This document shows, in pieces, positions 1 to 64,000 of a stretch of DNA of 64,000 nt. The notes under the pieces are model-generated. The model saw only the letters and a list, made by a program, of their open reading frames with translations. It made no database searches and was not told where the DNA came from. The stretch is from Owenia fusiformis (lineage: Eukaryota; Annelida; Polychaeta; Sabellida; Oweniidae). The translations under genes and the position numbers were made by a program. Numbering within the stretch: position 1 is the first letter of the stretch; each line of letters starts with the position of its first letter. The stretch covers positions 20,412,931 through 20,476,930 of the forward strand of contig CAIIXF020000003.1 in assembly GCA_903813345.2 (NCBI GenBank). The letters run 5' to 3'.

Positions 1-1061
1 GTGGGGAGGGCGTCTGATTTTCTGTTATTTTGCGGATTTTCTCCTTGCGGATCCTAAGCCTTGTGTTCGGAGAATGCATGAAAAAATTCATGTCTCCTCA
101 ATATTATTTCGAAAAGTGGGGAGGGCGTCTGATTTTCTGTTATTTTGCGGATTTTTTCCTTGCGGATCATAAGCCTTGTGTTCGGAGAATGAATGGAAAA
201 ATTCATTTCTCCTCATTTTTTATTCGAAAAGTGGGGAGGGCGTCTGATTTTCTGTTATTTTGCAGATTTTTTCCTTGCGGATCCTAAGCCTTGTGTTCGG
301 AGAATGGATGGAAAAATTCATGTCTCCTCATTATTATTTCGAAAAGTGGGGAGGGCGTCTGATTTTCTGTTATTTTGCGGATTTTCTCCTTGCGGATCCT
401 AAGCCTTGTGTTCGGAGAATGCATGAAAAAATTCATGTCTCCTCAATATTATTTCGAAAAGTGGGGAGGGCGTCTGATTTTCTGTTATTTTGCGGATTTT
501 TTCCTTGCGGATCCTAAGCCTTGTGTTCGGAGAATGAATGGAAAAATTCATTTCTCCTCATTTTTTATTCGAAAAGTGGGGAGGGCGTCTGATTTTCTGT
601 TATTTTGCAGATTTTTTCCTTGCGGATCCTAAGCCTTGTGTTCGGAGAATGAATGCAAAAATTCTTGTCTCCTCATTATTATTTCGAAAAGTGGGGAGGG
701 CGTCTGATTTTCTGTTATTTTGCGGATTTTTTCCTTGCGGATCCTAAGCCTTGTGTTCGGAGAATGAATGGAAAAATCATGTCTCCTCATTATTATTTCG
801 AAAAGTGGGGAGGGCGTCTGATTTTCTGTTATTTTGCGGATTTTTTCCTTGCGGATCCTAAGCCTTGTGTTCGGAGAATGCATGAAAAAATTCATGTCTC
901 CTCATTATTATTTCGAAAAGTGGGGAGGGCGTCTGATTTTCTGTTATTTTGCGGATTTTTTCCTTGCGGATCCTAAGCCTTGTGTTCGGAGAATGAATGG
1001 AAAAATTCATGTCTCCTCATTATTATTTGGAAAAGTGAGGAGGGCGTCTGATTTTCTGTAA
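1..1061. repeat. 115-bp tandem satellite with trimer higher-order pattern
   Basis: About nine head-to-tail copies of a 115-bp unit, the motif GTGGGGAGGGCGTCTG recurring at 1, 116, 231 and so on. The array runs off the left edge and ends in a degraded copy near 1061. Variants recur every 345 bp (three units): the block starting at 30 reappears at 375 almost unchanged. The open frames of 69-107 codons in it follow from lack of stops in the unit and cycle frame every copy, so I do not call them genes. Confidence 0.95.
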
Positions 1062-2527
1062 TTTTCGTACGACATAGTTTGTAATGCGGGACCCTCAAGT
1101 GGGGGTGATTCTATGAAACAACAAGTGTCCTCTGACCATCTATCAACCCCTGGATTCCCATGCTAGCCATGTTGATAAATGAATAACTTGTACCATACTA
1201 GAGTCCTTATATATAAAATGTTAAAAGAACCCCATGACATTTTTCATTTCTCATACAATCATTTCTCTTCAATGCATTTGACACCAGCAACTTATACCCA
1301 TCATTGTGCTATCTGTTGTCTATACCCAATGTAAACGTGTCAACATTGCTTCCAGTAAAAAGTTAGCCTATGAAGTTTTCATCCGAAATGTTAAATAAAG
1401 GATGCTAATTGATGAAACTTAACTTTTATTATGCTATTGGGAATCATGTTTACATCGGGTGAGCCCCCGTATAGACTGTCCGGTACAAGCACCATATACT
1501 TGTGTCGATTGCGAAGCAGTATCATTATAATATATGTAATGTAATTAGATAATAGTGGATAATAAAGATATATAAGTATTATATAATAAAAAACCTTATT
1601 ATGCTTTTGTTGTTTATTATCATGTAGATGGATCTATGTATATAAAAGATAAAGGCGTTGTGTTAAGAAATATCCGTGTAAGGAAATGTTTCATTCTGTA
1701 TGTCCAAAACCTAGGGCACGGGAATGCTTCGCCCTCGTGCATTATCAGAATGGTGCATGCCCTCGTCATGCTTTACATGTTCAATATAGAATAATACGGG
1801 ATTCTTTATACATTATATATATATTCTAATATATATATATTTAACTTGTAGGCAATCGACATTGGTTTATTTGAATGTACAACTATATTTAGAAAGATTG
1901 ACATATATAGAAAGCAAAACTTACTTTTTCCCCAAAAAATGTTTGCGTCCCTAAGTGACAAATGCCAGTAAACACTTTTGATATAATTGCAAATTAGTTG
2001 CGACATTTTATTATTGGTCGAAATAGTGTGTCCTTTGTTCAATCATCGCAATGATGTAAATAAATTTATGTTTTGCACAGCGGAATATTAAATGATTTAA
2101 AAATTTCAACTTTTACTTGAAAAATGGTTGGACATTGAATATTCGGGAAAAACGCTGATTACTTACACTGCGTGCAGTGTCTAGTTAAACTACAAGACGA
2201 AGCTCTCTTTTAAGAAGTGAAGTCAAACGAATGCAAAGGGTATTGATGACTTTAACAATATAAAATAATCACAAAAGTTAACATACGTATTCGTATTATG
2301 TTACCAGTTTATGTTGTATTTATGTCCAATATCAAGCAAGTACCTGGTTCGCATGTTTATACATACTAAGCTCCGAGCTGAGCTTATACACGATTTGTTT
2401 GAGGCAAGGGACATATAAAAATCTGCCAAGTTTACTAGCTAGTTAAACTTCTATATAAAGATATTGTGAGATTTTAACACGCCAATTTGGATAACTTGTG
2501 TCAGGTGTTATCTTATGATATACGGAT
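1062..2527. other. Intergenic, no gene seen
   Basis: AT-rich sequence between the satellite and the first gene. It includes TA-rich runs near 1540-1610 and 1800-1845. No ORF with recognisable similarity or splice context was seen. The promoter of the downstream gene should lie in its last few hundred bases, but I could not assign a TATA box or initiator. Confidence 0.5.
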
Positions 2528-5500
2528 ATGTCTGATATTGAAGCCGTCGGAAAAGATAGCAGCGAGGAAAAGGACACAGGGTGTTCTGATGAGCCAGTGA
2601 TTACTGTGGAGGAAACGCCAAGAGAACAAGGTGGTCCTGGCGAAGTGGATGATCAGGCGCAACAGAAAAGGTAAGACTGAGTAATCATATCTAAAGTACA
2701 GTCAAAGGTCATAAGGCTCATGAATACGTTCACGGGATTCTAGAGAATAAGTGTTTTGTATGAATCAGTACTATGCAATTGATTTCAATTTCAGTTTAAT
2801 GCATGAAGAAGGCCTAGGGTACTCCATTTCTGAATATATCCTGATTAATCCTTTCTAAAAGGATTAATTTGTTTCCTTAAAAGAGGGCGTTTACTACCTA
2901 ATGTACTAGGCTCTAATACTTAGGGAAGGCCTTCATTAAGTATGGGGCACGGGATATATTGTTTTTACATTAACTGAAATTAAAGGTCTAATTTTAACGA
3001 ATTTGTGATGTTTTATGGTTTGCCTCAATGTTCAAGTGCAAGTTCAGAAAACCGGTAAGAAATATGCGATGCAAATAATACGTGGACATATCTTCATCAT
3101 CCTCCTGTCCCTTGTTTAAATCTTCTCCAAATGTAGCAACGACAGTCCCCCTTTGATCACTTATTAATGCATAGTTATGTTTGACGATTAACAATAATCC
3201 TCAAATTGTCATGAATTTCAGAACTATTGAAACTAAGGTATAAAATTGTAACCGGACGAACGGGGAGGGGAATGGGACTTTTAAACAGGTCTGTCAGGTT
3301 GCTAGAAGGAAGGAATTATACATGAACTAATAATCTGGTTATAAGTTCGAAGATCATGCAAATACGATATCAAGTATATACATTTTCAATATTAGCATGC
3401 TGTCAGACATGTCAGATATATATGATGTTTTAGGACCATGTTACATAAGTCATAAGACGTAAACTATATTTCGAAGCTTAAAGCCTGACATCCATGGATT
3501 ATGGAACAACTCCAATAAGACCTGACTGATTATAAACAACATAGGAACGAGTAAATGAATGATTGGGGAGGGCCAGAGCATTCTCCGAACGGAGGGATCC
3601 AGACATCATCCACCATGGAAGGGACATAGTGGATAATGTCTGGATCCCTGCGTTCGGAGGATGGGGCCAGAGGGGCACATCGACCTTGAGTTTCAAAAGC
3701 CAAACAGCTTAATCCATTAATATAATCTTTATTATCAATAAATTAGGAAGTTTAATCTTAATGCTGAAAACAGATTTTAGATATAAATCGTAGTTCTGAT
3801 GTAGCAATGTAATAAAGTTAATCCGTGTAGACCTTATGAGATTTGTATGTTCTCTCTGTTTACCCAGGAGTCTCAACAAGCAGGGTAACGTTTACAGTTG
3901 AATGCAGATAACGGCTACCGGCTACTGGATTGACCTACTATTTTATGGGCAAATCATACCTGCCACTGTGCCATCCATATTCAAAGTTGGTCATAAAATA
4001 GTAGGTTAATCCGGGAGGCGACAGCCGAAAGTTGTATTCGCGAATATAAGCTAAGTCTAGCACGAAATAAGCTCCAGAGAGCTTTTATAGAACAGGGTAG
4101 TCTTACCGGTGGAACAAGTAAAAATAAATGACAATTTGACTTTGTATTTCAGTGTTGATGCCAAAGGACCTGTGTTTGAGAAGCCATTTGCGAGTAGTAC
4201 TCCTACACTGTCACCAGCCACCAGCTCTCGGGATCTCTCCTCCAGTTACAGATACAAGCGATCATACAACCCAATGCCTTCATACTCATCATCGTCAAGT
4301 AGGTGGCGGTCGGAGAGTGTTATGGATAGAATTCAAGCCAGGGCGACGGCGATTCTCGACCGCGATATGGCACTCGACCGAAAGGCGAAATTGGATGGCG
4401 CAATGGAACCTACGTCATACTCTGCAACTTATGCCAAGGATGATGATGTCGAATATGGTGGCCATAGGCATAGCTCTCGATATAAGCCACAGTACCGACT
4501 GGATTCAAGAACATATCGGGACAGCACGACAGGCTCCAGCAGTTATACACGACCATCTTCGTATAGTCGGAAGTATTATGCAGACGACAACGACACAGAG
4601 CAGACGTCCTCGACTTACAGCAGTAGATATCGATCACGTGACACCGATTACGCATCTTCTGGCTCCATCCGAAGTTCTCATTCTTCTATTGGAGGCTACT
4701 ATAAATTGAAGTCATTGTTGAACGATGAGAAACCAAGCATTACAAGGCGTGTTAATACTTCTGAGATCACCAACCCAAAACTCCGGGGATATTTGAAAGA
4801 AGTTGAGAACATCGATGCCAAAATTGCTGCAGCTATGCCGAGAGCGCAACGTGAGTACCCAGAGAGGAGCGACATGTATCTAGTCACATATAAAGAAAAA
4901 TACGTCCCAGTTAACGGAGCGGGGGTTACTGAAGCTGAATTAGAGCCGATCCGAATTAAATCCGAAAACGAGAACATCACACCTTTGATCAGTGATCGGG
5001 GCTCACTTTACAAAGTAGGCAGCTCGGACGGTATCTCCGATCGAAGAGTCAGGTTTGGTGAAGATGACAACAGCTCCACGGGATCGATCTACCTGGACTC
5101 TGTAAGGCAATCTCTAAGCCGAGAAAGGGTCAGGACACCAGTCGCTGATGATGATGGCGACGAATACACGACAAAGCCCTTTAGAAGTCGTTTCCTTCAA
5201 GCGTCAATGAATGACACACGAACCGGTCGACCTCGATCTATGGCCACAGACGATGATGCAGACTCAGATGACGATTACTACAACTTTGGTAACTGTCGTG
5301 TGAACACTGATCGCTACTATAGACACAGGCGTAACAATTACGATGACCTTGATTCGATCATGTATCGCTATGGGGCCTATAACCCACGCGAAAACTACGC
5401 AGTTGAAGACACCGTGTCGGGAGTCAGTAGTTCCTACGCGAACAATCTCGTCAATCGGTATAACAGGCAGAAGGAGCTCGGTGTATACTACGATCGTGAG

Positions 5501-5869
5501 CGTTCTGCTGATGTAAAAGCGCCTTCTATATCAACAGGACCACACGACATTCATTCGAGATGTTATCATGGATCAACCGATTTCGTTTTTGAAAATCGAT
5601 ACCGTTTACCGCAAACAACTAAAACCTCCATGAGGAGCTCGAGAACGACTTACTATCCGCCCGACGACGAAGACAACGAAAAAGACGCCTCTGTTAAAGA
5701 AACGAGATTTAAAATTCCACCTGTTGCTGTGGCAACGACCAGTAACACACCGACTATTACCATAACAACTGATGACCAACAGGATCGGACCATGGATGAC
5801 GATGGGAGCGAAGAGGAGAGTTTTACTATAACAGAGACAAAGTTAGAACGTCCTAGCCATGAAGAATAA
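2528..5869 (+). CDS. Two-exon gene, Ser/Asp/Tyr-rich uncharacterised protein
   Basis: I do not recognise the family. Exon 1 is 2528-2670 (47 codons plus 2 nt, donor GTAAGA); exon 2 is 4153-5869 (acceptor TTTCAG at 4147-4152). The phase matches exactly (AG|T gives Ser48), giving 619 aa. An in-frame TGA at 2516-2518 supports the ATG at 2528. The exon 2 frame also runs back to an ATG at 4109, but that part is probably intron. The protein is hydrophilic, with no signal peptide or membrane helix, and has poly-Ser and Ser-Arg/Ser-Tyr stretches around residues 70-235 and repeated Asp clusters. The most structured part is about residues 230-305 (Leu-, Lys- and Glu-containing). RVRF near residues 346-349 fits the RVxF docking consensus for protein phosphatase 1, which is inference only. 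It looks like a disordered scaffold or cytoskeleton-associated protein. Confidence 0.75.
3912..4027. repeat. Short inverted repeat in intron 1
   Basis: The arms around 3930-3948 and 3990-4009 (TGACCTACTATTTTATG and its near-complement) can pair, as can GGCTACCGG/CAGCC-like outer parts. It lies about 125 bp before the exon 2 acceptor of the first gene and may be a small fold-back element. Confidence 0.6.
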
Positions 5870-5940
5870 GTCCTTAATTATTTGACGATGTGCTGGAAAT
5901 ACTAAACCATTGGATTTTATTCAAGTGTTGTAGTGTATAC

Positions 5941-6252
5941 ACAGGGTTGGCAAAAATGCCCACATTTTTTTCATTTTGCCATACATGCATATATGGCATC
6001 GTAACTGCGATTTAGTCGCAAGTCATCATTCATCAAAAAGTAGACAATGGTTTTCTTGGAATCGTAAATTACGATCGTACCAAAAACGAACTCCAGTAAA
6101 ACATTTTTAAGGATGTATAGATTTCAAAAATGCCTTTGTTTGGGATGCAACAATCAAGTATGATCAATGCGATTGCTGCATCCCGCCTCGCAAAACATTT
6201 TTGAAACGGTATCACCAAATAAAGAATGTTGATATTTTTGTCCCACCCTGTA
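5941..6252. mobile_element. Small TIR element (CAGGGT..ACCCTG type)
   Basis: The left end has CAGGGTTGGCAAAAAT and the right end the complementary ATTTTTGTCCCACCCTG followed by TA. At about 310 bp with no ORF, it fits a Tc1/mariner-like MITE. It lies in the presumed 3' UTR region of the upstream gene, before the AATAAA at 6464. Confidence 0.65.
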
Positions 6253-6463
6253 CATTGGAAACACTGTACTAACACTGTTTCAACAATTGTAATTTACATG
6301 TATCACAGTGATGTAGGTGAATTAATTTGATCCATGATTTTCTACAACGTTTCGCATGCATGCTTGTGTACTTATGGGATATCTTTGCCACGATATTTGG
6401 GAGAAAACTATCAGTAGGATGTGATAAAAAGTCTAGTTCTATCTAACACATTATTTATGTTTT

Positions 6464-6469
6464 AATAAA
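6464..6469 (+). terminator. Candidate poly(A) signal, first gene
   Basis: AATAAA on the plus strand about 600 bp after the stop at 5869. If used, the 3' UTR would contain the small TIR element at 5941-6252. Confidence 0.35.
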
Positions 6470-6614
6470 TTGTAATAATATGTTTTTCACGGTATGCTTG
6501 TTCCTTGGTCTGTTTATCGAGCATTTAAGATATGTAGATACGAATGAAATATGGAGTAAATGTTGGACAAGAATTATGCAACATCAGAGTGGCATTCGTT
6601 ATATACAGGGCTTC

Positions 6615-7623
6615 CTGGTCAACTCAACCCCAAGTCAACTCAACCCAAGTCAACTCAACCCTTAGTCAAGTCGACCCCAAGTCAAGTCGACCCTTAGTCA
6701 AGTCGACCCTAAGTCATCTCGACCCTTAGTCAACTCGACCCCAAGTCATCTCAACCCTTGGTCAACTCAACCCTTAGTCAAGTCGACCCAAATGATTTTA
6801 CTTGTTTTAAGTAGATTAAAATACAATATAATCCAATTGTTTGTGCAGTTTGATTTGAAATCAAACTTCAAAGAAAAAAACATTTCTGTCACCTATAGAT
6901 CAAAACAAAAATTTAAACTGTATCATAAAATCCCAATCTGATTGTTTATGACACCTGACATATGAGTAAGATAATTGAAAATAGAAAAACATAAATCCCA
7001 TTGTTTGTTCAGTCTTGTTTTAAAATTTTACTTTAAAAAAATAAACATTTCTATCGCCTGTAGATCAGAAGGAAGATTTGAACCGGATCATATTAAATAT
7101 TATTATTATTATCAAAATATAAAATCATTCAATACAAAGTAATGGATGGATGTTGGCACAATGCACATGTTGCATAAGTTACCTGTTGTCAAAAATACTG
7201 TTGCAACAATTTCGGTATAACAGAAAAATGTATAGATAATTTTTTTATTTCAGAGGGATTAAACAAGCTCAAATATTAAGGGGTGAAATATATGTATAGC
7301 ATCGTGAATAGTCCTATTAAGATTAATCAAATATTATTTTGTTATTTATAAAAATTATAAATGCGTTAAGCATAAACTTCAATAGTTGAAAAAAAAAATC
7401 ATCAATATCATACCATGAAAATAGTATATCTATTTGCTTTTTATGGTGGGGTCGAGTTGACTAAGGGTTGAGATGACCAAGGGTTGAGATGACTTGGGGT
7501 CGAGTTGACTAAGGGTCGAGATGACTTGGGGTCGACTTGACTAAGGGTCGACTTGACTTGGGGTCGACTTGACTAAGGGTTGAGTTGACTTGGCTTGAGT
7601 TGACTTGGGGTTGAGTTGACCAG
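6615..7623. mobile_element. FB-like fold-back element with tandemly repeated arms
   Basis: The left arm (6615-6790) and right arm (7447-7623) are inverted copies. Each arm is built of short tandem units of about 16-17 bp, variants of GTCAACTCAACCCCAA and GTCAAGTCGACCCTTA. The middle (about 650 bp) is AT-rich with no ORF. Long inverted repeats made of short direct repeats are the hallmark of Drosophila Foldback-type elements. The termini are CTGGTCAACTC and its complement. No clear target-site duplication was found. Confidence 0.8.
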
Positions 7624-7632
7624 TTACCTATA

Positions 7633-8209
7633 CAGGGAGGGCCAAAAAACGCCACTTTTTTTTTCAAAATGCTATAACTTTTTTAATTTTTGATACAAAA
7701 TTATAATTTGCATACCAAATGAAACTTGAGGTTGTTATCTAGCCATGGATCATGAATTATACACTTTCACTTGAATAAAATATGTCACCAGCGTCTCACT
7801 TAAACATGTGGTGTGCCATGAGAAATAAGCATAATTTGCAAAATGTTCCTGAACTGATACGACCTGATGACCGCCAAGCTAATGGCTCTAATGCGAACCC
7901 CAGTGAGTATAGGGTATGGGAAGGTCTCCAGGAGATGGTATGAAGGCACCCAATCAAAAATATAGCTAACATTTCATTGATACTGCTATATCAACAAGGC
8001 GACTAAAACTAAAATCTATCATCAAATAGGGTGGCGGACCAGTTGAACTTCTCTTTTAGATCAAATATAATCCTAGTTGAAGGACTTGTTACATTATATT
8101 ATTACTAAGAACACTTGTCACTATATAACTGCAAAATTTGGGGTATGTAGGTTGGAAAATAAAAAGTTATAGTGTCTTGAAAAAAAGTGGCGTTTTTTGG
8201 CCCACCCTG
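7633..8209. mobile_element. Tc1/mariner-like MITE, TA flanks
   Basis: The termini are CAGGGAGGGCCAAAAAAC and GTTTTTTGGCCCACCCTG, with the inverted repeat continuing about 45 bp. Both ends are flanked by TA (7631-7632, 8210-8211). It is about 577 bp with no transposase ORF and sits 9 bp from the fold-back element at 6615-7623. Confidence 0.85.
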
Positions 8210-8490
8210 TATATAATTATATATTTAACATATGTGCTACATAAAGTAGAAATTTTCATAAAACTTCCAGGCCTGGGTAATTCGTGCCAAGAACATCAAA
8301 ATAATTTATGAAAATGCATTCATTTGAACAAATCCGTTCACATCAACTTCCCATTGTACAGTTTGGACTTAGACGAGAAAAATATAAACATGAAAGAACT
8401 GTTTATTCAACTTCTTAACATATTTCCCACTTTTCTTTTAAAGCTGTGAGCAATGGGACTTTAGCCTACCTTGCTCAGTCATGCTTTGTT

Positions 8491-8651
8491 CAGTAAAACC
8501 TGTAAATATTGAACATTTTTTTGTCGAGAAAAACGTTCAGTGTTGGTAGGTGTTCACTACAGAGAGGGTAATTTATACAGAAGTCAGTAGAGTATGTGCT
8601 GAGAAAGGGTGTCCATATAGAGATATGTTCACTTTATAGACAGGTTTAACT
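8491..8651. mobile_element. Small TIR element (CAGTAAAACCTG type)
   Basis: It starts CAGTAAAACCTGTAAAT and ends in the near-complement ACAGGTTTAACTG. About 160 bp. A related element is at 43582-43740 and a related end is near 24279. Confidence 0.55.
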
Positions 8652-8824
8652 GTATCAAAATACGTAAGGGTTGTGTACTGGGAGGTTCTGGTTATGGGGT
8701 TTATCCAGAGGAAGATATGCATATCTACCTGAGGGACCGTAGGGACCGAAGGTAGATGTGCATATCTCACGAGGGATGAACCCAATATCCAAACCGACCG
8801 TACATAACTGCTTTATCCATACCC

Positions 8825-9127
8825 AAACCCATATTCAATCCCGACCAGAAATGACCTATTTATTCCATAATACATCCCTCTAAAATGTTACATTTTGATA
8901 ATGCGAACATTATATTAATAAATGCATTGATATTGATATATTAATATGATATTGACCGAGGGAGCGCAGCGACCGAGTGTCAATATGATATTGCCCAAGG
9001 TCAATATCATATTTTCCGAGGAATAAAACCCATATTCAATCCCGACCAGAAATAACCTATTTATTCCATAATACATCCCTCTAAAATGTTACATTTTGAT
9101 AATGCGAACATTATATTAATAAATGCA
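8825..9127. repeat. Direct duplication of about 102 bp
   Basis: 8825-8926 recurs at 9026-9127, differing at only a base or two. The spacer holds palindromic GACCGAGGGAGCGCAGCGACCGAG-like sequence. The related palindromes near 8705-8775 and 9445-9550 suggest a local repeat cluster. Confidence 0.8.
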
Positions 9128-9256
9128 CATTGTTTGTGCTCCCTCGGTCAACATCATATTGCCCAATGTCAATATAATATTTTCCTAGGAATAAAACCCA
9201 TATTCATTTTATCAATTAGTCAAGGTTAAAAATAGCCAGGAAACCCAAAATAGGTT

Positions 9257-9382
9257 AATACGCTCCAATACGATTTTTATCCCGGGGACAATACGATTTT
9301 TTCATGTAATACGCTCCAATACGATTTTTTCCCGGGGACAATACGATTTTTTCATGTAATACGATTCAATACGATTTTTATT
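9257..9382. repeat. About 51-bp tandem repeat, 2.5 copies
   Basis: The unit contains AATACGCTCCAATACG and CCCGGGGACAATACG and repeats at 9257, 9308 and partly at 9359. Within the unit ATACGATTTTT repeats again. Confidence 0.85.
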
Positions 9383-9614
9383 CCTTCATATTTCCCTGGG
9401 AAAACATTAGTATTATGGAATAAAATATATCTCCCGCTGAGCTTGTACGTGCGTCGTAACGAGTTCCGTAATTTGTCGTAGCTACCCTCGGTAAATACAA
9501 TATATCAAACCTCGGTCCCTACGGTCTTTTGGGTAGATATATTGCATTTCCCTCAGATATATCCTGTATTAAAAACCTCCCATTAAATAACCTGAATGTT
9601 TATTACACCGGAAC

Positions 9615-10055
9615 ACCCTGACAACGGTAGAGTCAGATACCGTTGTCACAAATGGCGGACGTAACAGTCGCTTCAACTCTTTTATCACTTGGTTCTCATT
9701 TCATACGACCCTATCGTCTTATTATACTTTGTATGTATTAAGCTCTTGTGATGGTGTATTATGTGAAGTCCCAATTCCGATCAAATGTGGCCGTGAATCG
9801 CCACAATACACCGTCAGTTCCATATCGTCAATGACAACGGAATCTGAATTTGAAATAATAAACAGAGACAACGGCACGTGGTAAGATGTGGCAACGTACG
9901 ATGGTGGATGTATTGCATTGGAGCAAAGGTAAATGACAAAGTCAACTAGACACTTTACCATCTTCTTTATAAATACCGTTGTCATCCCGATTTTACCTGT
10001 TTACAGCACATTTGACCCACATTTACCGTTGTCATTAATACAGCATCCGTTGTCC
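9615..10055. repeat. Clustered GACAACGGT motifs, both orientations
   Basis: GACAACGG(T) or its complement occurs about seven times (near 9619, 9642, 9833, 9869, 9973, 10026 and 10048). The two orientations suggest a decayed TIR element or sub-terminal motif array. An open frame of 87 codons on the minus strand (9722-9985) has no similarity I recognise. Confidence 0.45.
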
Positions 10056-10162
10056 TGTGTCATATTTTGATCGGTAAAATTAAAGCCTTTATTTCGATGA
10101 TAGAACATACGAGGATCGTATGAAAAGTTTTGAGCCCAACTATAAAGTTCAACTAGAATGTT

Positions 10163-10476
10163 TTAGCTATTTATTTTTCGACATGGTCCCCCTTGCGGTT
10201 CACACCCTTCTGCAAGCGGTGCTGCAGTGCTTGGACCTCTGTTTTGTAGGTTTTTGTCTGGGTAGTCAAAAAGGGTAGTTACAGCGGATATGACGTCATT
10301 GTCTCTGTCAAAATGATTCCCAGCTAAATGCTTTTTCATGCTGTTTGGGAATAGATGAAAGTATGGCGGAGCTAGATCAGGAGAGTACAGTAGGTTGGGA
10401 ACAAGTTCAAAGCCACAGCCAAGCTCTGTTGCCATGGCAACCACTGACTTGTGGTGTGGAGCATTGTCCTTCTAGG
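10163..10476 (-). pseudogene. mariner-type transposase C-terminal remnant
   Basis: Minus-strand reading gives DNAPHHKS (second catalytic Asp block) followed by YSPDLAPPYFHLFP and MKKHLAG, the conserved C-terminal half of IS630/Tc1/mariner DDE transposases. A stop lies just before the DNAPHHK block (about 10474), and the last 25 or so codons continue in another frame (ALQHRLQKGVNRKGDHVEK-like ending), so there is a frameshift near 10235. The N-terminal part is absent. It is a dead copy of the kind of enzyme that could have moved the TA-flanked MITEs in this window. Confidence 0.85.
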
Positions 10477-10854
10477 GCCCCAACCTTCTAACAAAAGAGC
10501 AAGTTATTTACATAAAATGCTTTATTTAAAAAAAAGATTACAAAAATTAAATACATTTTAAAATGTTTTTGTTAAAAAATACCTCGAGATGATAAGAATA
10601 TGATCATGTTGATTTTACAAGATTTAGATAAAACTAGTAATTACTCTACAGCATAAAATATACATAATAACAAAGCAACAATACATATATTAAGTATTTT
10701 TGACCAGATGTTAAATAAAAAGCATTTATATTCTTATACTACACAGGCAAAATATATCGGGCCCCGTACAAGCCTGACTCAACGGGCTCTGTACAACCTT
10801 GTAAGAAGTCCCGTAATTGGTCGTAATTTGATAATATGACATACTGACATATAT

Positions 10855-11110
10855 GGAATCGACAGTACTAAATAATGACCATATATGGAATCTTTATAAT
10901 ACAAAGTCTCACAAAGACCATGAAATCTTTACATTACAAAAGTCTCACAATGACCATATATGGAATCTTTACAATAAAAAAGTCTCACAATGACCATATA
11001 TGGAATCTTTTCAATCTTTACAATACAAAGGTCTCACAATGGCCATATATGGAATCTTTACAACAAACAATAATTCTCACATTGACCATATATAGAATTG
11101 TTACAGCAGA
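10855..11110. repeat. About 40-bp imperfect tandem array
   Basis: The motif ATGACCATATATGGAATC followed by TTTACAATACAAA-like sequence and GTCTCACA recurs about six times, with unit length varying between roughly 40 and 60 bp. Confidence 0.8.
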
Positions 11111-12963
11111 CGGCCAACTATCATAACATTATGATCATTTATATACCAATCTGGTGGCACAAAAACTAGAGCACATGCTACACCTCATGAGTGTTCCATA
11201 TATTTTTGCACACTCAAAACAGGCAAAATTCTAGCATATTTCCATCATTGGAAAATTGATATTAATCAACATTCATTTTGCACACCTATTCATAGTATAT
11301 ATTAAACTATATACTCATTTATTTAGAGTACAACTAGACTTCTTATAAATACATATACAAGTGTAAGTAGCTACACAACAAAACCTGTCAAATGAAATAC
11401 CTCAAGTGGAACACCTCTGCAAAGGGAACACCTTAAATGGAACACCTCTGTAAAGGGAACACCTCAGAGGTTATGTGGTCACATTGTAATTAAAGTGGCA
11501 AATGGCTACAAAAGTGTAATAATTTGTTGCCTATTGACAGCTCTGTAAAAAAGTATACAAATTTTGGATCCTAATATTACTTTTTGGTGAAAAGTACTCC
11601 AAATGTTTCTCCTCCGCTTGAGTAGAGGGTGTCCAACAACTGAAAAAAAGTTAATTAACTTTGCATTTTCTACCTTGAAATTTCAGAATAATTAATTTGG
11701 TTCATTCAATATTGATTTTCCTGTGAAGGTTTGATGATAATTTGCCAATTGAGTCAAAATAACAGTCCTTGCAAAATATGCTCCGAGTGGACACTTCTCT
11801 CTATATTCAATGGTGCATAGAGAGAACGTTTTCTTCAGTCCTGATTTCTTTTGGACACCCTGTACTTATTGCTTGTATTTAGTCTTATGAACAGACTAAG
11901 GAAACCATTAATCAGTTATAAATTTGGCCCATCTGAATTAATTAATCAATTAAGGCTAACTGGCTCATAAACTGTGAGACCATTTGATTCACATTATTGA
12001 TTGGAATGTTTGAATAAATACAAAAGGAATGTCATTTTCAACAATAATACAAAATTGCATTGTTATGTAAGTACAAATGTGAAAAGCATTTTAACTACAT
12101 TGAAATATTCAAAGAGAAATATATTCTAGGCCTATGGTTTAGCATCAACTCACTTGAATGACCCTGATATCATGAATAGGGAACTGGAAATGAAGGTCTT
12201 CAAATGATGACAATAAAATATGAAATGTCTAAACAGCTTGAGTACATTCAGTTTAATGCAATAATAATATCCTTAGGATAAGGATAACAAGTTAGAAATA
12301 ATTCATGTGCTCGTTTTTGGAAAGGGTGAAAATTCTAATTTTTATATCCCCAAAGTGTCAACAATATCTATTGAAATAAAAGAAATACCATATTCTTTCT
12401 AATGAGCGCACATTTCCAATGAGCTACAATGCGACTTTTATGTTGAATATGGTCTCATTATTTACGATTATTTTACAAAACAAGATTTAGATTGATAATA
12501 TTTAATGCAGAGAAAGAAATACAGTAGCTGTAGAGTATGTAAACCTTAGTGATAATAACAAAAAAGATTGGTGATATTTATCTTTCTCAATTTTTTGTAT
12601 GTGCACTTATTGGAATCTCTCAGTATCTTACCATTTTAAATTACAATTAAGAAACCGGACTGTGCGCTCATCAGAGAGAATATGGTATGCAAAAATAACA
12701 TGGTTTATCAGCCCAAAAATGTTATAGGGAAGTTGCAGGGATCAAGTCCATGAATCACATGTCAATTTTTCCATGTGATATCGTCTATAGTACCTGCCAT
12801 GATCATACTTAAGCGGAAAGCACTGCATATAATATTAACCAGACTGACTGCAGGATAATTAGCTTGTAAAAATACAAGTTTGGGGAGAGTGTAATTTCCT
12901 AAAGCACAATATGTATGGTGCTTTCAAACTGAATCATTGACATGACCCCCTCATCTTAAATGT
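11111..12963. other. Downstream flank of receptor gene, no further gene seen
   Basis: AT-rich. It includes a stretch with repeated GGAACACCTCTG-type sequence (11390-11470), related to the CAGTAAAACCTG elements, and a possible TIR end GGACACCCTGTA near 11855-11868. The 3' UTR of the minus-strand receptor gene should occupy the part nearest 12963. I could not settle on a poly(A) signal. Confidence 0.5.
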
Positions 12964-15900
12964 TTAAACAAAGGTTCCATCATCAACTGGCATCATTCTG
13001 AAGTCACTTATACTAATACTGCGTGATGGTCCCTCATTACTCTGGGCCAAGTTAGGCTGAGAGCGATATCTTTGAAGTTCGTTGGGATAAGGCACATTGC
13101 TGGGAAATTCTCTTGAATCTCGTCTTCTGTCCTGACCTCTATAACGTCGAGGGGGCACTGGGGCACCATCTGTGTTTGCATTAGGAGCAAATCGACGCAT
13201 GTAACCATTGAGTGAATCTTGAATATTTCCTCCTTCTTGATTGCCATCTGGTTGTCTCGTCTGAGCAGGAATGTTATTTGTATTAGGAACGACTGGAATG
13301 GTTTCATACATATTACTTTGCTCATCATCTCTGGGAGCAACTGACGAATCATTTACTACATGAGTTGGAGGACTTGAGGCACCTGATGCAGAGGTATCAG
13401 GATGCCTATCAATATGCCCAGATGAACGCCGAACTGGGGCAGATGTCATTGGAAGCATATGAAGAGCCCCACAGGAGCGGTACATTGGAGGTGACCTTTC
13501 TGGTAGCCTGTTAATATCCTGAGAGGATCGATACCTTGAAGGAGGTGCCCTATCAATAACAAGGCCCCTATTTGCACTTTGTCTTACATTTCTGGCAGCT
13601 TCTCTGGCAGGAGAAGTATTGCTACTTGGCATTATTGTTTCGGTAGTGTCTGTATTGTCCATTGCACTGGTATTTACTGCACTCGCATTTAGTACACCCA
13701 CATTTGAGGCACCCCTATCTAATGCACCTATACTTGAAGCACCTGTATTTAATGCACCCATATTTGCTGCCTCTGCATAAGTATCAGCATTTGTTGCACC
13801 TGTATTTGTTGCACTAGAGTTAGCATTTCCGCTCCTTGATTGAGCTGCATTGGATGCAGGTGGACTGGACAATTGGTCGCTTGGAATGTTTGATGGGCTA
13901 TAACCGACAGGGTGTACTGGTAGATTGTTATCATAGAGCTCAGAATACGCTGGAGGCTTGTCTAGTTCACTGTTTGAGGCCACTGAGTACCCCTGCAAAG
14001 TAAAACATGGCATTAACATGCAAAGTGCCACCACTGCAATTTGATTTGTTATAAATAGCTGACTATCACATGTTACCACTTTTGTTGGTGACATTGCAAT
14101 AACATTCCTGCAATATTGGATTAAATGGGGATGGATATGTTTATTCATGTTGTGACAGTCACATTCTTCATCATTCTGAGCACTTTTCAATTGATTCTGG
14201 GCCAAAGTTGTAAAATGTGAACCCCTTGGAATTTTTTGAAAAGTACACCCCCTTGGCAAAAGCTGGCTACAGACTTGTGACCTATACAAGGACACACTAT
14301 AATAAGGGGTAAAATAGTAAAAAATCCTGTAGCAAATACAGGTCATAAGCAGAGAAAAGGTGATATTAAGTTAATAATGTTCTAGCTGTACTTACCATGT
14401 TAAGTGCGCCAGTGTTGCTATTATACATGACAACTTCCTCATAAGCAGGTGGTGACATTGGTTGACGAATACTAATATTTACATCAATCTGTGTCTCATT
14501 AAGATCTGAGGCTGAAATAAATTATATAATAAAATGCTACATGTCATGTAACATATTTCTGTCATGTTTTAGTCCTAATGTTTAACAAAGCTAAAATGCC
14601 TAAACATCAAGCTAAAATGCCTAAACATCAAGCTAAAATGCCTAAACATCAAGCTAAAATGCCTAAACATCAAGCTAAAATGCCTAAACATCAACTCTGG
14701 TTGTAGTGACATAAAATCAAGATCATGGAAAGTTTTTAATTTATCTTCAATATATGAGCACATGATGAAAATCTTTTCAAAACAAGGAGGTATAAAATCA
14801 AAATTCAAGAGTGACTCATACCCTCACTGCACACATGAATACACATAATAGGGAGGTTAAGCCACAAATAAATGTGTAAAATTATTGTTCAGTATGGATT
14901 AGTTCTCCCCTTCAAAGTATTACTTGCCTGAAACAATTCAAATGCTCCAGCTAGGCAGGCCCGTAGCCAGGGGGCAGGGGGAATTCGGGGCTTCCAGAGA
15001 ATTTCCCCCCCCTGGCCAAAAATTATTTTAAAATCATGCAATCTTTCACCATTCTGAGCACTTTCAAGTGATTTTGGCCAATTTTGGGGCAAAGTTGACA
15101 AAAAAAGAACCCCCTGGAAATCTTTTATAAAAGTGAACCCCCCTTGGCAAATCCTGGCTATGGGCCTGCTAGGCCTATGGACACCTGAGGTGAAAGGAGG
15201 ACAGTTTAATTCCAGGGGGTCATTATATTACACGGTCATCTACAAGTCCTTTTAAAAGCATGCCATTGTATCTTAAGTTCTTAACCCCTGGGTTTTAACC
15301 CCACAGCTGTAAGAATTGTACTCAAAGATAAACTCACTTCGACGAGTGCGTGTGATAGTAGATAGCCCAGCACGTCGTCTTCTACGTCGCTGCTCCTTCC
15401 TTGATGTGCAGCAGCTGATAATGACGCAAAGGATGATGACAAACAAAGAGAGTGTTATTCCAATTGGAAGGTATGTACTTAGATAGCTGTTGTAGGAAGG
15501 GGAAGTGTAGCCTGGCGTTGCTGTAATAGAACAACACAAGTTCAGTAAGCTAGATTACAAGTGTATATCTTTATGTAATTATTGAAACATTGTTGTGCAT
15601 TTCAAAGAGATTTCTCAAATAAATATTGTAGATGATTTCTCAAAGACAACAGATATATTCTCAAAGATGATGGTAATGTCTTGCTGTACTTTCTTGATGA
15701 CCTTTAAGGCTCCTGAATTTAGCTTTAACTATCCTGTTTTAATTTTGATGTTATTTCAGGGTTTGTTCTGAAAATGTTGACTGGTCGAGGAGTGTCAACG
15801 GTGTTGAAAATATTTCATTAATCTAAGGCCTAAGAACAATGTGGGTATAGTTTGGGCCAAATAAACAATCTTACATGGTGGACAACCCTCTTCATCATCT

Positions 15901-18900
15901 CCATCATTACAGACTCTGTAGCCAGTGCATCTATCATCTTCACGGTAACACCTCAGTCCATCTCTACATGCATATGATCCTATGGGGCACATTCGGGCAG
16001 TAGTTGTAGTTGTTGTAGCTATAAAAAGAAAATAAGAAGTTCAATGATGTGGTAATACAAGATACATCAAGGCAGTTACATGCTAAATGTCACCACCTAC
16101 CGATTGTTACAGACGCTGACCACCAAACACCAAACACAGACTGCCAAACACCCTCCACAAAATAGTTGGAGACTTATAACAATATATCGCCACTTGTGGT
16201 TGTGACATAATAAACCTATTTTAAACCATTTCTATGATAAATCTATGAGGCATGTAGTGGCAGTGTTCTTAGAAAACTATGTCCTACCATTCAAATTTCA
16301 ACTATTTGTCAACAGTTAAGATATTTTATATCTGAAGATCCTCTTGAAACACTAGTCTCGGTTTAGAGAATGAAGCTCATCAGTCTACTGCACATTACGC
16401 CTGCTTCGAACAATTTTGATATATTTACATCTTGTAGATTTAAATGTCCTCTTTTTAATATTCATAATTTAATTTGGTTGATATTTCTCTATATTTTTCA
16501 TAAAAAAATTATAAGACTGTTCTCCAAACCGAGACTTGTCCTTTGACAATGAGTATCCTGGTCAATAACACAAGGTAGCTAGGAGTTGACATAAACATAG
16601 ATGTGAAATATTCTTCACTTACTCATGCATTCTGGTAGTCTGTTAGAGCCATCTCCGCAAAAGTCTAGGTCATTGCAGGCTAGAGTGTATGGGATACAAC
16701 GTTTGTTCCCACTGCATTTGTAGCTATTTTGAGGGCACACTGTAATGCACAAAAGTCATTGCTAGCTTAGTGTATGGAATATGATGTTTGTTATTATTAT
16801 GAGATATTTATTCATCAAGATGGAAATCCATTCAACTGATTGAAGGCATTAAAGAGAAAATCAAATATAGCGAGCAGGCTAAACAAATAATTGTTTCAAT
16901 TTTAGAATATTTTGGGCTCATGTCATTCCTTGTCATGCCTATTTTCTAAAAATCACAAAAGTGCATACTTTATTCCAGGAAAACTAAAGATTTTTACAAT
17001 AGTGTATTATTTTTCTATAAGAATGGTTACCATTCTTATTATTTTGGAGAATTTAAACATTTTTCACTCATTTTTGCAGGTTGAATCATTTATAACTTCG
17101 CCACTTTATAACATATTGTGAATCTTTTGGGAGATATCGTATTTGATATTGTAAGGAATAGATTGGTAGGTCAATTATACATGTTTTTTGTAATTTTGTC
17201 ACCCCCTATAGATCAGATTCTGCCTTTAAAGAAGAGTGCAAGATATAAAACAGAAAATATAATACAATCTGATTCATGGTTATAGTCAATGAGGTCAAAA
17301 TTGAGCTTGTGGTTTACCATGGGTTCATCATACCAAACAAAATGAATCTACAAACTGTTTGGGAATAATAATTCGTACTTAAATCAAAGGGTATTTGTTA
17401 GTCCTGGATTTTGTTTTTAAACAGTGTCATCAAAAAGAAAAATGTTGCTCTTTTGTAAAAGTCCAGCAACCTATACTTACATTGATTTCCCGCTGTGCCA
17501 TTTCTGAATATGGAATAGTGAGCAGTGAATGATTTAAAATGGGCACATATCCATCTTATTCTGAGTAGGAAGCCAGAAGAGCTGATATATTCCCTTGAGG
17601 TTCCATCAAACAAAGTTTTTCCATTCAGTGTGTCTATAATTGGAGCCTCGGATGTATTCCCTGCTATTATGATAAGGGAATCAACTGAAAATGGATGATT
17701 TTGTGGTAAAATATGATCTTTTTTATATAATATACATAATAATACAATGAAGCCTGTATAGGTGGACATACTGATGTAGTAATAGTATTTAAAGTACACA
17801 GTAAAGTATTTATGTTGATGATTTCTTATTATTCCTGTCCAGTAAAAACTTATCTTCAGTAAAACATAATAGATGATGTAATATTTGGAGAAATTATTAA
17901 AAGACCTCTGTAACTACTAATTTAAGGCTATTTAGCTAAAAGTCCTACTTTAAAGTGAACTCCTTTTTACCTGTTGCCATGTCAAAACGTGTAACGTTGA
18001 GTGCAATTTGTGGAAAATCATTGGTCTGGTAGTTCTTAATGGTGATGAGTGTATCCATATGGCCTTGGCAGTACTGACCATTCACATGTAGCAGGTCTCC
18101 TCTCCTAGTAAACACTTTATCATACCCTGGAAAATAATAGTTAGTACTACATCATTGTCATATTTACAGGATAACACTGTTTTAATTTGTAGATTTGCTA
18201 CAAATAAAATTTAATTTTAAAATAGTACAATTAACTTAATGAGAGGTTTTAAGTAGATGTTTATATCTACATTAAACCTGTTATGGCTAGCTGTATAATG
18301 AGCATCTCAACTCTACTGAACACTTCAAAGTTTGGTTACCCATTATCTTTATGTAAAATGAACCTCTTATAGTGGTACACCTCCATAGAGGTACACAAGG
18401 CATTCCATTTTCACAGGTTTTAGTTTAATTAAAAGTATAGTATACTAGCATATAACTGACCTACATGAGTAATATAAAATAGAAATTCTTCTGTACTGTG
18501 AAACACTTACTTGAATCAGGTCTGTTATCCCACAGGGCCTCTAAAAATAAGATATATTCAAATTACTTAGCACAAATGAATCAAAATATAAAAATAATTA
18601 GCACAATTGTCTAAATGCAAAACTGACATTAAAGATACTGTTTATGAACTTAAAATGTCTGATGCAAAAATGAAAAGTAAAAACATTACTTTTGACATTT
18701 TATTACTTTAATAGAGAGATTTCTTCAAAAGCACTGGAATTTTCATCATTCCAAAGTGAGCCGCATGAGTTACAATGGATCTACTTCATTTTATTTTTAT
18801 TGTCATCATCTACCTACTTTAAGCAAATAATGACATGAACACCTTTGATCATCTTGGAGCATCAAAATCTGAGAGCAGTTCACTTCAAATTATGACGCTC

Positions 18901-21900
18901 CAATCCCAATGATTGTTGTTTTTACAATACAAAACATAATGTACAAAACACATGCAATATTACCTGGGTATTTCAAGAATTGGTAATGTGCTTTAAACCC
19001 ATGGTAAGGGAGTACTGATACAGCTCCTGTGCGGAACCGTATTGACAAGGCATTACGAGTTGATTGGATGAATGGGCGTGTTCCGTGCCCACGTTGGTCA
19101 ATCATCTTGAAGTATGAATCATTAGCTGCAGGTCCATCATAGATCTACAAAAAAATATTTTTATTTTTTTTTTTATTAAAGGGTGACGCATATCGTTTAG
19201 CAAATCGAACGCTCGTTTCTGGTGTTGCTCACCGTTTAGTATAAAAGGCCCGATCCCGGAATAATACTCAAGGGTTCACAGGTTCAAGGTCGTTGTGTCA
19301 ACACCTCTAACTGTTATATAGCATAAGTATATTATAGATCGTCACACATTTATAAAAGGGTGATTTTGATTTTTACAAATCAATTCCACATTTATGGGTG
19401 AAGTTTCAGGATCTTCTATTTGTGTATAATAAGGAAAAATTGGCATCTAAATTTCCCCATAACGTAATAGCACACAGCTTGGCATATGAAATATCCTACA
19501 AATGAAACAAAGCAAGACAAACCGGTTTCTAATACAAGAATTTATATTGGCTGTTGTACATGTATTATTTGAACGCAATCACTCTTTGGATAACGTTTTC
19601 AAAATCATTATAAACGGATTACTTTATCTCAAAGACAATTTCAATAAACTGGATTTTACAGAACTCCCCTTATTTCTTAAAAATGGACTGATCCAGTTGA
19701 TTCGCCTGGAGCCGCCATATTGTTTTTATACGGGATGCTAATCGGAACCCTTTAATCATCTTTTTTGTATTCCATAAAATACAGATATACAAACTTAAAC
19801 AATTGCCAAAGTCTAATGACATTGACGGCAATTTTAAAAAAAATATTACAACACAGTTGATAAATATATATATATACCATGAGGGCATGGTGATGTTAGC
19901 TTAGTTACCACGAGGGCATGGTGATGTCATACCATAAGGGCAAGTTGATGTCATTTCAAATTCCACGGGACCAAGTTGAAGTCATATCAAATAATCAAAT
20001 ACCATGAAGGATGGTGATGTCATATCTGATACCATGAGGGCATGATAATGTCATATCAGATCAAAAAAACTCTAGTCTAGAATCCCATTTGCCTCACACT
20101 TAAATATTCAAACTGCTCTATCAAGACATGGCTGAAAATTCACAGAGCCCACACACATCTTGTTTGTATTGATTTCTATCTTTTAAATGAGATCACTGCT
20201 AGGCATTGTATCACCACATGGTAAGTTAATGCAAATGTCAAAAAAGTACTGCCATTCACAAAAATGGTGGCTATAAAATATGTAACTTCTTGGTCGTAAC
20301 ATAAAAAGTCTCGCTACCTGTATTCTACTGCCAGAGTATAGATCCCAGTCATCGAAGGTTACCCTGACAACTCCATTCTCGTCGCTATTGGTGATTATAT
20401 ATGTGTAGATCTCTCCATCAACCTTGTAAGATCGTGGGTAACCAGGTGTTGTCAAGTAGCCATCTTTACCATTAGTGCCATAGTAACGAAAGGTCAAATC
20501 TGTAAAATAAGGATATTTAGAAAAACATACATTATTTTCTTTATGCTACTACAGGTTGACATCTTGGCAAAAATACTTTTTCCAATTTGGCAAACATAAT
20601 CTTTATATACAGTAGGTATAATTTTCTTAAATTACATGACAAATTAAATGAAGGAAAGGTAAGTTATAATTTTTCTGAAAAATACAACTGACAGAAAGGG
20701 GTTTATCACCAGAATGGTGAAAAGGCATGTGCAGTCAGCACTATTATGAATTTCTGCCATTTCTGCCACCTGCCATTTGTTACAAATGCAGACCTCCGAA
20801 CCTAGACTGCTGTCCACAAAAAAGTTGTAGATTATCACAATATGTCACCACATCTGGAAGTGGCATTATTACTCGTGTGACATTTGGATTTTTATATTTT
20901 TAATATTTTGTGTTCCCATGTGTTGTCCCTCGCCCCATGGTTACACTGGGAAGAGAACAGCCTAGCTCTTACCTGTTGACAAAACCTGCATGAAAACATT
21001 TTTGTTGGGATCTGTCCTATAGTCATCAGACATACAGAGAGTGATGCGAACATTGCTTGACTTGGATGTGTACTCTCTGGCTGTGTTGTTACCATGGTAA
21101 TGTTGAATTGTCTGATCCCGGTAAAATTCGTCATATATTATCACATGGTTGCAACTGAAATATAGTTTCCAATGTGATGTTGATCTCTAAAATGCTATGT
21201 CTAATGGATTTATATTAATTTATTAATTCATATTATTTCACCTTTTAAATGAATTCTATATTTCCGCGCGTTGTTGAAGTGACCTCTAACCATTTCCATT
21301 TAATTTGATTTAACAATAAAATATAAATTAATTAATTCACACCATTTCCTTATCATCATAGTATTCTTAATTATAACTTAAGATCCCTTATGATGGATTG
21401 CATACTGAGTTATTGGGCACTTCATAACACCAAGAAATGAAGTAAAAGGGGGGTCTCATAGTGGTTGGGCGATTTTACAGTGAATACAGTATTTCAAATT
21501 GAACATGTTAGGATTACTTACCCAACCCTGCACTCATCCCCGGTTGGAATACTGGTGTAACAATCAGGTATATTAAGTTGTAGTATCCTCACAATGATCT
21601 TACAATTAAAGCAGCCCTTCACCAGGACTGAACATTCATAGACAAAATGGCCGTCTGTTGGTTTAGCGCCATCTATGTATGGTGGTGATGTAATATTGTG
21701 ACGCTCATTTGGACCATAAATGTAAAGGTTTTTGTTTGTCTGTTCACAAATATCAAGTAGATATTCTGAAATGTCAGAAGTTGTGATTTTTATAAAAACA
21801 TGGTCTAGTAGTCTAGTATTAGCAGTAGATTACAATATTCCTATCCAATGAAAAATATATCCAATATGTATTCTAATAAAATGTAAAACAGTTAAAAATA

Positions 21901-23977
21901 TTTACTGACACATTTCTTGGTTATGTATAACATTATAAAATGAACTTGCAATGTACGAACTTGCAGCATTATGAACTTATAGCACATACATTTGCATAAG
22001 CTTGCCTCACATGTGAACTTGCAACACATGAACTTGCAATTCATGAACTTGCAGCATTATGAACTTACAGCACATACATTTGCATAAGCTTGCCTCACTT
22101 GTGAACTTGCAACATATGAACTTGCAATGCATGAACTTGCAGCATTATGAACTTACAGCACATACATTTGCATAAGCTTGCCTCACTTGTGAACTTGCAA
22201 CATATGAACTTGCAATGCATGAACTTGCAGCATTATGAACTTACAGAACATACATTTGCATAAGCTTGCCTCACTTGTGAACTTGCAACACATGAACTTG
22301 CAATTCATGAACTTGCAGCATTATGAACTCATAGTGTTGTGTTGTTTGAAATATTTTGCTGACTGGTAACACATAAAAAGAAAGTATTGTGATGTCAGAG
22401 TGTTGTATGGAAGGGGTTTGCAGGTCAGTTTGAGAAAGCATTGTGGAAAAAGGGGTTGGTGAGAGAAGGGAACACCCCACTCCATATGGACAATGCACCT
22501 GCCCACAGATCTCAAAATGTTCAGAAAACAATATCCCTGGACCTCAAAATTGAGCTCTTGGCCAATGCACCATATTGTTCAGATCTGCTCACATGTGACT
22601 TATTTATTACTATCCTACTTATTTCTATAGAGAAAGGATGCAGGTTTATTGACATTGATGAAATAAAACAACCCATGCAACTGCATCTTGCTACCATGTC
22701 AGAGAATGGATTCAGCTTTGTCTCAAAATATTGAGTTATGATGATGAGGAATTGTGTACATGTAGCACTTGATGGAACCTATGCAGAGGGCCATGTGGAA
22801 TGAATGTGGCATTATACCACAAAGTGACGATAAAATATTCAAAATCAACTATGGCATAACAAAATGGGTTAATTCATGACCATAATGGTTTGTTTTGTTC
22901 AGCCTGCATTCAACTACATTGCATGTTAAACAAGCTTAAATAGCTTCAGAATGTTTGACGTGATGTCAGTCCCGGGGTACCTATACATCCTTCACGGAAA
23001 TGAAGATATATCAAAATATATTACATGTTTTGTTTTCAAATCTTCAGAGTTGATAGGTAATTGAATGATGTATCACTGGTAAGAAAATCGAAGGGATTGG
23101 TCTATAAAAAGCATCTGTGTAAAAAGCGTCCATTACTTATTGATCACCCCTCGTAAGATACAAAGATCTGTATTTACACCAAACTGATTTTTTAAAGTTA
23201 TCAAACTTACGTGAATTCACCCTAGAAAGTATAGAGGTCAGCACTAGAATCTCAACCAGTGACGATACAAGGACACCTAAATAAAGAAAAAAACAATTCT
23301 TATTGGTTAAAACTGGAATCTGAGAAATAGGGCTGACACGTTGCAACAACGCTATTAACATGTAAAATGTCAACATCTGCCATTTGTTACAGATGCCGAC
23401 AGCAAACACCAATCACATGAATGCCAAACAAAATCCACAGAATAGTTCAAGACTGGTAAAAATTTAACTATATCTCTGAATGTAACCTTGGGAATGGGCA
23501 GAATCATACTTAAGTCGATAGGATACACATCAATATTATGATTAATATTGAATTCATTAATTAAACTTATTCACTGTATGTATCTTTATTGGCCTTTATA
23601 TGAAGGAGATACATGTATACAGGTTCATATATTGTTGAAATTAAATAAAACTAGAAAAAATCATTGTTTACATACAAACAAACCCTGTAGATCAATGTCA
23701 CACTGATGAAGTCAATGTAAAATGTACCTAACACTCACAACTTGCAGGATTTCAAAAGTTAAAGATACTGCTATATTTTGTATTAAAAGTTTATTTCTCA
23801 CAGAATACTGCCAGACAGATGAGCATTCATTCTCATATATGCTAATGAGAAATTAACAATGAGTCAGAACAGTTATACTTCAACGTTTATCACGACTTAT
23901 GAATTGTTTTCATTTATATTCACTAGAAATCACATAAATTCAATCAAATGATCTAAAGACCAAAACAAACCTTTCAT
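12964..23977 (-). CDS. CUB/LDLa single-pass transmembrane receptor, 14 exons
   Basis: Coding exons in transcript order: 23971-23977, 23211-23276, 21522-21765, 20973-21154, 20318-20499, 18964-19144, 18511-18540 (a 30-nt microexon), 17971-18126, 17481-17684, 16623-16739, 15875-16018, 15338-15520, 14396-14511, 12964-13992. All junctions are GT-AG and phases chain without a break, giving 946 aa. Start MKG, then a hydrophobic signal peptide. A degenerate CUB-like module (about 30-166) is followed by two CUB modules (about 167-288 with VTFDDWDLYSGSRIQIYDG, and 298-418), LDLa modules with Cys patterns at about 419-456 and 457-505, a helix near 523-545, an Arg-rich stop (RRRRRR) and a tail of about 390 aa with PPAY at 586-589 and 617-620. 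The PPxY motifs are Nedd4-type WW ligands in known proteins, so ubiquitin-controlled trafficking is inferred. It resembles LRP3/10/12 in content but not in domain order. No ligand can be assigned. Confidence 0.85.
13660..13840 (-). repeat. 15-nt coding repeat in receptor tail
   Basis: Within the last receptor exon a 15-nt period encodes degenerate pentapeptides of the type A-L-N-T-G (ALNTG, ASSIG, ALDRG, ASNVG, VLNAS, AVNTS). It lies in the cytoplasmic tail between the PPAY motifs and the C terminus. The resemblance to bacterial pentapeptide-repeat proteins is superficial. A Ser/Thr/Asn/Ala-rich disordered linker made by slippage is more likely. Confidence 0.75.
14588..14692. repeat. 21-bp tandem repeat, five perfect copies
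   Basis: AAGCTAAAATGCCTAAACAT plus C repeats five times without change, in the intron between receptor exons 15338-15520 and 14396-14511. Likely polymorphic in copy number. Confidence 0.95.
16089..16206. mobile_element. Copy of a dispersed ~120-bp family (GTCACCAC ends)
   Basis: It starts GTCACCACCTACC and ends near GTGGTTGTGAC. Internally it holds TTGTTACAGACGCTGACC and CCAAACACC. Related copies or fragments lie at 20765-20866, 23369-23457 (with its duplicate at +4971), 38416-38492 and 45505-45545. The complementary termini suggest a very short MITE. Three of the copies lie in introns of the receptor gene and one in an OXA1L intron. Confidence 0.65.
16351..16539. repeat. Short inverted repeat in receptor intron
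   Basis: 16351-16370 (ACTAGTCTCGGTTTAGAGAA) pairs with 16520-16539 with few mismatches, across an AT-rich loop of about 150 bp. Confidence 0.6.
16853..17225. mobile_element. MITE with TTAA flanks, copy A
   Basis: A 373-bp element flanked by TTAA on both sides (16849-16852, 17226-17229), with imperfect terminal inverted repeats (AGAGAAAATCAAATATAG and its partner near 17208-17225). A second copy with high similarity is at 55606-55972. TTAA duplication is typical of piggyBac-type transposition. It is inserted in a receptor intron. The 69-codon open frame inside is not a gene. Confidence 0.8.
19180..19751. mobile_element. MITE with TTAA flanks in receptor intron
   Basis: Flanked by TTAA at 19176-19179 and 19752-19755. 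The termini AGGGTGACGCATATCG and its counterpart (complement AGGGTTCCGATTAGC) are imperfect inverted repeats. It is 572 bp with no transposase. Piggybac-type by target site only. Confidence 0.6.
21935..22325. repeat. 88-bp tandem array, about 4.5 copies
   Basis: GCATAAGCTTGCCTCA recurs at 21994, 22082, 22170 and 22258 (period 88). Within each unit GAACTTGCA repeats several times. It is intronic in the receptor gene and is present again at about 26906-27296 in the second copy of the large duplication. Confidence 0.93.
22441..22737 (+). pseudogene. mariner/Tc1-type transposase remnant
   Basis: The plus-strand frame encodes LHMDNAPAHRSQ, followed about 20 residues on by ANAPYCSDLLTCDLF and a C-terminal LATMSENGF-like part. 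This is the second catalytic Asp region and the (altered) YSPDLAP block of a mariner-family transposase. The first half is missing, and a degraded KGFAGQFEKALWKK-like stretch precedes it. It lies antisense in a receptor intron. An identical copy is at 27412-27708. Confidence 0.75.
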
Positions 23978-24407
23978 TGTTGTATCATTCGTATCCTGTG
24001 GTTGACATCGTGAACAGTTGTAGAAATAAAGCAAATGTTATGCAAGTAATCCAGAAGTCATTTCAATATGGCGTTGTTAATTTGTAAGTGAACTTTAGAC
24101 CAGTGAGAGCTGCTATAGGATATGATGATTGTTTATGTGGATATTATGCATACATTGTACCCTTATCTCTAGGTCAGCCCTCGGCCCTGTCAAGTAGAGG
24201 TAAAGTTAAATATTAACTATTTTATAAATTAATTATACTAAGAAAATTAACCGTTAGTTGAGATATGTTAAGAGCAGTAAAACCTGTTATGGAACATTCC
24301 ACTCTCCATTCTGACCAAAATCATTCCTTGGAGACAGGTGTTCCTTCAAGGTTCATTAACAGTGACTTGCTTCTTTTGAAAACTGTTCTATACAGGAAGG
24401 TGTTCCT

Positions 24408-24898
24408 TATCCCATGCCAGGACTATAGTCCTGAACCGAGCGCAATCTTTTGCCTGTACTTACGACTTGAGAGAATTATCTACGCCCCTTACACGAAATA
24501 TACCTACTTCAATAGATTCCTTGGTATTATAGCATTCTTTTCGTGAAGAAATTTTCGTTTTTGATCGCAATATTTGCGAGTAATATTTAGCTTATTTCAA
24601 CTGTCAAATTCCTCCATTTATTGGTACTTCCGGGCCAGTCAAACGGGGAATCCCCTTTTAAATCCAACCCCCATCTTGAAAAGTGATGGAATCTCTCTCA
24701 ATGAAAAGAAAAATGTTCCCGTTCTTCCGATATACCCAGACAATTGTGGATTCAACTACACGAAAAGAATGCTAAAATACCAAGGAATCTATTGAAGTAG
24801 GTATCTTAAGTGTAAGGGGTGTAGATAATTCTCCCAAGTTGTAATTGTACAGGCAAAAGATTGCGCTTGGTCCAGGACTATAGTCCTGGCACGGGATA
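24408..24898. mobile_element. Fold-back MITE with 10-bp TSD (MULE-like), copy 1
   Basis: Left end TATCCCATGCCAGGACTATA; right end is its near-complement, with arms running more than 120 bp. It is flanked on both sides by AGGTGTTCCT (24398-24407, 24899-24908), a 10-bp target-site duplication. Long terminal inverted repeats with 9-11 bp duplications are typical of Mutator-like elements. It is 491 bp with no transposase. It interrupts an older CAGTAAAACCTG-type repeat that begins near 24279. Confidence 0.85.
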
Positions 24899-25265
24899 AG
24901 GTGTTCCTACCTATACAGATAGGTGTTTCATCAGACTATGTACAGTAAGATGCAGTAGTGAGGTCTCTAGGTCTCACACAAATATATGTACAATGTCCAT
25001 CTCCTTCATTCTCTCAAACATGGTAAATCCCCAGAGTACAGACATCTTGTTTATGCTGTTCATGACATCTCCATTAAGTCCAGCTTGAGGATTTGGGAAC
25101 TTCTTTATCTCCTCAATACCTTTGTTCATGGGATACCTTTCCTGCCACAAGATCAATCAGTCATTTACATATAAGTAGATTTATTTTGCTAAAATAAGCA
25201 ATCAAAGAACATGAAAGCAACATTACAGGGTGTCCCAAAATTTTTCCAAGACAAACATGGAATGA

Positions 25266-25692
25266 CTGATACATTCCTTAGTATTTTAGAATTCTTTTTA
25301 TGTTGTTAGATCGCCAATTGTATGGGTTTATCGGCAGAACGAAGAGATTTTTGTTTTTACATCGGAAATATATCAGCAATTTTCAAAATGTCGGAAGGGG
25401 AATTCCCCAGGGATTTCCCTTATGACTGGTGCATGCCGGGAACTGAATGGAGGAATTTGACGGTTGAAATAAGTTAAATATTACACGCAAATATTGCTAT
25501 CAAAAACGAAAACCTCTTCGTTCTGCCGATAAACCCACACAATTGGGCGATTCAACTACATAAAAAGAATTCTAAAAAACTAAGGAATGTATCGAGGTAG
25601 GTCATTTAGGTGTGCAATGTGTAGTATTTTCTCCAACTTTGTAAAAACATTGACTGACCAATTATATGCGCGTACGACCACAATCTAAAGTG
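25266..25692. mobile_element. Long-arm fold-back element, left end truncated, copy 1
   Basis: The arms pair around a centre near 25400 (GGAAGGGGAATTCCCC region). The left arm begins at GATACATTCCTTAG; the right arm continues further, to GACCACAATCTAAAG. A more complete copy is at 63037-63520 with its left outer end intact, and the identical tandem copy is at 30237-30663. Its inner arm sequence resembles that of the element at 24408-24898, so they may be one family. Confidence 0.75.
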
Positions 25693-25943
25693 GTCGTAGA
25701 ATTTGATAATAGTATCCCTACTCTGGACTTTATTCTTCAGGACAACTTACAGATAAGAATCATTGATAATTTCATTGATATATCCACGTTTTTCAGATTG
25801 CAGTGATCTTAATTGGACTATATCTGAAATCATATTCACTGTCAGATTGTGATTCACAGATTCAGTGACAGTTGGTGACACTGTGAGTCACTCAAAGTCA
25901 CGAAGAGGTGGTTACACTGGGAAGAGAACAGCCTAGCTCTTAC

Positions 25944-28900
25944 CTGTTGACAAAACCTGCATGAAAACATTTTTGTTGGGATCTGTCCTATAGTCATCAG
26001 ACATACAGAGAGTGATGCGAACATTGCTTGACTTGGATGTGTACTCTCTGGCTGTGTTGTTACCATGGTAATGTTGAATTGTCTGATCCCGGTAAAATTC
26101 GTCATATATTATCACATGGTTGCAACTGAAATATAGTTTCCAATGTGATGTTGATCTCTAAAATGCTATGTCTAATGGATTTATATTAATTTATTAATTC
26201 ATATTATTTCACCTTTTAAATGAATTCTATATTTCCGCGCGTTGTTGAAGTGACCTCTAACCATTTCCATTTAATTTGATTTAACAATAAAATATAAATT
26301 AATTAATTCACACCATTTCCTTATCATCATAGTATTCTTAATTATAACTTAAGATCCCTTATGATGGATTGCATACTGAGTTATTGGGCACTTCATAACA
26401 CCAAGAAATGAAGTAAAAGGGGGGTCTCATAGTGGTTGGGCGATTTTACAGTGAATACAGTATTTCAAATTGAACATGTTAGGATTACTTACCCAACCCT
26501 GCACTCATCCCCGGTTGGAATACTGGTGTAACAATCAGGTATATTAAGTTGTAGTATCCTCACAATGATCTTACAATTAAAGCAGCCCTTCACCAGGACT
26601 GAACATTCATAGACAAAATGGCCGTCTGTTGGTTTAGCGCCATCTATGTATGGTGGTGATGTAATATTGTGACGCTCATTTGGACCATAAATGTAAAGGT
26701 TTTTGTTTGTCTGTTCACAAATATCAAGTAGATATTCTGAAATGTCAGAAGTTGTGATTTTTATAAAAACATGGTCTAGTAGTCTAGTATTAGCAGTAGA
26801 TTACAATATTCCTATCCAATGAAAAATATATCCAATATGTATTCTAATAAAATGTAAAACAGTTAAAAATATTTACTGACACATTTCTTGGTTATGTATA
26901 ACATTATAAAATGAACTTGCAATGTACGAACTTGCAGCATTATGAACTTATAGCACATACATTTGCATAAGCTTGCCTCACATGTGAACTTGCAACACAT
27001 GAACTTGCAATTCATGAACTTGCAGCATTATGAACTTACAGCACATACATTTGCATAAGCTTGCCTCACTTGTGAACTTGCAACATATGAACTTGCAATG
27101 CATGAACTTGCAGCATTATGAACTTACAGCACATACATTTGCATAAGCTTGCCTCACTTGTGAACTTGCAACATATGAACTTGCAATGCATGAACTTGCA
27201 GCATTATGAACTTACAGAACATACATTTGCATAAGCTTGCCTCACTTGTGAACTTGCAACACATGAACTTGCAATTCATGAACTTGCAGCATTATGAACT
27301 CATAGTGTTGTGTTGTTTGAAATATTTTGCTGACTGGTAACACATAAAAAGAAAGTATTGTGATGTCAGAGTGTTGTATGGAAGGGGTTTGCAGGTCAGT
27401 TTGAGAAAGCATTGTGGAAAAAGGGGTTGGTGAGAGAAGGGAACACCCCACTCCATATGGACAATGCACCTGCCCACAGATCTCAAAATGTTCAGAAAAC
27501 AATATCCCTGGACCTCAAAATTGAGCTCTTGGCCAATGCACCATATTGTTCAGATCTGCTCACATGTGACTTATTTATTACTATCCTACTTATTTCTATA
27601 GAGAAAGGATGCAGGTTTATTGACATTGATGAAATAAAACAACCCATGCAACTGCATCTTGCTACCATGTCAGAGAATGGATTCAGCTTTGTCTCAAAAT
27701 ATTGAGTTATGATGATGAGGAATTGTGTACATGTAGCACTTGATGGAACCTATGCAGAGGGCCATGTGGAATGAATGTGGCATTATACCACAAAGTGACG
27801 ATAAAATATTCAAAATCAACTATGGCATAACAAAATGGGTTAATTCATGACCATAATGGTTTGTTTTGTTCAGCCTGCATTCAACTACATTGCATGTTAA
27901 ACAAGCTTAAATAGCTTCAGAATGTTTGACGTGATGTCAGTCCCGGGGTACCTATACATCCTTCACGGAAATGAAGATATATCAAAATATATTACATGTT
28001 TTGTTTTCAAATCTTCAGAGTTGATAGGTAATTGAATGATGTATCACTGGTAAGAAAATCGAAGGGATTGGTCTATAAAAAGCATCTGTGTAAAAAGCGT
28101 CCATTACTTATTGATCACCCCTCGTAAGATACAAAGATCTGTATTTACACCAAACTGATTTTTTAAAGTTATCAAACTTACGTGAATTCACCCTAGAAAG
28201 TATAGAGGTCAGCACTAGAATCTCAACCAGTGACGATACAAGGACACCTAAATAAAGAAAAAAACAATTCTTATTGGTTAAAACTGGAATCTGAGAAATA
28301 GGGCTGACACGTTGCAACAACGCTATTAACATGTAAAATGTCAACATCTGCCATTTGTTACAGATGCCGACAGCAAACACCAATCACATGAATGCCAAAC
28401 AAAATCCACAGAATAGTTCAAGACTGGTAAAAATTTAACTATATCTCTGAATGTAACCTTGGGAATGGGCAGAATCATACTTAAGTCGATAGGATACACA
28501 TCAATATTATGATTAATATTGAATTCATTAATTAAACTTATTCACTGTATGTATCTTTATTGGCCTTTATATGAAGGAGATACATGTATACAGGTTCATA
28601 TATTGTTGAAATTAAATAAAACTAGAAAAAATCATTGTTTACATACAAACAAACCCTGTAGATCAATGTCACACTGATGAAGTCAATGTAAAATGTACCT
28701 AACACTCACAACTTGCAGGATTTCAAAAGTTAAAGATACTGCTATATTTTGTATTAAAAGTTTATTTCTCACAGAATACTGCCAGACAGATGAGCATTCA
28801 TTCTCATATATGCTAATGAGAAATTAACAATGAGTCAGAACAGTTATACTTCAACGTTTATCACGACTTATGAATTGTTTTCATTTATATTCACTAGAAA

Positions 28901-28948
28901 TCACATAAATTCAATCAAATGATCTAAAGACCAAAACAAACCTTTCAT
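25944..28948 (-). pseudogene. Duplicated receptor exons 1-4 (partial gene copy)
   Basis: The exon equivalents are 28942-28948 (ATGAAAG), 28182-28247 (signal peptide), 26493-26736 and 25944-26125 (CUB-like module), each 4,971 bp from the exons of the full gene, with splice signals intact. No exons 5-14 follow before the full gene's own exon 1, so this copy alone would encode only a secreted fragment of about 166 aa plus intron read-through. Its last exon ends in phase 1 and the full gene's exons 2 and 3 begin in phase 1. A transcript from this copy could therefore splice on in frame and duplicate the N-terminal module. Whether it is real depends on the duplication being real. Confidence 0.7.
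27412..27708 (+). pseudogene. mariner/Tc1-type transposase remnant, second copy
   Basis: Identical to 22441-22737, carried along by the 4,971-bp duplication, and not an independent insertion. Confidence 0.75.
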
Positions 28949-29378
28949 TGTTGTATCATTCGTATCCTGTGGTTGACATCGTGAACAGTTGTAGAAATAA
29001 AGCAAATGTTATGCAAGTAATCCAGAAGTCATTTCAATATGGCGTTGTTAATTTGTAAGTGAACTTTAGACCAGTGAGAGCTGCTATAGGATATGATGAT
29101 TGTTTATGTGGATATTATGCATACATTGTACCCTTATCTCTAGGTCAGCCCTCGGCCCTGTCAAGTAGAGGTAAAGTTAAATATTAACTATTTTATAAAT
29201 TAATTATACTAAGAAAATTAACCGTTAGTTGAGATATGTTAAGAGCAGTAAAACCTGTTATGGAACATTCCACTCTCCATTCTGACCAAAATCATTCCTT
29301 GGAGACAGGTGTTCCTTCAAGGTTCATTAACAGTGACTTGCTTCTTTTGAAAACTGTTCTATACAGGAAGGTGTTCCT

Positions 29379-29869
29379 TATCCCATGCCAGGACTATAGT
29401 CCTGAACCGAGCGCAATCTTTTGCCTGTACTTACGACTTGAGAGAATTATCTACGCCCCTTACACGAAATATACCTACTTCAATAGATTCCTTGGTATTA
29501 TAGCATTCTTTTCGTGAAGAAATTTTCGTTTTTGATCGCAATATTTGCGAGTAATATTTAGCTTATTTCAACTGTCAAATTCCTCCATTTATTGGTACTT
29601 CCGGGCCAGTCAAACGGGGAATCCCCTTTTAAATCCAACCCCCATCTTGAAAAGTGATGGAATCTCTCTCAATGAAAAGAAAAATGTTCCCGTTCTTCCG
29701 ATATACCCAGACAATTGTGGATTCAACTACACGAAAAGAATGCTAAAATACCAAGGAATCTATTGAAGTAGGTATCTTAAGTGTAAGGGGTGTAGATAAT
29801 TCTCCCAAGTTGTAATTGTACAGGCAAAAGATTGCGCTTGGTCCAGGACTATAGTCCTGGCACGGGATA
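29379..29869. mobile_element. Fold-back MITE with 10-bp TSD, copy 2
   Basis: Duplicate of 24408-24898 through the large tandem duplication, with the same flanking AGGTGTTCCT. Confidence 0.85.
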
Positions 29870-30236
29870 AGGTGTTCCTACCTATACAGATAGGTGTTTC
29901 ATCAGACTATGTACAGTAAGATGCAGTAGTGAGGTCTCTAGGTCTCACACAAATATATGTACAATGTCCATCTCCTTCATTCTCTCAAACATGGTAAATC
30001 CCCAGAGTACAGACATCTTGTTTATGCTGTTCATGACATCTCCATTAAGTCCAGCTTGAGGATTTGGGAACTTCTTTATCTCCTCAATACCTTTGTTCAT
30101 GGGATACCTTTCCTGCCACAAGATCAATCAGTCATTTACATATAAGTAGATTTATTTTGCTAAAATAAGCAATCAAAGAACATGAAAGCAACATTACAGG
30201 GTGTCCCAAAATTTTTCCAAGACAAACATGGAATGA

Positions 30237-30663
30237 CTGATACATTCCTTAGTATTTTAGAATTCTTTTTATGTTGTTAGATCGCCAATTGTATGGGTTT
30301 ATCGGCAGAACGAAGAGATTTTTGTTTTTACATCGGAAATATATCAGCAATTTTCAAAATGTCGGAAGGGGAATTCCCCAGGGATTTCCCTTATGACTGG
30401 TGCATGCCGGGAACTGAATGGAGGAATTTGACGGTTGAAATAAGTTAAATATTACACGCAAATATTGCTATCAAAAACGAAAACCTCTTCGTTCTGCCGA
30501 TAAACCCACACAATTGGGCGATTCAACTACATAAAAAGAATTCTAAAAAACTAAGGAATGTATCGAGGTAGGTCATTTAGGTGTGCAATGTGTAGTATTT
30601 TCTCCAACTTTGTAAAAACATTGACTGACCAATTATATGCGCGTACGACCACAATCTAAAGTG
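30237..30663. mobile_element. Long-arm fold-back element, truncated, copy 2
   Basis: Duplicate of 25266-25692 through the large tandem duplication. Confidence 0.75.
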
Positions 30664-31130
30664 GTCGTAGAATTTGATAATAGTATCCCTACTCTGGACT
30701 TTATTCTTCAGGACAACTTACAGATAAGAATCATTGATAATTTCATTGATATATCCACGTTTTTCAGATTGCAGTGATCTTAATTGGACTATATCTGAAA
30801 TCATATTCACTGTCAGATTGTGATTCACAGATTCAGTGACAGTTGGTGACACTGTGAGTCACTCAAAGTCACGAAGAGGTGGATTATGAAATTGACAAAC
30901 AAAATCAAGTGAACAATTCGACAAGACCTTTATTTGGACCAACTGTGTAATTGTGGGATAATTAAAATATCATAATTGTAAGAAACGAAGATCCTACATT
31001 CCTTAATACTTTGCTGAGCTCCAACGTTCGATTTGATAACAAAATACAGTCGAAAGAGTCCAAAATCTTACCTTTTGTTTCGTGCAAAAAATAAATAAAT
31101 AAACGTCTTGTCCTTGACCTTTAATGCTCA

Positions 31131-31208
31131 ACATAACCGAACGCATGTGTTTTATCCGTAATCGCGGACCACTACATAACCGAACGCATGTGTTTTATCC
31201 GCAAACGC
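31131..31208. repeat. Short tandem duplication, two copies
   Basis: ACATAACCGAACGCATGTG followed by TTTTATCCG occurs twice about 44 bp apart, each followed by a CG-rich stretch. CpG is otherwise rare here. Confidence 0.8.
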
Positions 31209-31471
31209 GTCCTAAATAGTAGTAATGTTTATCATTGCTTTGCTATCTAGACACATAGCGAGCAATTTTGGGAATTATGAATTGATATTGGGGTCGGATT
31301 AAAAATAAGACTTGTTTTAATACAGGCAATGGGCTTTCGGAAAGACAGTCCATTTAGATACCCGAGTGCCGAGTCCATTTCTTGTTACTAAATCTGTGTG
31401 GACCAATAAATATCTTAACTTTGTTTCATGGTCTTACTTTTAATGTATATAAGTTCGCGAGTTTCATTGTA

Positions 31472-32084
31472 CAGGGTGGTCAAAAAAGGCTTTGTATAAA
31501 AACCTCCTACCTCATACCCACCTACCCACGCACGTTGGACATGATACAGTCTTTGAAGGGTTCAATTTTAACTCTTAATTTATTAAATCTTAGTTTATGA
31601 TGAATTTTAGATGCATTTGTAACGACCCTTGATAGCAAGTTGCTACTACAGCCCAACTGGGTTCGATTACCACTCGGGGCATCGAATTTAGCACACTTTC
31701 TTTCAATTTCTTTATCTGGCTTGTTGGAATGCACCCATTATGGATCTGCCATCTGTCTAGTCATAAAATAAAGCCGGAATTGTAGAAATATAATTCAAGA
31801 GCTATTTTGAAATTTAAAAATATTTAAAATTGAACCCTTCAATGACTGTATCATGTCCCACGTAGGTGGGCAGGTTTGACTACAGAGCGATAATGCCCAA
31901 ACCTGAAGCATGTTGTTCAGACTCAGAGTGCTGTAAAATTGTGACTATCAGTCTGATGGTCATGAAATATGGTAGAGTGGTAAAAAAGTGAATAATGTAC
32001 AAATGTGTGACATATCAGGGTGTAATTTCTTAAGATGACAAAGATATGAGGAAAATGCAGGGTTTCCATTTTTTGACCACCCTG
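31472..32084. mobile_element. Tc1/mariner-like MITE, TA flanks
   Basis: The termini are CAGGGTGGTCAAAAAA and TTTTTTGACCACCCTG, flanked by TA (31470-31471, 32085-32086). It is 613 bp. A second internal inverted pair, CATGATACAGTC and GACTGTATCATG, lies near 31537 and 31843. The internal GGGTTCGATTACCACTC near 31667 resembles a tRNA T-arm, but I see no complete tRNA. Confidence 0.85.
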
Positions 32085-32086
32085 TA

Positions 32087-33323
32087 AGTGTGATGGAACA
32101 TTTCCATCTCTTATACGTTTTTCAATACCATGTTCAAGGTTCCTAGGATGAATAAATCGGAATTGTTTATCTTTAATGGTTCTTAACGTAATCATGAAAT
32201 TCAGCTTTTTCTAATTCTAGATCTCTAGAGGCTAATCAAATCAATACTTAAACGGTTTGCCTCTGATTCAGAAAAGTTTAATACATCACTCACTATTTTC
32301 CCCTAGTTTAATTGTAAAAAGTAGGCAATAGTCTAAATGAGCTTTCTCGTGAATTTCTTTAACCCATCCCATTTTATCAAGTAAATGTAGGCTTTTGAAT
32401 ATAATATCTACAAGCCACTTTTATCATTTTTATCAAATTCATCAATAATGATATCTTTTTTCTGACATTCGTTTCAATCCCTTATCTTTATACAGTGTAC
32501 AGATATACTTGTTCTTTTACCAGAGGAAATCTGTTGTAGAAAAATCGATTTCATAGTGGTCATCTTATCATATGGGTGCCATCTGGACCATTATATCGCC
32601 AAACCGTGAATGAAAGACCTTTTTAGAAACACTAATTTATGTCATTGCTGAAGGCTTAATTTTAAGTCTTGTCTTCTAATCTTACCATGTACGAGCATCA
32701 TCAAAACATAAGAGATAAATGGAAGCGCATTTGAAGTTCTCGTAATCAAATTCGCCATTTGCTCTTGGAAAGTTTTTTTTTGTCTAAGATACTTTTTTTG
32801 TGTTTGAAGATCAGTTGTGAGATATTTTAATATTTCTTGGTAAATATCATGGTCCTTGATTCACTAAAATTACAGGAATTTGAAATCAGATATTCTCAAG
32901 AGTTGTCTAAAAAACCTCGACATTTCTGCCGTCATATACATTTTTGCACATTCTTGTTTGAAATTTTATATGTATCGCAGGCATTCATTCGTAATGCGAT
33001 TAATTCAATCAGGACATTTCCAAAATTAAAGTATTTGACTCAATACTAATTCTGAAGAAAGGTAAAACACTCTACCATTTCAAATGTGATTGCATTGCTT
33101 TGTTTTATGATTGGAAAGTAAGTGCTACAGTAATGAACGCATAGCTTTGAATAAAAGTCCATGATACTAAGCCCATACGGTGGAGTCTTTTAAGATGTTG
33201 ACTCACTCTAATGACTCAATGAGCCGATGAGGTCCATATTATGCACCAGACCCATTGTCCAAGGCCAATATACCACATAAGTACTCTGAATTAAAGGGAA
33301 TAGATGTCTTTGATACAATGACC
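32087..33323. other. Gene-free AT-rich stretch
   Basis: I see no supported gene or repeat here. Several short open frames have no similarity or splice context. Confidence 0.45.
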
Positions 33324-33803
33324 CCTGTTACACAGGCCAGTTGAAATGCTTCGTTACGAAGCAATTTGACAAAAAGCTTCGTAACGAAGCAATTTTGGGC
33401 CTGTGTAACACCTCCGCCTTCGTTGGAAAAGCTTAGTTGATAACGAAGCAATTGAGTAGAAAATTCAACGAAGGTTAGCTCCCAACGAAGCTTTTTTGGC
33501 CTGTGTAACAGGTAGCTTCGTTAGAAAATGCTTAGTTGGCGGTTTGCGCATGCGCGTAATAAAGAGCACATTCATCATTTTGTATTAAATGAGAGGAATC
33601 GCGAGGAAAGAACATGTTTTTAAGTACGTATTATTATAATGCTACGTTTTGATTAAAATAATTACCTATTTGCGTCACTGATTGACGCTAACTCAACCCC
33701 TAAACGCCACGTACAAATGTGATTTACCGTCTTTCGTAGCATATCATTCGATTCCCTGCCTTTGCTCGCATTGATATGACAAAAAGTATTAATCTAAAAA
33801 ACA

Positions 33804-34299
33804 CAGGTTTTACCGTATATGTATACGGTAGTTTTGAAACGTTTATCTGATCTATTAGAGAATAAACCTAGAATATTTAAATGTCCCTCTCCTTTCGGAA
33901 AACTCCGTCTCAAGTGTGGAAGGGTAAACTTTTGAAATTACATAAGATATGCTTACTAAATAGAAAGTTGTGGCATACATGTTTAATATTAATTTTTTCT
34001 TGCGCCTCGAATAATTATACCTTGAATGTAAGTGTAATTCTAAAGGTGTTAATACCATGATACTGATACAAGTGCTTCCCGGTGAATCACATTAGGGAAT
34101 ATAGCCGATTCGAAAATGTCTCTCTTCAAAAATCGTATTCAACTGGCTATCGCCCCATTGCAATACATGTACTTGTACTAGCCGTTCCATTATTTTATTC
34201 TTCGACGATTTTAAATTGTAATTGAATTTAAACTTCATGTTTAAATATATTGAATTAATTACGTTTCAAAACTTCCGTATACAAATACGGTAAAACCTG
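33804..34299. mobile_element. Short-arm inverted-repeat element
   Basis: CAGGTTTTACCGTATATG with GTATACGGTAGTTTTGAAACG at the left (33804-33842) pairs with the complement at 34261-34299. About 496 bp with an AT-rich middle and no ORF of note. Confidence 0.7.
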
Positions 34300-34575
34300 C
34301 GGACAAGGAACGGTGGCCAAAATTGTTTCTTGTCGACAGATATTTGCCACAGAGAGGCTGCATGTCGTAGGCCAGCCCAAAACACTATTGATGTGTCGTA
34401 AGACGATGGTTACAACTGATATTCAAGTTTCTTCCTATTTGCGCCATTTTCGAGTTCAACGGACGGCTGATGGATTAACATACTAATTTATGTCAAACTC
34501 ACTCAAATATGCATGGAGTATTGACGAGACGGGTAATAATCATATTAAAATGAATTGGTCATGAAATAGTAGTTA

Positions 34576-34985
34576 CACGCGGTCCGAACTTCGACCGTTA
34601 ATTTGAATTTTTGACCTACCGGATGTTTGAAAATCAAGGATTACGAGTCTCATAGTACTGCACCGTTTTCTTCAAACTTGTTCCATTCAAAGCATAACAA
34701 ATATCCCTTTCTGATGGTACATTATTCTCTTAAACAGAGTCCCTACTTCCAGCGGCATTTTGGTCCTTAGCTGTAAGAAGGCCTTCTAACAGCTTGGGAC
34801 CAAAACGCTGCTAGAACGAGGGACTCTTTACAATAAAGTAATGCACCGACAGAAAGGCAATTTTGTTTTGCTTTTAATGGTATAGGTTTGAAGTAAAACG
34901 GTGCATTATGAGACTCGCAATCCTTGATTTTCAAGCATCTGGTAGGTCGAAAATTCAAATTAACGATCGAAGTTAGGACCGCGTG
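34576..34985. mobile_element. Fold-back element with 5-bp TSD (AGTTA)
   Basis: Ends CACGCGGTCC and GGACCGCGTG with near-continuous pairing of about 200-bp arms to a centre near 34780 (GCTGTAAGAAGGCCTTCTAACAGC-type palindrome). Flanked by AGTTA on both sides (34571-34575, 34986-34990). 410 bp. Confidence 0.82.
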
Positions 34986-35586
34986 AGTTAAACCACCAGC
35001 CGAACACCGAGATATTTTAGTAATGGCTACACTATTTGAAATTTAGCTGAGAAGTCCATTTGGAAATTGAACGTTTTTATACGATTTTACATACTAGTCG
35101 TCTGTATAAACCCCAAATCCAATTCCTCCTAGTAATTAACATAGGCCTATTTTTATTCCATATGTTTTCCAAAGGAAATGATAGAAAATGAAAACAATAC
35201 TTGTAATCGTATTGACAGCTGAAATATATAAAAATCGAAATGATAGGAAAAATGTATGGACATGTGTACGGAATTATCACATTCATCTTGTTTTATTTTC
35301 CCGAGAATTTTGAACTAGTCTTTTTCTGTGCTGATTTGTTAATATAAAGATTAAAAATTAGATTTTTGAGTTTGATCAATGGTTTATATCAAAAGAATAA
35401 AAATATTAATCATAATAAGTGGGTGGGGCAGATGAGTAATGCGCACGCGCAACGAAGCATTTTAAGTGCAGTGTAACACCAAATAATTGCTTCGTTAGGG
35501 TTGGATGAAGCCAGTGTGGACACAATTTTTTCGCTAACCTTCGTTACAAAAATGCTTCGTTAGACTCAACCCAGCAGTGTAACAGG

Positions 35587-36978
35587 TACCAATGTACGTC
35601 GCATTATGTCAATTTTAGTAACTAAATCACTTGATAAAAAATATGAATTTGTATTTATTTTTGTTATCTTTATTAAAATTCATAACTGTACAATTTTACA
35701 TTTGTACATGCAACCGAGAGCTTCAACTGGTGTATTTAACTATTCTAGTATCTTATCAAAAAGGCAATCAAAAATGCAAACAATGACTTCTGTATTACAA
35801 TACTAGTATATTGTACATTTTCATCATTTTTAAAAAGTATGTCCATGTACTGTATCTCACACCATTTTCTGCTAATGACTATTACATGATCAATATGAAA
35901 GTAGCATTGAATAAAATAACATTATCATCAGTGTCATTTAAATTACAACTTGATTTTAGATTGGAATGGTGTTCATGAAATAAGATAAAAACAGATCATC
36001 AAAGTTCGAATTGTGAATTGTTAACTTATTCCTAATCATCACATTATACTCGAACAATACTGTACAGTTACAATACCATGAACACGGTGACGTTGAGATT
36101 TCAGATTTCGGATTGGAAGTATGTAGTTCATGTAGTTAGAGTTGAATAATTGACTTTTTTTACCTGATTATGATAACGTCACATAGTCAAGTTTATCAAC
36201 AAAAATATGTCTTTATTCAGTAATTTATTCCAGATAGGTGTTCTTGGCATTTTATTGTTCAATTTTATAAATTTATTTTGCATATAGATAGTTTTACAAA
36301 AAACTTAAATTAAATGGAAATTCAAATAACATGTCAACCATTTCTGATGCTTTTGATGTTATAAAGTTGTAAGATTTAAATATACTGTACATTTTTTGCT
36401 TGATAATATCATCGATAATACGACATAACAATGACCCAATGATGACAGTTTTTTGTTATTCTCTGTTAGTCTTATAGTCACATATGAATGGATGCCTGAT
36501 TAATCATATTTTCATTGACAAGTATGAATATTCATGTACCACACTACAAGTAAAAGGCTCTAGAAAGCTTCTGTTTTTCTTAATGATACATCCACTGTAC
36601 CTGTACATGTATGTTGATATCTCAGCTCCATTTTCAGACACATATTTTCAGATCCATCACAAATGAATTTGTACTATGCATTTTCTAAAATTAAATAATG
36701 AGGTTTAAGCTACACGTTTTAAGAGAACTTGTACACGATTGTGTATTATTATGACCCCTTGTAGTATTGGGATTACAGGGCCATTACAGTCCCCCTCTCA
36801 ATTGGTCTTTCCAGGGACCTAATTACAACCATTTCCCTTTCACCTTTATACTCAATCAGGCAATAAAATAGTAAGAGAGAACTAATACCTAAAGGACCAT
36901 AGTTCTACACATTCACATATAGGTTCTCTTAAAAACGCAAAACTAAACCATCCTAATATCTCCTATGACTTTCTTGCA
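35587..36978. other. Downstream flank of OXA1L, no gene seen
   Basis: AT-rich sequence that probably includes the OXA1L 3' UTR. On the minus strand, AATAAA-type signals occur near 36251 and 36272, but nothing lets me choose one. Confidence 0.45.
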
Positions 36979-39900
36979 TCATTTCCACTTAAATTCATCT
37001 TTAGTTTTTGAGCCCCTTGGTTTGGTTGGGTCATATTTATATGTCTTTGGCACGGCTCCTACACCTGCCTTTTTGAATTTCATTTCATTGAGTCTCTCTC
37101 TTTCCTTCATTTGCTGGTTGATCTTGGCATTTTCCCAGGCTGAAATACAAACAGAAAAAAATTAATTAATAATAATCAATTAAGAATTTAATTAAAAACT
37201 GATCATGAAAGATAGAGAATGAAAGAGGTCATTTTTGCTGATTTGGCAATTTTTTATTTGGTTAAGGCAGATTGGGAACTAGATTAGGCCTAAATGCCTT
37301 TAAATTTTGCTACTTCACTGCAATATTACTATTTTGATACAAATAGAAATTCATTCAATGATCATTATCTAATGCTAACAAGCTCCTGTTTCAGTCATCT
37401 AGGAGTCAACACTGTATGAAATACATATACACTACAGAATACCAGGAATTAGAACTGAAATTTTGTGACCATCCATTTTGAAAATTTTCAAAAGCTCATG
37501 AAAATGAGTAGCATGCAAATATTGACCAAGCAAGAGTACATTAACTAAACTACGATGTACTCACAATCTTTGAATCCTTTGATGAAAGGTTTCTTAGGTG
37601 CGAGTACTGCATTGTCATGTTTCACTAGCCTCTCAATGCCCAGCTTGTCCCGCAGACCTGGGATCTTCAACACACTAACTTGCACGAGTGAGAAAGTATT
37701 TGAGGTCAGCCAATAGCACAGCATAGCCTGAAATAAATAATATCCTGATAGCATCAACTTCATTACTTTTTATGAAAACAACAACAAAATACCAATTATT
37801 CATGAAATATATATAGCATCAGTTTATGCTTCAGTTTCATCAATCGTAAACGATCACTCCGATGGTGTTTTTTGAAATCTAACAGCACTATGTCTATTTT
37901 TTAAAGTTCTGGAAGACATCTCAAAAGTAATAAAAATATTGAAATTAGAATCCAAATATGACATCTCAATTAAATACTAAATATTTTTGCAAAAGCTTGA
38001 CTCTTTGGTCTTTGCACATCCAATCAAGAAATGCAATCAGAAAAATCACAGCATAATATTTTCTGATTAAAAGTACTGTGGATACACTTAATTTGGCTCC
38101 CAATTTAATTTGGCAGATTCAGAAAAACCGCCAAATTAAAAATCTGTCAAATTTCAGAAATTAAAACTTCTGGGGCCCCTTTTCCTGTCAACATGTCATA
38201 AATTCTACATTATTCCAAAAGAAATACAGAAAATGTCTTAGTAAATAGTAAAATAAATGTCTTAATGACATAAACATAGGCAAAAATTAAACTTCAGTCC
38301 TGAATTCGCCAAATTAAATAGCCGCCAATATTTGACATTGAGCAAATCTGTCAAATTAAGTAGCGTCAAAATAAGTGTATCTCCAGTTCCTGACATTCCA
38401 CATTCAAACTCCAAAATGATACCATCTGCCATTTGTTACATTTGATCACCAAACACCAACCGCCACAAACTGTGGTGGTGACATAATGATATTAATGTAT
38501 GAAAGATTCTTACAGCTGGAAAGTTGATCATAACAGGAACCATTATAATAGGGATACATCTGAACATCCACTTCATGTTAAAGCTTTGAGTGCTCAGCTT
38601 CATTCCACTGTCAACTCCCAACTGAAATAAACCAAACATTCATTAATTAAACTTCCAGTGCAATGTTTGGATTTGAAGTACCTCACAAGTTCACCAAGTT
38701 CTGCTATATACACAGTATGAAGGGAATAGAAACATTCAACATTCATTTTCTATTCTATCACACTCGATCAGAGTTAAAACCTCAAATCATCAATTTCCTT
38801 GAATAAATCTCAAATCTAAAAATTGGTATATAAAATTGTCCAAATAACAAAAATTGCCACAGGCAATGCGCTTATTTTTGAAGGAAAAAGGACAAAATAT
38901 TATTTGAGACATGTCACTCACACAGTCAATCAAATATGATAAAAACTTTAATTTGGGTCAATACTGAAGTGAAAAAAAAAATTACTCGCATAGAAAACAG
39001 CATTTGAAGTCCAGAGATCAAAAGAAGTGAATTACCACTTTTCACAAAGTGTATGTTTTTAAACTCTTGGACTAAAAGATGGCGCATGGTTGAAAATCCT
39101 ATCAAAAATGAATGGACAATTAATGCAAACAACAATGCCATCTTTCTATGGCATTGCTAAAAACTTGACATCTATAAATGGATAGATCAAAAATATTTTT
39201 TCATGATCTAGTGTCAACTCTGATGTGGTCTGTTTGAGCTGTTTTTGGTGTCAAATGAAAGATCAGGTACTTATTTATCCATTGGAAATACTATATGAAG
39301 ATCAAAAGTGACTTCATTTACACACTTTGTCCCTTTAATCTACAAAATCTCCATTTACAATCTCCACTGACCTACAAACCTGTATTGCATAGAAACACAT
39401 ATTTTGTTGACAACAAGTCTCATTTGTAACAGAGCAGGTAGGCATTTTGACAAAATACCTCTATTGTGACGAAGAATGAAAGTCTTGTGATAACATACCT
39501 CCATTGTGACAAGAAAGGTAAGCATTGTGACAACATACCTCTATTGTGACGAGGAAGGTAATTATTGTAACAACATACCTCTATTGTAACGAGGAAGGTA
39601 ATTATTGTAACAACATACCTCTATTGTAACGAGGAAGGTAATTATTGTAACAACATACCTCTATTGTAATGCGGAAGGTAATTATTGTAACAACATACCT
39701 CTATTGTAATGAGGAAGGTTATTATTGTAACAACATACCTCTATTGTAACGAGGAAGGTAATTATTGTAACAACATACCTCTATTGTAATGCGGAAGGTA
39801 ATTATTGTAACAACATACCTCTATTGTAATGAGGAAGGTTATTATTGTAACAACATACCTCTATTGTAACGAGGAAGGTAAGCATTGTGATAATAGGTAG

Positions 39901-42900
39901 GACGTAGAAGGGATCTGGTATGGAGAGATCAGTGAACCAGAACAATCCTCCAGTCTTCATACTCTCAATAGGCAGGTTAGCCATTGCCCTCAGCCCATAG
40001 AACACAGATATAAACACTGGCACCTGTAATCAGACATATAATCTCTCAATAGGCAGGTTAGCCATTGACTTCAGTCCATAGAACACAGATATAAACCCTG
40101 GCACCTGCAATCAGACATATTATCTCTAATAGGCAGGTTAGCCAGTGCCCTCAGCCCATAGAACACAGATATGAATACTGGCACCTGCAATCAGACATAT
40201 TATCTCTCAATAGGCAGGTTAGCCATTGCCCTCAGTCCATAGAACACAGATATAAACACTGGCACCTGCAACTAGACATATAGTCTCTCGTAAGCCAGGA
40301 ATGGCTGGGCATGCAGTCCTAGCTTTTTAAAAGAATTTTTAACATGTATATGTACAGACTTGCCAACCTCCCGTTTTTTTACGGGAATCTCCCGTAAATT
40401 TTTTGTATTTCCGTAAAAAATACCAAACTCCCGTACCGTTTTCTCCCGTAAAAACTCCCGTAAACTCCCGTACCGTATTTCTACTAAAATCTCCCGTAAT
40501 TTTTTTTAAGAATATGGTCGTAAAATCTCCCGTATTTTTGCTGAAATCTCCCGTATTCTGGTGTAACTCCCATAAAATCTCCCGTATTCTTGGTATAACT
40601 CCCGTAAAATCTCCCGTTTTCTGATATAACTCCCGTATTCTTGGTATAACTCTCGTAAAATCTCCGTTTTTTGCTGTCGAAATCTACCGTATTTAAAAGG
40701 AATTTGACAAATTTGTGACTTTGATTATTGCAGGCACGCTTCTTTCTTTTACTCCAAGAAGGTTGGCTCCCATGGTTCACTATCGATACTTTCATAAATA
40801 ACTTAAAAGTACTTCATTCCCATGATTCAAATTGCTTTTCTGCGATCAGTTCGGTATAAGTTTGCACACCAAATGTCCACAAATGGGGGCCAGTTCATAT
40901 TCTGTCATACTTCTGTCGGGAGAATACATTTTTTTTTTATATGGCGCTAAACAAAATATTGCCGCAATATAAGGCGCATTATGGGTAGGGACTGCTGTGA
41001 AATAATGAACGTAAGTGACATCTATCTTAGATAATAAGTTCTAATTAATTTATTAACTGCGCATGCGTCGTAATAATTTCAACCAATTAAATCGCTGGAT
41101 TTAATGCTCATAAATCTTCCGTAAAAACTCCCTTTTTTCAAAATCTAGAGTAAAAACTCTCGTTATTTCAGAGATCTACCGTAAAAACTCACGTTTTTTT
41201 CAAAAGTTACCGTAAAAACACCCATTTTTTTCAGAAACCTACCGTTAGAACTCCCGTTTTTTCAGAAATCTACCGAAAAAAATAACGTTTTTTCAGAAAT
41301 CTACCGTAAAAACTCCCATTTTTTCAAAATCTAAAGTAAAAACTCCCGTTTTTTCAAAATCTAAAGTAAAAACTCATGTTTTTTCAGAAATCTACCGTAA
41401 AAACTCCCGTTTTTTCAAAATCTACCGTAAAAACTCCCCGTTTTTCAGAAATCTACCGTAAAAACTCCCGTTTTTTCCGAAATCTACCGTAAAAGCTCCC
41501 GTTTTTTCAGAAATCTACCGTTAAAACTCCCGTTTTTTCAGAATCTACCGTAAAAACTCCCGTTTTTTCAGAAATCTACCGTAAAAACTCCCGTTTTTTC
41601 AGAAATCTACCGTAAAAACTCGCGTTTTTTCAGAAACCTACCGTAAAAACTCCCGTTTTTTCAGAAACCTACCGTAAAAACTCCCATTTTTTTTAAAATC
41701 TACCGCAAAAACTCCCGTTTTTTCAAAACCTACCGTAAAAACTCCCGTTTTTTCAGAACCTACCGCAAAAACTCCCGTTTTTTCTGCAATCTTCCGTAAA
41801 AAAGTCACGTTTTTTAAAATTTACCGCGAAAAATAGCTTTTTTAAAAAATCTCCCGTAAAAACTCCCGTTTTTTCAAAGTCTCCCGTAAAAACTCCTGTT
41901 TTTTTTCAATTTACCGCAAAAACTCCCGTTTTTTTTAAATCTCCCGTAAAAACTACTGTTTTTTTCAAAAATCTCGTGTAAAAACTCCCGGTTTTTATCA
42001 AAAAACTCCCGCAAAAACTACCGGATTTTGAAAAAAACTCCCGTAAAAGTACCGCAATTTTTTTAAAATCTCCCGTAAATTTTTCATTTTAGGTTGGCAA
42101 GTCTGATGTATGTGTGAGACGTTAACAAACTATTTTACTACTACATATAACATTACTAGTGTAAGGAGGTGTCACCGAACAAACAAAAGTCGGACCGGTT
42201 CGGTTTGGAACATTTGGCTTCAAAACGGAACAATTTTTTGAACGGTTCCGGAACAAAGTGAGTAGACGCGTGTCTATGTGTATTATACTCTAAGTTGCCC
42301 CATTTATTGTCGGACAAGATCTAGTCATTTGCAAAAAAATTACTTAATTTTGCGAGTTTATGAACAATAACTGGATATCTAGCTTGTGCATGAAATAAAA
42401 AATTTAATTTACGTGCCCTAGAAGTAGATCTCCAATTCGAACTGGGAAGAAAAACAAAAATAACAATAAATTCACCTTGAGCGCCTGTTATTAGGACCTC
42501 ACATCTTTGAAGGCACTCTGGTCCCGCTGAACCTAACCCCCGATCACAGGATTACCGCAATATTTCCAAACATGGTTTTTACTGTCCTTCGAAGAGTCTT
42601 CAATATATTGTTTCTCGGGTTTCAACTCATTTGACATTCTGAGTTTAGCCGCCACAATGATCATTGTTCCAACCCGAGAGCCTAGTTCCACGGAACGGGA
42701 CAAATTCGGGTATCCGTGACACCTCTAAACATTACATTGGTAGATACAAAGAATAGGAAAGAGTAGTTCCATATGATCAGTAGTCGAATTCTCCTGAATT
42801 GAAATCCCATATTAATTTCAGGTGCACATAACTTATTCCATACATGGTTTACAACTTTCAGTTTTGCACAAAGAGCGCTAAAATATACATGAATCTAGAA

Positions 42901-44945
42901 TGTTAGTTTTGAAGACTAAAATTCTAAAATTGATATGAGCTTGTCTATTGCACTGAATGGTATCATATAACATGAACTCACTTGTGCTAAAGGTACAAGG
43001 AAGTTTCTCATCACTTTCACGTCATTTCTTTTCATATATTCCACCATTTCATTGCCATACCGTGCAGCTGAAAGATAGAGACCAAACATTTGTACATAAA
43101 TAATATAAAATGCACATAACTTTCAGTTAAAATAGGATAAAAAGCCATCTTGGTACACTGGTAGATTAATGAAGATAAAAACTTGTCTTTTAGTTGTAGA
43201 AAATTATTCCACAAGGGACAGGAGACTTCTTTTAACTTATAAAGATCCTAGGCTTTTAGTTGCGAAAAATTATACTACAAGCGACAAGAGCCCTTTTTTA
43301 ACTTATACGACCCTGGTATTTTTAGTGAAAATGCCATGGCAAGTATCAATTGAACCTAATAAGGTCATCTCAGGTGCATTTTAACATGGAGTCAATGGAG
43401 GGAATCATTTGTTGAGGTAACCTACCATCCATAGCATTATTCTGTTGTCTAGCCTCAGTAAACTTTGCCTGTAGTCTCTGTATGGTTGGCATATGGTTGT
43501 GCATCTTGGCTGCATTCTTTTGTGACTTGATGACCAGTGGGAACATACAGCATCTTATGATCACTGTACCTGGAGTAGAAATAGTGAAACCTGTTTAAAT
43601 CCAATGCTGAATTGATACCTCTAAAATATGTTCCACTTGGGAGGTGTTCCACTCATAGAGGTTCATTTAACATTAAGTCAGTCTTGACACTCTGAAAAGT
43701 GTTCCGCTAACAGAGGTGTTCCACTTTAAAGGTTTCACTGTATAATCAAATTCAACTCTGGATGGAATACATGTACATGTTCCTTAGGGGAATAATCATC
43801 AAAATAGTCTCAACAATTCCTGACACCTTTTGGTGATTTTATAAAAAATTTGAGTATATTGGCTTGATGCCATTCTTTGTTACTATGTTAATGTTCATGA
43901 ACTATTCACTGGATGTCTATTTCTTTAAGGGGAGTGGGCCCATTAGAGTTTAGCCTGTACTAATGTTTTTGTCAACGTTTTCTTGTTTAAAGACATTAAA
44001 AGGCTATACATTTGTATGCTATGTTGTAAAAACATTAAATGTAAAAACTATAGTATCTTTGTATGAATTGGCCTTCCTAGATCTTATATTTTCATAAACC
44101 AATCGCCATTTTTTAAAAAATGTCAATGTATACTCAGCAATGCCAGAGTACACATTGGGATGCTAGAATCATCTGAATTAACATCTGTGGATGGAGCTCT
44201 CTTTTTAGGAAGTAACATCAAAATATTGAAAATGCAAAGGATAACATACCAACTGCTATGGCAGCAAACCAAGGCAGACCTCCAGATACATGTAACATCT
44301 CAAGACCAGACTGGACCAAGCCACTGGGCCAATAGCCCCCCAGTCCTAAACTGGTAAATGTTGGCTCACCGAGTGCATTAAGGACAGGTTCTATTGGCAG
44401 TACAGGTTCGGGAATTGGGGGAGGTTCTGGTATATAATCTGCAGGGGGTGGTAAGAAATCACCAGTTTTTGTAGCCTTGAAAATAGAAATAAAATCTGAA
44501 AATATCTAAAATCTAATTTGTATGAGTGATGTCCTGACACATAAAGTTTCTGTATCTCTTTTAAAATATTTAAAAAATTTACATGAACATTTAACATGGA
44601 AATGTGGTTTGGATCAAATGGGAATTCTAAATACAATATTTAATATAAAATCAAAATTTTAAATTAATTTCAATCACTAGTTTATAGGGGTTTAAATCTG
44701 TCTATGTTCCTTAAAATATTGCCCTTTGTGTTTTCATTCTGAGAACATACCTCTACTGTACTGTTTAACCTTGTTGATAATGGACCACATAACAGGTAGC
44801 CTTGTGTTGTTAACTTCTGCCTCTTCAGTAATAACCTAGAGTTAATACAGCCTACAGGTTTCTGATTTCTACAAACTGAACCAAGTCCTCTGATTCCGAG
44901 CTGTCGCAGCATCTTTCTAGTCCCAGGGTTACGCCAACTATTCAT
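36979..44945 (-). CDS. OXA1L: Mitochondrial inner-membrane insertase OXA1L
   Basis: OXA1L inserts mitochondrially and some nuclear-encoded proteins into the inner membrane. Coding exons in transcript order: 44751-44945, 44250-44475, 43426-43569, 42982-43067, 39859-40023, 38514-38621, 37565-37727, 36979-37139. All are GT-AG with continuous phase, giving 415 aa, close to the roughly 435 aa of vertebrate OXA1L. The first 65 aa are basic and Arg/Lys-rich, as for a mitochondrial presequence. Then LGLGGYWPSGLVQ, a first helix (GGLPWFAAIAV), RCCMFPLVIKSQ, NHMPTIQ, the conserved VFYGLRAMANLPIESMKTGG, and later helices with CYWLTSNTFSLVQV are diagnostic. The C terminus is Lys/Arg-rich (ribosome-binding tail in the family). 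The ATG at 44943-44945 lies 9 nt after a TTTTCCAG acceptor, so a 5' UTR exon upstream is likely. The exon at 39859-40023 is bordered by tandem copies of its own edges. Confidence 0.93.
38416..38492. mobile_element. Fragment of the GTCACCAC-ended small family
   Basis: Shares ATCTGCCATTTGTTACA and CACCAAACACCAAC with 16089-16206 and ends GTGGTGGTGAC. In an OXA1L intron. Confidence 0.55.
39450..39898 (-). repeat. 40-bp tandem array built from an OXA1L exon end plus donor
   Basis: About ten copies of a 40-bp unit end in the true 3' edge of the OXA1L exon 39859-40023. On the minus strand each unit reads TTACCTTCCTCGTTACAAT then AGAG and GTATGTTG, i.e. about 23 nt of coding sequence plus an intact GT donor. 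CAACATACCT (the donor on the plus strand) recurs at 40-bp spacing from about 39531 to 39851. A three-unit (120-bp) higher-order pattern is visible: 39661-39780 matches 39781-39900 almost to the end and so includes the genuine exon edge. Older, diverged copies lie at the far end (39450-39520). Confidence 0.93.
39967..40290 (-). repeat. 81-bp tandem copies of an OXA1L exon start plus acceptor
   Basis: The 5' part of the same OXA1L exon with its acceptor (true site at 40024) is repeated three more times upstream in the transcript, at about 81-bp spacing (GCAGGTTAGCCA at 39972, 40053, 40133 and 40214). Each decoy keeps about 60 nt of coding sequence (VPVFISVFYGL-like) and a CAG acceptor. The copies differ at several bases (for example GCCCTCAGCCC versus GACTTCAGTCC), so they are not an assembly echo. 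Confidence 0.93.
40355..42105. mobile_element. TIR element with internal CTCCCGTAAAAA satellite, 5-bp TSD
   Basis: The ends CAGACTTGCCAACCT and AGGTTGGCAAGTCTG are exact complements, flanked by ATGTA on both sides (40350-40354, 42106-42110). Nearly the whole 1.75-kb interior is a degenerate array of about 27-bp units such as ACTCCCGTTTTTTCAG with AAATCTACCGTAAAA. The left third has shorter units in a different register. It sits in an OXA1L intron. There is no transposase. The open frame of 103 codons on the minus strand is repeat translation. Confidence 0.85.
42165..42726. mobile_element. TIR element (GAGGTGTCAC ends)
   Basis: Left GAGGTGTCACCGAA and right TTCGGGTATCCGTGACACCTC are imperfect complements. 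About 560 bp, in the same OXA1L intron and only 60 bp from the element at 40355-42105. It is possibly hAT-like from the terminus style, but no convincing target-site duplication was found. Confidence 0.6.
43582..43740. mobile_element. Small TIR element (AGTGAAACCTG type)
   Basis: Ends TAGTGAAACCTG and AGGTTTCACTGTA with internal GTGTTCCACT-type motifs, about 160 bp. Related to 8491-8651. It lies just 13 bp upstream of an OXA1L exon acceptor (exon 43426-43569). Confidence 0.6.
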
Positions 44946-45786
44946 CACACATATTAACTGGAAAACACATACATTTTGATTATTAAGACTAAAAGTTGGT
45001 AATGCCTCAGTCAAATTTGCTCTACAGCTAGGATATGGCAGTCCAAGTTCCCATAAACCAAGAAATCTGAAATTGTTTCAAGGTCACCTTATGGCTTATT
45101 CCTATTTATTTCAGGCTGTAGGGTTGCTGTGGATGGAGCTTTTTTGTTACTTTGTTTGTTGGAGATATTAGAAAGTCTGACAGAGCAAAGGCATTCTGTA
45201 GCATGTACCCTACAGCTACCTAGCATCTGGCTTGGTATTTGAAAGTCAAACAAAAGTCAAATCTGAATTCTAAAGTCAGATTTGAATTTCTTAGAACTTG
45301 TAGATGATTTGGGTCAATTTGGAGCAAGTTGAAAAAATACCTTTTTGACCAAATCGATGTCCACTTATTTGTTGCCATGGTAACAGATATTGGCAGAAAT
45401 GTGCTAGAAGTCATAACATGTTTGTATATGATGACAGTAAAAATTTGAAGTCTGAGTCTCAAAAGCACTTGTTAGTTAAGCACTTATTAGAAGTTATAAG
45501 AATTTGTTACTGACGCTGAACACCAACTGCCGCACACCATCCTGATAACCAAAAACAGGCCTGGCGATATTAATTAATTCAAAGTTCAGTTAAATCAAAT
45601 TAAAAGGCAATTATATTTACATATACTATGATTTTATTTCATATCACCTTTTCATCAGTCCAATTATAATATTCCAATTAAAATATTTTTCCTGAAGGCA
45701 AATAAATCATAACATTAATTTTGCTCATGTAATTTACTTTTATTCTACACCAGTGATCAGTTGACATCAGTACACGGAAAATTAAA
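44946..45786. promoter_or_regulatory. Divergent intergenic region OXA1L / GalNAc-transferase
   Basis: About 840 bp separates the two start codons, which are transcribed away from each other. It should hold the promoters of both genes and probably an OXA1L 5' UTR exon, given the TTTTCCAG acceptor just before the OXA1L ATG. A fragment of the GTCACCAC small repeat family lies at 45505-45545. I could not place a TATA box or CpG island. Confidence 0.45.
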
Positions 45787-47583
45787 ATGTGGCAGTTAAA
45801 TACAAACAATATGTTGCAGAAACTAAAGAAAAGATACTCAAAATTGATTTATGATTCTCAGTTTTTGTGCTATGTAAGATACAAAAGATCTGACATTGTT
45901 CGTTTTCAGAAGGTGCTACTTTGCATTACATTTTTGTATATGCTGAGGTGTGTTACAAGAGATACTGGCAATATCAAAAATGATGATCAACAATTTTGGA
46001 AAAATCCGCAAGAAATGGCAATTCTCAAACTAAAAGAGAGGACTCATTACCCAGAAGTCATGCTAAATGATAACATTATGCCAGAAGCATATCTTAACTG
46101 GTATACTACTGATGAATCGGGTCACAGATTTATAAACGAACGTGGAAAATGTGAAGGAACTTTCTCATATAATCACACAGTTGGTGCATCAATAGCAATT
46201 GATCGTACAACCGATGATACCCGACCACCCGAGTGTGCTGCCACCTATGATAATATAAACCCTGAAGAGCTACCCCTGACTAGTGTTGTAATACCATTCC
46301 ACAATGAACCCCTCTCGACTATAATGCGGACATTAATGAGCATCTTACGGCATTCACCTTATGAACCGCTTCTAGAAATAATTTTGGTTGATGATATGAG
46401 TGTAGGTCTAGAATGTATCCAAGAAGAACTTGAAAAAGCTGCATTGACCCTTGGAAAGATTAAAATTGTGCGGACTGTTATACGTGAAGGGTCAACAAGG
46501 GCGAGGATCATCGGGGCTGCATATGCTGTAGGTGAGGTTATTTCATATCTTGATTCCCATGTTGAGGCAAATGTTGGTTGGCTAGTGCCTGTACTGAAGC
46601 ATATTAAGGATAACCCCAATACAGTTGTCATGTCAACACTTGATGGGATTGATGCTGAGAAATTCACAATAACACGTGCTTATACTGGCTATCATGGTGG
46701 GTTTAGCTGGAATCTCGAATTCTACTGGAAAAGTTTACCTAACCATATAAGGGCAAAACGTGTGTGGGAAAAGGATCCCATTCCTTCACCCATAATGCCT
46801 GCTGGTGCTTTTGCCCTAAGTCGTGAATTCTACAGAAAAATAGGACTCCTTGATAGCGATATGAAAATCTGGGGAGTTGATGATGTGGAGTTTTCATTCA
46901 GAGCATGGGAGTGTGGAGGCAGAGTGGAGATAATGCCCTGTTCCCGAGTTGGGCATATATTCAGAAAAAGGATCCCTTATTCATTCAATGACCTTCCAAA
47001 CAAGGTTGTGTACCACAATGCAGTCAGATCAGCTGAGGTAACTCTAGAGAAATACAAAAAGTTTTTCTATGCACAATCTGATCAGCAGGACGTTTCCGTA
47101 AATGTGACTTCTTTATACGAACGTAAAGCATTACGTAAAGAAATTGGATGCAAAGGTTTTGATTGGTTCATGAAAAATGTTATCCCTGAAATGCCACTCC
47201 CGCCAGATGATGCGGTTTACTATGAACATATGTTCAACAAAAAGTCAGGAGAATGTCTTCAGTATGAAAACGGAAAATTTTTGATGACTGGCTGTGAACG
47301 TCCAAAGCGTTCACAAACATTTTATCTCTCAAAGCAAAATGATCTGAAATATGAGTCCGATTGTATTGGAGTAACTTCTAGGGGGTCATTGATTCTAAAG
47401 TCATGTTTAAAATCAGATCCAAAATGGGAGTATAAAAACCAACAATTAATATTTGGTGGCAAGTGTTTGACTACTGGTAAAAATAACATTTTGACCATGA
47501 AGAATTGTGATAAGACAAATTCTGAAGAATTATGGACATTTAGATACATGTTTGATTGGTCTAAACCACTGTCTTATTTGTAA
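45787..47583 (+). CDS. Polypeptide N-acetylgalactosaminyltransferase, intronless and divergent
   Basis: GT27 family, which starts mucin-type O-glycosylation by moving GalNAc from UDP-GalNAc to Ser/Thr in the Golgi. 598 aa in one exon. Type II layout: a short cytoplasmic part, a hydrophobic anchor about 41-57, a stem, the catalytic region about 145-440 and a ricin-B-type lectin domain about 475-590. Motifs: PFHNEPLSTIMRTL (170-183), ILVDD (199-203), REGSTRARIIGA (233-244, usually REGLIRAR), DSHVE (256-260, usually DSHCE; metal ligands D256 and H258 kept), PIMPAGAFAL (335-344), WGVDDVE (362-368, usually WGGENLE) and SRVGHIFRK (386-394, metal ligand H390 kept). The change of the WGGE Glu to Asp and of several substrate-loop residues makes activity or specificity uncertain. 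The lectin repeats are poor. No paralogue number can be given. The lack of introns suggests a retrocopy or intron loss. Confidence 0.92.
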   Translation: MWQLNTNNMLQKLKKRYSKLIYDSQFLCYVRYKRSDIVRFQKVLLCITFLYMLRCVTRDTGNIKNDDQQFWKNPQEMAILKLKERTHYPEVMLNDNIMPEAYLNWYTTDESGHRFINERGKCEGTFSYNHTVGASIAIDRTTDDTRPPECAATYDNINPEELPLTSVVIPFHNEPLSTIMRTLMSILRHSPYEPLLEIILVDDMSVGLECIQEELEKAALTLGKIKIVRTVIREGSTRARIIGAAYAVGEVISYLDSHVEANVGWLVPVLKHIKDNPNTVVMSTLDGIDAEKFTITRAYTGYHGGFSWNLEFYWKSLPNHIRAKRVWEKDPIPSPIMPAGAFALSREFYRKIGLLDSDMKIWGVDDVEFSFRAWECGGRVEIMPCSRVGHIFRKRIPYSFNDLPNKVVYHNAVRSAEVTLEKYKKFFYAQSDQQDVSVNVTSLYERKALRKEIGCKGFDWFMKNVIPEMPLPPDDAVYYEHMFNKKSGECLQYENGKFLMTGCERPKRSQTFYLSKQNDLKYESDCIGVTSRGSLILKSCLKSDPKWEYKNQQLIFGGKCLTTGKNNILTMKNCDKTNSEELWTFRYMFDWSKPLSYL

Positions 47584-49059
47584 GTAGAACTTTCCATCTT
47601 TTTCTGATTTCAAAAACCGGAACTAGATGTTTAACCTCGTTAACAAATGTATAGCAGATTTAGAGATGTAACAAATAAAAGACTAAAAATATTAAGAAAT
47701 TATTTTATAATAGTTGTTAACATCGTGTCCTAATTGCACTCTCACTTGTTTCTAGCTTTTAGCATTACAGTTAAAAGTGTTAATTAATTTTTGCAAAATC
47801 AATTCTAATTCTGTTCTATGCTGGAGGTATAATGTCATCCAATGATTTGTTCAGTTTTAACTTGAAATCAATTTGTGTTCTCAAGTCAATTATGGGCTCT
47901 ATCCCTAATATACCCCAATTCACTATTTGTTTATTTCTGAAAAATTCCTCTCTTTAAAATCCTTAAAAGCAGCATGACAAGATGTATACATTTTACTTAT
48001 AAATACATACTAAAATGCAATTAATTCACAAATTATGTGAGCTACAAGTATTTCTTCACACTCCAATATTTAAAGAAAAGAAAGTTGCTAACAAAGTCTA
48101 ACAATGATGAAAGTCATAGAGAGACTATTCTTAGTTTTAACTTCAGTATAGTTTTGGATCAGAAATAGGAAATCAGAACCCCTTTAGTTGTTAGAGCAAA
48201 GGACCAAGTATTTTACCAGAATACATACTCCCAACTAATAATAATAATCAATAGTTCAATCACATATTAATTGTAATGTCATAGTATTTAGCCCCAGGAC
48301 CTTATATGAACTCTTAATTCATCGTTCTTCCGCAGTTATACATAACAAGATTAAATACATAGTTAAGATGGTTTATATCAGGTCAATTTATTGATAGCTT
48401 ATACATTGCATAAAATGTGTTATGTAAACTCATTTTATTACAAAATTATATTATGATATGTGATTCTTTAATACAGGCATTCAGCTTGCAGTTAAAAGCA
48501 ACCATATGCTTTGAAATTGTACAAATAACACTGATTTGCTGATATGAATATCAAAATGGTAAATTCAGATATTTCAAACAGGACCCATCATATACATGGC
48601 TTTAATTTAACTGAACATTTCATAGGTATATAAATGATAAAGCTTGTTTGTTGGGATTAAGAAATGACCAAATGTCTTAGGCAGTTAGGAAGAGGAAGTT
48701 GACAGTTTTATTAATAACATGATGAATGTTGAATTTTTTAAAATTAAGTGAAAGGCAATTGAATATTATCATGTTAAATACTTTTCAGCTTGGTGGGATG
48801 ATTTAACTCAAAATGAAATAAGCTTCATTTTCCAAAACTAATTTAGCATTTGGACACCATCGCTTTATTCTCTGATGTTTAAATGTTACGGGTCAATGAA
48901 CTTATAAACACCTGGAGAGTGGAGTTTTCAAATCAAGTACTCTCCATCGGCCTATCTCCAATTACTGAATGATTCTACAGATATAAAAGTTGGCCTTGAT
49001 TTTGAAAATCACACCACTTTATCAGATCCTTTGTATTTGCATAGAAGGGTGAATCACTT
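47584..49059. other. 3' flanks of GalNAc-transferase and SLC25A19, no gene
   Basis: AT-rich convergent intergenic region. It contains the GalNAc-transferase poly(A) signal at 47674. Minus-strand AATAAA signals at about 48707 and 48864-48869 could serve SLC25A19. No repeats of note before 49060. Confidence 0.5.
47674..47679 (+). terminator. Candidate poly(A) signal, GalNAc-transferase
   Basis: AATAAA about 90 bp after the stop codon, a normal distance for a short 3' UTR. Confidence 0.55.
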
Positions 49060-49187
49060 CTTTGATTCAGTGTAACTCAGTTGCATCAATCAGTCTCAGA
49101 GCCTGATTTCAGCTCAACTATTACTTTGATTCAATGTAACTCAGTTACATCAATCAGTGTCAGAGCCTGATTTCAGCTCAACTATTA
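49060..49187 (-). repeat. 64-bp tandem duplication across the SLC25A19 stop codon
   Basis: 49060-49123 and 49124-49187 are two copies of a 64-bp unit with a few differences (CAGTGT/CAATGT, TTGCATC/TTACATC, GTCTC/GTGTC). The upstream-in-transcript copy includes the last codons and stop of the carrier gene. The other copy repeats them in the 3' UTR. Confidence 0.9.
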
Positions 49188-50130
49188 AACTACAACATTG
49201 TTCATAGACGAAGAAGGATAGACCTGTTACAGCAGCAGCTTTTAATAGACTAGGACCTAGTCCTTTATATAGTCCTATCACACCCTCATCCTTGACGATG
49301 CATAGAACACAATGTATAAGTCCATTGTAACGTTTCACTCTGCCGAAAGATACCCTCGCTTCTTCAAACCCTTGGATCTGGAGTCTCTTTTTGACAACAT
49401 CGAGAGGATAGACGGCACCTTTACCAACTATTCCCGCTGCAGAACCACAAACAAGACTCTCTAACATTCCTGCGTAACGTGTATGATGGTGGCCATGCTC
49501 TTCCGCATAATGCTCCGCCATGTTCCAAATGTTCTTAAAGAGTGAGTAAAATCCAAACTGTAACCCTGCATAAGGAGCTGCCTGGACTAGGGTAGGAACC
49601 ATACCCTTAAAGAAGGTTAAAGTCCCTTCAGCTAGCATGCATCTTGCAGCATGTATAATTCCATTGTAGATTTTGGGTTCTCCTTGAGCAACGAGTCTTG
49701 TTCTTATGACATCAAATGGTTGACAAGCTACACTGGCGATACATCCTGACATACTGCCACACAGGAAGTGAGTGACTGGGCGGTATTCTTTAGACATCTT
49801 CTGAGGTAAATAATGCCATGCTTGTCTGGTTAGAAATTCAAACGAAGCAAAAGCAATCGGTCCATAGATCAGGGAAAAAGATTGAACAGCTACATGTCCC
49901 TTCCATAGAGACCAAAAGCCTTCCTCCCTGATGATCTTCCTAAATGATTGTCTCAAACCTTTATATTTCGATGTGGGGGTTTTAGCTATTGGTTCTGTTT
50001 GAAGTTGAAATCTTATTTTGATGACATCTAATGGTTGCGTCAGAGAGCGAGTAACAATACCACTTACACCTCCTGCTAATGCATGGTCAAATTTTGAAAG
50101 TTCGTATTTCAACGGATGGTATCCCACCAT
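49150..50130 (-). CDS. SLC25A19: Mitochondrial thiamine pyrophosphate carrier, intronless
   Basis: Mitochondrial carrier family, 326 aa. By family knowledge SLC25A19 exchanges cytosolic thiamine pyrophosphate across the inner membrane, feeding matrix dehydrogenases. Three repeats carry the signature PxDxxKxR-type motifs: QPLDVIKIRFQLQ (about 32-44), QPFDVIRTRLVAQGEPKIYN (about 137-156) and YPLDVVKKRLQIQGFE (about 244-259). The start MVGYHP matches the MVGYDP start of vertebrate SLC25A19. AQGEPK[IV]YN and GFE.AR..FG.V[KR]RY[KN]GL are specific to this branch, so the assignment is firm. No introns interrupt the coding part, unlike vertebrate orthologues. An acceptor-like GAACCAG lies 11 nt before the ATG, so a spliced 5' UTR exon is possible. 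Its 3' edge is duplicated (49060-49187). Confidence 0.93.
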   Translation of the reverse strand: MVGYHPLKYELSKFDHALAGGVSGIVTRSLTQPLDVIKIRFQLQTEPIAKTPTSKYKGLRQSFRKIIREEGFWSLWKGHVAVQSFSLIYGPIAFASFEFLTRQAWHYLPQKMSKEYRPVTHFLCGSMSGCIASVACQPFDVIRTRLVAQGEPKIYNGIIHAARCMLAEGTLTFFKGMVPTLVQAAPYAGLQFGFYSLFKNIWNMAEHYAEEHGHHHTRYAGMLESLVCGSAAGIVGKGAVYPLDVVKKRLQIQGFEEARVSFGRVKRYNGLIHCVLCIVKDEGVIGLYKGLGPSLLKAAAVTGLSFFVYEQCCSLIVELKSGSDTD

Positions 50131-50754
50131 GTTTTCTCTCTGGTTCTCTCAATTATGATATAATGCCAATAACAGTGTTCTCGAAGAGCAGACTAAATGC
50201 ACTACAGCTCAATATTTTGTATTTGTTAAGTCTTATTAATCCATACGACTGTTTTTCAGACACTTTTATTGTGCCATTTATATGTGTGTTAACTTTGATA
50301 TCACTTTTAAGTGTTTTAAGTACATCCATCTCATACACTGAACTTCACATTTTCAATGCATGTCTATGGTAGTGTTACTGTGACCTTGACCTCTACATAA
50401 TCTTGTACAATGTCCTCATGTGTACTGTGTTGTCCTTGGATCAAACCCAATATACATTTACAGTAGATTTTGTATTGATCTAGTTTTTGTACACAAGCTG
50501 CTATATTGATTTCTGAGCAGTGGCTCAGAAATCTGTATAAATGCATCTGCTTCCTATCTTATTTTTCTCTCAAAGTTATCTGCATCTTCCCTGAACATCA
50601 AATGTACACTGCTATTAAAGGCGTATATATTTATAACATGCTAGCTGGCTAAGAGTGGAGAGCTCTATATTGTATATAATGTAGAATGGTTGCAAAGTTG
50701 AAATCAATAAAATGTTCTGCCTGGTAAACATGTTTATAATTATTCTTTACTAGG
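50131..50754. other. Upstream flank of SLC25A19, no gene
   Basis: AT-rich with no repeat or gene recognised. It is likely promoter or 5' UTR intron of the carrier gene on the minus strand. Confidence 0.45.
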
Positions 50755-51849
50755 TTTAACCTAGTTTTTATGAGGAGTTGGTTTTTGTGTGAACTTTAAA
50801 AACTTACTCACATTGAATAGTTATCATGACCTTCAAAATACTAAATTGGCTTATATCTGGAGTGAGTTCAACGTCGTTCAACTCAATAACGGCGTTCTTT
50901 ATTATTAGGAATTTTCTTGGGGCCATTATTGAGTTTAACCTCCATGCTATTCTTTCCTTTGATGCAAGTTGTGGATCTATCGAAACCACTTTTCCTCGCT
51001 AATATGACACTGATACTTAACAATAATATAAAACCACATTTCATCAGGCGATTTCACATAATATTATTGTGTTAAATGTTCATTTTTAATCGTAAAATGA
51101 GTCTTATTCTTACCAATTTATGAGACGATTATTTCAACCGGCAATGTCTGTCTGTGCGTCGCCAAAGTAAACTTGGTCAGCGAAACGAAATTGTTCTTCA
51201 ATATTGATATTTATTATAACCATCCAGTATGACACGAATCTTTGCTTTATTCAAACAGCGCGTGTATTCACCCAAGTTTACTCTATTGTTATTTATAAAA
51301 ACCTAGTTTAACCTAGTTTTTATGAGGAGTTGGTTTTTGTGTGAACTTTAAAAACTTACTCACATTGAATAGTTATCATGACCTTCAAAATACTAAATTG
51401 GCTTATATCTGGAGTTAGTTCAACGTCGTTCAACTCAATAACGGCGTTCTTTATTATTAGGAATTTTCTTGGGGCCATTATTGAGTTTAACCTCCATGCT
51501 ATTCTTTCCTTTGATGCAAGTTGTGGATCTATCGAAACCACTTTTCCTCGCTAATATGACACTGATACTTAACAATAATATAAAACCACATTTCATCAGG
51601 CGATTTCACATAATATTATTGTGTTAAATGTTCATTTTTAATCGTAAAATGAGTCTTATTCTTACCAATTTATGAGACGATTATTTCAACCGGCAATGTC
51701 TGTCTGTGCGTCGCCAAAGTAAACTTGGTCAGCGAAACTAAATTGTTCTTCAATATTGATATTTATTATAACCATCCAGTATGACACGAATCTTTGCTTT
51801 ATTCAAACAGCGCGTGTATTCACCCAAGTCTATTGTTATTTATAAAAAC
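50755..51849. repeat. 552-bp tandem duplication upstream of SLC25A19
   Basis: 50755-51306 is repeated at 51307-51849. I saw two substitutions (GAGTGAG/GAGTTAG near 51413 and CGAAACGAAA/CGAAACTAAA near 51740) and one 5-bp deletion near 51829, so it is a real, slightly diverged duplication. Each copy has, on the minus strand, a 61-codon open frame (50989-50804, 51541-51356) that ends at a good donor CAAT|GTGAGTAAG. The one change inside that frame is synonymous. An inner hairpin AACTCAATAACGGC/GCCATTATTGAGTT lies in the frame. Confidence 0.9.
50812..50989 (-). other. Candidate first exon or uORF, also at 51364-51541
   Basis: A minus-strand segment with an open frame starting MVSIDPQLASK and a strong donor GTGAGTAAG at its 3' end. 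It lies 0.7 kb upstream of the SLC25A19 ATG on the same strand, so it may be an alternative 5' exon. Joined to the acceptor before that ATG, the frame would hit a stop (TAG), so it would act as an untranslated exon with an upstream ORF and would not extend the carrier. This is inference from splice signals only. Confidence 0.3.
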
Positions 51850-52140
51850 TTTAAAAAGCAATACTCGCAACATTATTGATGCATTTGATTACTGGTAATT
51901 TCAGCTCAAAGAAATATAGATGTCATTGATTGTGCTAGATTGTGATTGTGTTGAATAATTGTGCCTAAATATTAAATTATGGTAATTGTTCATGGTTTTC
52001 TGCTTGCAAAAACGTACCTAGGAATACACTCAATTGTTTATAACTGGGATCATGTATTTTACTCAGGATACATGCTTTGTAACAATTGTTACATTTTAAT
52101 AACTTCAATGTGGTGATGTATTGTGATAAGATTATATGTA

Positions 52141-52346
52141 CAGTGATCTCCCCATGTCACTTTTACCGGGGACTCCCCCTACTTGAAACCAAAGGCCCCC
52201 CAGTTGGCATCTGCACTTCAACTTCTGATTTAAAGAATGAGTGAAGTAAGCACCTACACTGAGATATTGTGAGCGTAGCGAGTGCTGATTTTTTTAGACT
52301 TAAAATCGTGCACCCAGTTGAAAATTTTTTTTGGGGAGAACACTGA
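52141..52346. mobile_element. TIR element (CAGTG..CACTG) with ATGTA flanks
   Basis: Left CAGTGATCTCCCCATG and right TTGGGGAGAACACTG. Flanked by ATGTA on both sides (52136-52140, 52347-52351), the same 5 bp as the unrelated-looking element at 40355-42105. 206 bp with no ORF. Confidence 0.72.
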
Positions 52347-52351
52347 TGTAT

Positions 52352-54670
52352 AAGCATGGTTGTTTTATTCCTAGCTCTTAAATGTATGATGTTCTTAATA
52401 AAATTAAACAGAAGTTTTGTTTATGCTATTTTATAAAACATATTTTTCTACAATGATATTTCATTTACTCAATGAGAGAAAAGTTAAACACATGTGTTTT
52501 ATCACGATATTGGAGCAAGTAAATGTGCTTTTAACCTATACTTCACACCTGATTTATCAGCTCGATACCTCCAAATCTGATTTTTTTCAAATCAACACTT
52601 TTCAGCTTTTTTCGATCTCATTACTCTAATGTTAAAAAACCTTACTTGATCGTCATTAAACATTCAGTCAAAATGATGTCATACTATCTAGTATTTGAAA
52701 TGTACATGTAAAAGTACATCAAGAAATATTGCTTCAAATATTGTTGATCAATTTTGAAAAAATTTTGTTTTGGAAAATGTAAATGCTAGTACGGGGAGAT
52801 TCAACATATAAAGTCACAAAAAGTGAAATATGTTTTCTTGTATTGGACAGATAATATTTTCTTTTACATTATTTTAATTTGCATAACTATGTCATGCTAT
52901 GTGACCTGAATGAGCCACCTGGTGGTGAAACTGGTAACTACCTACTCGCATCTGAGTTATTACAATGGGAAATCACTGACTTTCTGGGAGAGAAAACTTT
53001 GGCACAATATATATTTAAACATGTAAGAAAAATATCTAATAGGATAGTTTCTAAATAGCAGAAAAATCAATGAAACCTCGTGCTGCCATCTTTTATTCAG
53101 CTTTTAACTCTGGCTAGAGCTCCATTCACTTACATGCTAAAATCTTGGAAAAGTGGCTTAATTTCATGATTTATCAAAGTGTGTTTGTTGAATCTGTATA
53201 AAACTTGAATGATATACCACATGATGACCCTGTTTATGAACATGTTGTGATTAAACATGCTAATGTTGATTGACATACAAATAATCCACGGTTTTAAAGA
53301 ATTTTAGCATTGCATCTATGGACATTTGGCCCAACATTTTTTAAATTGTCATAGAAAATTATTCAAATTACATAACTGTGTAAATCAAAGCTATTATAGG
53401 AGAAAACATTCCACTGAATTCAAATATACCATTTAAAAGAAGGTAATGTAAGTCATTAGAGGTCTAATATGCAAGTCTCTTAAAATCTCACGAAAAACGA
53501 GATTTAGCGAGATTTCAAAAGCTATATGGAAACTATACTATTATTCCGGCAGTATCACATGCTTGCGTCTGTCCAAAGATGTTGAAAGCTTTAGCATTTT
53601 AGCCAGAAATTTACCATAATTCTGAAAATAAAACAGGAAAAAAAGTAGGAAACTTAATCATGTTTATCGCAAGCCTCCTACAGTATTACAATATTTTGTA
53701 CTTATATATAGGATAACCGGGGTTCGTTTCGTTTTATAAACTTGTTTCGTTCAGTGTTGCTAACGGCGGTTTATTCCTGAAAGGATTTGCCATTTCGATG
53801 TTACCGGAACCAGAACAGAGTTTTCTAAACTAAGAAAAAGCCTTCTCCCAACATTTTCATAATTATACATCGATGAGGTTACAGGGGGGTATGTGATGAT
53901 TTGTATTTATTCATAAGGTATGTATGCATGCGTTGATCACATTATTTCTGTAACGATACCATCTTATTACGGTTTAATTAGTTCCGCATGTCGAAACCTG
54001 CTGAACGATTAAATGATCGCATCAAGGGCAAAATCATCATGGAAGTTAGACCTAGCCGGGGCCATAAGACATGTCAGATAAGAAACGAGGCCCAGGCTAG
54101 GTCTAATGTTGTTGGACTAATCTGGAGTGTGCTATGGGTCAAAACAACTTCAAAACGTGCACCCTGTTTTACATTAATTAAGGACAATTGAAATAGGTTT
54201 TCTCAACTTGCAACTACAAAAATGACCCAATGTAGAATTCTCATGATAACAATTATACAGGGTGAGCCAAAAAAGGTAACCAAAACAAATGTTAATAACT
54301 CAGTCTTTCAATACAGATTTCAAATCATATTTGGTACAATTAAAACTTAAATGTAAATATTCTTTCATTCAACTAAGTTTCAATGGTCAAGATTTTATGG
54401 TCATTTTACAAAACATGCTCTAAATGCGAAAAAATCACCCGATATAAACTTTTATCTTTGGAGCTATTTCAAAGATACTGTCAACACTTACAACTCTAGA
54501 AGCATAGTGTGAGTAATAACACATAGTCTAATTCTTATCTTTCTCTTAGCCACAGATTAATATAAACAATATTATTATTGGAGACAGAATGCAACGTTTG
54601 TATGCCAATTGAGACACATTTATGCCAAATCATAATTGAGTGTATTCCAAACTCTCTTTTCTTAAGGAAT
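52352..54670. other. Gene-free stretch
   Basis: No supported gene. A one-sided CAGGGTGAGCCAAAAAAGG end, like those of the TA-flanked MITEs, occurs at about 54258 without a partner. The hairpin at 54046-54106 is listed separately. Confidence 0.45.
54046..54106. repeat. Hairpin with about 18-bp stem
   Basis: TTAGACCTAGCCGGGGCC pairs with GGCCCAGGCTAGGTCTAA with one mismatch around a loop of about 25 nt. It could be a small inverted repeat or a hairpin RNA. There is no evidence of transcription. Confidence 0.5.
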
Positions 54671-55029
54671 ACCAAAAAACCGCATTAGCTAAACTGAGTT
54701 AGAAACATTATAAAAATACAATCAACTCTGTGAAATCATAACAATCACAGAGTTGATTGTGTAATAAATGTACTGTCTATTTGTATAAACAATTAGCCGA
54801 TGATGGAATCGTCGGTCTCAGAGAATAGAAAACTGGTGCCAAGTTTTGGTGTGGCAAAATCATCCAGCTTTCTTTCCTGAGACCGAAGATTCCTCATCAG
54901 TATAATTGTTTATACAAATAGACAGTACATTTATTACACAATCAACTCTGTGATTGTTATGATTTCACAGAGTTGATTGTATGTTTACAATATTTCTAGC
55001 TCAGTTTAGCAAATGCGGTATTTTGGTGT
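54671..55029. mobile_element. Fold-back element, about 360 bp
   Basis: Long arms (54671-54835 and 54870-55029) are close inverted copies, including nested palindromes CAATCAACTCTGTGA / TCACAGAGTTGATTG within each arm. Termini ACCAAAAAACCGCATT and AATGCGGTATTTTGGT. The spacer is about 35 bp. No ORF. Confidence 0.82.
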
Positions 55030-55605
55030 GAGTGAATATATTATATTCTCACGAGAGTATAAAATGTACGATATACAGAATGAACCATTATATAATCTTA
55101 TAAGCCACTCTAAGTTTAATTACAGTCGATTCAAACACAATCATAACAATTATAAAAACCATAAAAATATCCTATAGCCAACTCAGTAATGCCGATGTTG
55201 ATCTTGATCCATTTATGACGTCACTTGATTCTAGCAAATCATGTGGGAACCATTTATGACGTCACTTGATTCTAGGAACAAAACATACGCCTCGTGCTTT
55301 GGTCAATATTCATTAGTTCCCAGAATGCACTTCTACAGTGGTATACGCTGGAGTGTATACGGAGGAGTTGTATACGATGACGATATACCACTCTCCACTG
55401 TATATCGTTGTTATAGACCCATGTTATACAACTGTAATCGGACTTAGAGTGGTATAATTCAAATTATAAGATTATACATTTTTTTCATCATTTTTTTCCC
55501 TACAAAATGGTTATAGAAAAATGCTTCAAAAGCAACTTTTACACTTATGAAATCCCATACAACTTTGGAAATCCAAAGCTTATACTGTTATGTTTCATTA
55601 ATTAA

Positions 55606-55972
55606 AGAGAGAATCAGATATAGCAAGCAGGCTAAACAAAAAATTGTCTCAATTTTAGAATATTTTTGGCTCATGTCATTCCTTGTCATGTCTATTTTCT
55701 AAAAATCACAAAAGTGCATACTTCATTCCAGGAAAAACTAAAGATTTTTACAATAATGTATTATTTTTCTATAAAAATGGTTACCATTATTTGGGAGAAT
55801 TTAAACTTTTTCCACCCATTTTTGCACTTTGAATCATTAATAACTTCACCAATTTATAACATATTGTGAATCTTTTGGGAGATATTGTATTTGATATTGT
55901 AAGGAATAGATTGGTAGGTCAATTATAAAAGTTGCTTGTTATTTTGTCACCCCTATAGATCTGATTCTGCCT
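55606..55972. mobile_element. MITE with TTAA flanks, copy B
   Basis: Same family as 16853-17225, flanked by TTAA (55602-55605, 55973-55976), with high similarity along the full length apart from small indels. Its better-preserved ends (AGAGAGAATCAGATATAG and its partner ending in GATTCTGCCT) show the inverted repeats. Confidence 0.82.
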
Positions 55973-57394
55973 TTAATAACATATTTGGATAAGATGTTGG
56001 GATGTGTAGGATGCAAATGGATTTTGACAGACACAAAAAGACTTCCTGGTTTGGCATCTCTACCCCTGTACACTTTATGATTGAATATTGGCCCTAATAA
56101 GTTACCCATTCATCAATACAGTGCTGAATATAGGTCAACAAGATACTAGTGTACATATAAATGTAATAATAAAAGCAGTATATTTATTTTGAAAAATCAG
56201 ATGAATTTATTTTTGTTCATGGGGAGATCATAATGGAGGGTGCACTAGATCCTTTGCCACTGTTTGAATGAAATAAATGAAAGCAGAGGTTTTTAAAGAC
56301 AATAAACAGGGGTCTACCTTTTGGCAGATGGATATGGAAACTCATGAAGGAATGAGGCAAGATTACTCTGAAAAACCGCTACGAGATTTTGACAACAATT
56401 AGAAATATTTTTTTCGAATTTCGACTCAATTTTTCTTCTTGAGAATACCACAGTCAGTATGCAGCCCAAATCATGATCTATATCTTTTTCTCTCTAAGTT
56501 CAATAACATGAAAATATTCCATTTGTCAATTTTGCCATGTCAGATGATGTTCTTACATAACTTATTTCATTCACACACGAACTGGCTCTATCAAATGTCA
56601 CACATAAAGTTACACTAACTAGAATCACTTTGCAAACATATAAAGCAATGTTGAAATGTCACACGGATTATGTTATACAGTGCTGATATATAATAATAAA
56701 GGGTGCGTTTTCAAACTAAACAGAGTGCTCCTACCAAAATGAATTTCCGATCTACTAGTTACTCTGAGACTCTTATTTAATAGATAGAATGCACAAATAA
56801 AACAAAAGTTTTGCTATTATAGGTGAAAAGTTCTCTTAAAAATTCGAAGTGATTTTACCTGTTAATTCTATACTTGGTCCGCCATGTTGGCGGAAGTTAC
56901 ACTGAAACGCAAACTCCATGAAACGAAAAAAATCATTAGAAAAAGCCATGGCACACATTGTGCGCATGTGCAGCAAAGTTTAAACCAATCAGATTATTTG
57001 ATTATTTTGCGCACATGAATTATTTGCTTCTGAGCACTTACAAGATAACCACAATAAACAAACCTGGCAGAGACTACCCTTAGCCTACTTCATTTTAGTG
57101 AAATTTCAGCTCAAACTCTTGACAAATGTATTTTGCATACACTGGTCACATGAAGCCTTAGGAGACACTCAGTTTGGTAAATATGATTTACCGTACTTTT
57201 CTGCAGTTTGTGGGAGTTTGGGACATTAAATGTTAAAATTCAAGAAAATATGCCAATTATACGAATTTTCAATTATTTTGTATCAGCACTATAAGTAACA
57301 ATGAATACTGAACGAATTATACATGGATCAACATAAACTTGGAACGAACATGTGAAATTAGGAATTCGCCATTTTGACAATTCAGATTGAACTA

Positions 57395-57631
57395 CAGTTG
57401 GGGACAAAAATAAATGACAGGTCGATTTTCGATCACCATTTCCTAATTATGGTGGTCTGAAAGCCCATAATTTCCAATATTGTCTAGATACATATCCCTT
57501 AAAATTTGTATATTTTACATTTTGTATAATCTCATCCACTGATTTATGGCCTCTTGTAAATTCTCTTATTTTTAACATGGGAAATCCTCACTTCAGCAAA
57601 TCCACCTGTCATTTATTTATGTCCCCAACTG
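57395..57631. mobile_element. Tc1/mariner-like MITE nested at fold-back terminus
   Basis: CAGTTGGGGACAAAAATAAA at the left and its complement at the right (about 30-bp TIRs). Flanked by TA (57393-57394, 57632-57633). 237 bp. It inserted into the TA at the junction of the 8-bp duplication and the fold-back arm. Confidence 0.88.
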
Positions 57632-57727
57632 TAGAGTCCATTTCACTGCTTCATTTCGTCAGTAGAACGGCAAAAATAAGAAATTGGGAGACCATTGTGC
57701 AATAATATATGGAAAAGTATATTCATA

Positions 57728-57930
57728 ATGTACATGAATGACACTTGTATATCTTGGATTGCTTCTAGTTTGGCTTATAAAGTGTGTCGCCTCTTATATT
57801 TGGATGTTTCTCTGCCATGTTATTTTCAATAATATTAACATGGCTGAAATTCTTCAAATTACAAGACGGCACAGGCTAATTGCACAAAAAACTAAAAAAT
57901 TTGAAATATACAAATGTCATTCATGTACAT
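57728..57930. mobile_element. Small TA-flanked element nested in left arm
   Basis: ATGTACATGAATGACAC at the left and GTGT/GTCATTCATGTACAT complement at the right, with TA on both sides (57726-57727, 57931-57932). The matching right arm at 60115-60135 lacks it, giving the empty site. Confidence 0.82.
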
Positions 57931-60881
57931 TATCACGGGATGTCATCGCCTGATTTGGTCAATGTTAGGGAGCAGGTCGTTTTTACAATAAATTTCAATA
58001 TTTTCACACAAAATATTTTTTTACTGAAAAACTGCTCATTCGCAGAGAAAATGTACTAGCACATGCAATGACAATGTCAATCACGCTTCTGTACGAAATT
58101 CGGCGGAAGTCTTTTATAATCTAATACGAAGTTACTAAAAAAGGCGCGAACGCCCTACACTCAAAATGATCGTTTTTCCATTATAACTTTTTAACGTAAT
58201 TTAACGAAGGCTTCTAATTATTATCCAAGATAGTCTAAATACCGATTAAAATATTTCTTACTTCAAACAGATACGCCGTCTTTTATTCAATTTTTTAAAA
58301 AATAATAAAAAATAACTCTTGTCAATGTTAGGGAGCAGTCAATGTTAGGGAGCAAAATGATTTTATCAGAATATTAAAAATGTAGCAAATGGCCATTTAA
58401 AATATGTATGGCATTTATAAACTAAACATTATTGTTTGAATGATTATTTTAAACCCCTTGCCTTAACAAAATTTAACAAAATCGATAAAAAAAATTGTTT
58501 TGCATTTTTGTTATCTTCAGAAAATGGACTCTCAAAGATTTTTGACGAAGGAAAGTTAATTATTATCATGGATAATCTCAGTACATATTGAAATATTTCT
58601 TACTTCAAACAGGTACACCTTTCTTTAATTTTTTTTAAATAATAAAAAATAAGTATGATCAATGTGGCGGAGCAAACAATGCAGTGGGGCGAAATGGTTT
58701 TATCAGAATATCAGAGTAATTGGCCTTTACAAACATGTATGTCATTTATAAACTAGACAAGATTGTATGATTGTTTTATACCCCTTGGTATAAACCTTAC
58801 AAGCATACAGTATTGCTCAGCACAATATACACAATTTAACCAGATACAATAATTACATGACATCTCCCTTTATTCATGATATTGTATTTAAATAAATGAG
58901 CTCATCTTTGTATATAAATTATTGTTTTGAAATAGACCGGTAACACTTAAAGAAAGTCTAAAACTTTGTCCAATCATATTTTAGAAATGTTAGAATAATA
59001 AAACGGACTTCATGGGGCAAAATCCCAAAAGGTCCCACTAGGTCCCACGCCATGTTAAGTCTATGGAGGTCCCAACTTGTCCCATTGGTGTATACCGGGC
59101 TTTAGAGTATCATTAGCAAGTGGTACACATATAACAGAGATCGGTTATATACTGCATTGTCTGAGTATTGACAAATTGAAGTATACGTGTAAAAATCTAC
59201 TATCATACATGTAACTGCGCAATGAGCCCTTCATAGCGTTTGTGCCAGCTATCAGGTGATACCCGGTCGTAAAGATAAGTGCGAGACTAACTCTCTTACT
59301 TTAATACTAGGAAAATATCAAATCATAGAACTGAAGGATGTCGGAGATTTCTCAAGCCTATATATCAGTTCAGATAATTTATCATCCACAATTTAGGATT
59401 GTGAACTGATGACATCATCAAAAAGTGTATATAACGATACATCCATTCATTTACAGTTAGAGGTCAACGAATAAAGAAGGAATGGTTCGCATCTAAATAT
59501 TTCTAAAACGAACGTAAACAGGATTTAGCTGAAAATAAAAAATGCAAAATAACCTTTTCAATGATTTTCTTACAATTTTAACGCTTTCCTCCCCAAAGGG
59601 TATCAAATAATCATACAAACAAAATTGTTCAGTTTATAAATGCCATACATATTTTAAATGGCCATTTGCTACATTTTTAATATTCTGATAAAATCATTTT
59701 GCTCCCTAACATTGACTGCTCCCTAACATTGACAAGAGTTATTTTTTATTATTTTTTAAAAAATTGAATAAAAGACGGCGTATCTGTTTGAAGTAAGAAA
59801 TATTTTAATCGGTATTTAGACTATCTTGGATAATAATTAGAAGCCTTCGTTAAATTACGTTAAAAAGTTATAATGGAAAAACGATCATTTTGAGTGTAGG
59901 GCGTTCGCGCCTTTTTTAGTAACTTCGTATTAGATTATAAAAGACTTCCGCCGAATTTCGTACAGAAGCGTGATTGACATTGTCATTGCATGTGCTAGTA
60001 CATTTTCTCTGCGAATGAGCAGTTTTTCAGTAAAAAAATATTTTGTGTGAAAATATTGAAATTTATTGTAAAAACGACCTGCTCCCTAACATTGACCAAA
60101 TCAGGCGATGACATCCCGTGATTATGAATATACTTTTCCATATATTATTGCACAATGGTTTCCCAATTTCTTATTTTTGCCATTCTACTGACGAAATGAA
60201 GCAGTGAAATGGACTCTTTATTGAACTGCACCCATTTTTTTGCCGCTGGCCATTCCAGATTACGTTATTGAACTTAGAAGTAGAGATCATGATTTGAGTT
60301 TACTGCATACTGACTGTGGAGAATACTGACTTCGCTGTCATGTTTGGCTGCACAAGCTGACATACCGGTAAGTACATCTGGGTTATATCATAACATTTCC
60401 TTAGTTTTAGATTTCGAACAACTCAATGACATTTTGACTCATACTTTAGCCTGAGAAGAGACATCTGATTTCTGATCTTGAATTTTTGAGTGATTTTCCT
60501 TGAGTGAAAACATGCAAGAATATATGTTAGCCTAACCGAGTGAAACTTTGAGAGAGTGGAAACTGATATATTTTATTTATAATTATTATAAACAAGAAGT
60601 GAGACTCACCTCAAATCCTCTATTTTGGCGTACAAATCCAGTGAAATTCGCATGCCGCAAAACGGAAGTCATTTTTCAAGGTCAATGTCTCGTCAAATGT
60701 TTTGATATTTCCCTCAAAAACAACTAGATATTTGTCAATTTGTATAGTTTTCTATATAGATTCGAGAAGAATAATGCAGGTTTGATATTTTCCCAGCATA
60801 ATATACATGATTTTATTGATTATTTACGTTGATAGTCATATCAAAGTTTTTTCTTCGAGACTAAGAAAACTAAAACAAAAA

Positions 60882-61049
60882 ATGGCGGCAATAATACGAA
60901 TAAAGCGAAAACTTGATGAGGATCCCGCTGATAAGCTCGTCATTTATTGTAAGCGAATAAAATCAAATAGTGCGGAAGGTGGAGCAAGTAAATCAGCATC
61001 TGAGGATGTCAAGAATGAACTTACATTTGCTGGAACACTGGATAAAAAG
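60882..61049 (+). CDS. SLC7A6OS: First coding exon, SLC7A6OS/Iwr1-like nuclear transport factor
   Basis: 56 codons from ATG (AAAATGGCGGCAATAATAC) to the donor AAG|GTAATG, phase 0. The translation starts MAAIIRIKRKLDEDPADKL followed by VIYCKRIKSN, matching the N terminus of SLC7A6OS (VLRVKRKRSAEPAEALVLACKRLRSD). By family knowledge, Iwr1 proteins guide RNA polymerase II into the nucleus. The upstream frame is open for 25 more codons but lacks the family pattern, so the internal Met is preferred. The remaining exons were not found, and the gene probably continues past 64000. Its first intron carries nested inverted-repeat elements (61105-62691, 63037-63520). Confidence 0.72.
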
Positions 61050-61104
61050 GTAATGTAAATTCACATGTACACCATTGGTGGGTGATAATAGAGTAAATTA
61101 AATG

Positions 61105-62691
61105 TACTACTTTTTGCAAGGCCTGACTTCGTCGCTAACATGCTAAATATAAGAGTTAGCTGACGTTTGGGAGTCTGACTTACCTTCTAAAGGTTAGAAC
61201 CCGAATCTTAATGACACCATATCACCTTTGTTCCGTCAACCATGGAGCATTTGCCACAACATCCAAGAGGTAAATCATGGACCGAGAAAATGAATGATTT
61301 CCTTGTAAGTTCCGGAAGTTTCAATACGAAAAATTACCGAACATATATGAAAACCGAATATTTGTTCGTTGTTTTCACGATTTACAGGTTCGTATGTTCT
61401 TCAATGTTTTGGTCTAAATTATAAAGCATCACCAACAGGTCTTACTCTATTAAGGTGCTATGGAACTTAACAGGAAATGACAAAACAGGAAGTGACAATT
61501 TTTTTTGCATTTTTAGACATTTTTTGAACAAGGATAACAGAGTTCTGTTTTGACCTCCAGTCAATTCAACTAGTTCCAAATACCATTTACAGGTCCAGGA
61601 TCACAATGTTCATGGTCAGAATGACCCTAAACATGATGAAATAACGTTTTCAGCCCTATGAAAATGTGACTGAAAATAGCTAAAAGTAGGAGGGTAGGAA
61701 AGGTCACTGAACAGAATCTTTTGAATTTTTCAGAAAATGTGCCCAATATATTGCTCTAAATGATACAATCTTTGAAAATTTGATATCAATCATAGGAAAA
61801 GAAAAAAAATGTAAAAACTGATTTGAAAAGCGATCTATTTTCCTTTTTATGACCGCCATTTTTGTTTAAGACAATTTTCAAAAATTTCAAAGATTGTATC
61901 AGTTAGAGCATTATATTGGGCACATTTTCTGAAAAATTCAAAAGATTCTGTTCAGTGACCTTCCCTACGCTCCTACTTTTAGCTTTTTTCAGTCACACTT
62001 TCAAAGGGCTAAAAAGGTTATTTCATCATGTTTAGGGTCATTCTGACCATGCGCATTGTGATCCTGGTCATGTAAATGATATGTGGAAATAGTTAAATTG
62101 ACTTGAGGTCAAACCAGAACCCTGTTATCTTTTTTCAAAAAATGTTCAAAAATGCAAAAAAAAATTCACTTCCTGTTTCGTCATTTCCTGTTAACTTCCA
62201 TGGCACCTTAATCGACTAATACAGCAGACGGCTCATATTTCTACGTAGCATTTCGTTCAGACAAATAGTGGGACTGTAGATCACGCAGTTTCGTTCGTTG
62301 CGTACTTCACTCGAAATTGGTAATTTTATATTGGCTACTTCACTTAGCTTGGCGGATGTAGAACATTGCTTAATATTCTTTTAATTTTCACACCAGACAT
62401 GCTTGGTTGACACGTCAACAAAGTAAAGTTCAAGGGTCAATGCGTTATTTCGTGATAACTACAACGCCTTCCCGAAAGTCAACATTGATGAAAAATGAAA
62501 AAGTCGGAAAAGCATTTACACTAATTTCTATCAAATGCTATGTTTATGCATCATCATCGACGCAACAAAGGTGATATGGTTTCATTAAGATTCGGGTTCT
62601 AACCTTTAGAAGGTAAGTCAGACTCCCAAACGTCAGCTAACTCTTATATTTAGCATGTTAGCGACGAAGTCAGGCCTTGCAAAAAGTAGTA
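61105..62691. mobile_element. TIR element with about 120-bp arms, interrupted by another
   Basis: The left arm 61105-61230 (TACTACTTTTTGCAAGG start) and right arm 62567-62691 are close inverted copies, with possible TA flanks. The interior holds the TTAA-flanked element 61454-62207. The remaining unique interior (61231-61450, 62212-62566) has no recognisable ORF. Confidence 0.78.
61454..62207. mobile_element. Fold-back MITE with TTAA flanks, nested
   Basis: GGTGCTATGGAACTTAAC at the left and the complement GTTAACTTCCATGGCACC at the right. The arms of about 370 bp pair almost to the centre near 61830, with scattered mismatches. TTAA flanks lie at 61450-61453 and 62208-62211. Piggybac-type by target site. 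Several percent divergence between arms suggests some age. Confidence 0.85.
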
Positions 62692-63036
62692 GAAGCAACC
62701 ATTTGGCCCAAGAGAAACGAAAACTCCAGAGCTTACAGATTAGAGACATAATTACGTTTCTTGCTTTCTACCTTCCAGAGGCAAATTTTCCACATGTCTA
62801 TTTTCCAGAGGATAGATTACGAATCGAACACACACAAGTTCACCTTATTCTTCTTCACAATTATTTCAAAAAGTAGCTGTTTGACACGTATTGAATGTAG
62901 TGTCACATTGTAGCTTGAAATTGCTTTTGAAACCTAGAAAAACCAGTGGGGCCACAAAAATCCATAACTCTATGGCTTTTGCCCATGGTGACGTGAATAA
63001 GGGATGTAGGGTTCTCTTATCGCATCCTACAACCTC

Positions 63037-63520
63037 TTTAGATTGTGGTCATACGCGCGTATAATTGGTCAGTCAATGTTTTTACAAAGTTGGAGAAAAT
63101 ACTACGTATTGCACACCTAAATGACCTACCTCGATACATTCCTAAGTATTTTAGAATTCTTTTTATGTTGTTAGATCGCCAATTGTATGGGTTTATCGGC
63201 AGAACGAAGAGATTTTAGTTTTTACATCGGAAATATATCAGCAATTTTCAAAATGTCGGAAGGGGAATTCCCCAGGGATTTCCCTTATGACTGGTGCATG
63301 CCGGGAACTGAATGGAGGAATTTGACGGTTGAAATAAGTTAAATATTACACGCAAATATTGCTATCAAAAATGAAAACCTCTTCGTTCTGCCGATAAACC
63401 CATACAATTGGCGATTCAACTACATAAAAAGAATTCTAAAATACTAAGGAATGTATCGAGGTAGGTCATTTAGGTGTGCAATGCGTAGTATTTTCTCCAA
63501 CTTTGTAAAAACATTGACTG
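63037..63520. mobile_element. Long-arm fold-back element, most complete copy
   Basis: Same family as 25266-25692 and 30237-30663. The left arm begins TTTAGATTGTGGTC and is complete. The right arm stops at TTGACTG, about 37 bp short of its end. The internal sequence is nearly identical to the 25-kb copy, so the family was active fairly recently. Confidence 0.82.
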
Positions 63521-64000
63521 GATTTTTCGCGGTATTGCGAGTACTCCTCCCCCTTCTGCCCTTGTGAGATCAGAGATATCCTATTACTATACTTTTCATA
63601 AGATCTTCCTATTTTAATCACAATGTATTTCTAAAAGGTTTTCTGACTTCCTATTCCTTGTTTGTATCCAGTTTTATGTATTTTCTGAAGAGTTCTACCA
63701 CAAATAATGTGACAAAAATGTAAAATTGGACTCTGGAAAAAACACTTTAGACTCCGGAAAGCTATTAGACTATGGAGCAAGAGGTTCTAAAGACATTTTG
63801 GACTCAGGAGAATCTCTGGAGTCTAAAAGGCTAGTAAGAAACCTGGGATGTTTTGCCTTTACATCTTCTATTAACTTTATTGAATTTACAATCACAGTAA
63901 CTAGTAGATCGGAAATTAATTGTGACAAATAAGTGTGTTGTACTGGCATACATAAGTAACAGATTCTGAGTCTTTATTCTATGTTATTTTAGTGCTGATG
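63521..64000. other. Window end, presumed intron
   Basis: GGACTC- and GGAG-type short motifs repeat around 63727-63830 (TTGGACTCTGGA, TTAGACTCCGGA, TTGGACTCAGGA). No exon of the SLC7A6OS-like gene could be identified. Confidence 0.4.

Follow-up and report, generated by a model that had tools for sequence, protein, structure and literature searches.

Tandem arrays built from both edges of a single OXA1L exon in Owenia fusiformis

Tandem repetition of exon edges has been described in human genes, and the closest counterparts of the locus presented here are two sequence changes of the CBS gene. The first is a 31-bp VNTR, c.1444_1467+7(16_21), which by its notation comprises 24 exonic and 7 intronic nucleotides; the accessible part of the account gives 16 to 21 copies, single substitutions between units and presence on control chromosomes (PMC2630376). 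The second, c.844_845ins68, is a 68-bp duplication of the intron 7/exon 8 junction, which yields two competing sites (PMC2630376). According to the available portions of two sources, the distal site is strongly favoured, so that the exon 8 segment lying upstream is spliced out and the mRNA is normal (PMC2630376; PMC1334203), and traces of another transcript are confined to the nucleus (PMC1334203). The word used for these sites in the relevant passage of PMC2630376 is "donor", but the junction is actually an acceptor. As a tandem copy of an intron end and an exon start at an acceptor, the 68-bp insertion, so far as it is described in these excerpts, resembles the array upstream of the exon described below. 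By the title of a work of Romano from 2002, the junction duplicated in the CBS insertion is reportedly an acceptor.

Repeats across exon boundaries have also been connected with the origin of introns. As far as the excerpts of these accounts go, intron gain via tandem repeats with splice-site-like sequence is described for SPOG_01682/SOCG_00815 in fission yeast (PMC3629103), and in the intron gain of the potato RdRp the tandem duplicate crosses an intron-exon boundary (PMC4974935). Minisatellites of human segmental duplications, with a mean of 30-bp units x 4, were described in Genome Biol in 2009, and it was proposed in the accessible text that those at exon-intron boundaries may form novel introns (PMC2812944). 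These human repeats are located within genes of recent paralogs, and the accessible text does not present them as decoys flanking a single exon on its two sides. The fission yeast and potato cases, again by the excerpts, led to a new intron, whereas at the OXA1L locus existing introns grew longer and there is no evident additional intron, none being present within exon 5 in the joined frame. A human interferon-induced minisatellite, that of 6-16/IFI6 (Turri as first author), reportedly gives multiple splice donors, to go by a title in NAR of 1995, and at the level of that title it shares with the present locus the origin of several splice donors from one minisatellite. By their titles, other reports are said to deal with an intronic VNTR that affects splicing in ABCA7 (PMC5954066) and with minisatellites in introns of C. 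elegans that are associated with splicing decisions (PMC4039745).

None of the literature matches listed, including the best 20 of 182 and the best 8 of 2,116, concerned OXA1L exon 5 or arrays on both edges of an exon; this is weak evidence of absence, subscription papers being mostly outside the scope of the search. PMC7277093 contains no occurrence of the CBS VNTR or insertion. A search of viral_contigs gave 0 matches for an exact 28-nt pattern, and 11 pattern matches for an OXA1L fragment, none of them confirmed as a relative.

The window, that is, the whole 64-kb stretch of Owenia fusiformis DNA that was analyzed, contains on its minus strand, at positions 36979-44912, a coding region of 8 exons that join into 404 codons plus a stop, with no internal stop. 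Exon borders were set by eye on the basis of frame and splice signals. The start codon at 44912 is our own choice; another in-frame ATG is found shortly upstream. The first-pass annotation had named the gene OXA1L, and this identification is borne out by the joined exons 4-6, to which the homology tests were confined: they matched human OXA1L with an E value of 5.2e-28 and Pfam PF02096 (60KD_IMP) with an E value of 5.7e-11 (43.1 bits, against a cut-off of 35). The 60KD_IMP domain and the human homology of these exons place the product in the OXA1/YidC/Alb3 insertase family. Since the 8 exons join into an open frame, signs of a pseudogene are absent. The acceptors mapped in the gene end in CAG in six of seven cases and in AAG in the remaining one.

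Exon 5 (39859-40023, minus strand; 165 nt, 55 codons) carries repeat arrays at both edges. Its acceptors have exon 4 (42982-43067, minus strand) as their upstream partner, and its donors have exon 6 (38514-38621, minus strand) as their downstream partner. The alignment with human OXA1L is ungapped across both inner junctions of exon 5, and the inner edges are thus those that the protein needs. The exon limits proposed earlier were correct.

The array on the donor side occupies positions 39450-39888 (minus strand), where Tandem Repeats Finder (TRF) counted 11.0 copies including the true edge. The 40-bp unit consists of about 32 nt of exon end and 8 nt of intron start, donor included, which makes the array an exon-boundary minisatellite. 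The GT of the true donor is located at 39858. Ten decoy donors with GT (39451-39818, minus strand) extend from 39818 to 39458 at a spacing of 40 bp; eight of them have exactly GAG/GTATGTTG (39818, 39778, 39738, 39698, 39658, 39618, 39578 and 39538), and the two outer ones have GTATGTTA (39498) and GTATTTTG (39458). In the copy at 39418 the GT was lost. The true donor and the eight exact decoys, nine donors altogether, are identical over 11 nt. The first-pass annotation had reported about nine downstream copies with an intact donor; the array was confirmed, and the count was refined, as ten copies keep GT and nine of these have GTATGTT.

In the donor array a homogenised core passes into a decayed far end. 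Compared with the exon unit over 40 positions, units 1-8 show 3-5 mismatches, and among themselves they show 0-3. Units 9, 10 and 11 have 5, 7 and 11 mismatches to the exon unit, respectively, and no fewer than 7 to the core units; the outermost recognisable copies (10 and 11) are the most diverged. When the exon-edge 40-mer was compared with both strands of the window, allowing up to 16 mismatches, no match was found elsewhere, which excludes chance similarity. The sequence TCACAATGCTTACC is common to unit 9 and the exon, the core units having TTACAATAATTACC or TTACAATAATAACC, which suggests that the exon form is ancestral and that of the core derived. Moreover, a 120-bp higher-order repeat region covers positions 39601-39881 (minus strand), where 39721-39881 equals 39601-39761 exactly, over 161 nt at offset 120. 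Because this run, read from 39881 to 39721, starts 23 nt inside exon 5, the 120-bp event, which may have run from exon to intron or the reverse, took in the real exon end, as had been claimed. The donor array resembles the CBS 31-bp VNTR, as the latter appears in the accessible text, in having a unit of exon end plus intron start, many copies, and units with substitutions. The differences are that the CBS repeat belongs to another gene and is variable in length between people, and that this part of the account has no acceptor array on the CBS exon.

The array on the acceptor side (39962-40289, minus strand; 4.1 copies in TRF) is built of 81-bp units that contain the 3' end of intron 4 and the 5' part of exon 5, and comprises three decoy copies and the true one. 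The copied exon starts are located at 40265, 40184 and 40104, and the corresponding decoy acceptors (40024-40268, minus strand) all have CAG/GTGCCAG, as does the true exon 5 start at 40023. All three copies are thus duplicated acceptor junctions, with intron end, exon start and an intact AG. The spacings between exon starts are 81, 80 and 81 bp, one copy having a 1-bp deletion; with the 80-bp spacing, the distal acceptors add 81, 161 or 242 nt. The earlier claim of three upstream copies with CAG acceptors holds, except that the unit is not 81 bp throughout, and the observation that the two sides differ in unit length (40 versus 81/80/81 bp), each unit combining coding sequence with a splice site, was found to be correct.

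Against true exon 5, the copied exon parts show 1, 3 and 4 mismatches over 56 positions. Nonsynonymous changes are present in two of the three upstream copies, and stops follow each copied exon part. The copied parts look unconstrained, given that nonsynonymous changes and a 1-bp deletion are expected of unconstrained DNA. At the unit boundary, GAGAG (5 bp) was found by eye to be common to the intronic CGAGAGACTATATG and the exonic TTGAGAGTATG, which suggests that the first duplication was mediated by microhomology. Compared with the CBS insertion, as given in the excerpts, a single 68-bp copy stands against three of about 81 bp in OXA1L. By the same excerpts CBS carries both types of change, but on different exons, and OXA1L has both on exon 5.

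Four acceptors and 11 donors give 44 combinations, and the full frame is retained in one of them, 40023 with 39858; among the acceptors, only the inner one at 40023 leaves an open frame. In the other 43 combinations the frame ends prematurely, with between 260 and 1012 nt still to go to the last exon junction, in agreement with the prediction that distal decoys would meet stops, the innermost pair being the sole frame-keeper. By the 50-nt rule, nonsense-mediated decay (NMD) is expected for stops that far before the last junction.

The explanation that we prefer, with a probability of about 0.72, is that the arrays are two independent minisatellites derived from the exon edges, that splicing mostly goes through the inner pair of sites, that the decoys reduce output no more than mildly, and that the arrays have a neutral or slightly harmful effect. 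In its favour are the intact reading frame, the conservation of exons 4-6 through both inner junctions, the single productive combination, the unconstrained look of the copied exon parts, the divergence of the outermost donor units, the GAGAG at the upstream unit boundary, the wealth of tandem repeats in the window, the duplicated 3' end of a mitochondrial carrier gene and the splicing of the CBS duplicate to normal mRNA; the 11-nt context common to nine donors and the rarity of two-edge placements speak against it. The OXA1L arrays are probably a by-product of local DNA duplication. Two separate short tandem duplications, each by chance across an edge of exon 5, would have given rise to the intronic minisatellites. 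The upstream duplication would have joined exonic TTGAGAG to intronic GAGAGACTATATG, with GAGAG shared between them, and downstream a block of about 40 bp across the donor would have been repeated and later re-expanded as a 120-bp block including the true exon end. Since each unit carries the exon's own edge, the copy adjoining the unique exon body would remain a complete exon. Splicing with the inner acceptor 40023 and the inner donor 39858 would then yield normal OXA1L, and the choice of a decoy would lead to a premature stop and an expected NMD substrate. The arrays may be tolerated since it is mostly the inner sites that are spliced. We infer this order of events, the main role of the inner sites, and the limited and neutral to slightly harmful effect of the arrays.

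The first-pass annotation held that the cell must select among these sites; the decoys are candidate competitors. As nine donors are identical over 11 nt, splice-site sequence alone cannot explain the choice among them. A weak true acceptor was considered as an explanation and dropped, because its pyrimidine fraction, 0.56, is matched by the acceptors of exons 6 and 7 and by one decoy acceptor; for the remaining two decoys the value is 0.50. We favour a choice by position, through exon definition, with a weak leak towards the decoys, since the effect of RNA structure is non-significant against tiled units.

TRF detected 25 merged tandem repeat arrays in the 64-kb window, with a total of 5343 bp. 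When these arrays were placed at random, they covered one or more of the 14 OXA1L splice edges in 0.556 of the trials and two or more in 0.317, and an array on an exon edge is thus unremarkable in this window. Random placements in which both edges of any of the six internal exons were occupied, each by a different array, numbered 290 of 40000, so that simple coincidence is not comfortable and the result counts against coincidental duplications, although the test is post hoc, similar cases would turn up if many windows were scanned, and an edge-derived unit was not demanded. A looser version, in which a single long array was allowed to span the whole exon, gave 0.2366 and was replaced by the two-array test. 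The same window contains a perfect 4971-bp head-to-tail duplication, of a type that can be a false duplication.

The presence of GT in ten decoy donors and of AG in three decoy acceptors could also be read as the mark of a putative splicing brake, in which decoy use would lead to NMD and array length would set the amount of the OXA1L insertase. The fact that in all 43 other combinations an early stop lies 260 nt or more ahead of the last junction agrees with such a role, and the CBS 31-bp VNTR has reportedly been linked to reduced CBS activity, by the title of Lievers et al. from 2001. However, stops are expected in any intronic array and the copied exon parts look unconstrained, and we consider a brake unlikely. 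A more specific proposal is a putative brake tunable by copy number, in which the two-edge arrays would divert part of the OXA1L pre-mRNA to NMD and their length would set the mitochondrial insertase dose; as every intact unit would be a working exon edge, recombination between the exon edge and any unit would alter length without harm to the exon. We hold this proposal to be slightly more doubtful than the brake in general. It is improbable that the decoy donors are masked, and the true donor kept more accessible, by folding of the 40-bp array RNA. The array is more stable than its dinucleotide shuffles (z -4.65, 0/100), but this shuffle control breaks the periodicity and hence overstates the effect. 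Equally stable arrays were found among 98/300 tiled controls with three-change units and 52/300 with shuffled units, and donors were hidden as well as in core unit C in 22/300 random three-change and 19/300 shuffled tiled units. The true donor has the highest mean per-base openness of the 11 donors with W=150 (0.259) and with W=240 (0.215), and the third highest with W=80; among the four acceptors the true one comes first with W=150 and W=240 and second with W=80. Against this, in none of the 11 donors, true donor and decoys alike, does the probability of a fully open 9-mer exceed 0.001. In core unit A the donor stays open (0.310), and the acceptor array shows ordinary folding (z -1.26, with 10/100 shuffles as stable). 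Despite the strong z-score of the array, hiding of the decoys by RNA structure was rejected as non-significant against the tiled controls.

The possibility that a single exon edge was falsely multiplied during assembly has marginally less credit with us than folding. The perfect 4971-bp duplication in the window and the exact 120-bp offset repeat of 161 nt would suit such an artefact, but substitutions between units, one indel and the decay of the far end are not assembler products, and the two arrays have different periods; the copy numbers come from one assembled sequence and could by themselves be wrong. Recursive splicing, by which the array would be removed stepwise via the AGs of its units, is scarcely credible. 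As every intact unit has AG/GTATGT, splicing of the true donor to a unit AG would regenerate the same donor; the AG stands directly 5' of GTATGT, with CCTTCCTC upstream and a pyrimidine fraction of 0.75 in positions -20 to -5 of the two units scored. The acceptor, however, would be GAG, unlike all seven mapped OXA1L acceptors (CAG or AAG), and splicing at the TAG that lies two bases further upstream would cause a frameshift. GAG is generally the least used acceptor trinucleotide, and the units were not accepted as recursive splice sites, AG/GT being present but with GAG as the acceptor trinucleotide.

An exon-edge minisatellite is of a kind already known from human genes, and the unusual element of the OXA1L case is the presence of arrays on both edges of one exon. 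Since duplicated exon boundaries are known in human CBS, where the duplicated junction is spliced with strong preference for one site and to normal mRNA, the surprise is smaller than the first-pass annotation had claimed. The locus can be regarded as a natural experiment in splice-site competition, with 11 donors (nine identical over 11 nt), four near-identical acceptors and one productive combination in 44, and RNA from Owenia fusiformis would reveal how splicing is decided by position and exon definition rather than by site strength. It also indicates that an exon edge can spread into the flanking introns without damage to the frame. Elsewhere in the window, a mitochondrial carrier gene (Pfam Mito_carr), which we take to be SLC25A19-like, has its last codons and stop repeated (64 bp x 2).

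Intron 4 of OXA1L also contains an element (40355-42105) that is bounded by perfect terminal inverted repeats of 15 bp (CAGACTTGCCAACCT) and adjoined by ATGTA at each side. Its interior consists mostly of repeats of about 31 bp with TCTACCGTAAAAACTCCCGT, and the element as a whole looks like a non-autonomous DNA transposon.

Elsewhere in the window, a perfect head-to-tail duplication can be observed at 20938-25911 and 25909-30882, in which 4974 nt are exactly identical at an offset of 4971. This pair either arose very recently or reflects a false duplication introduced during assembly. A tandem duplication on a much smaller scale (64 bp x 2, 49060-49187) spans the final codons and the stop codon of the mitochondrial carrier gene (49150-50148, minus strand), and its second copy encodes VELKSGSETD and a stop once more. 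Additionally, a 115-bp array (9.3 copies, 94% matches) occupies positions 1-1065 and extends to the first position of the window.

The 16/32-bp array at 6618-6789 is the reverse complement of a second such array at 7449-7620 (GTCAACTCGACCC); it looks as though the repeats lined both ends of a single inverted-repeat element. Another inverted pair, formed by 17-bp x 2 repeats (GTCAATGTTAGGGAGCA), is found at 58321-58354 and 59700-59733; the two members are about 1.4 kb apart, and their A+T-rich flanks are complementary.
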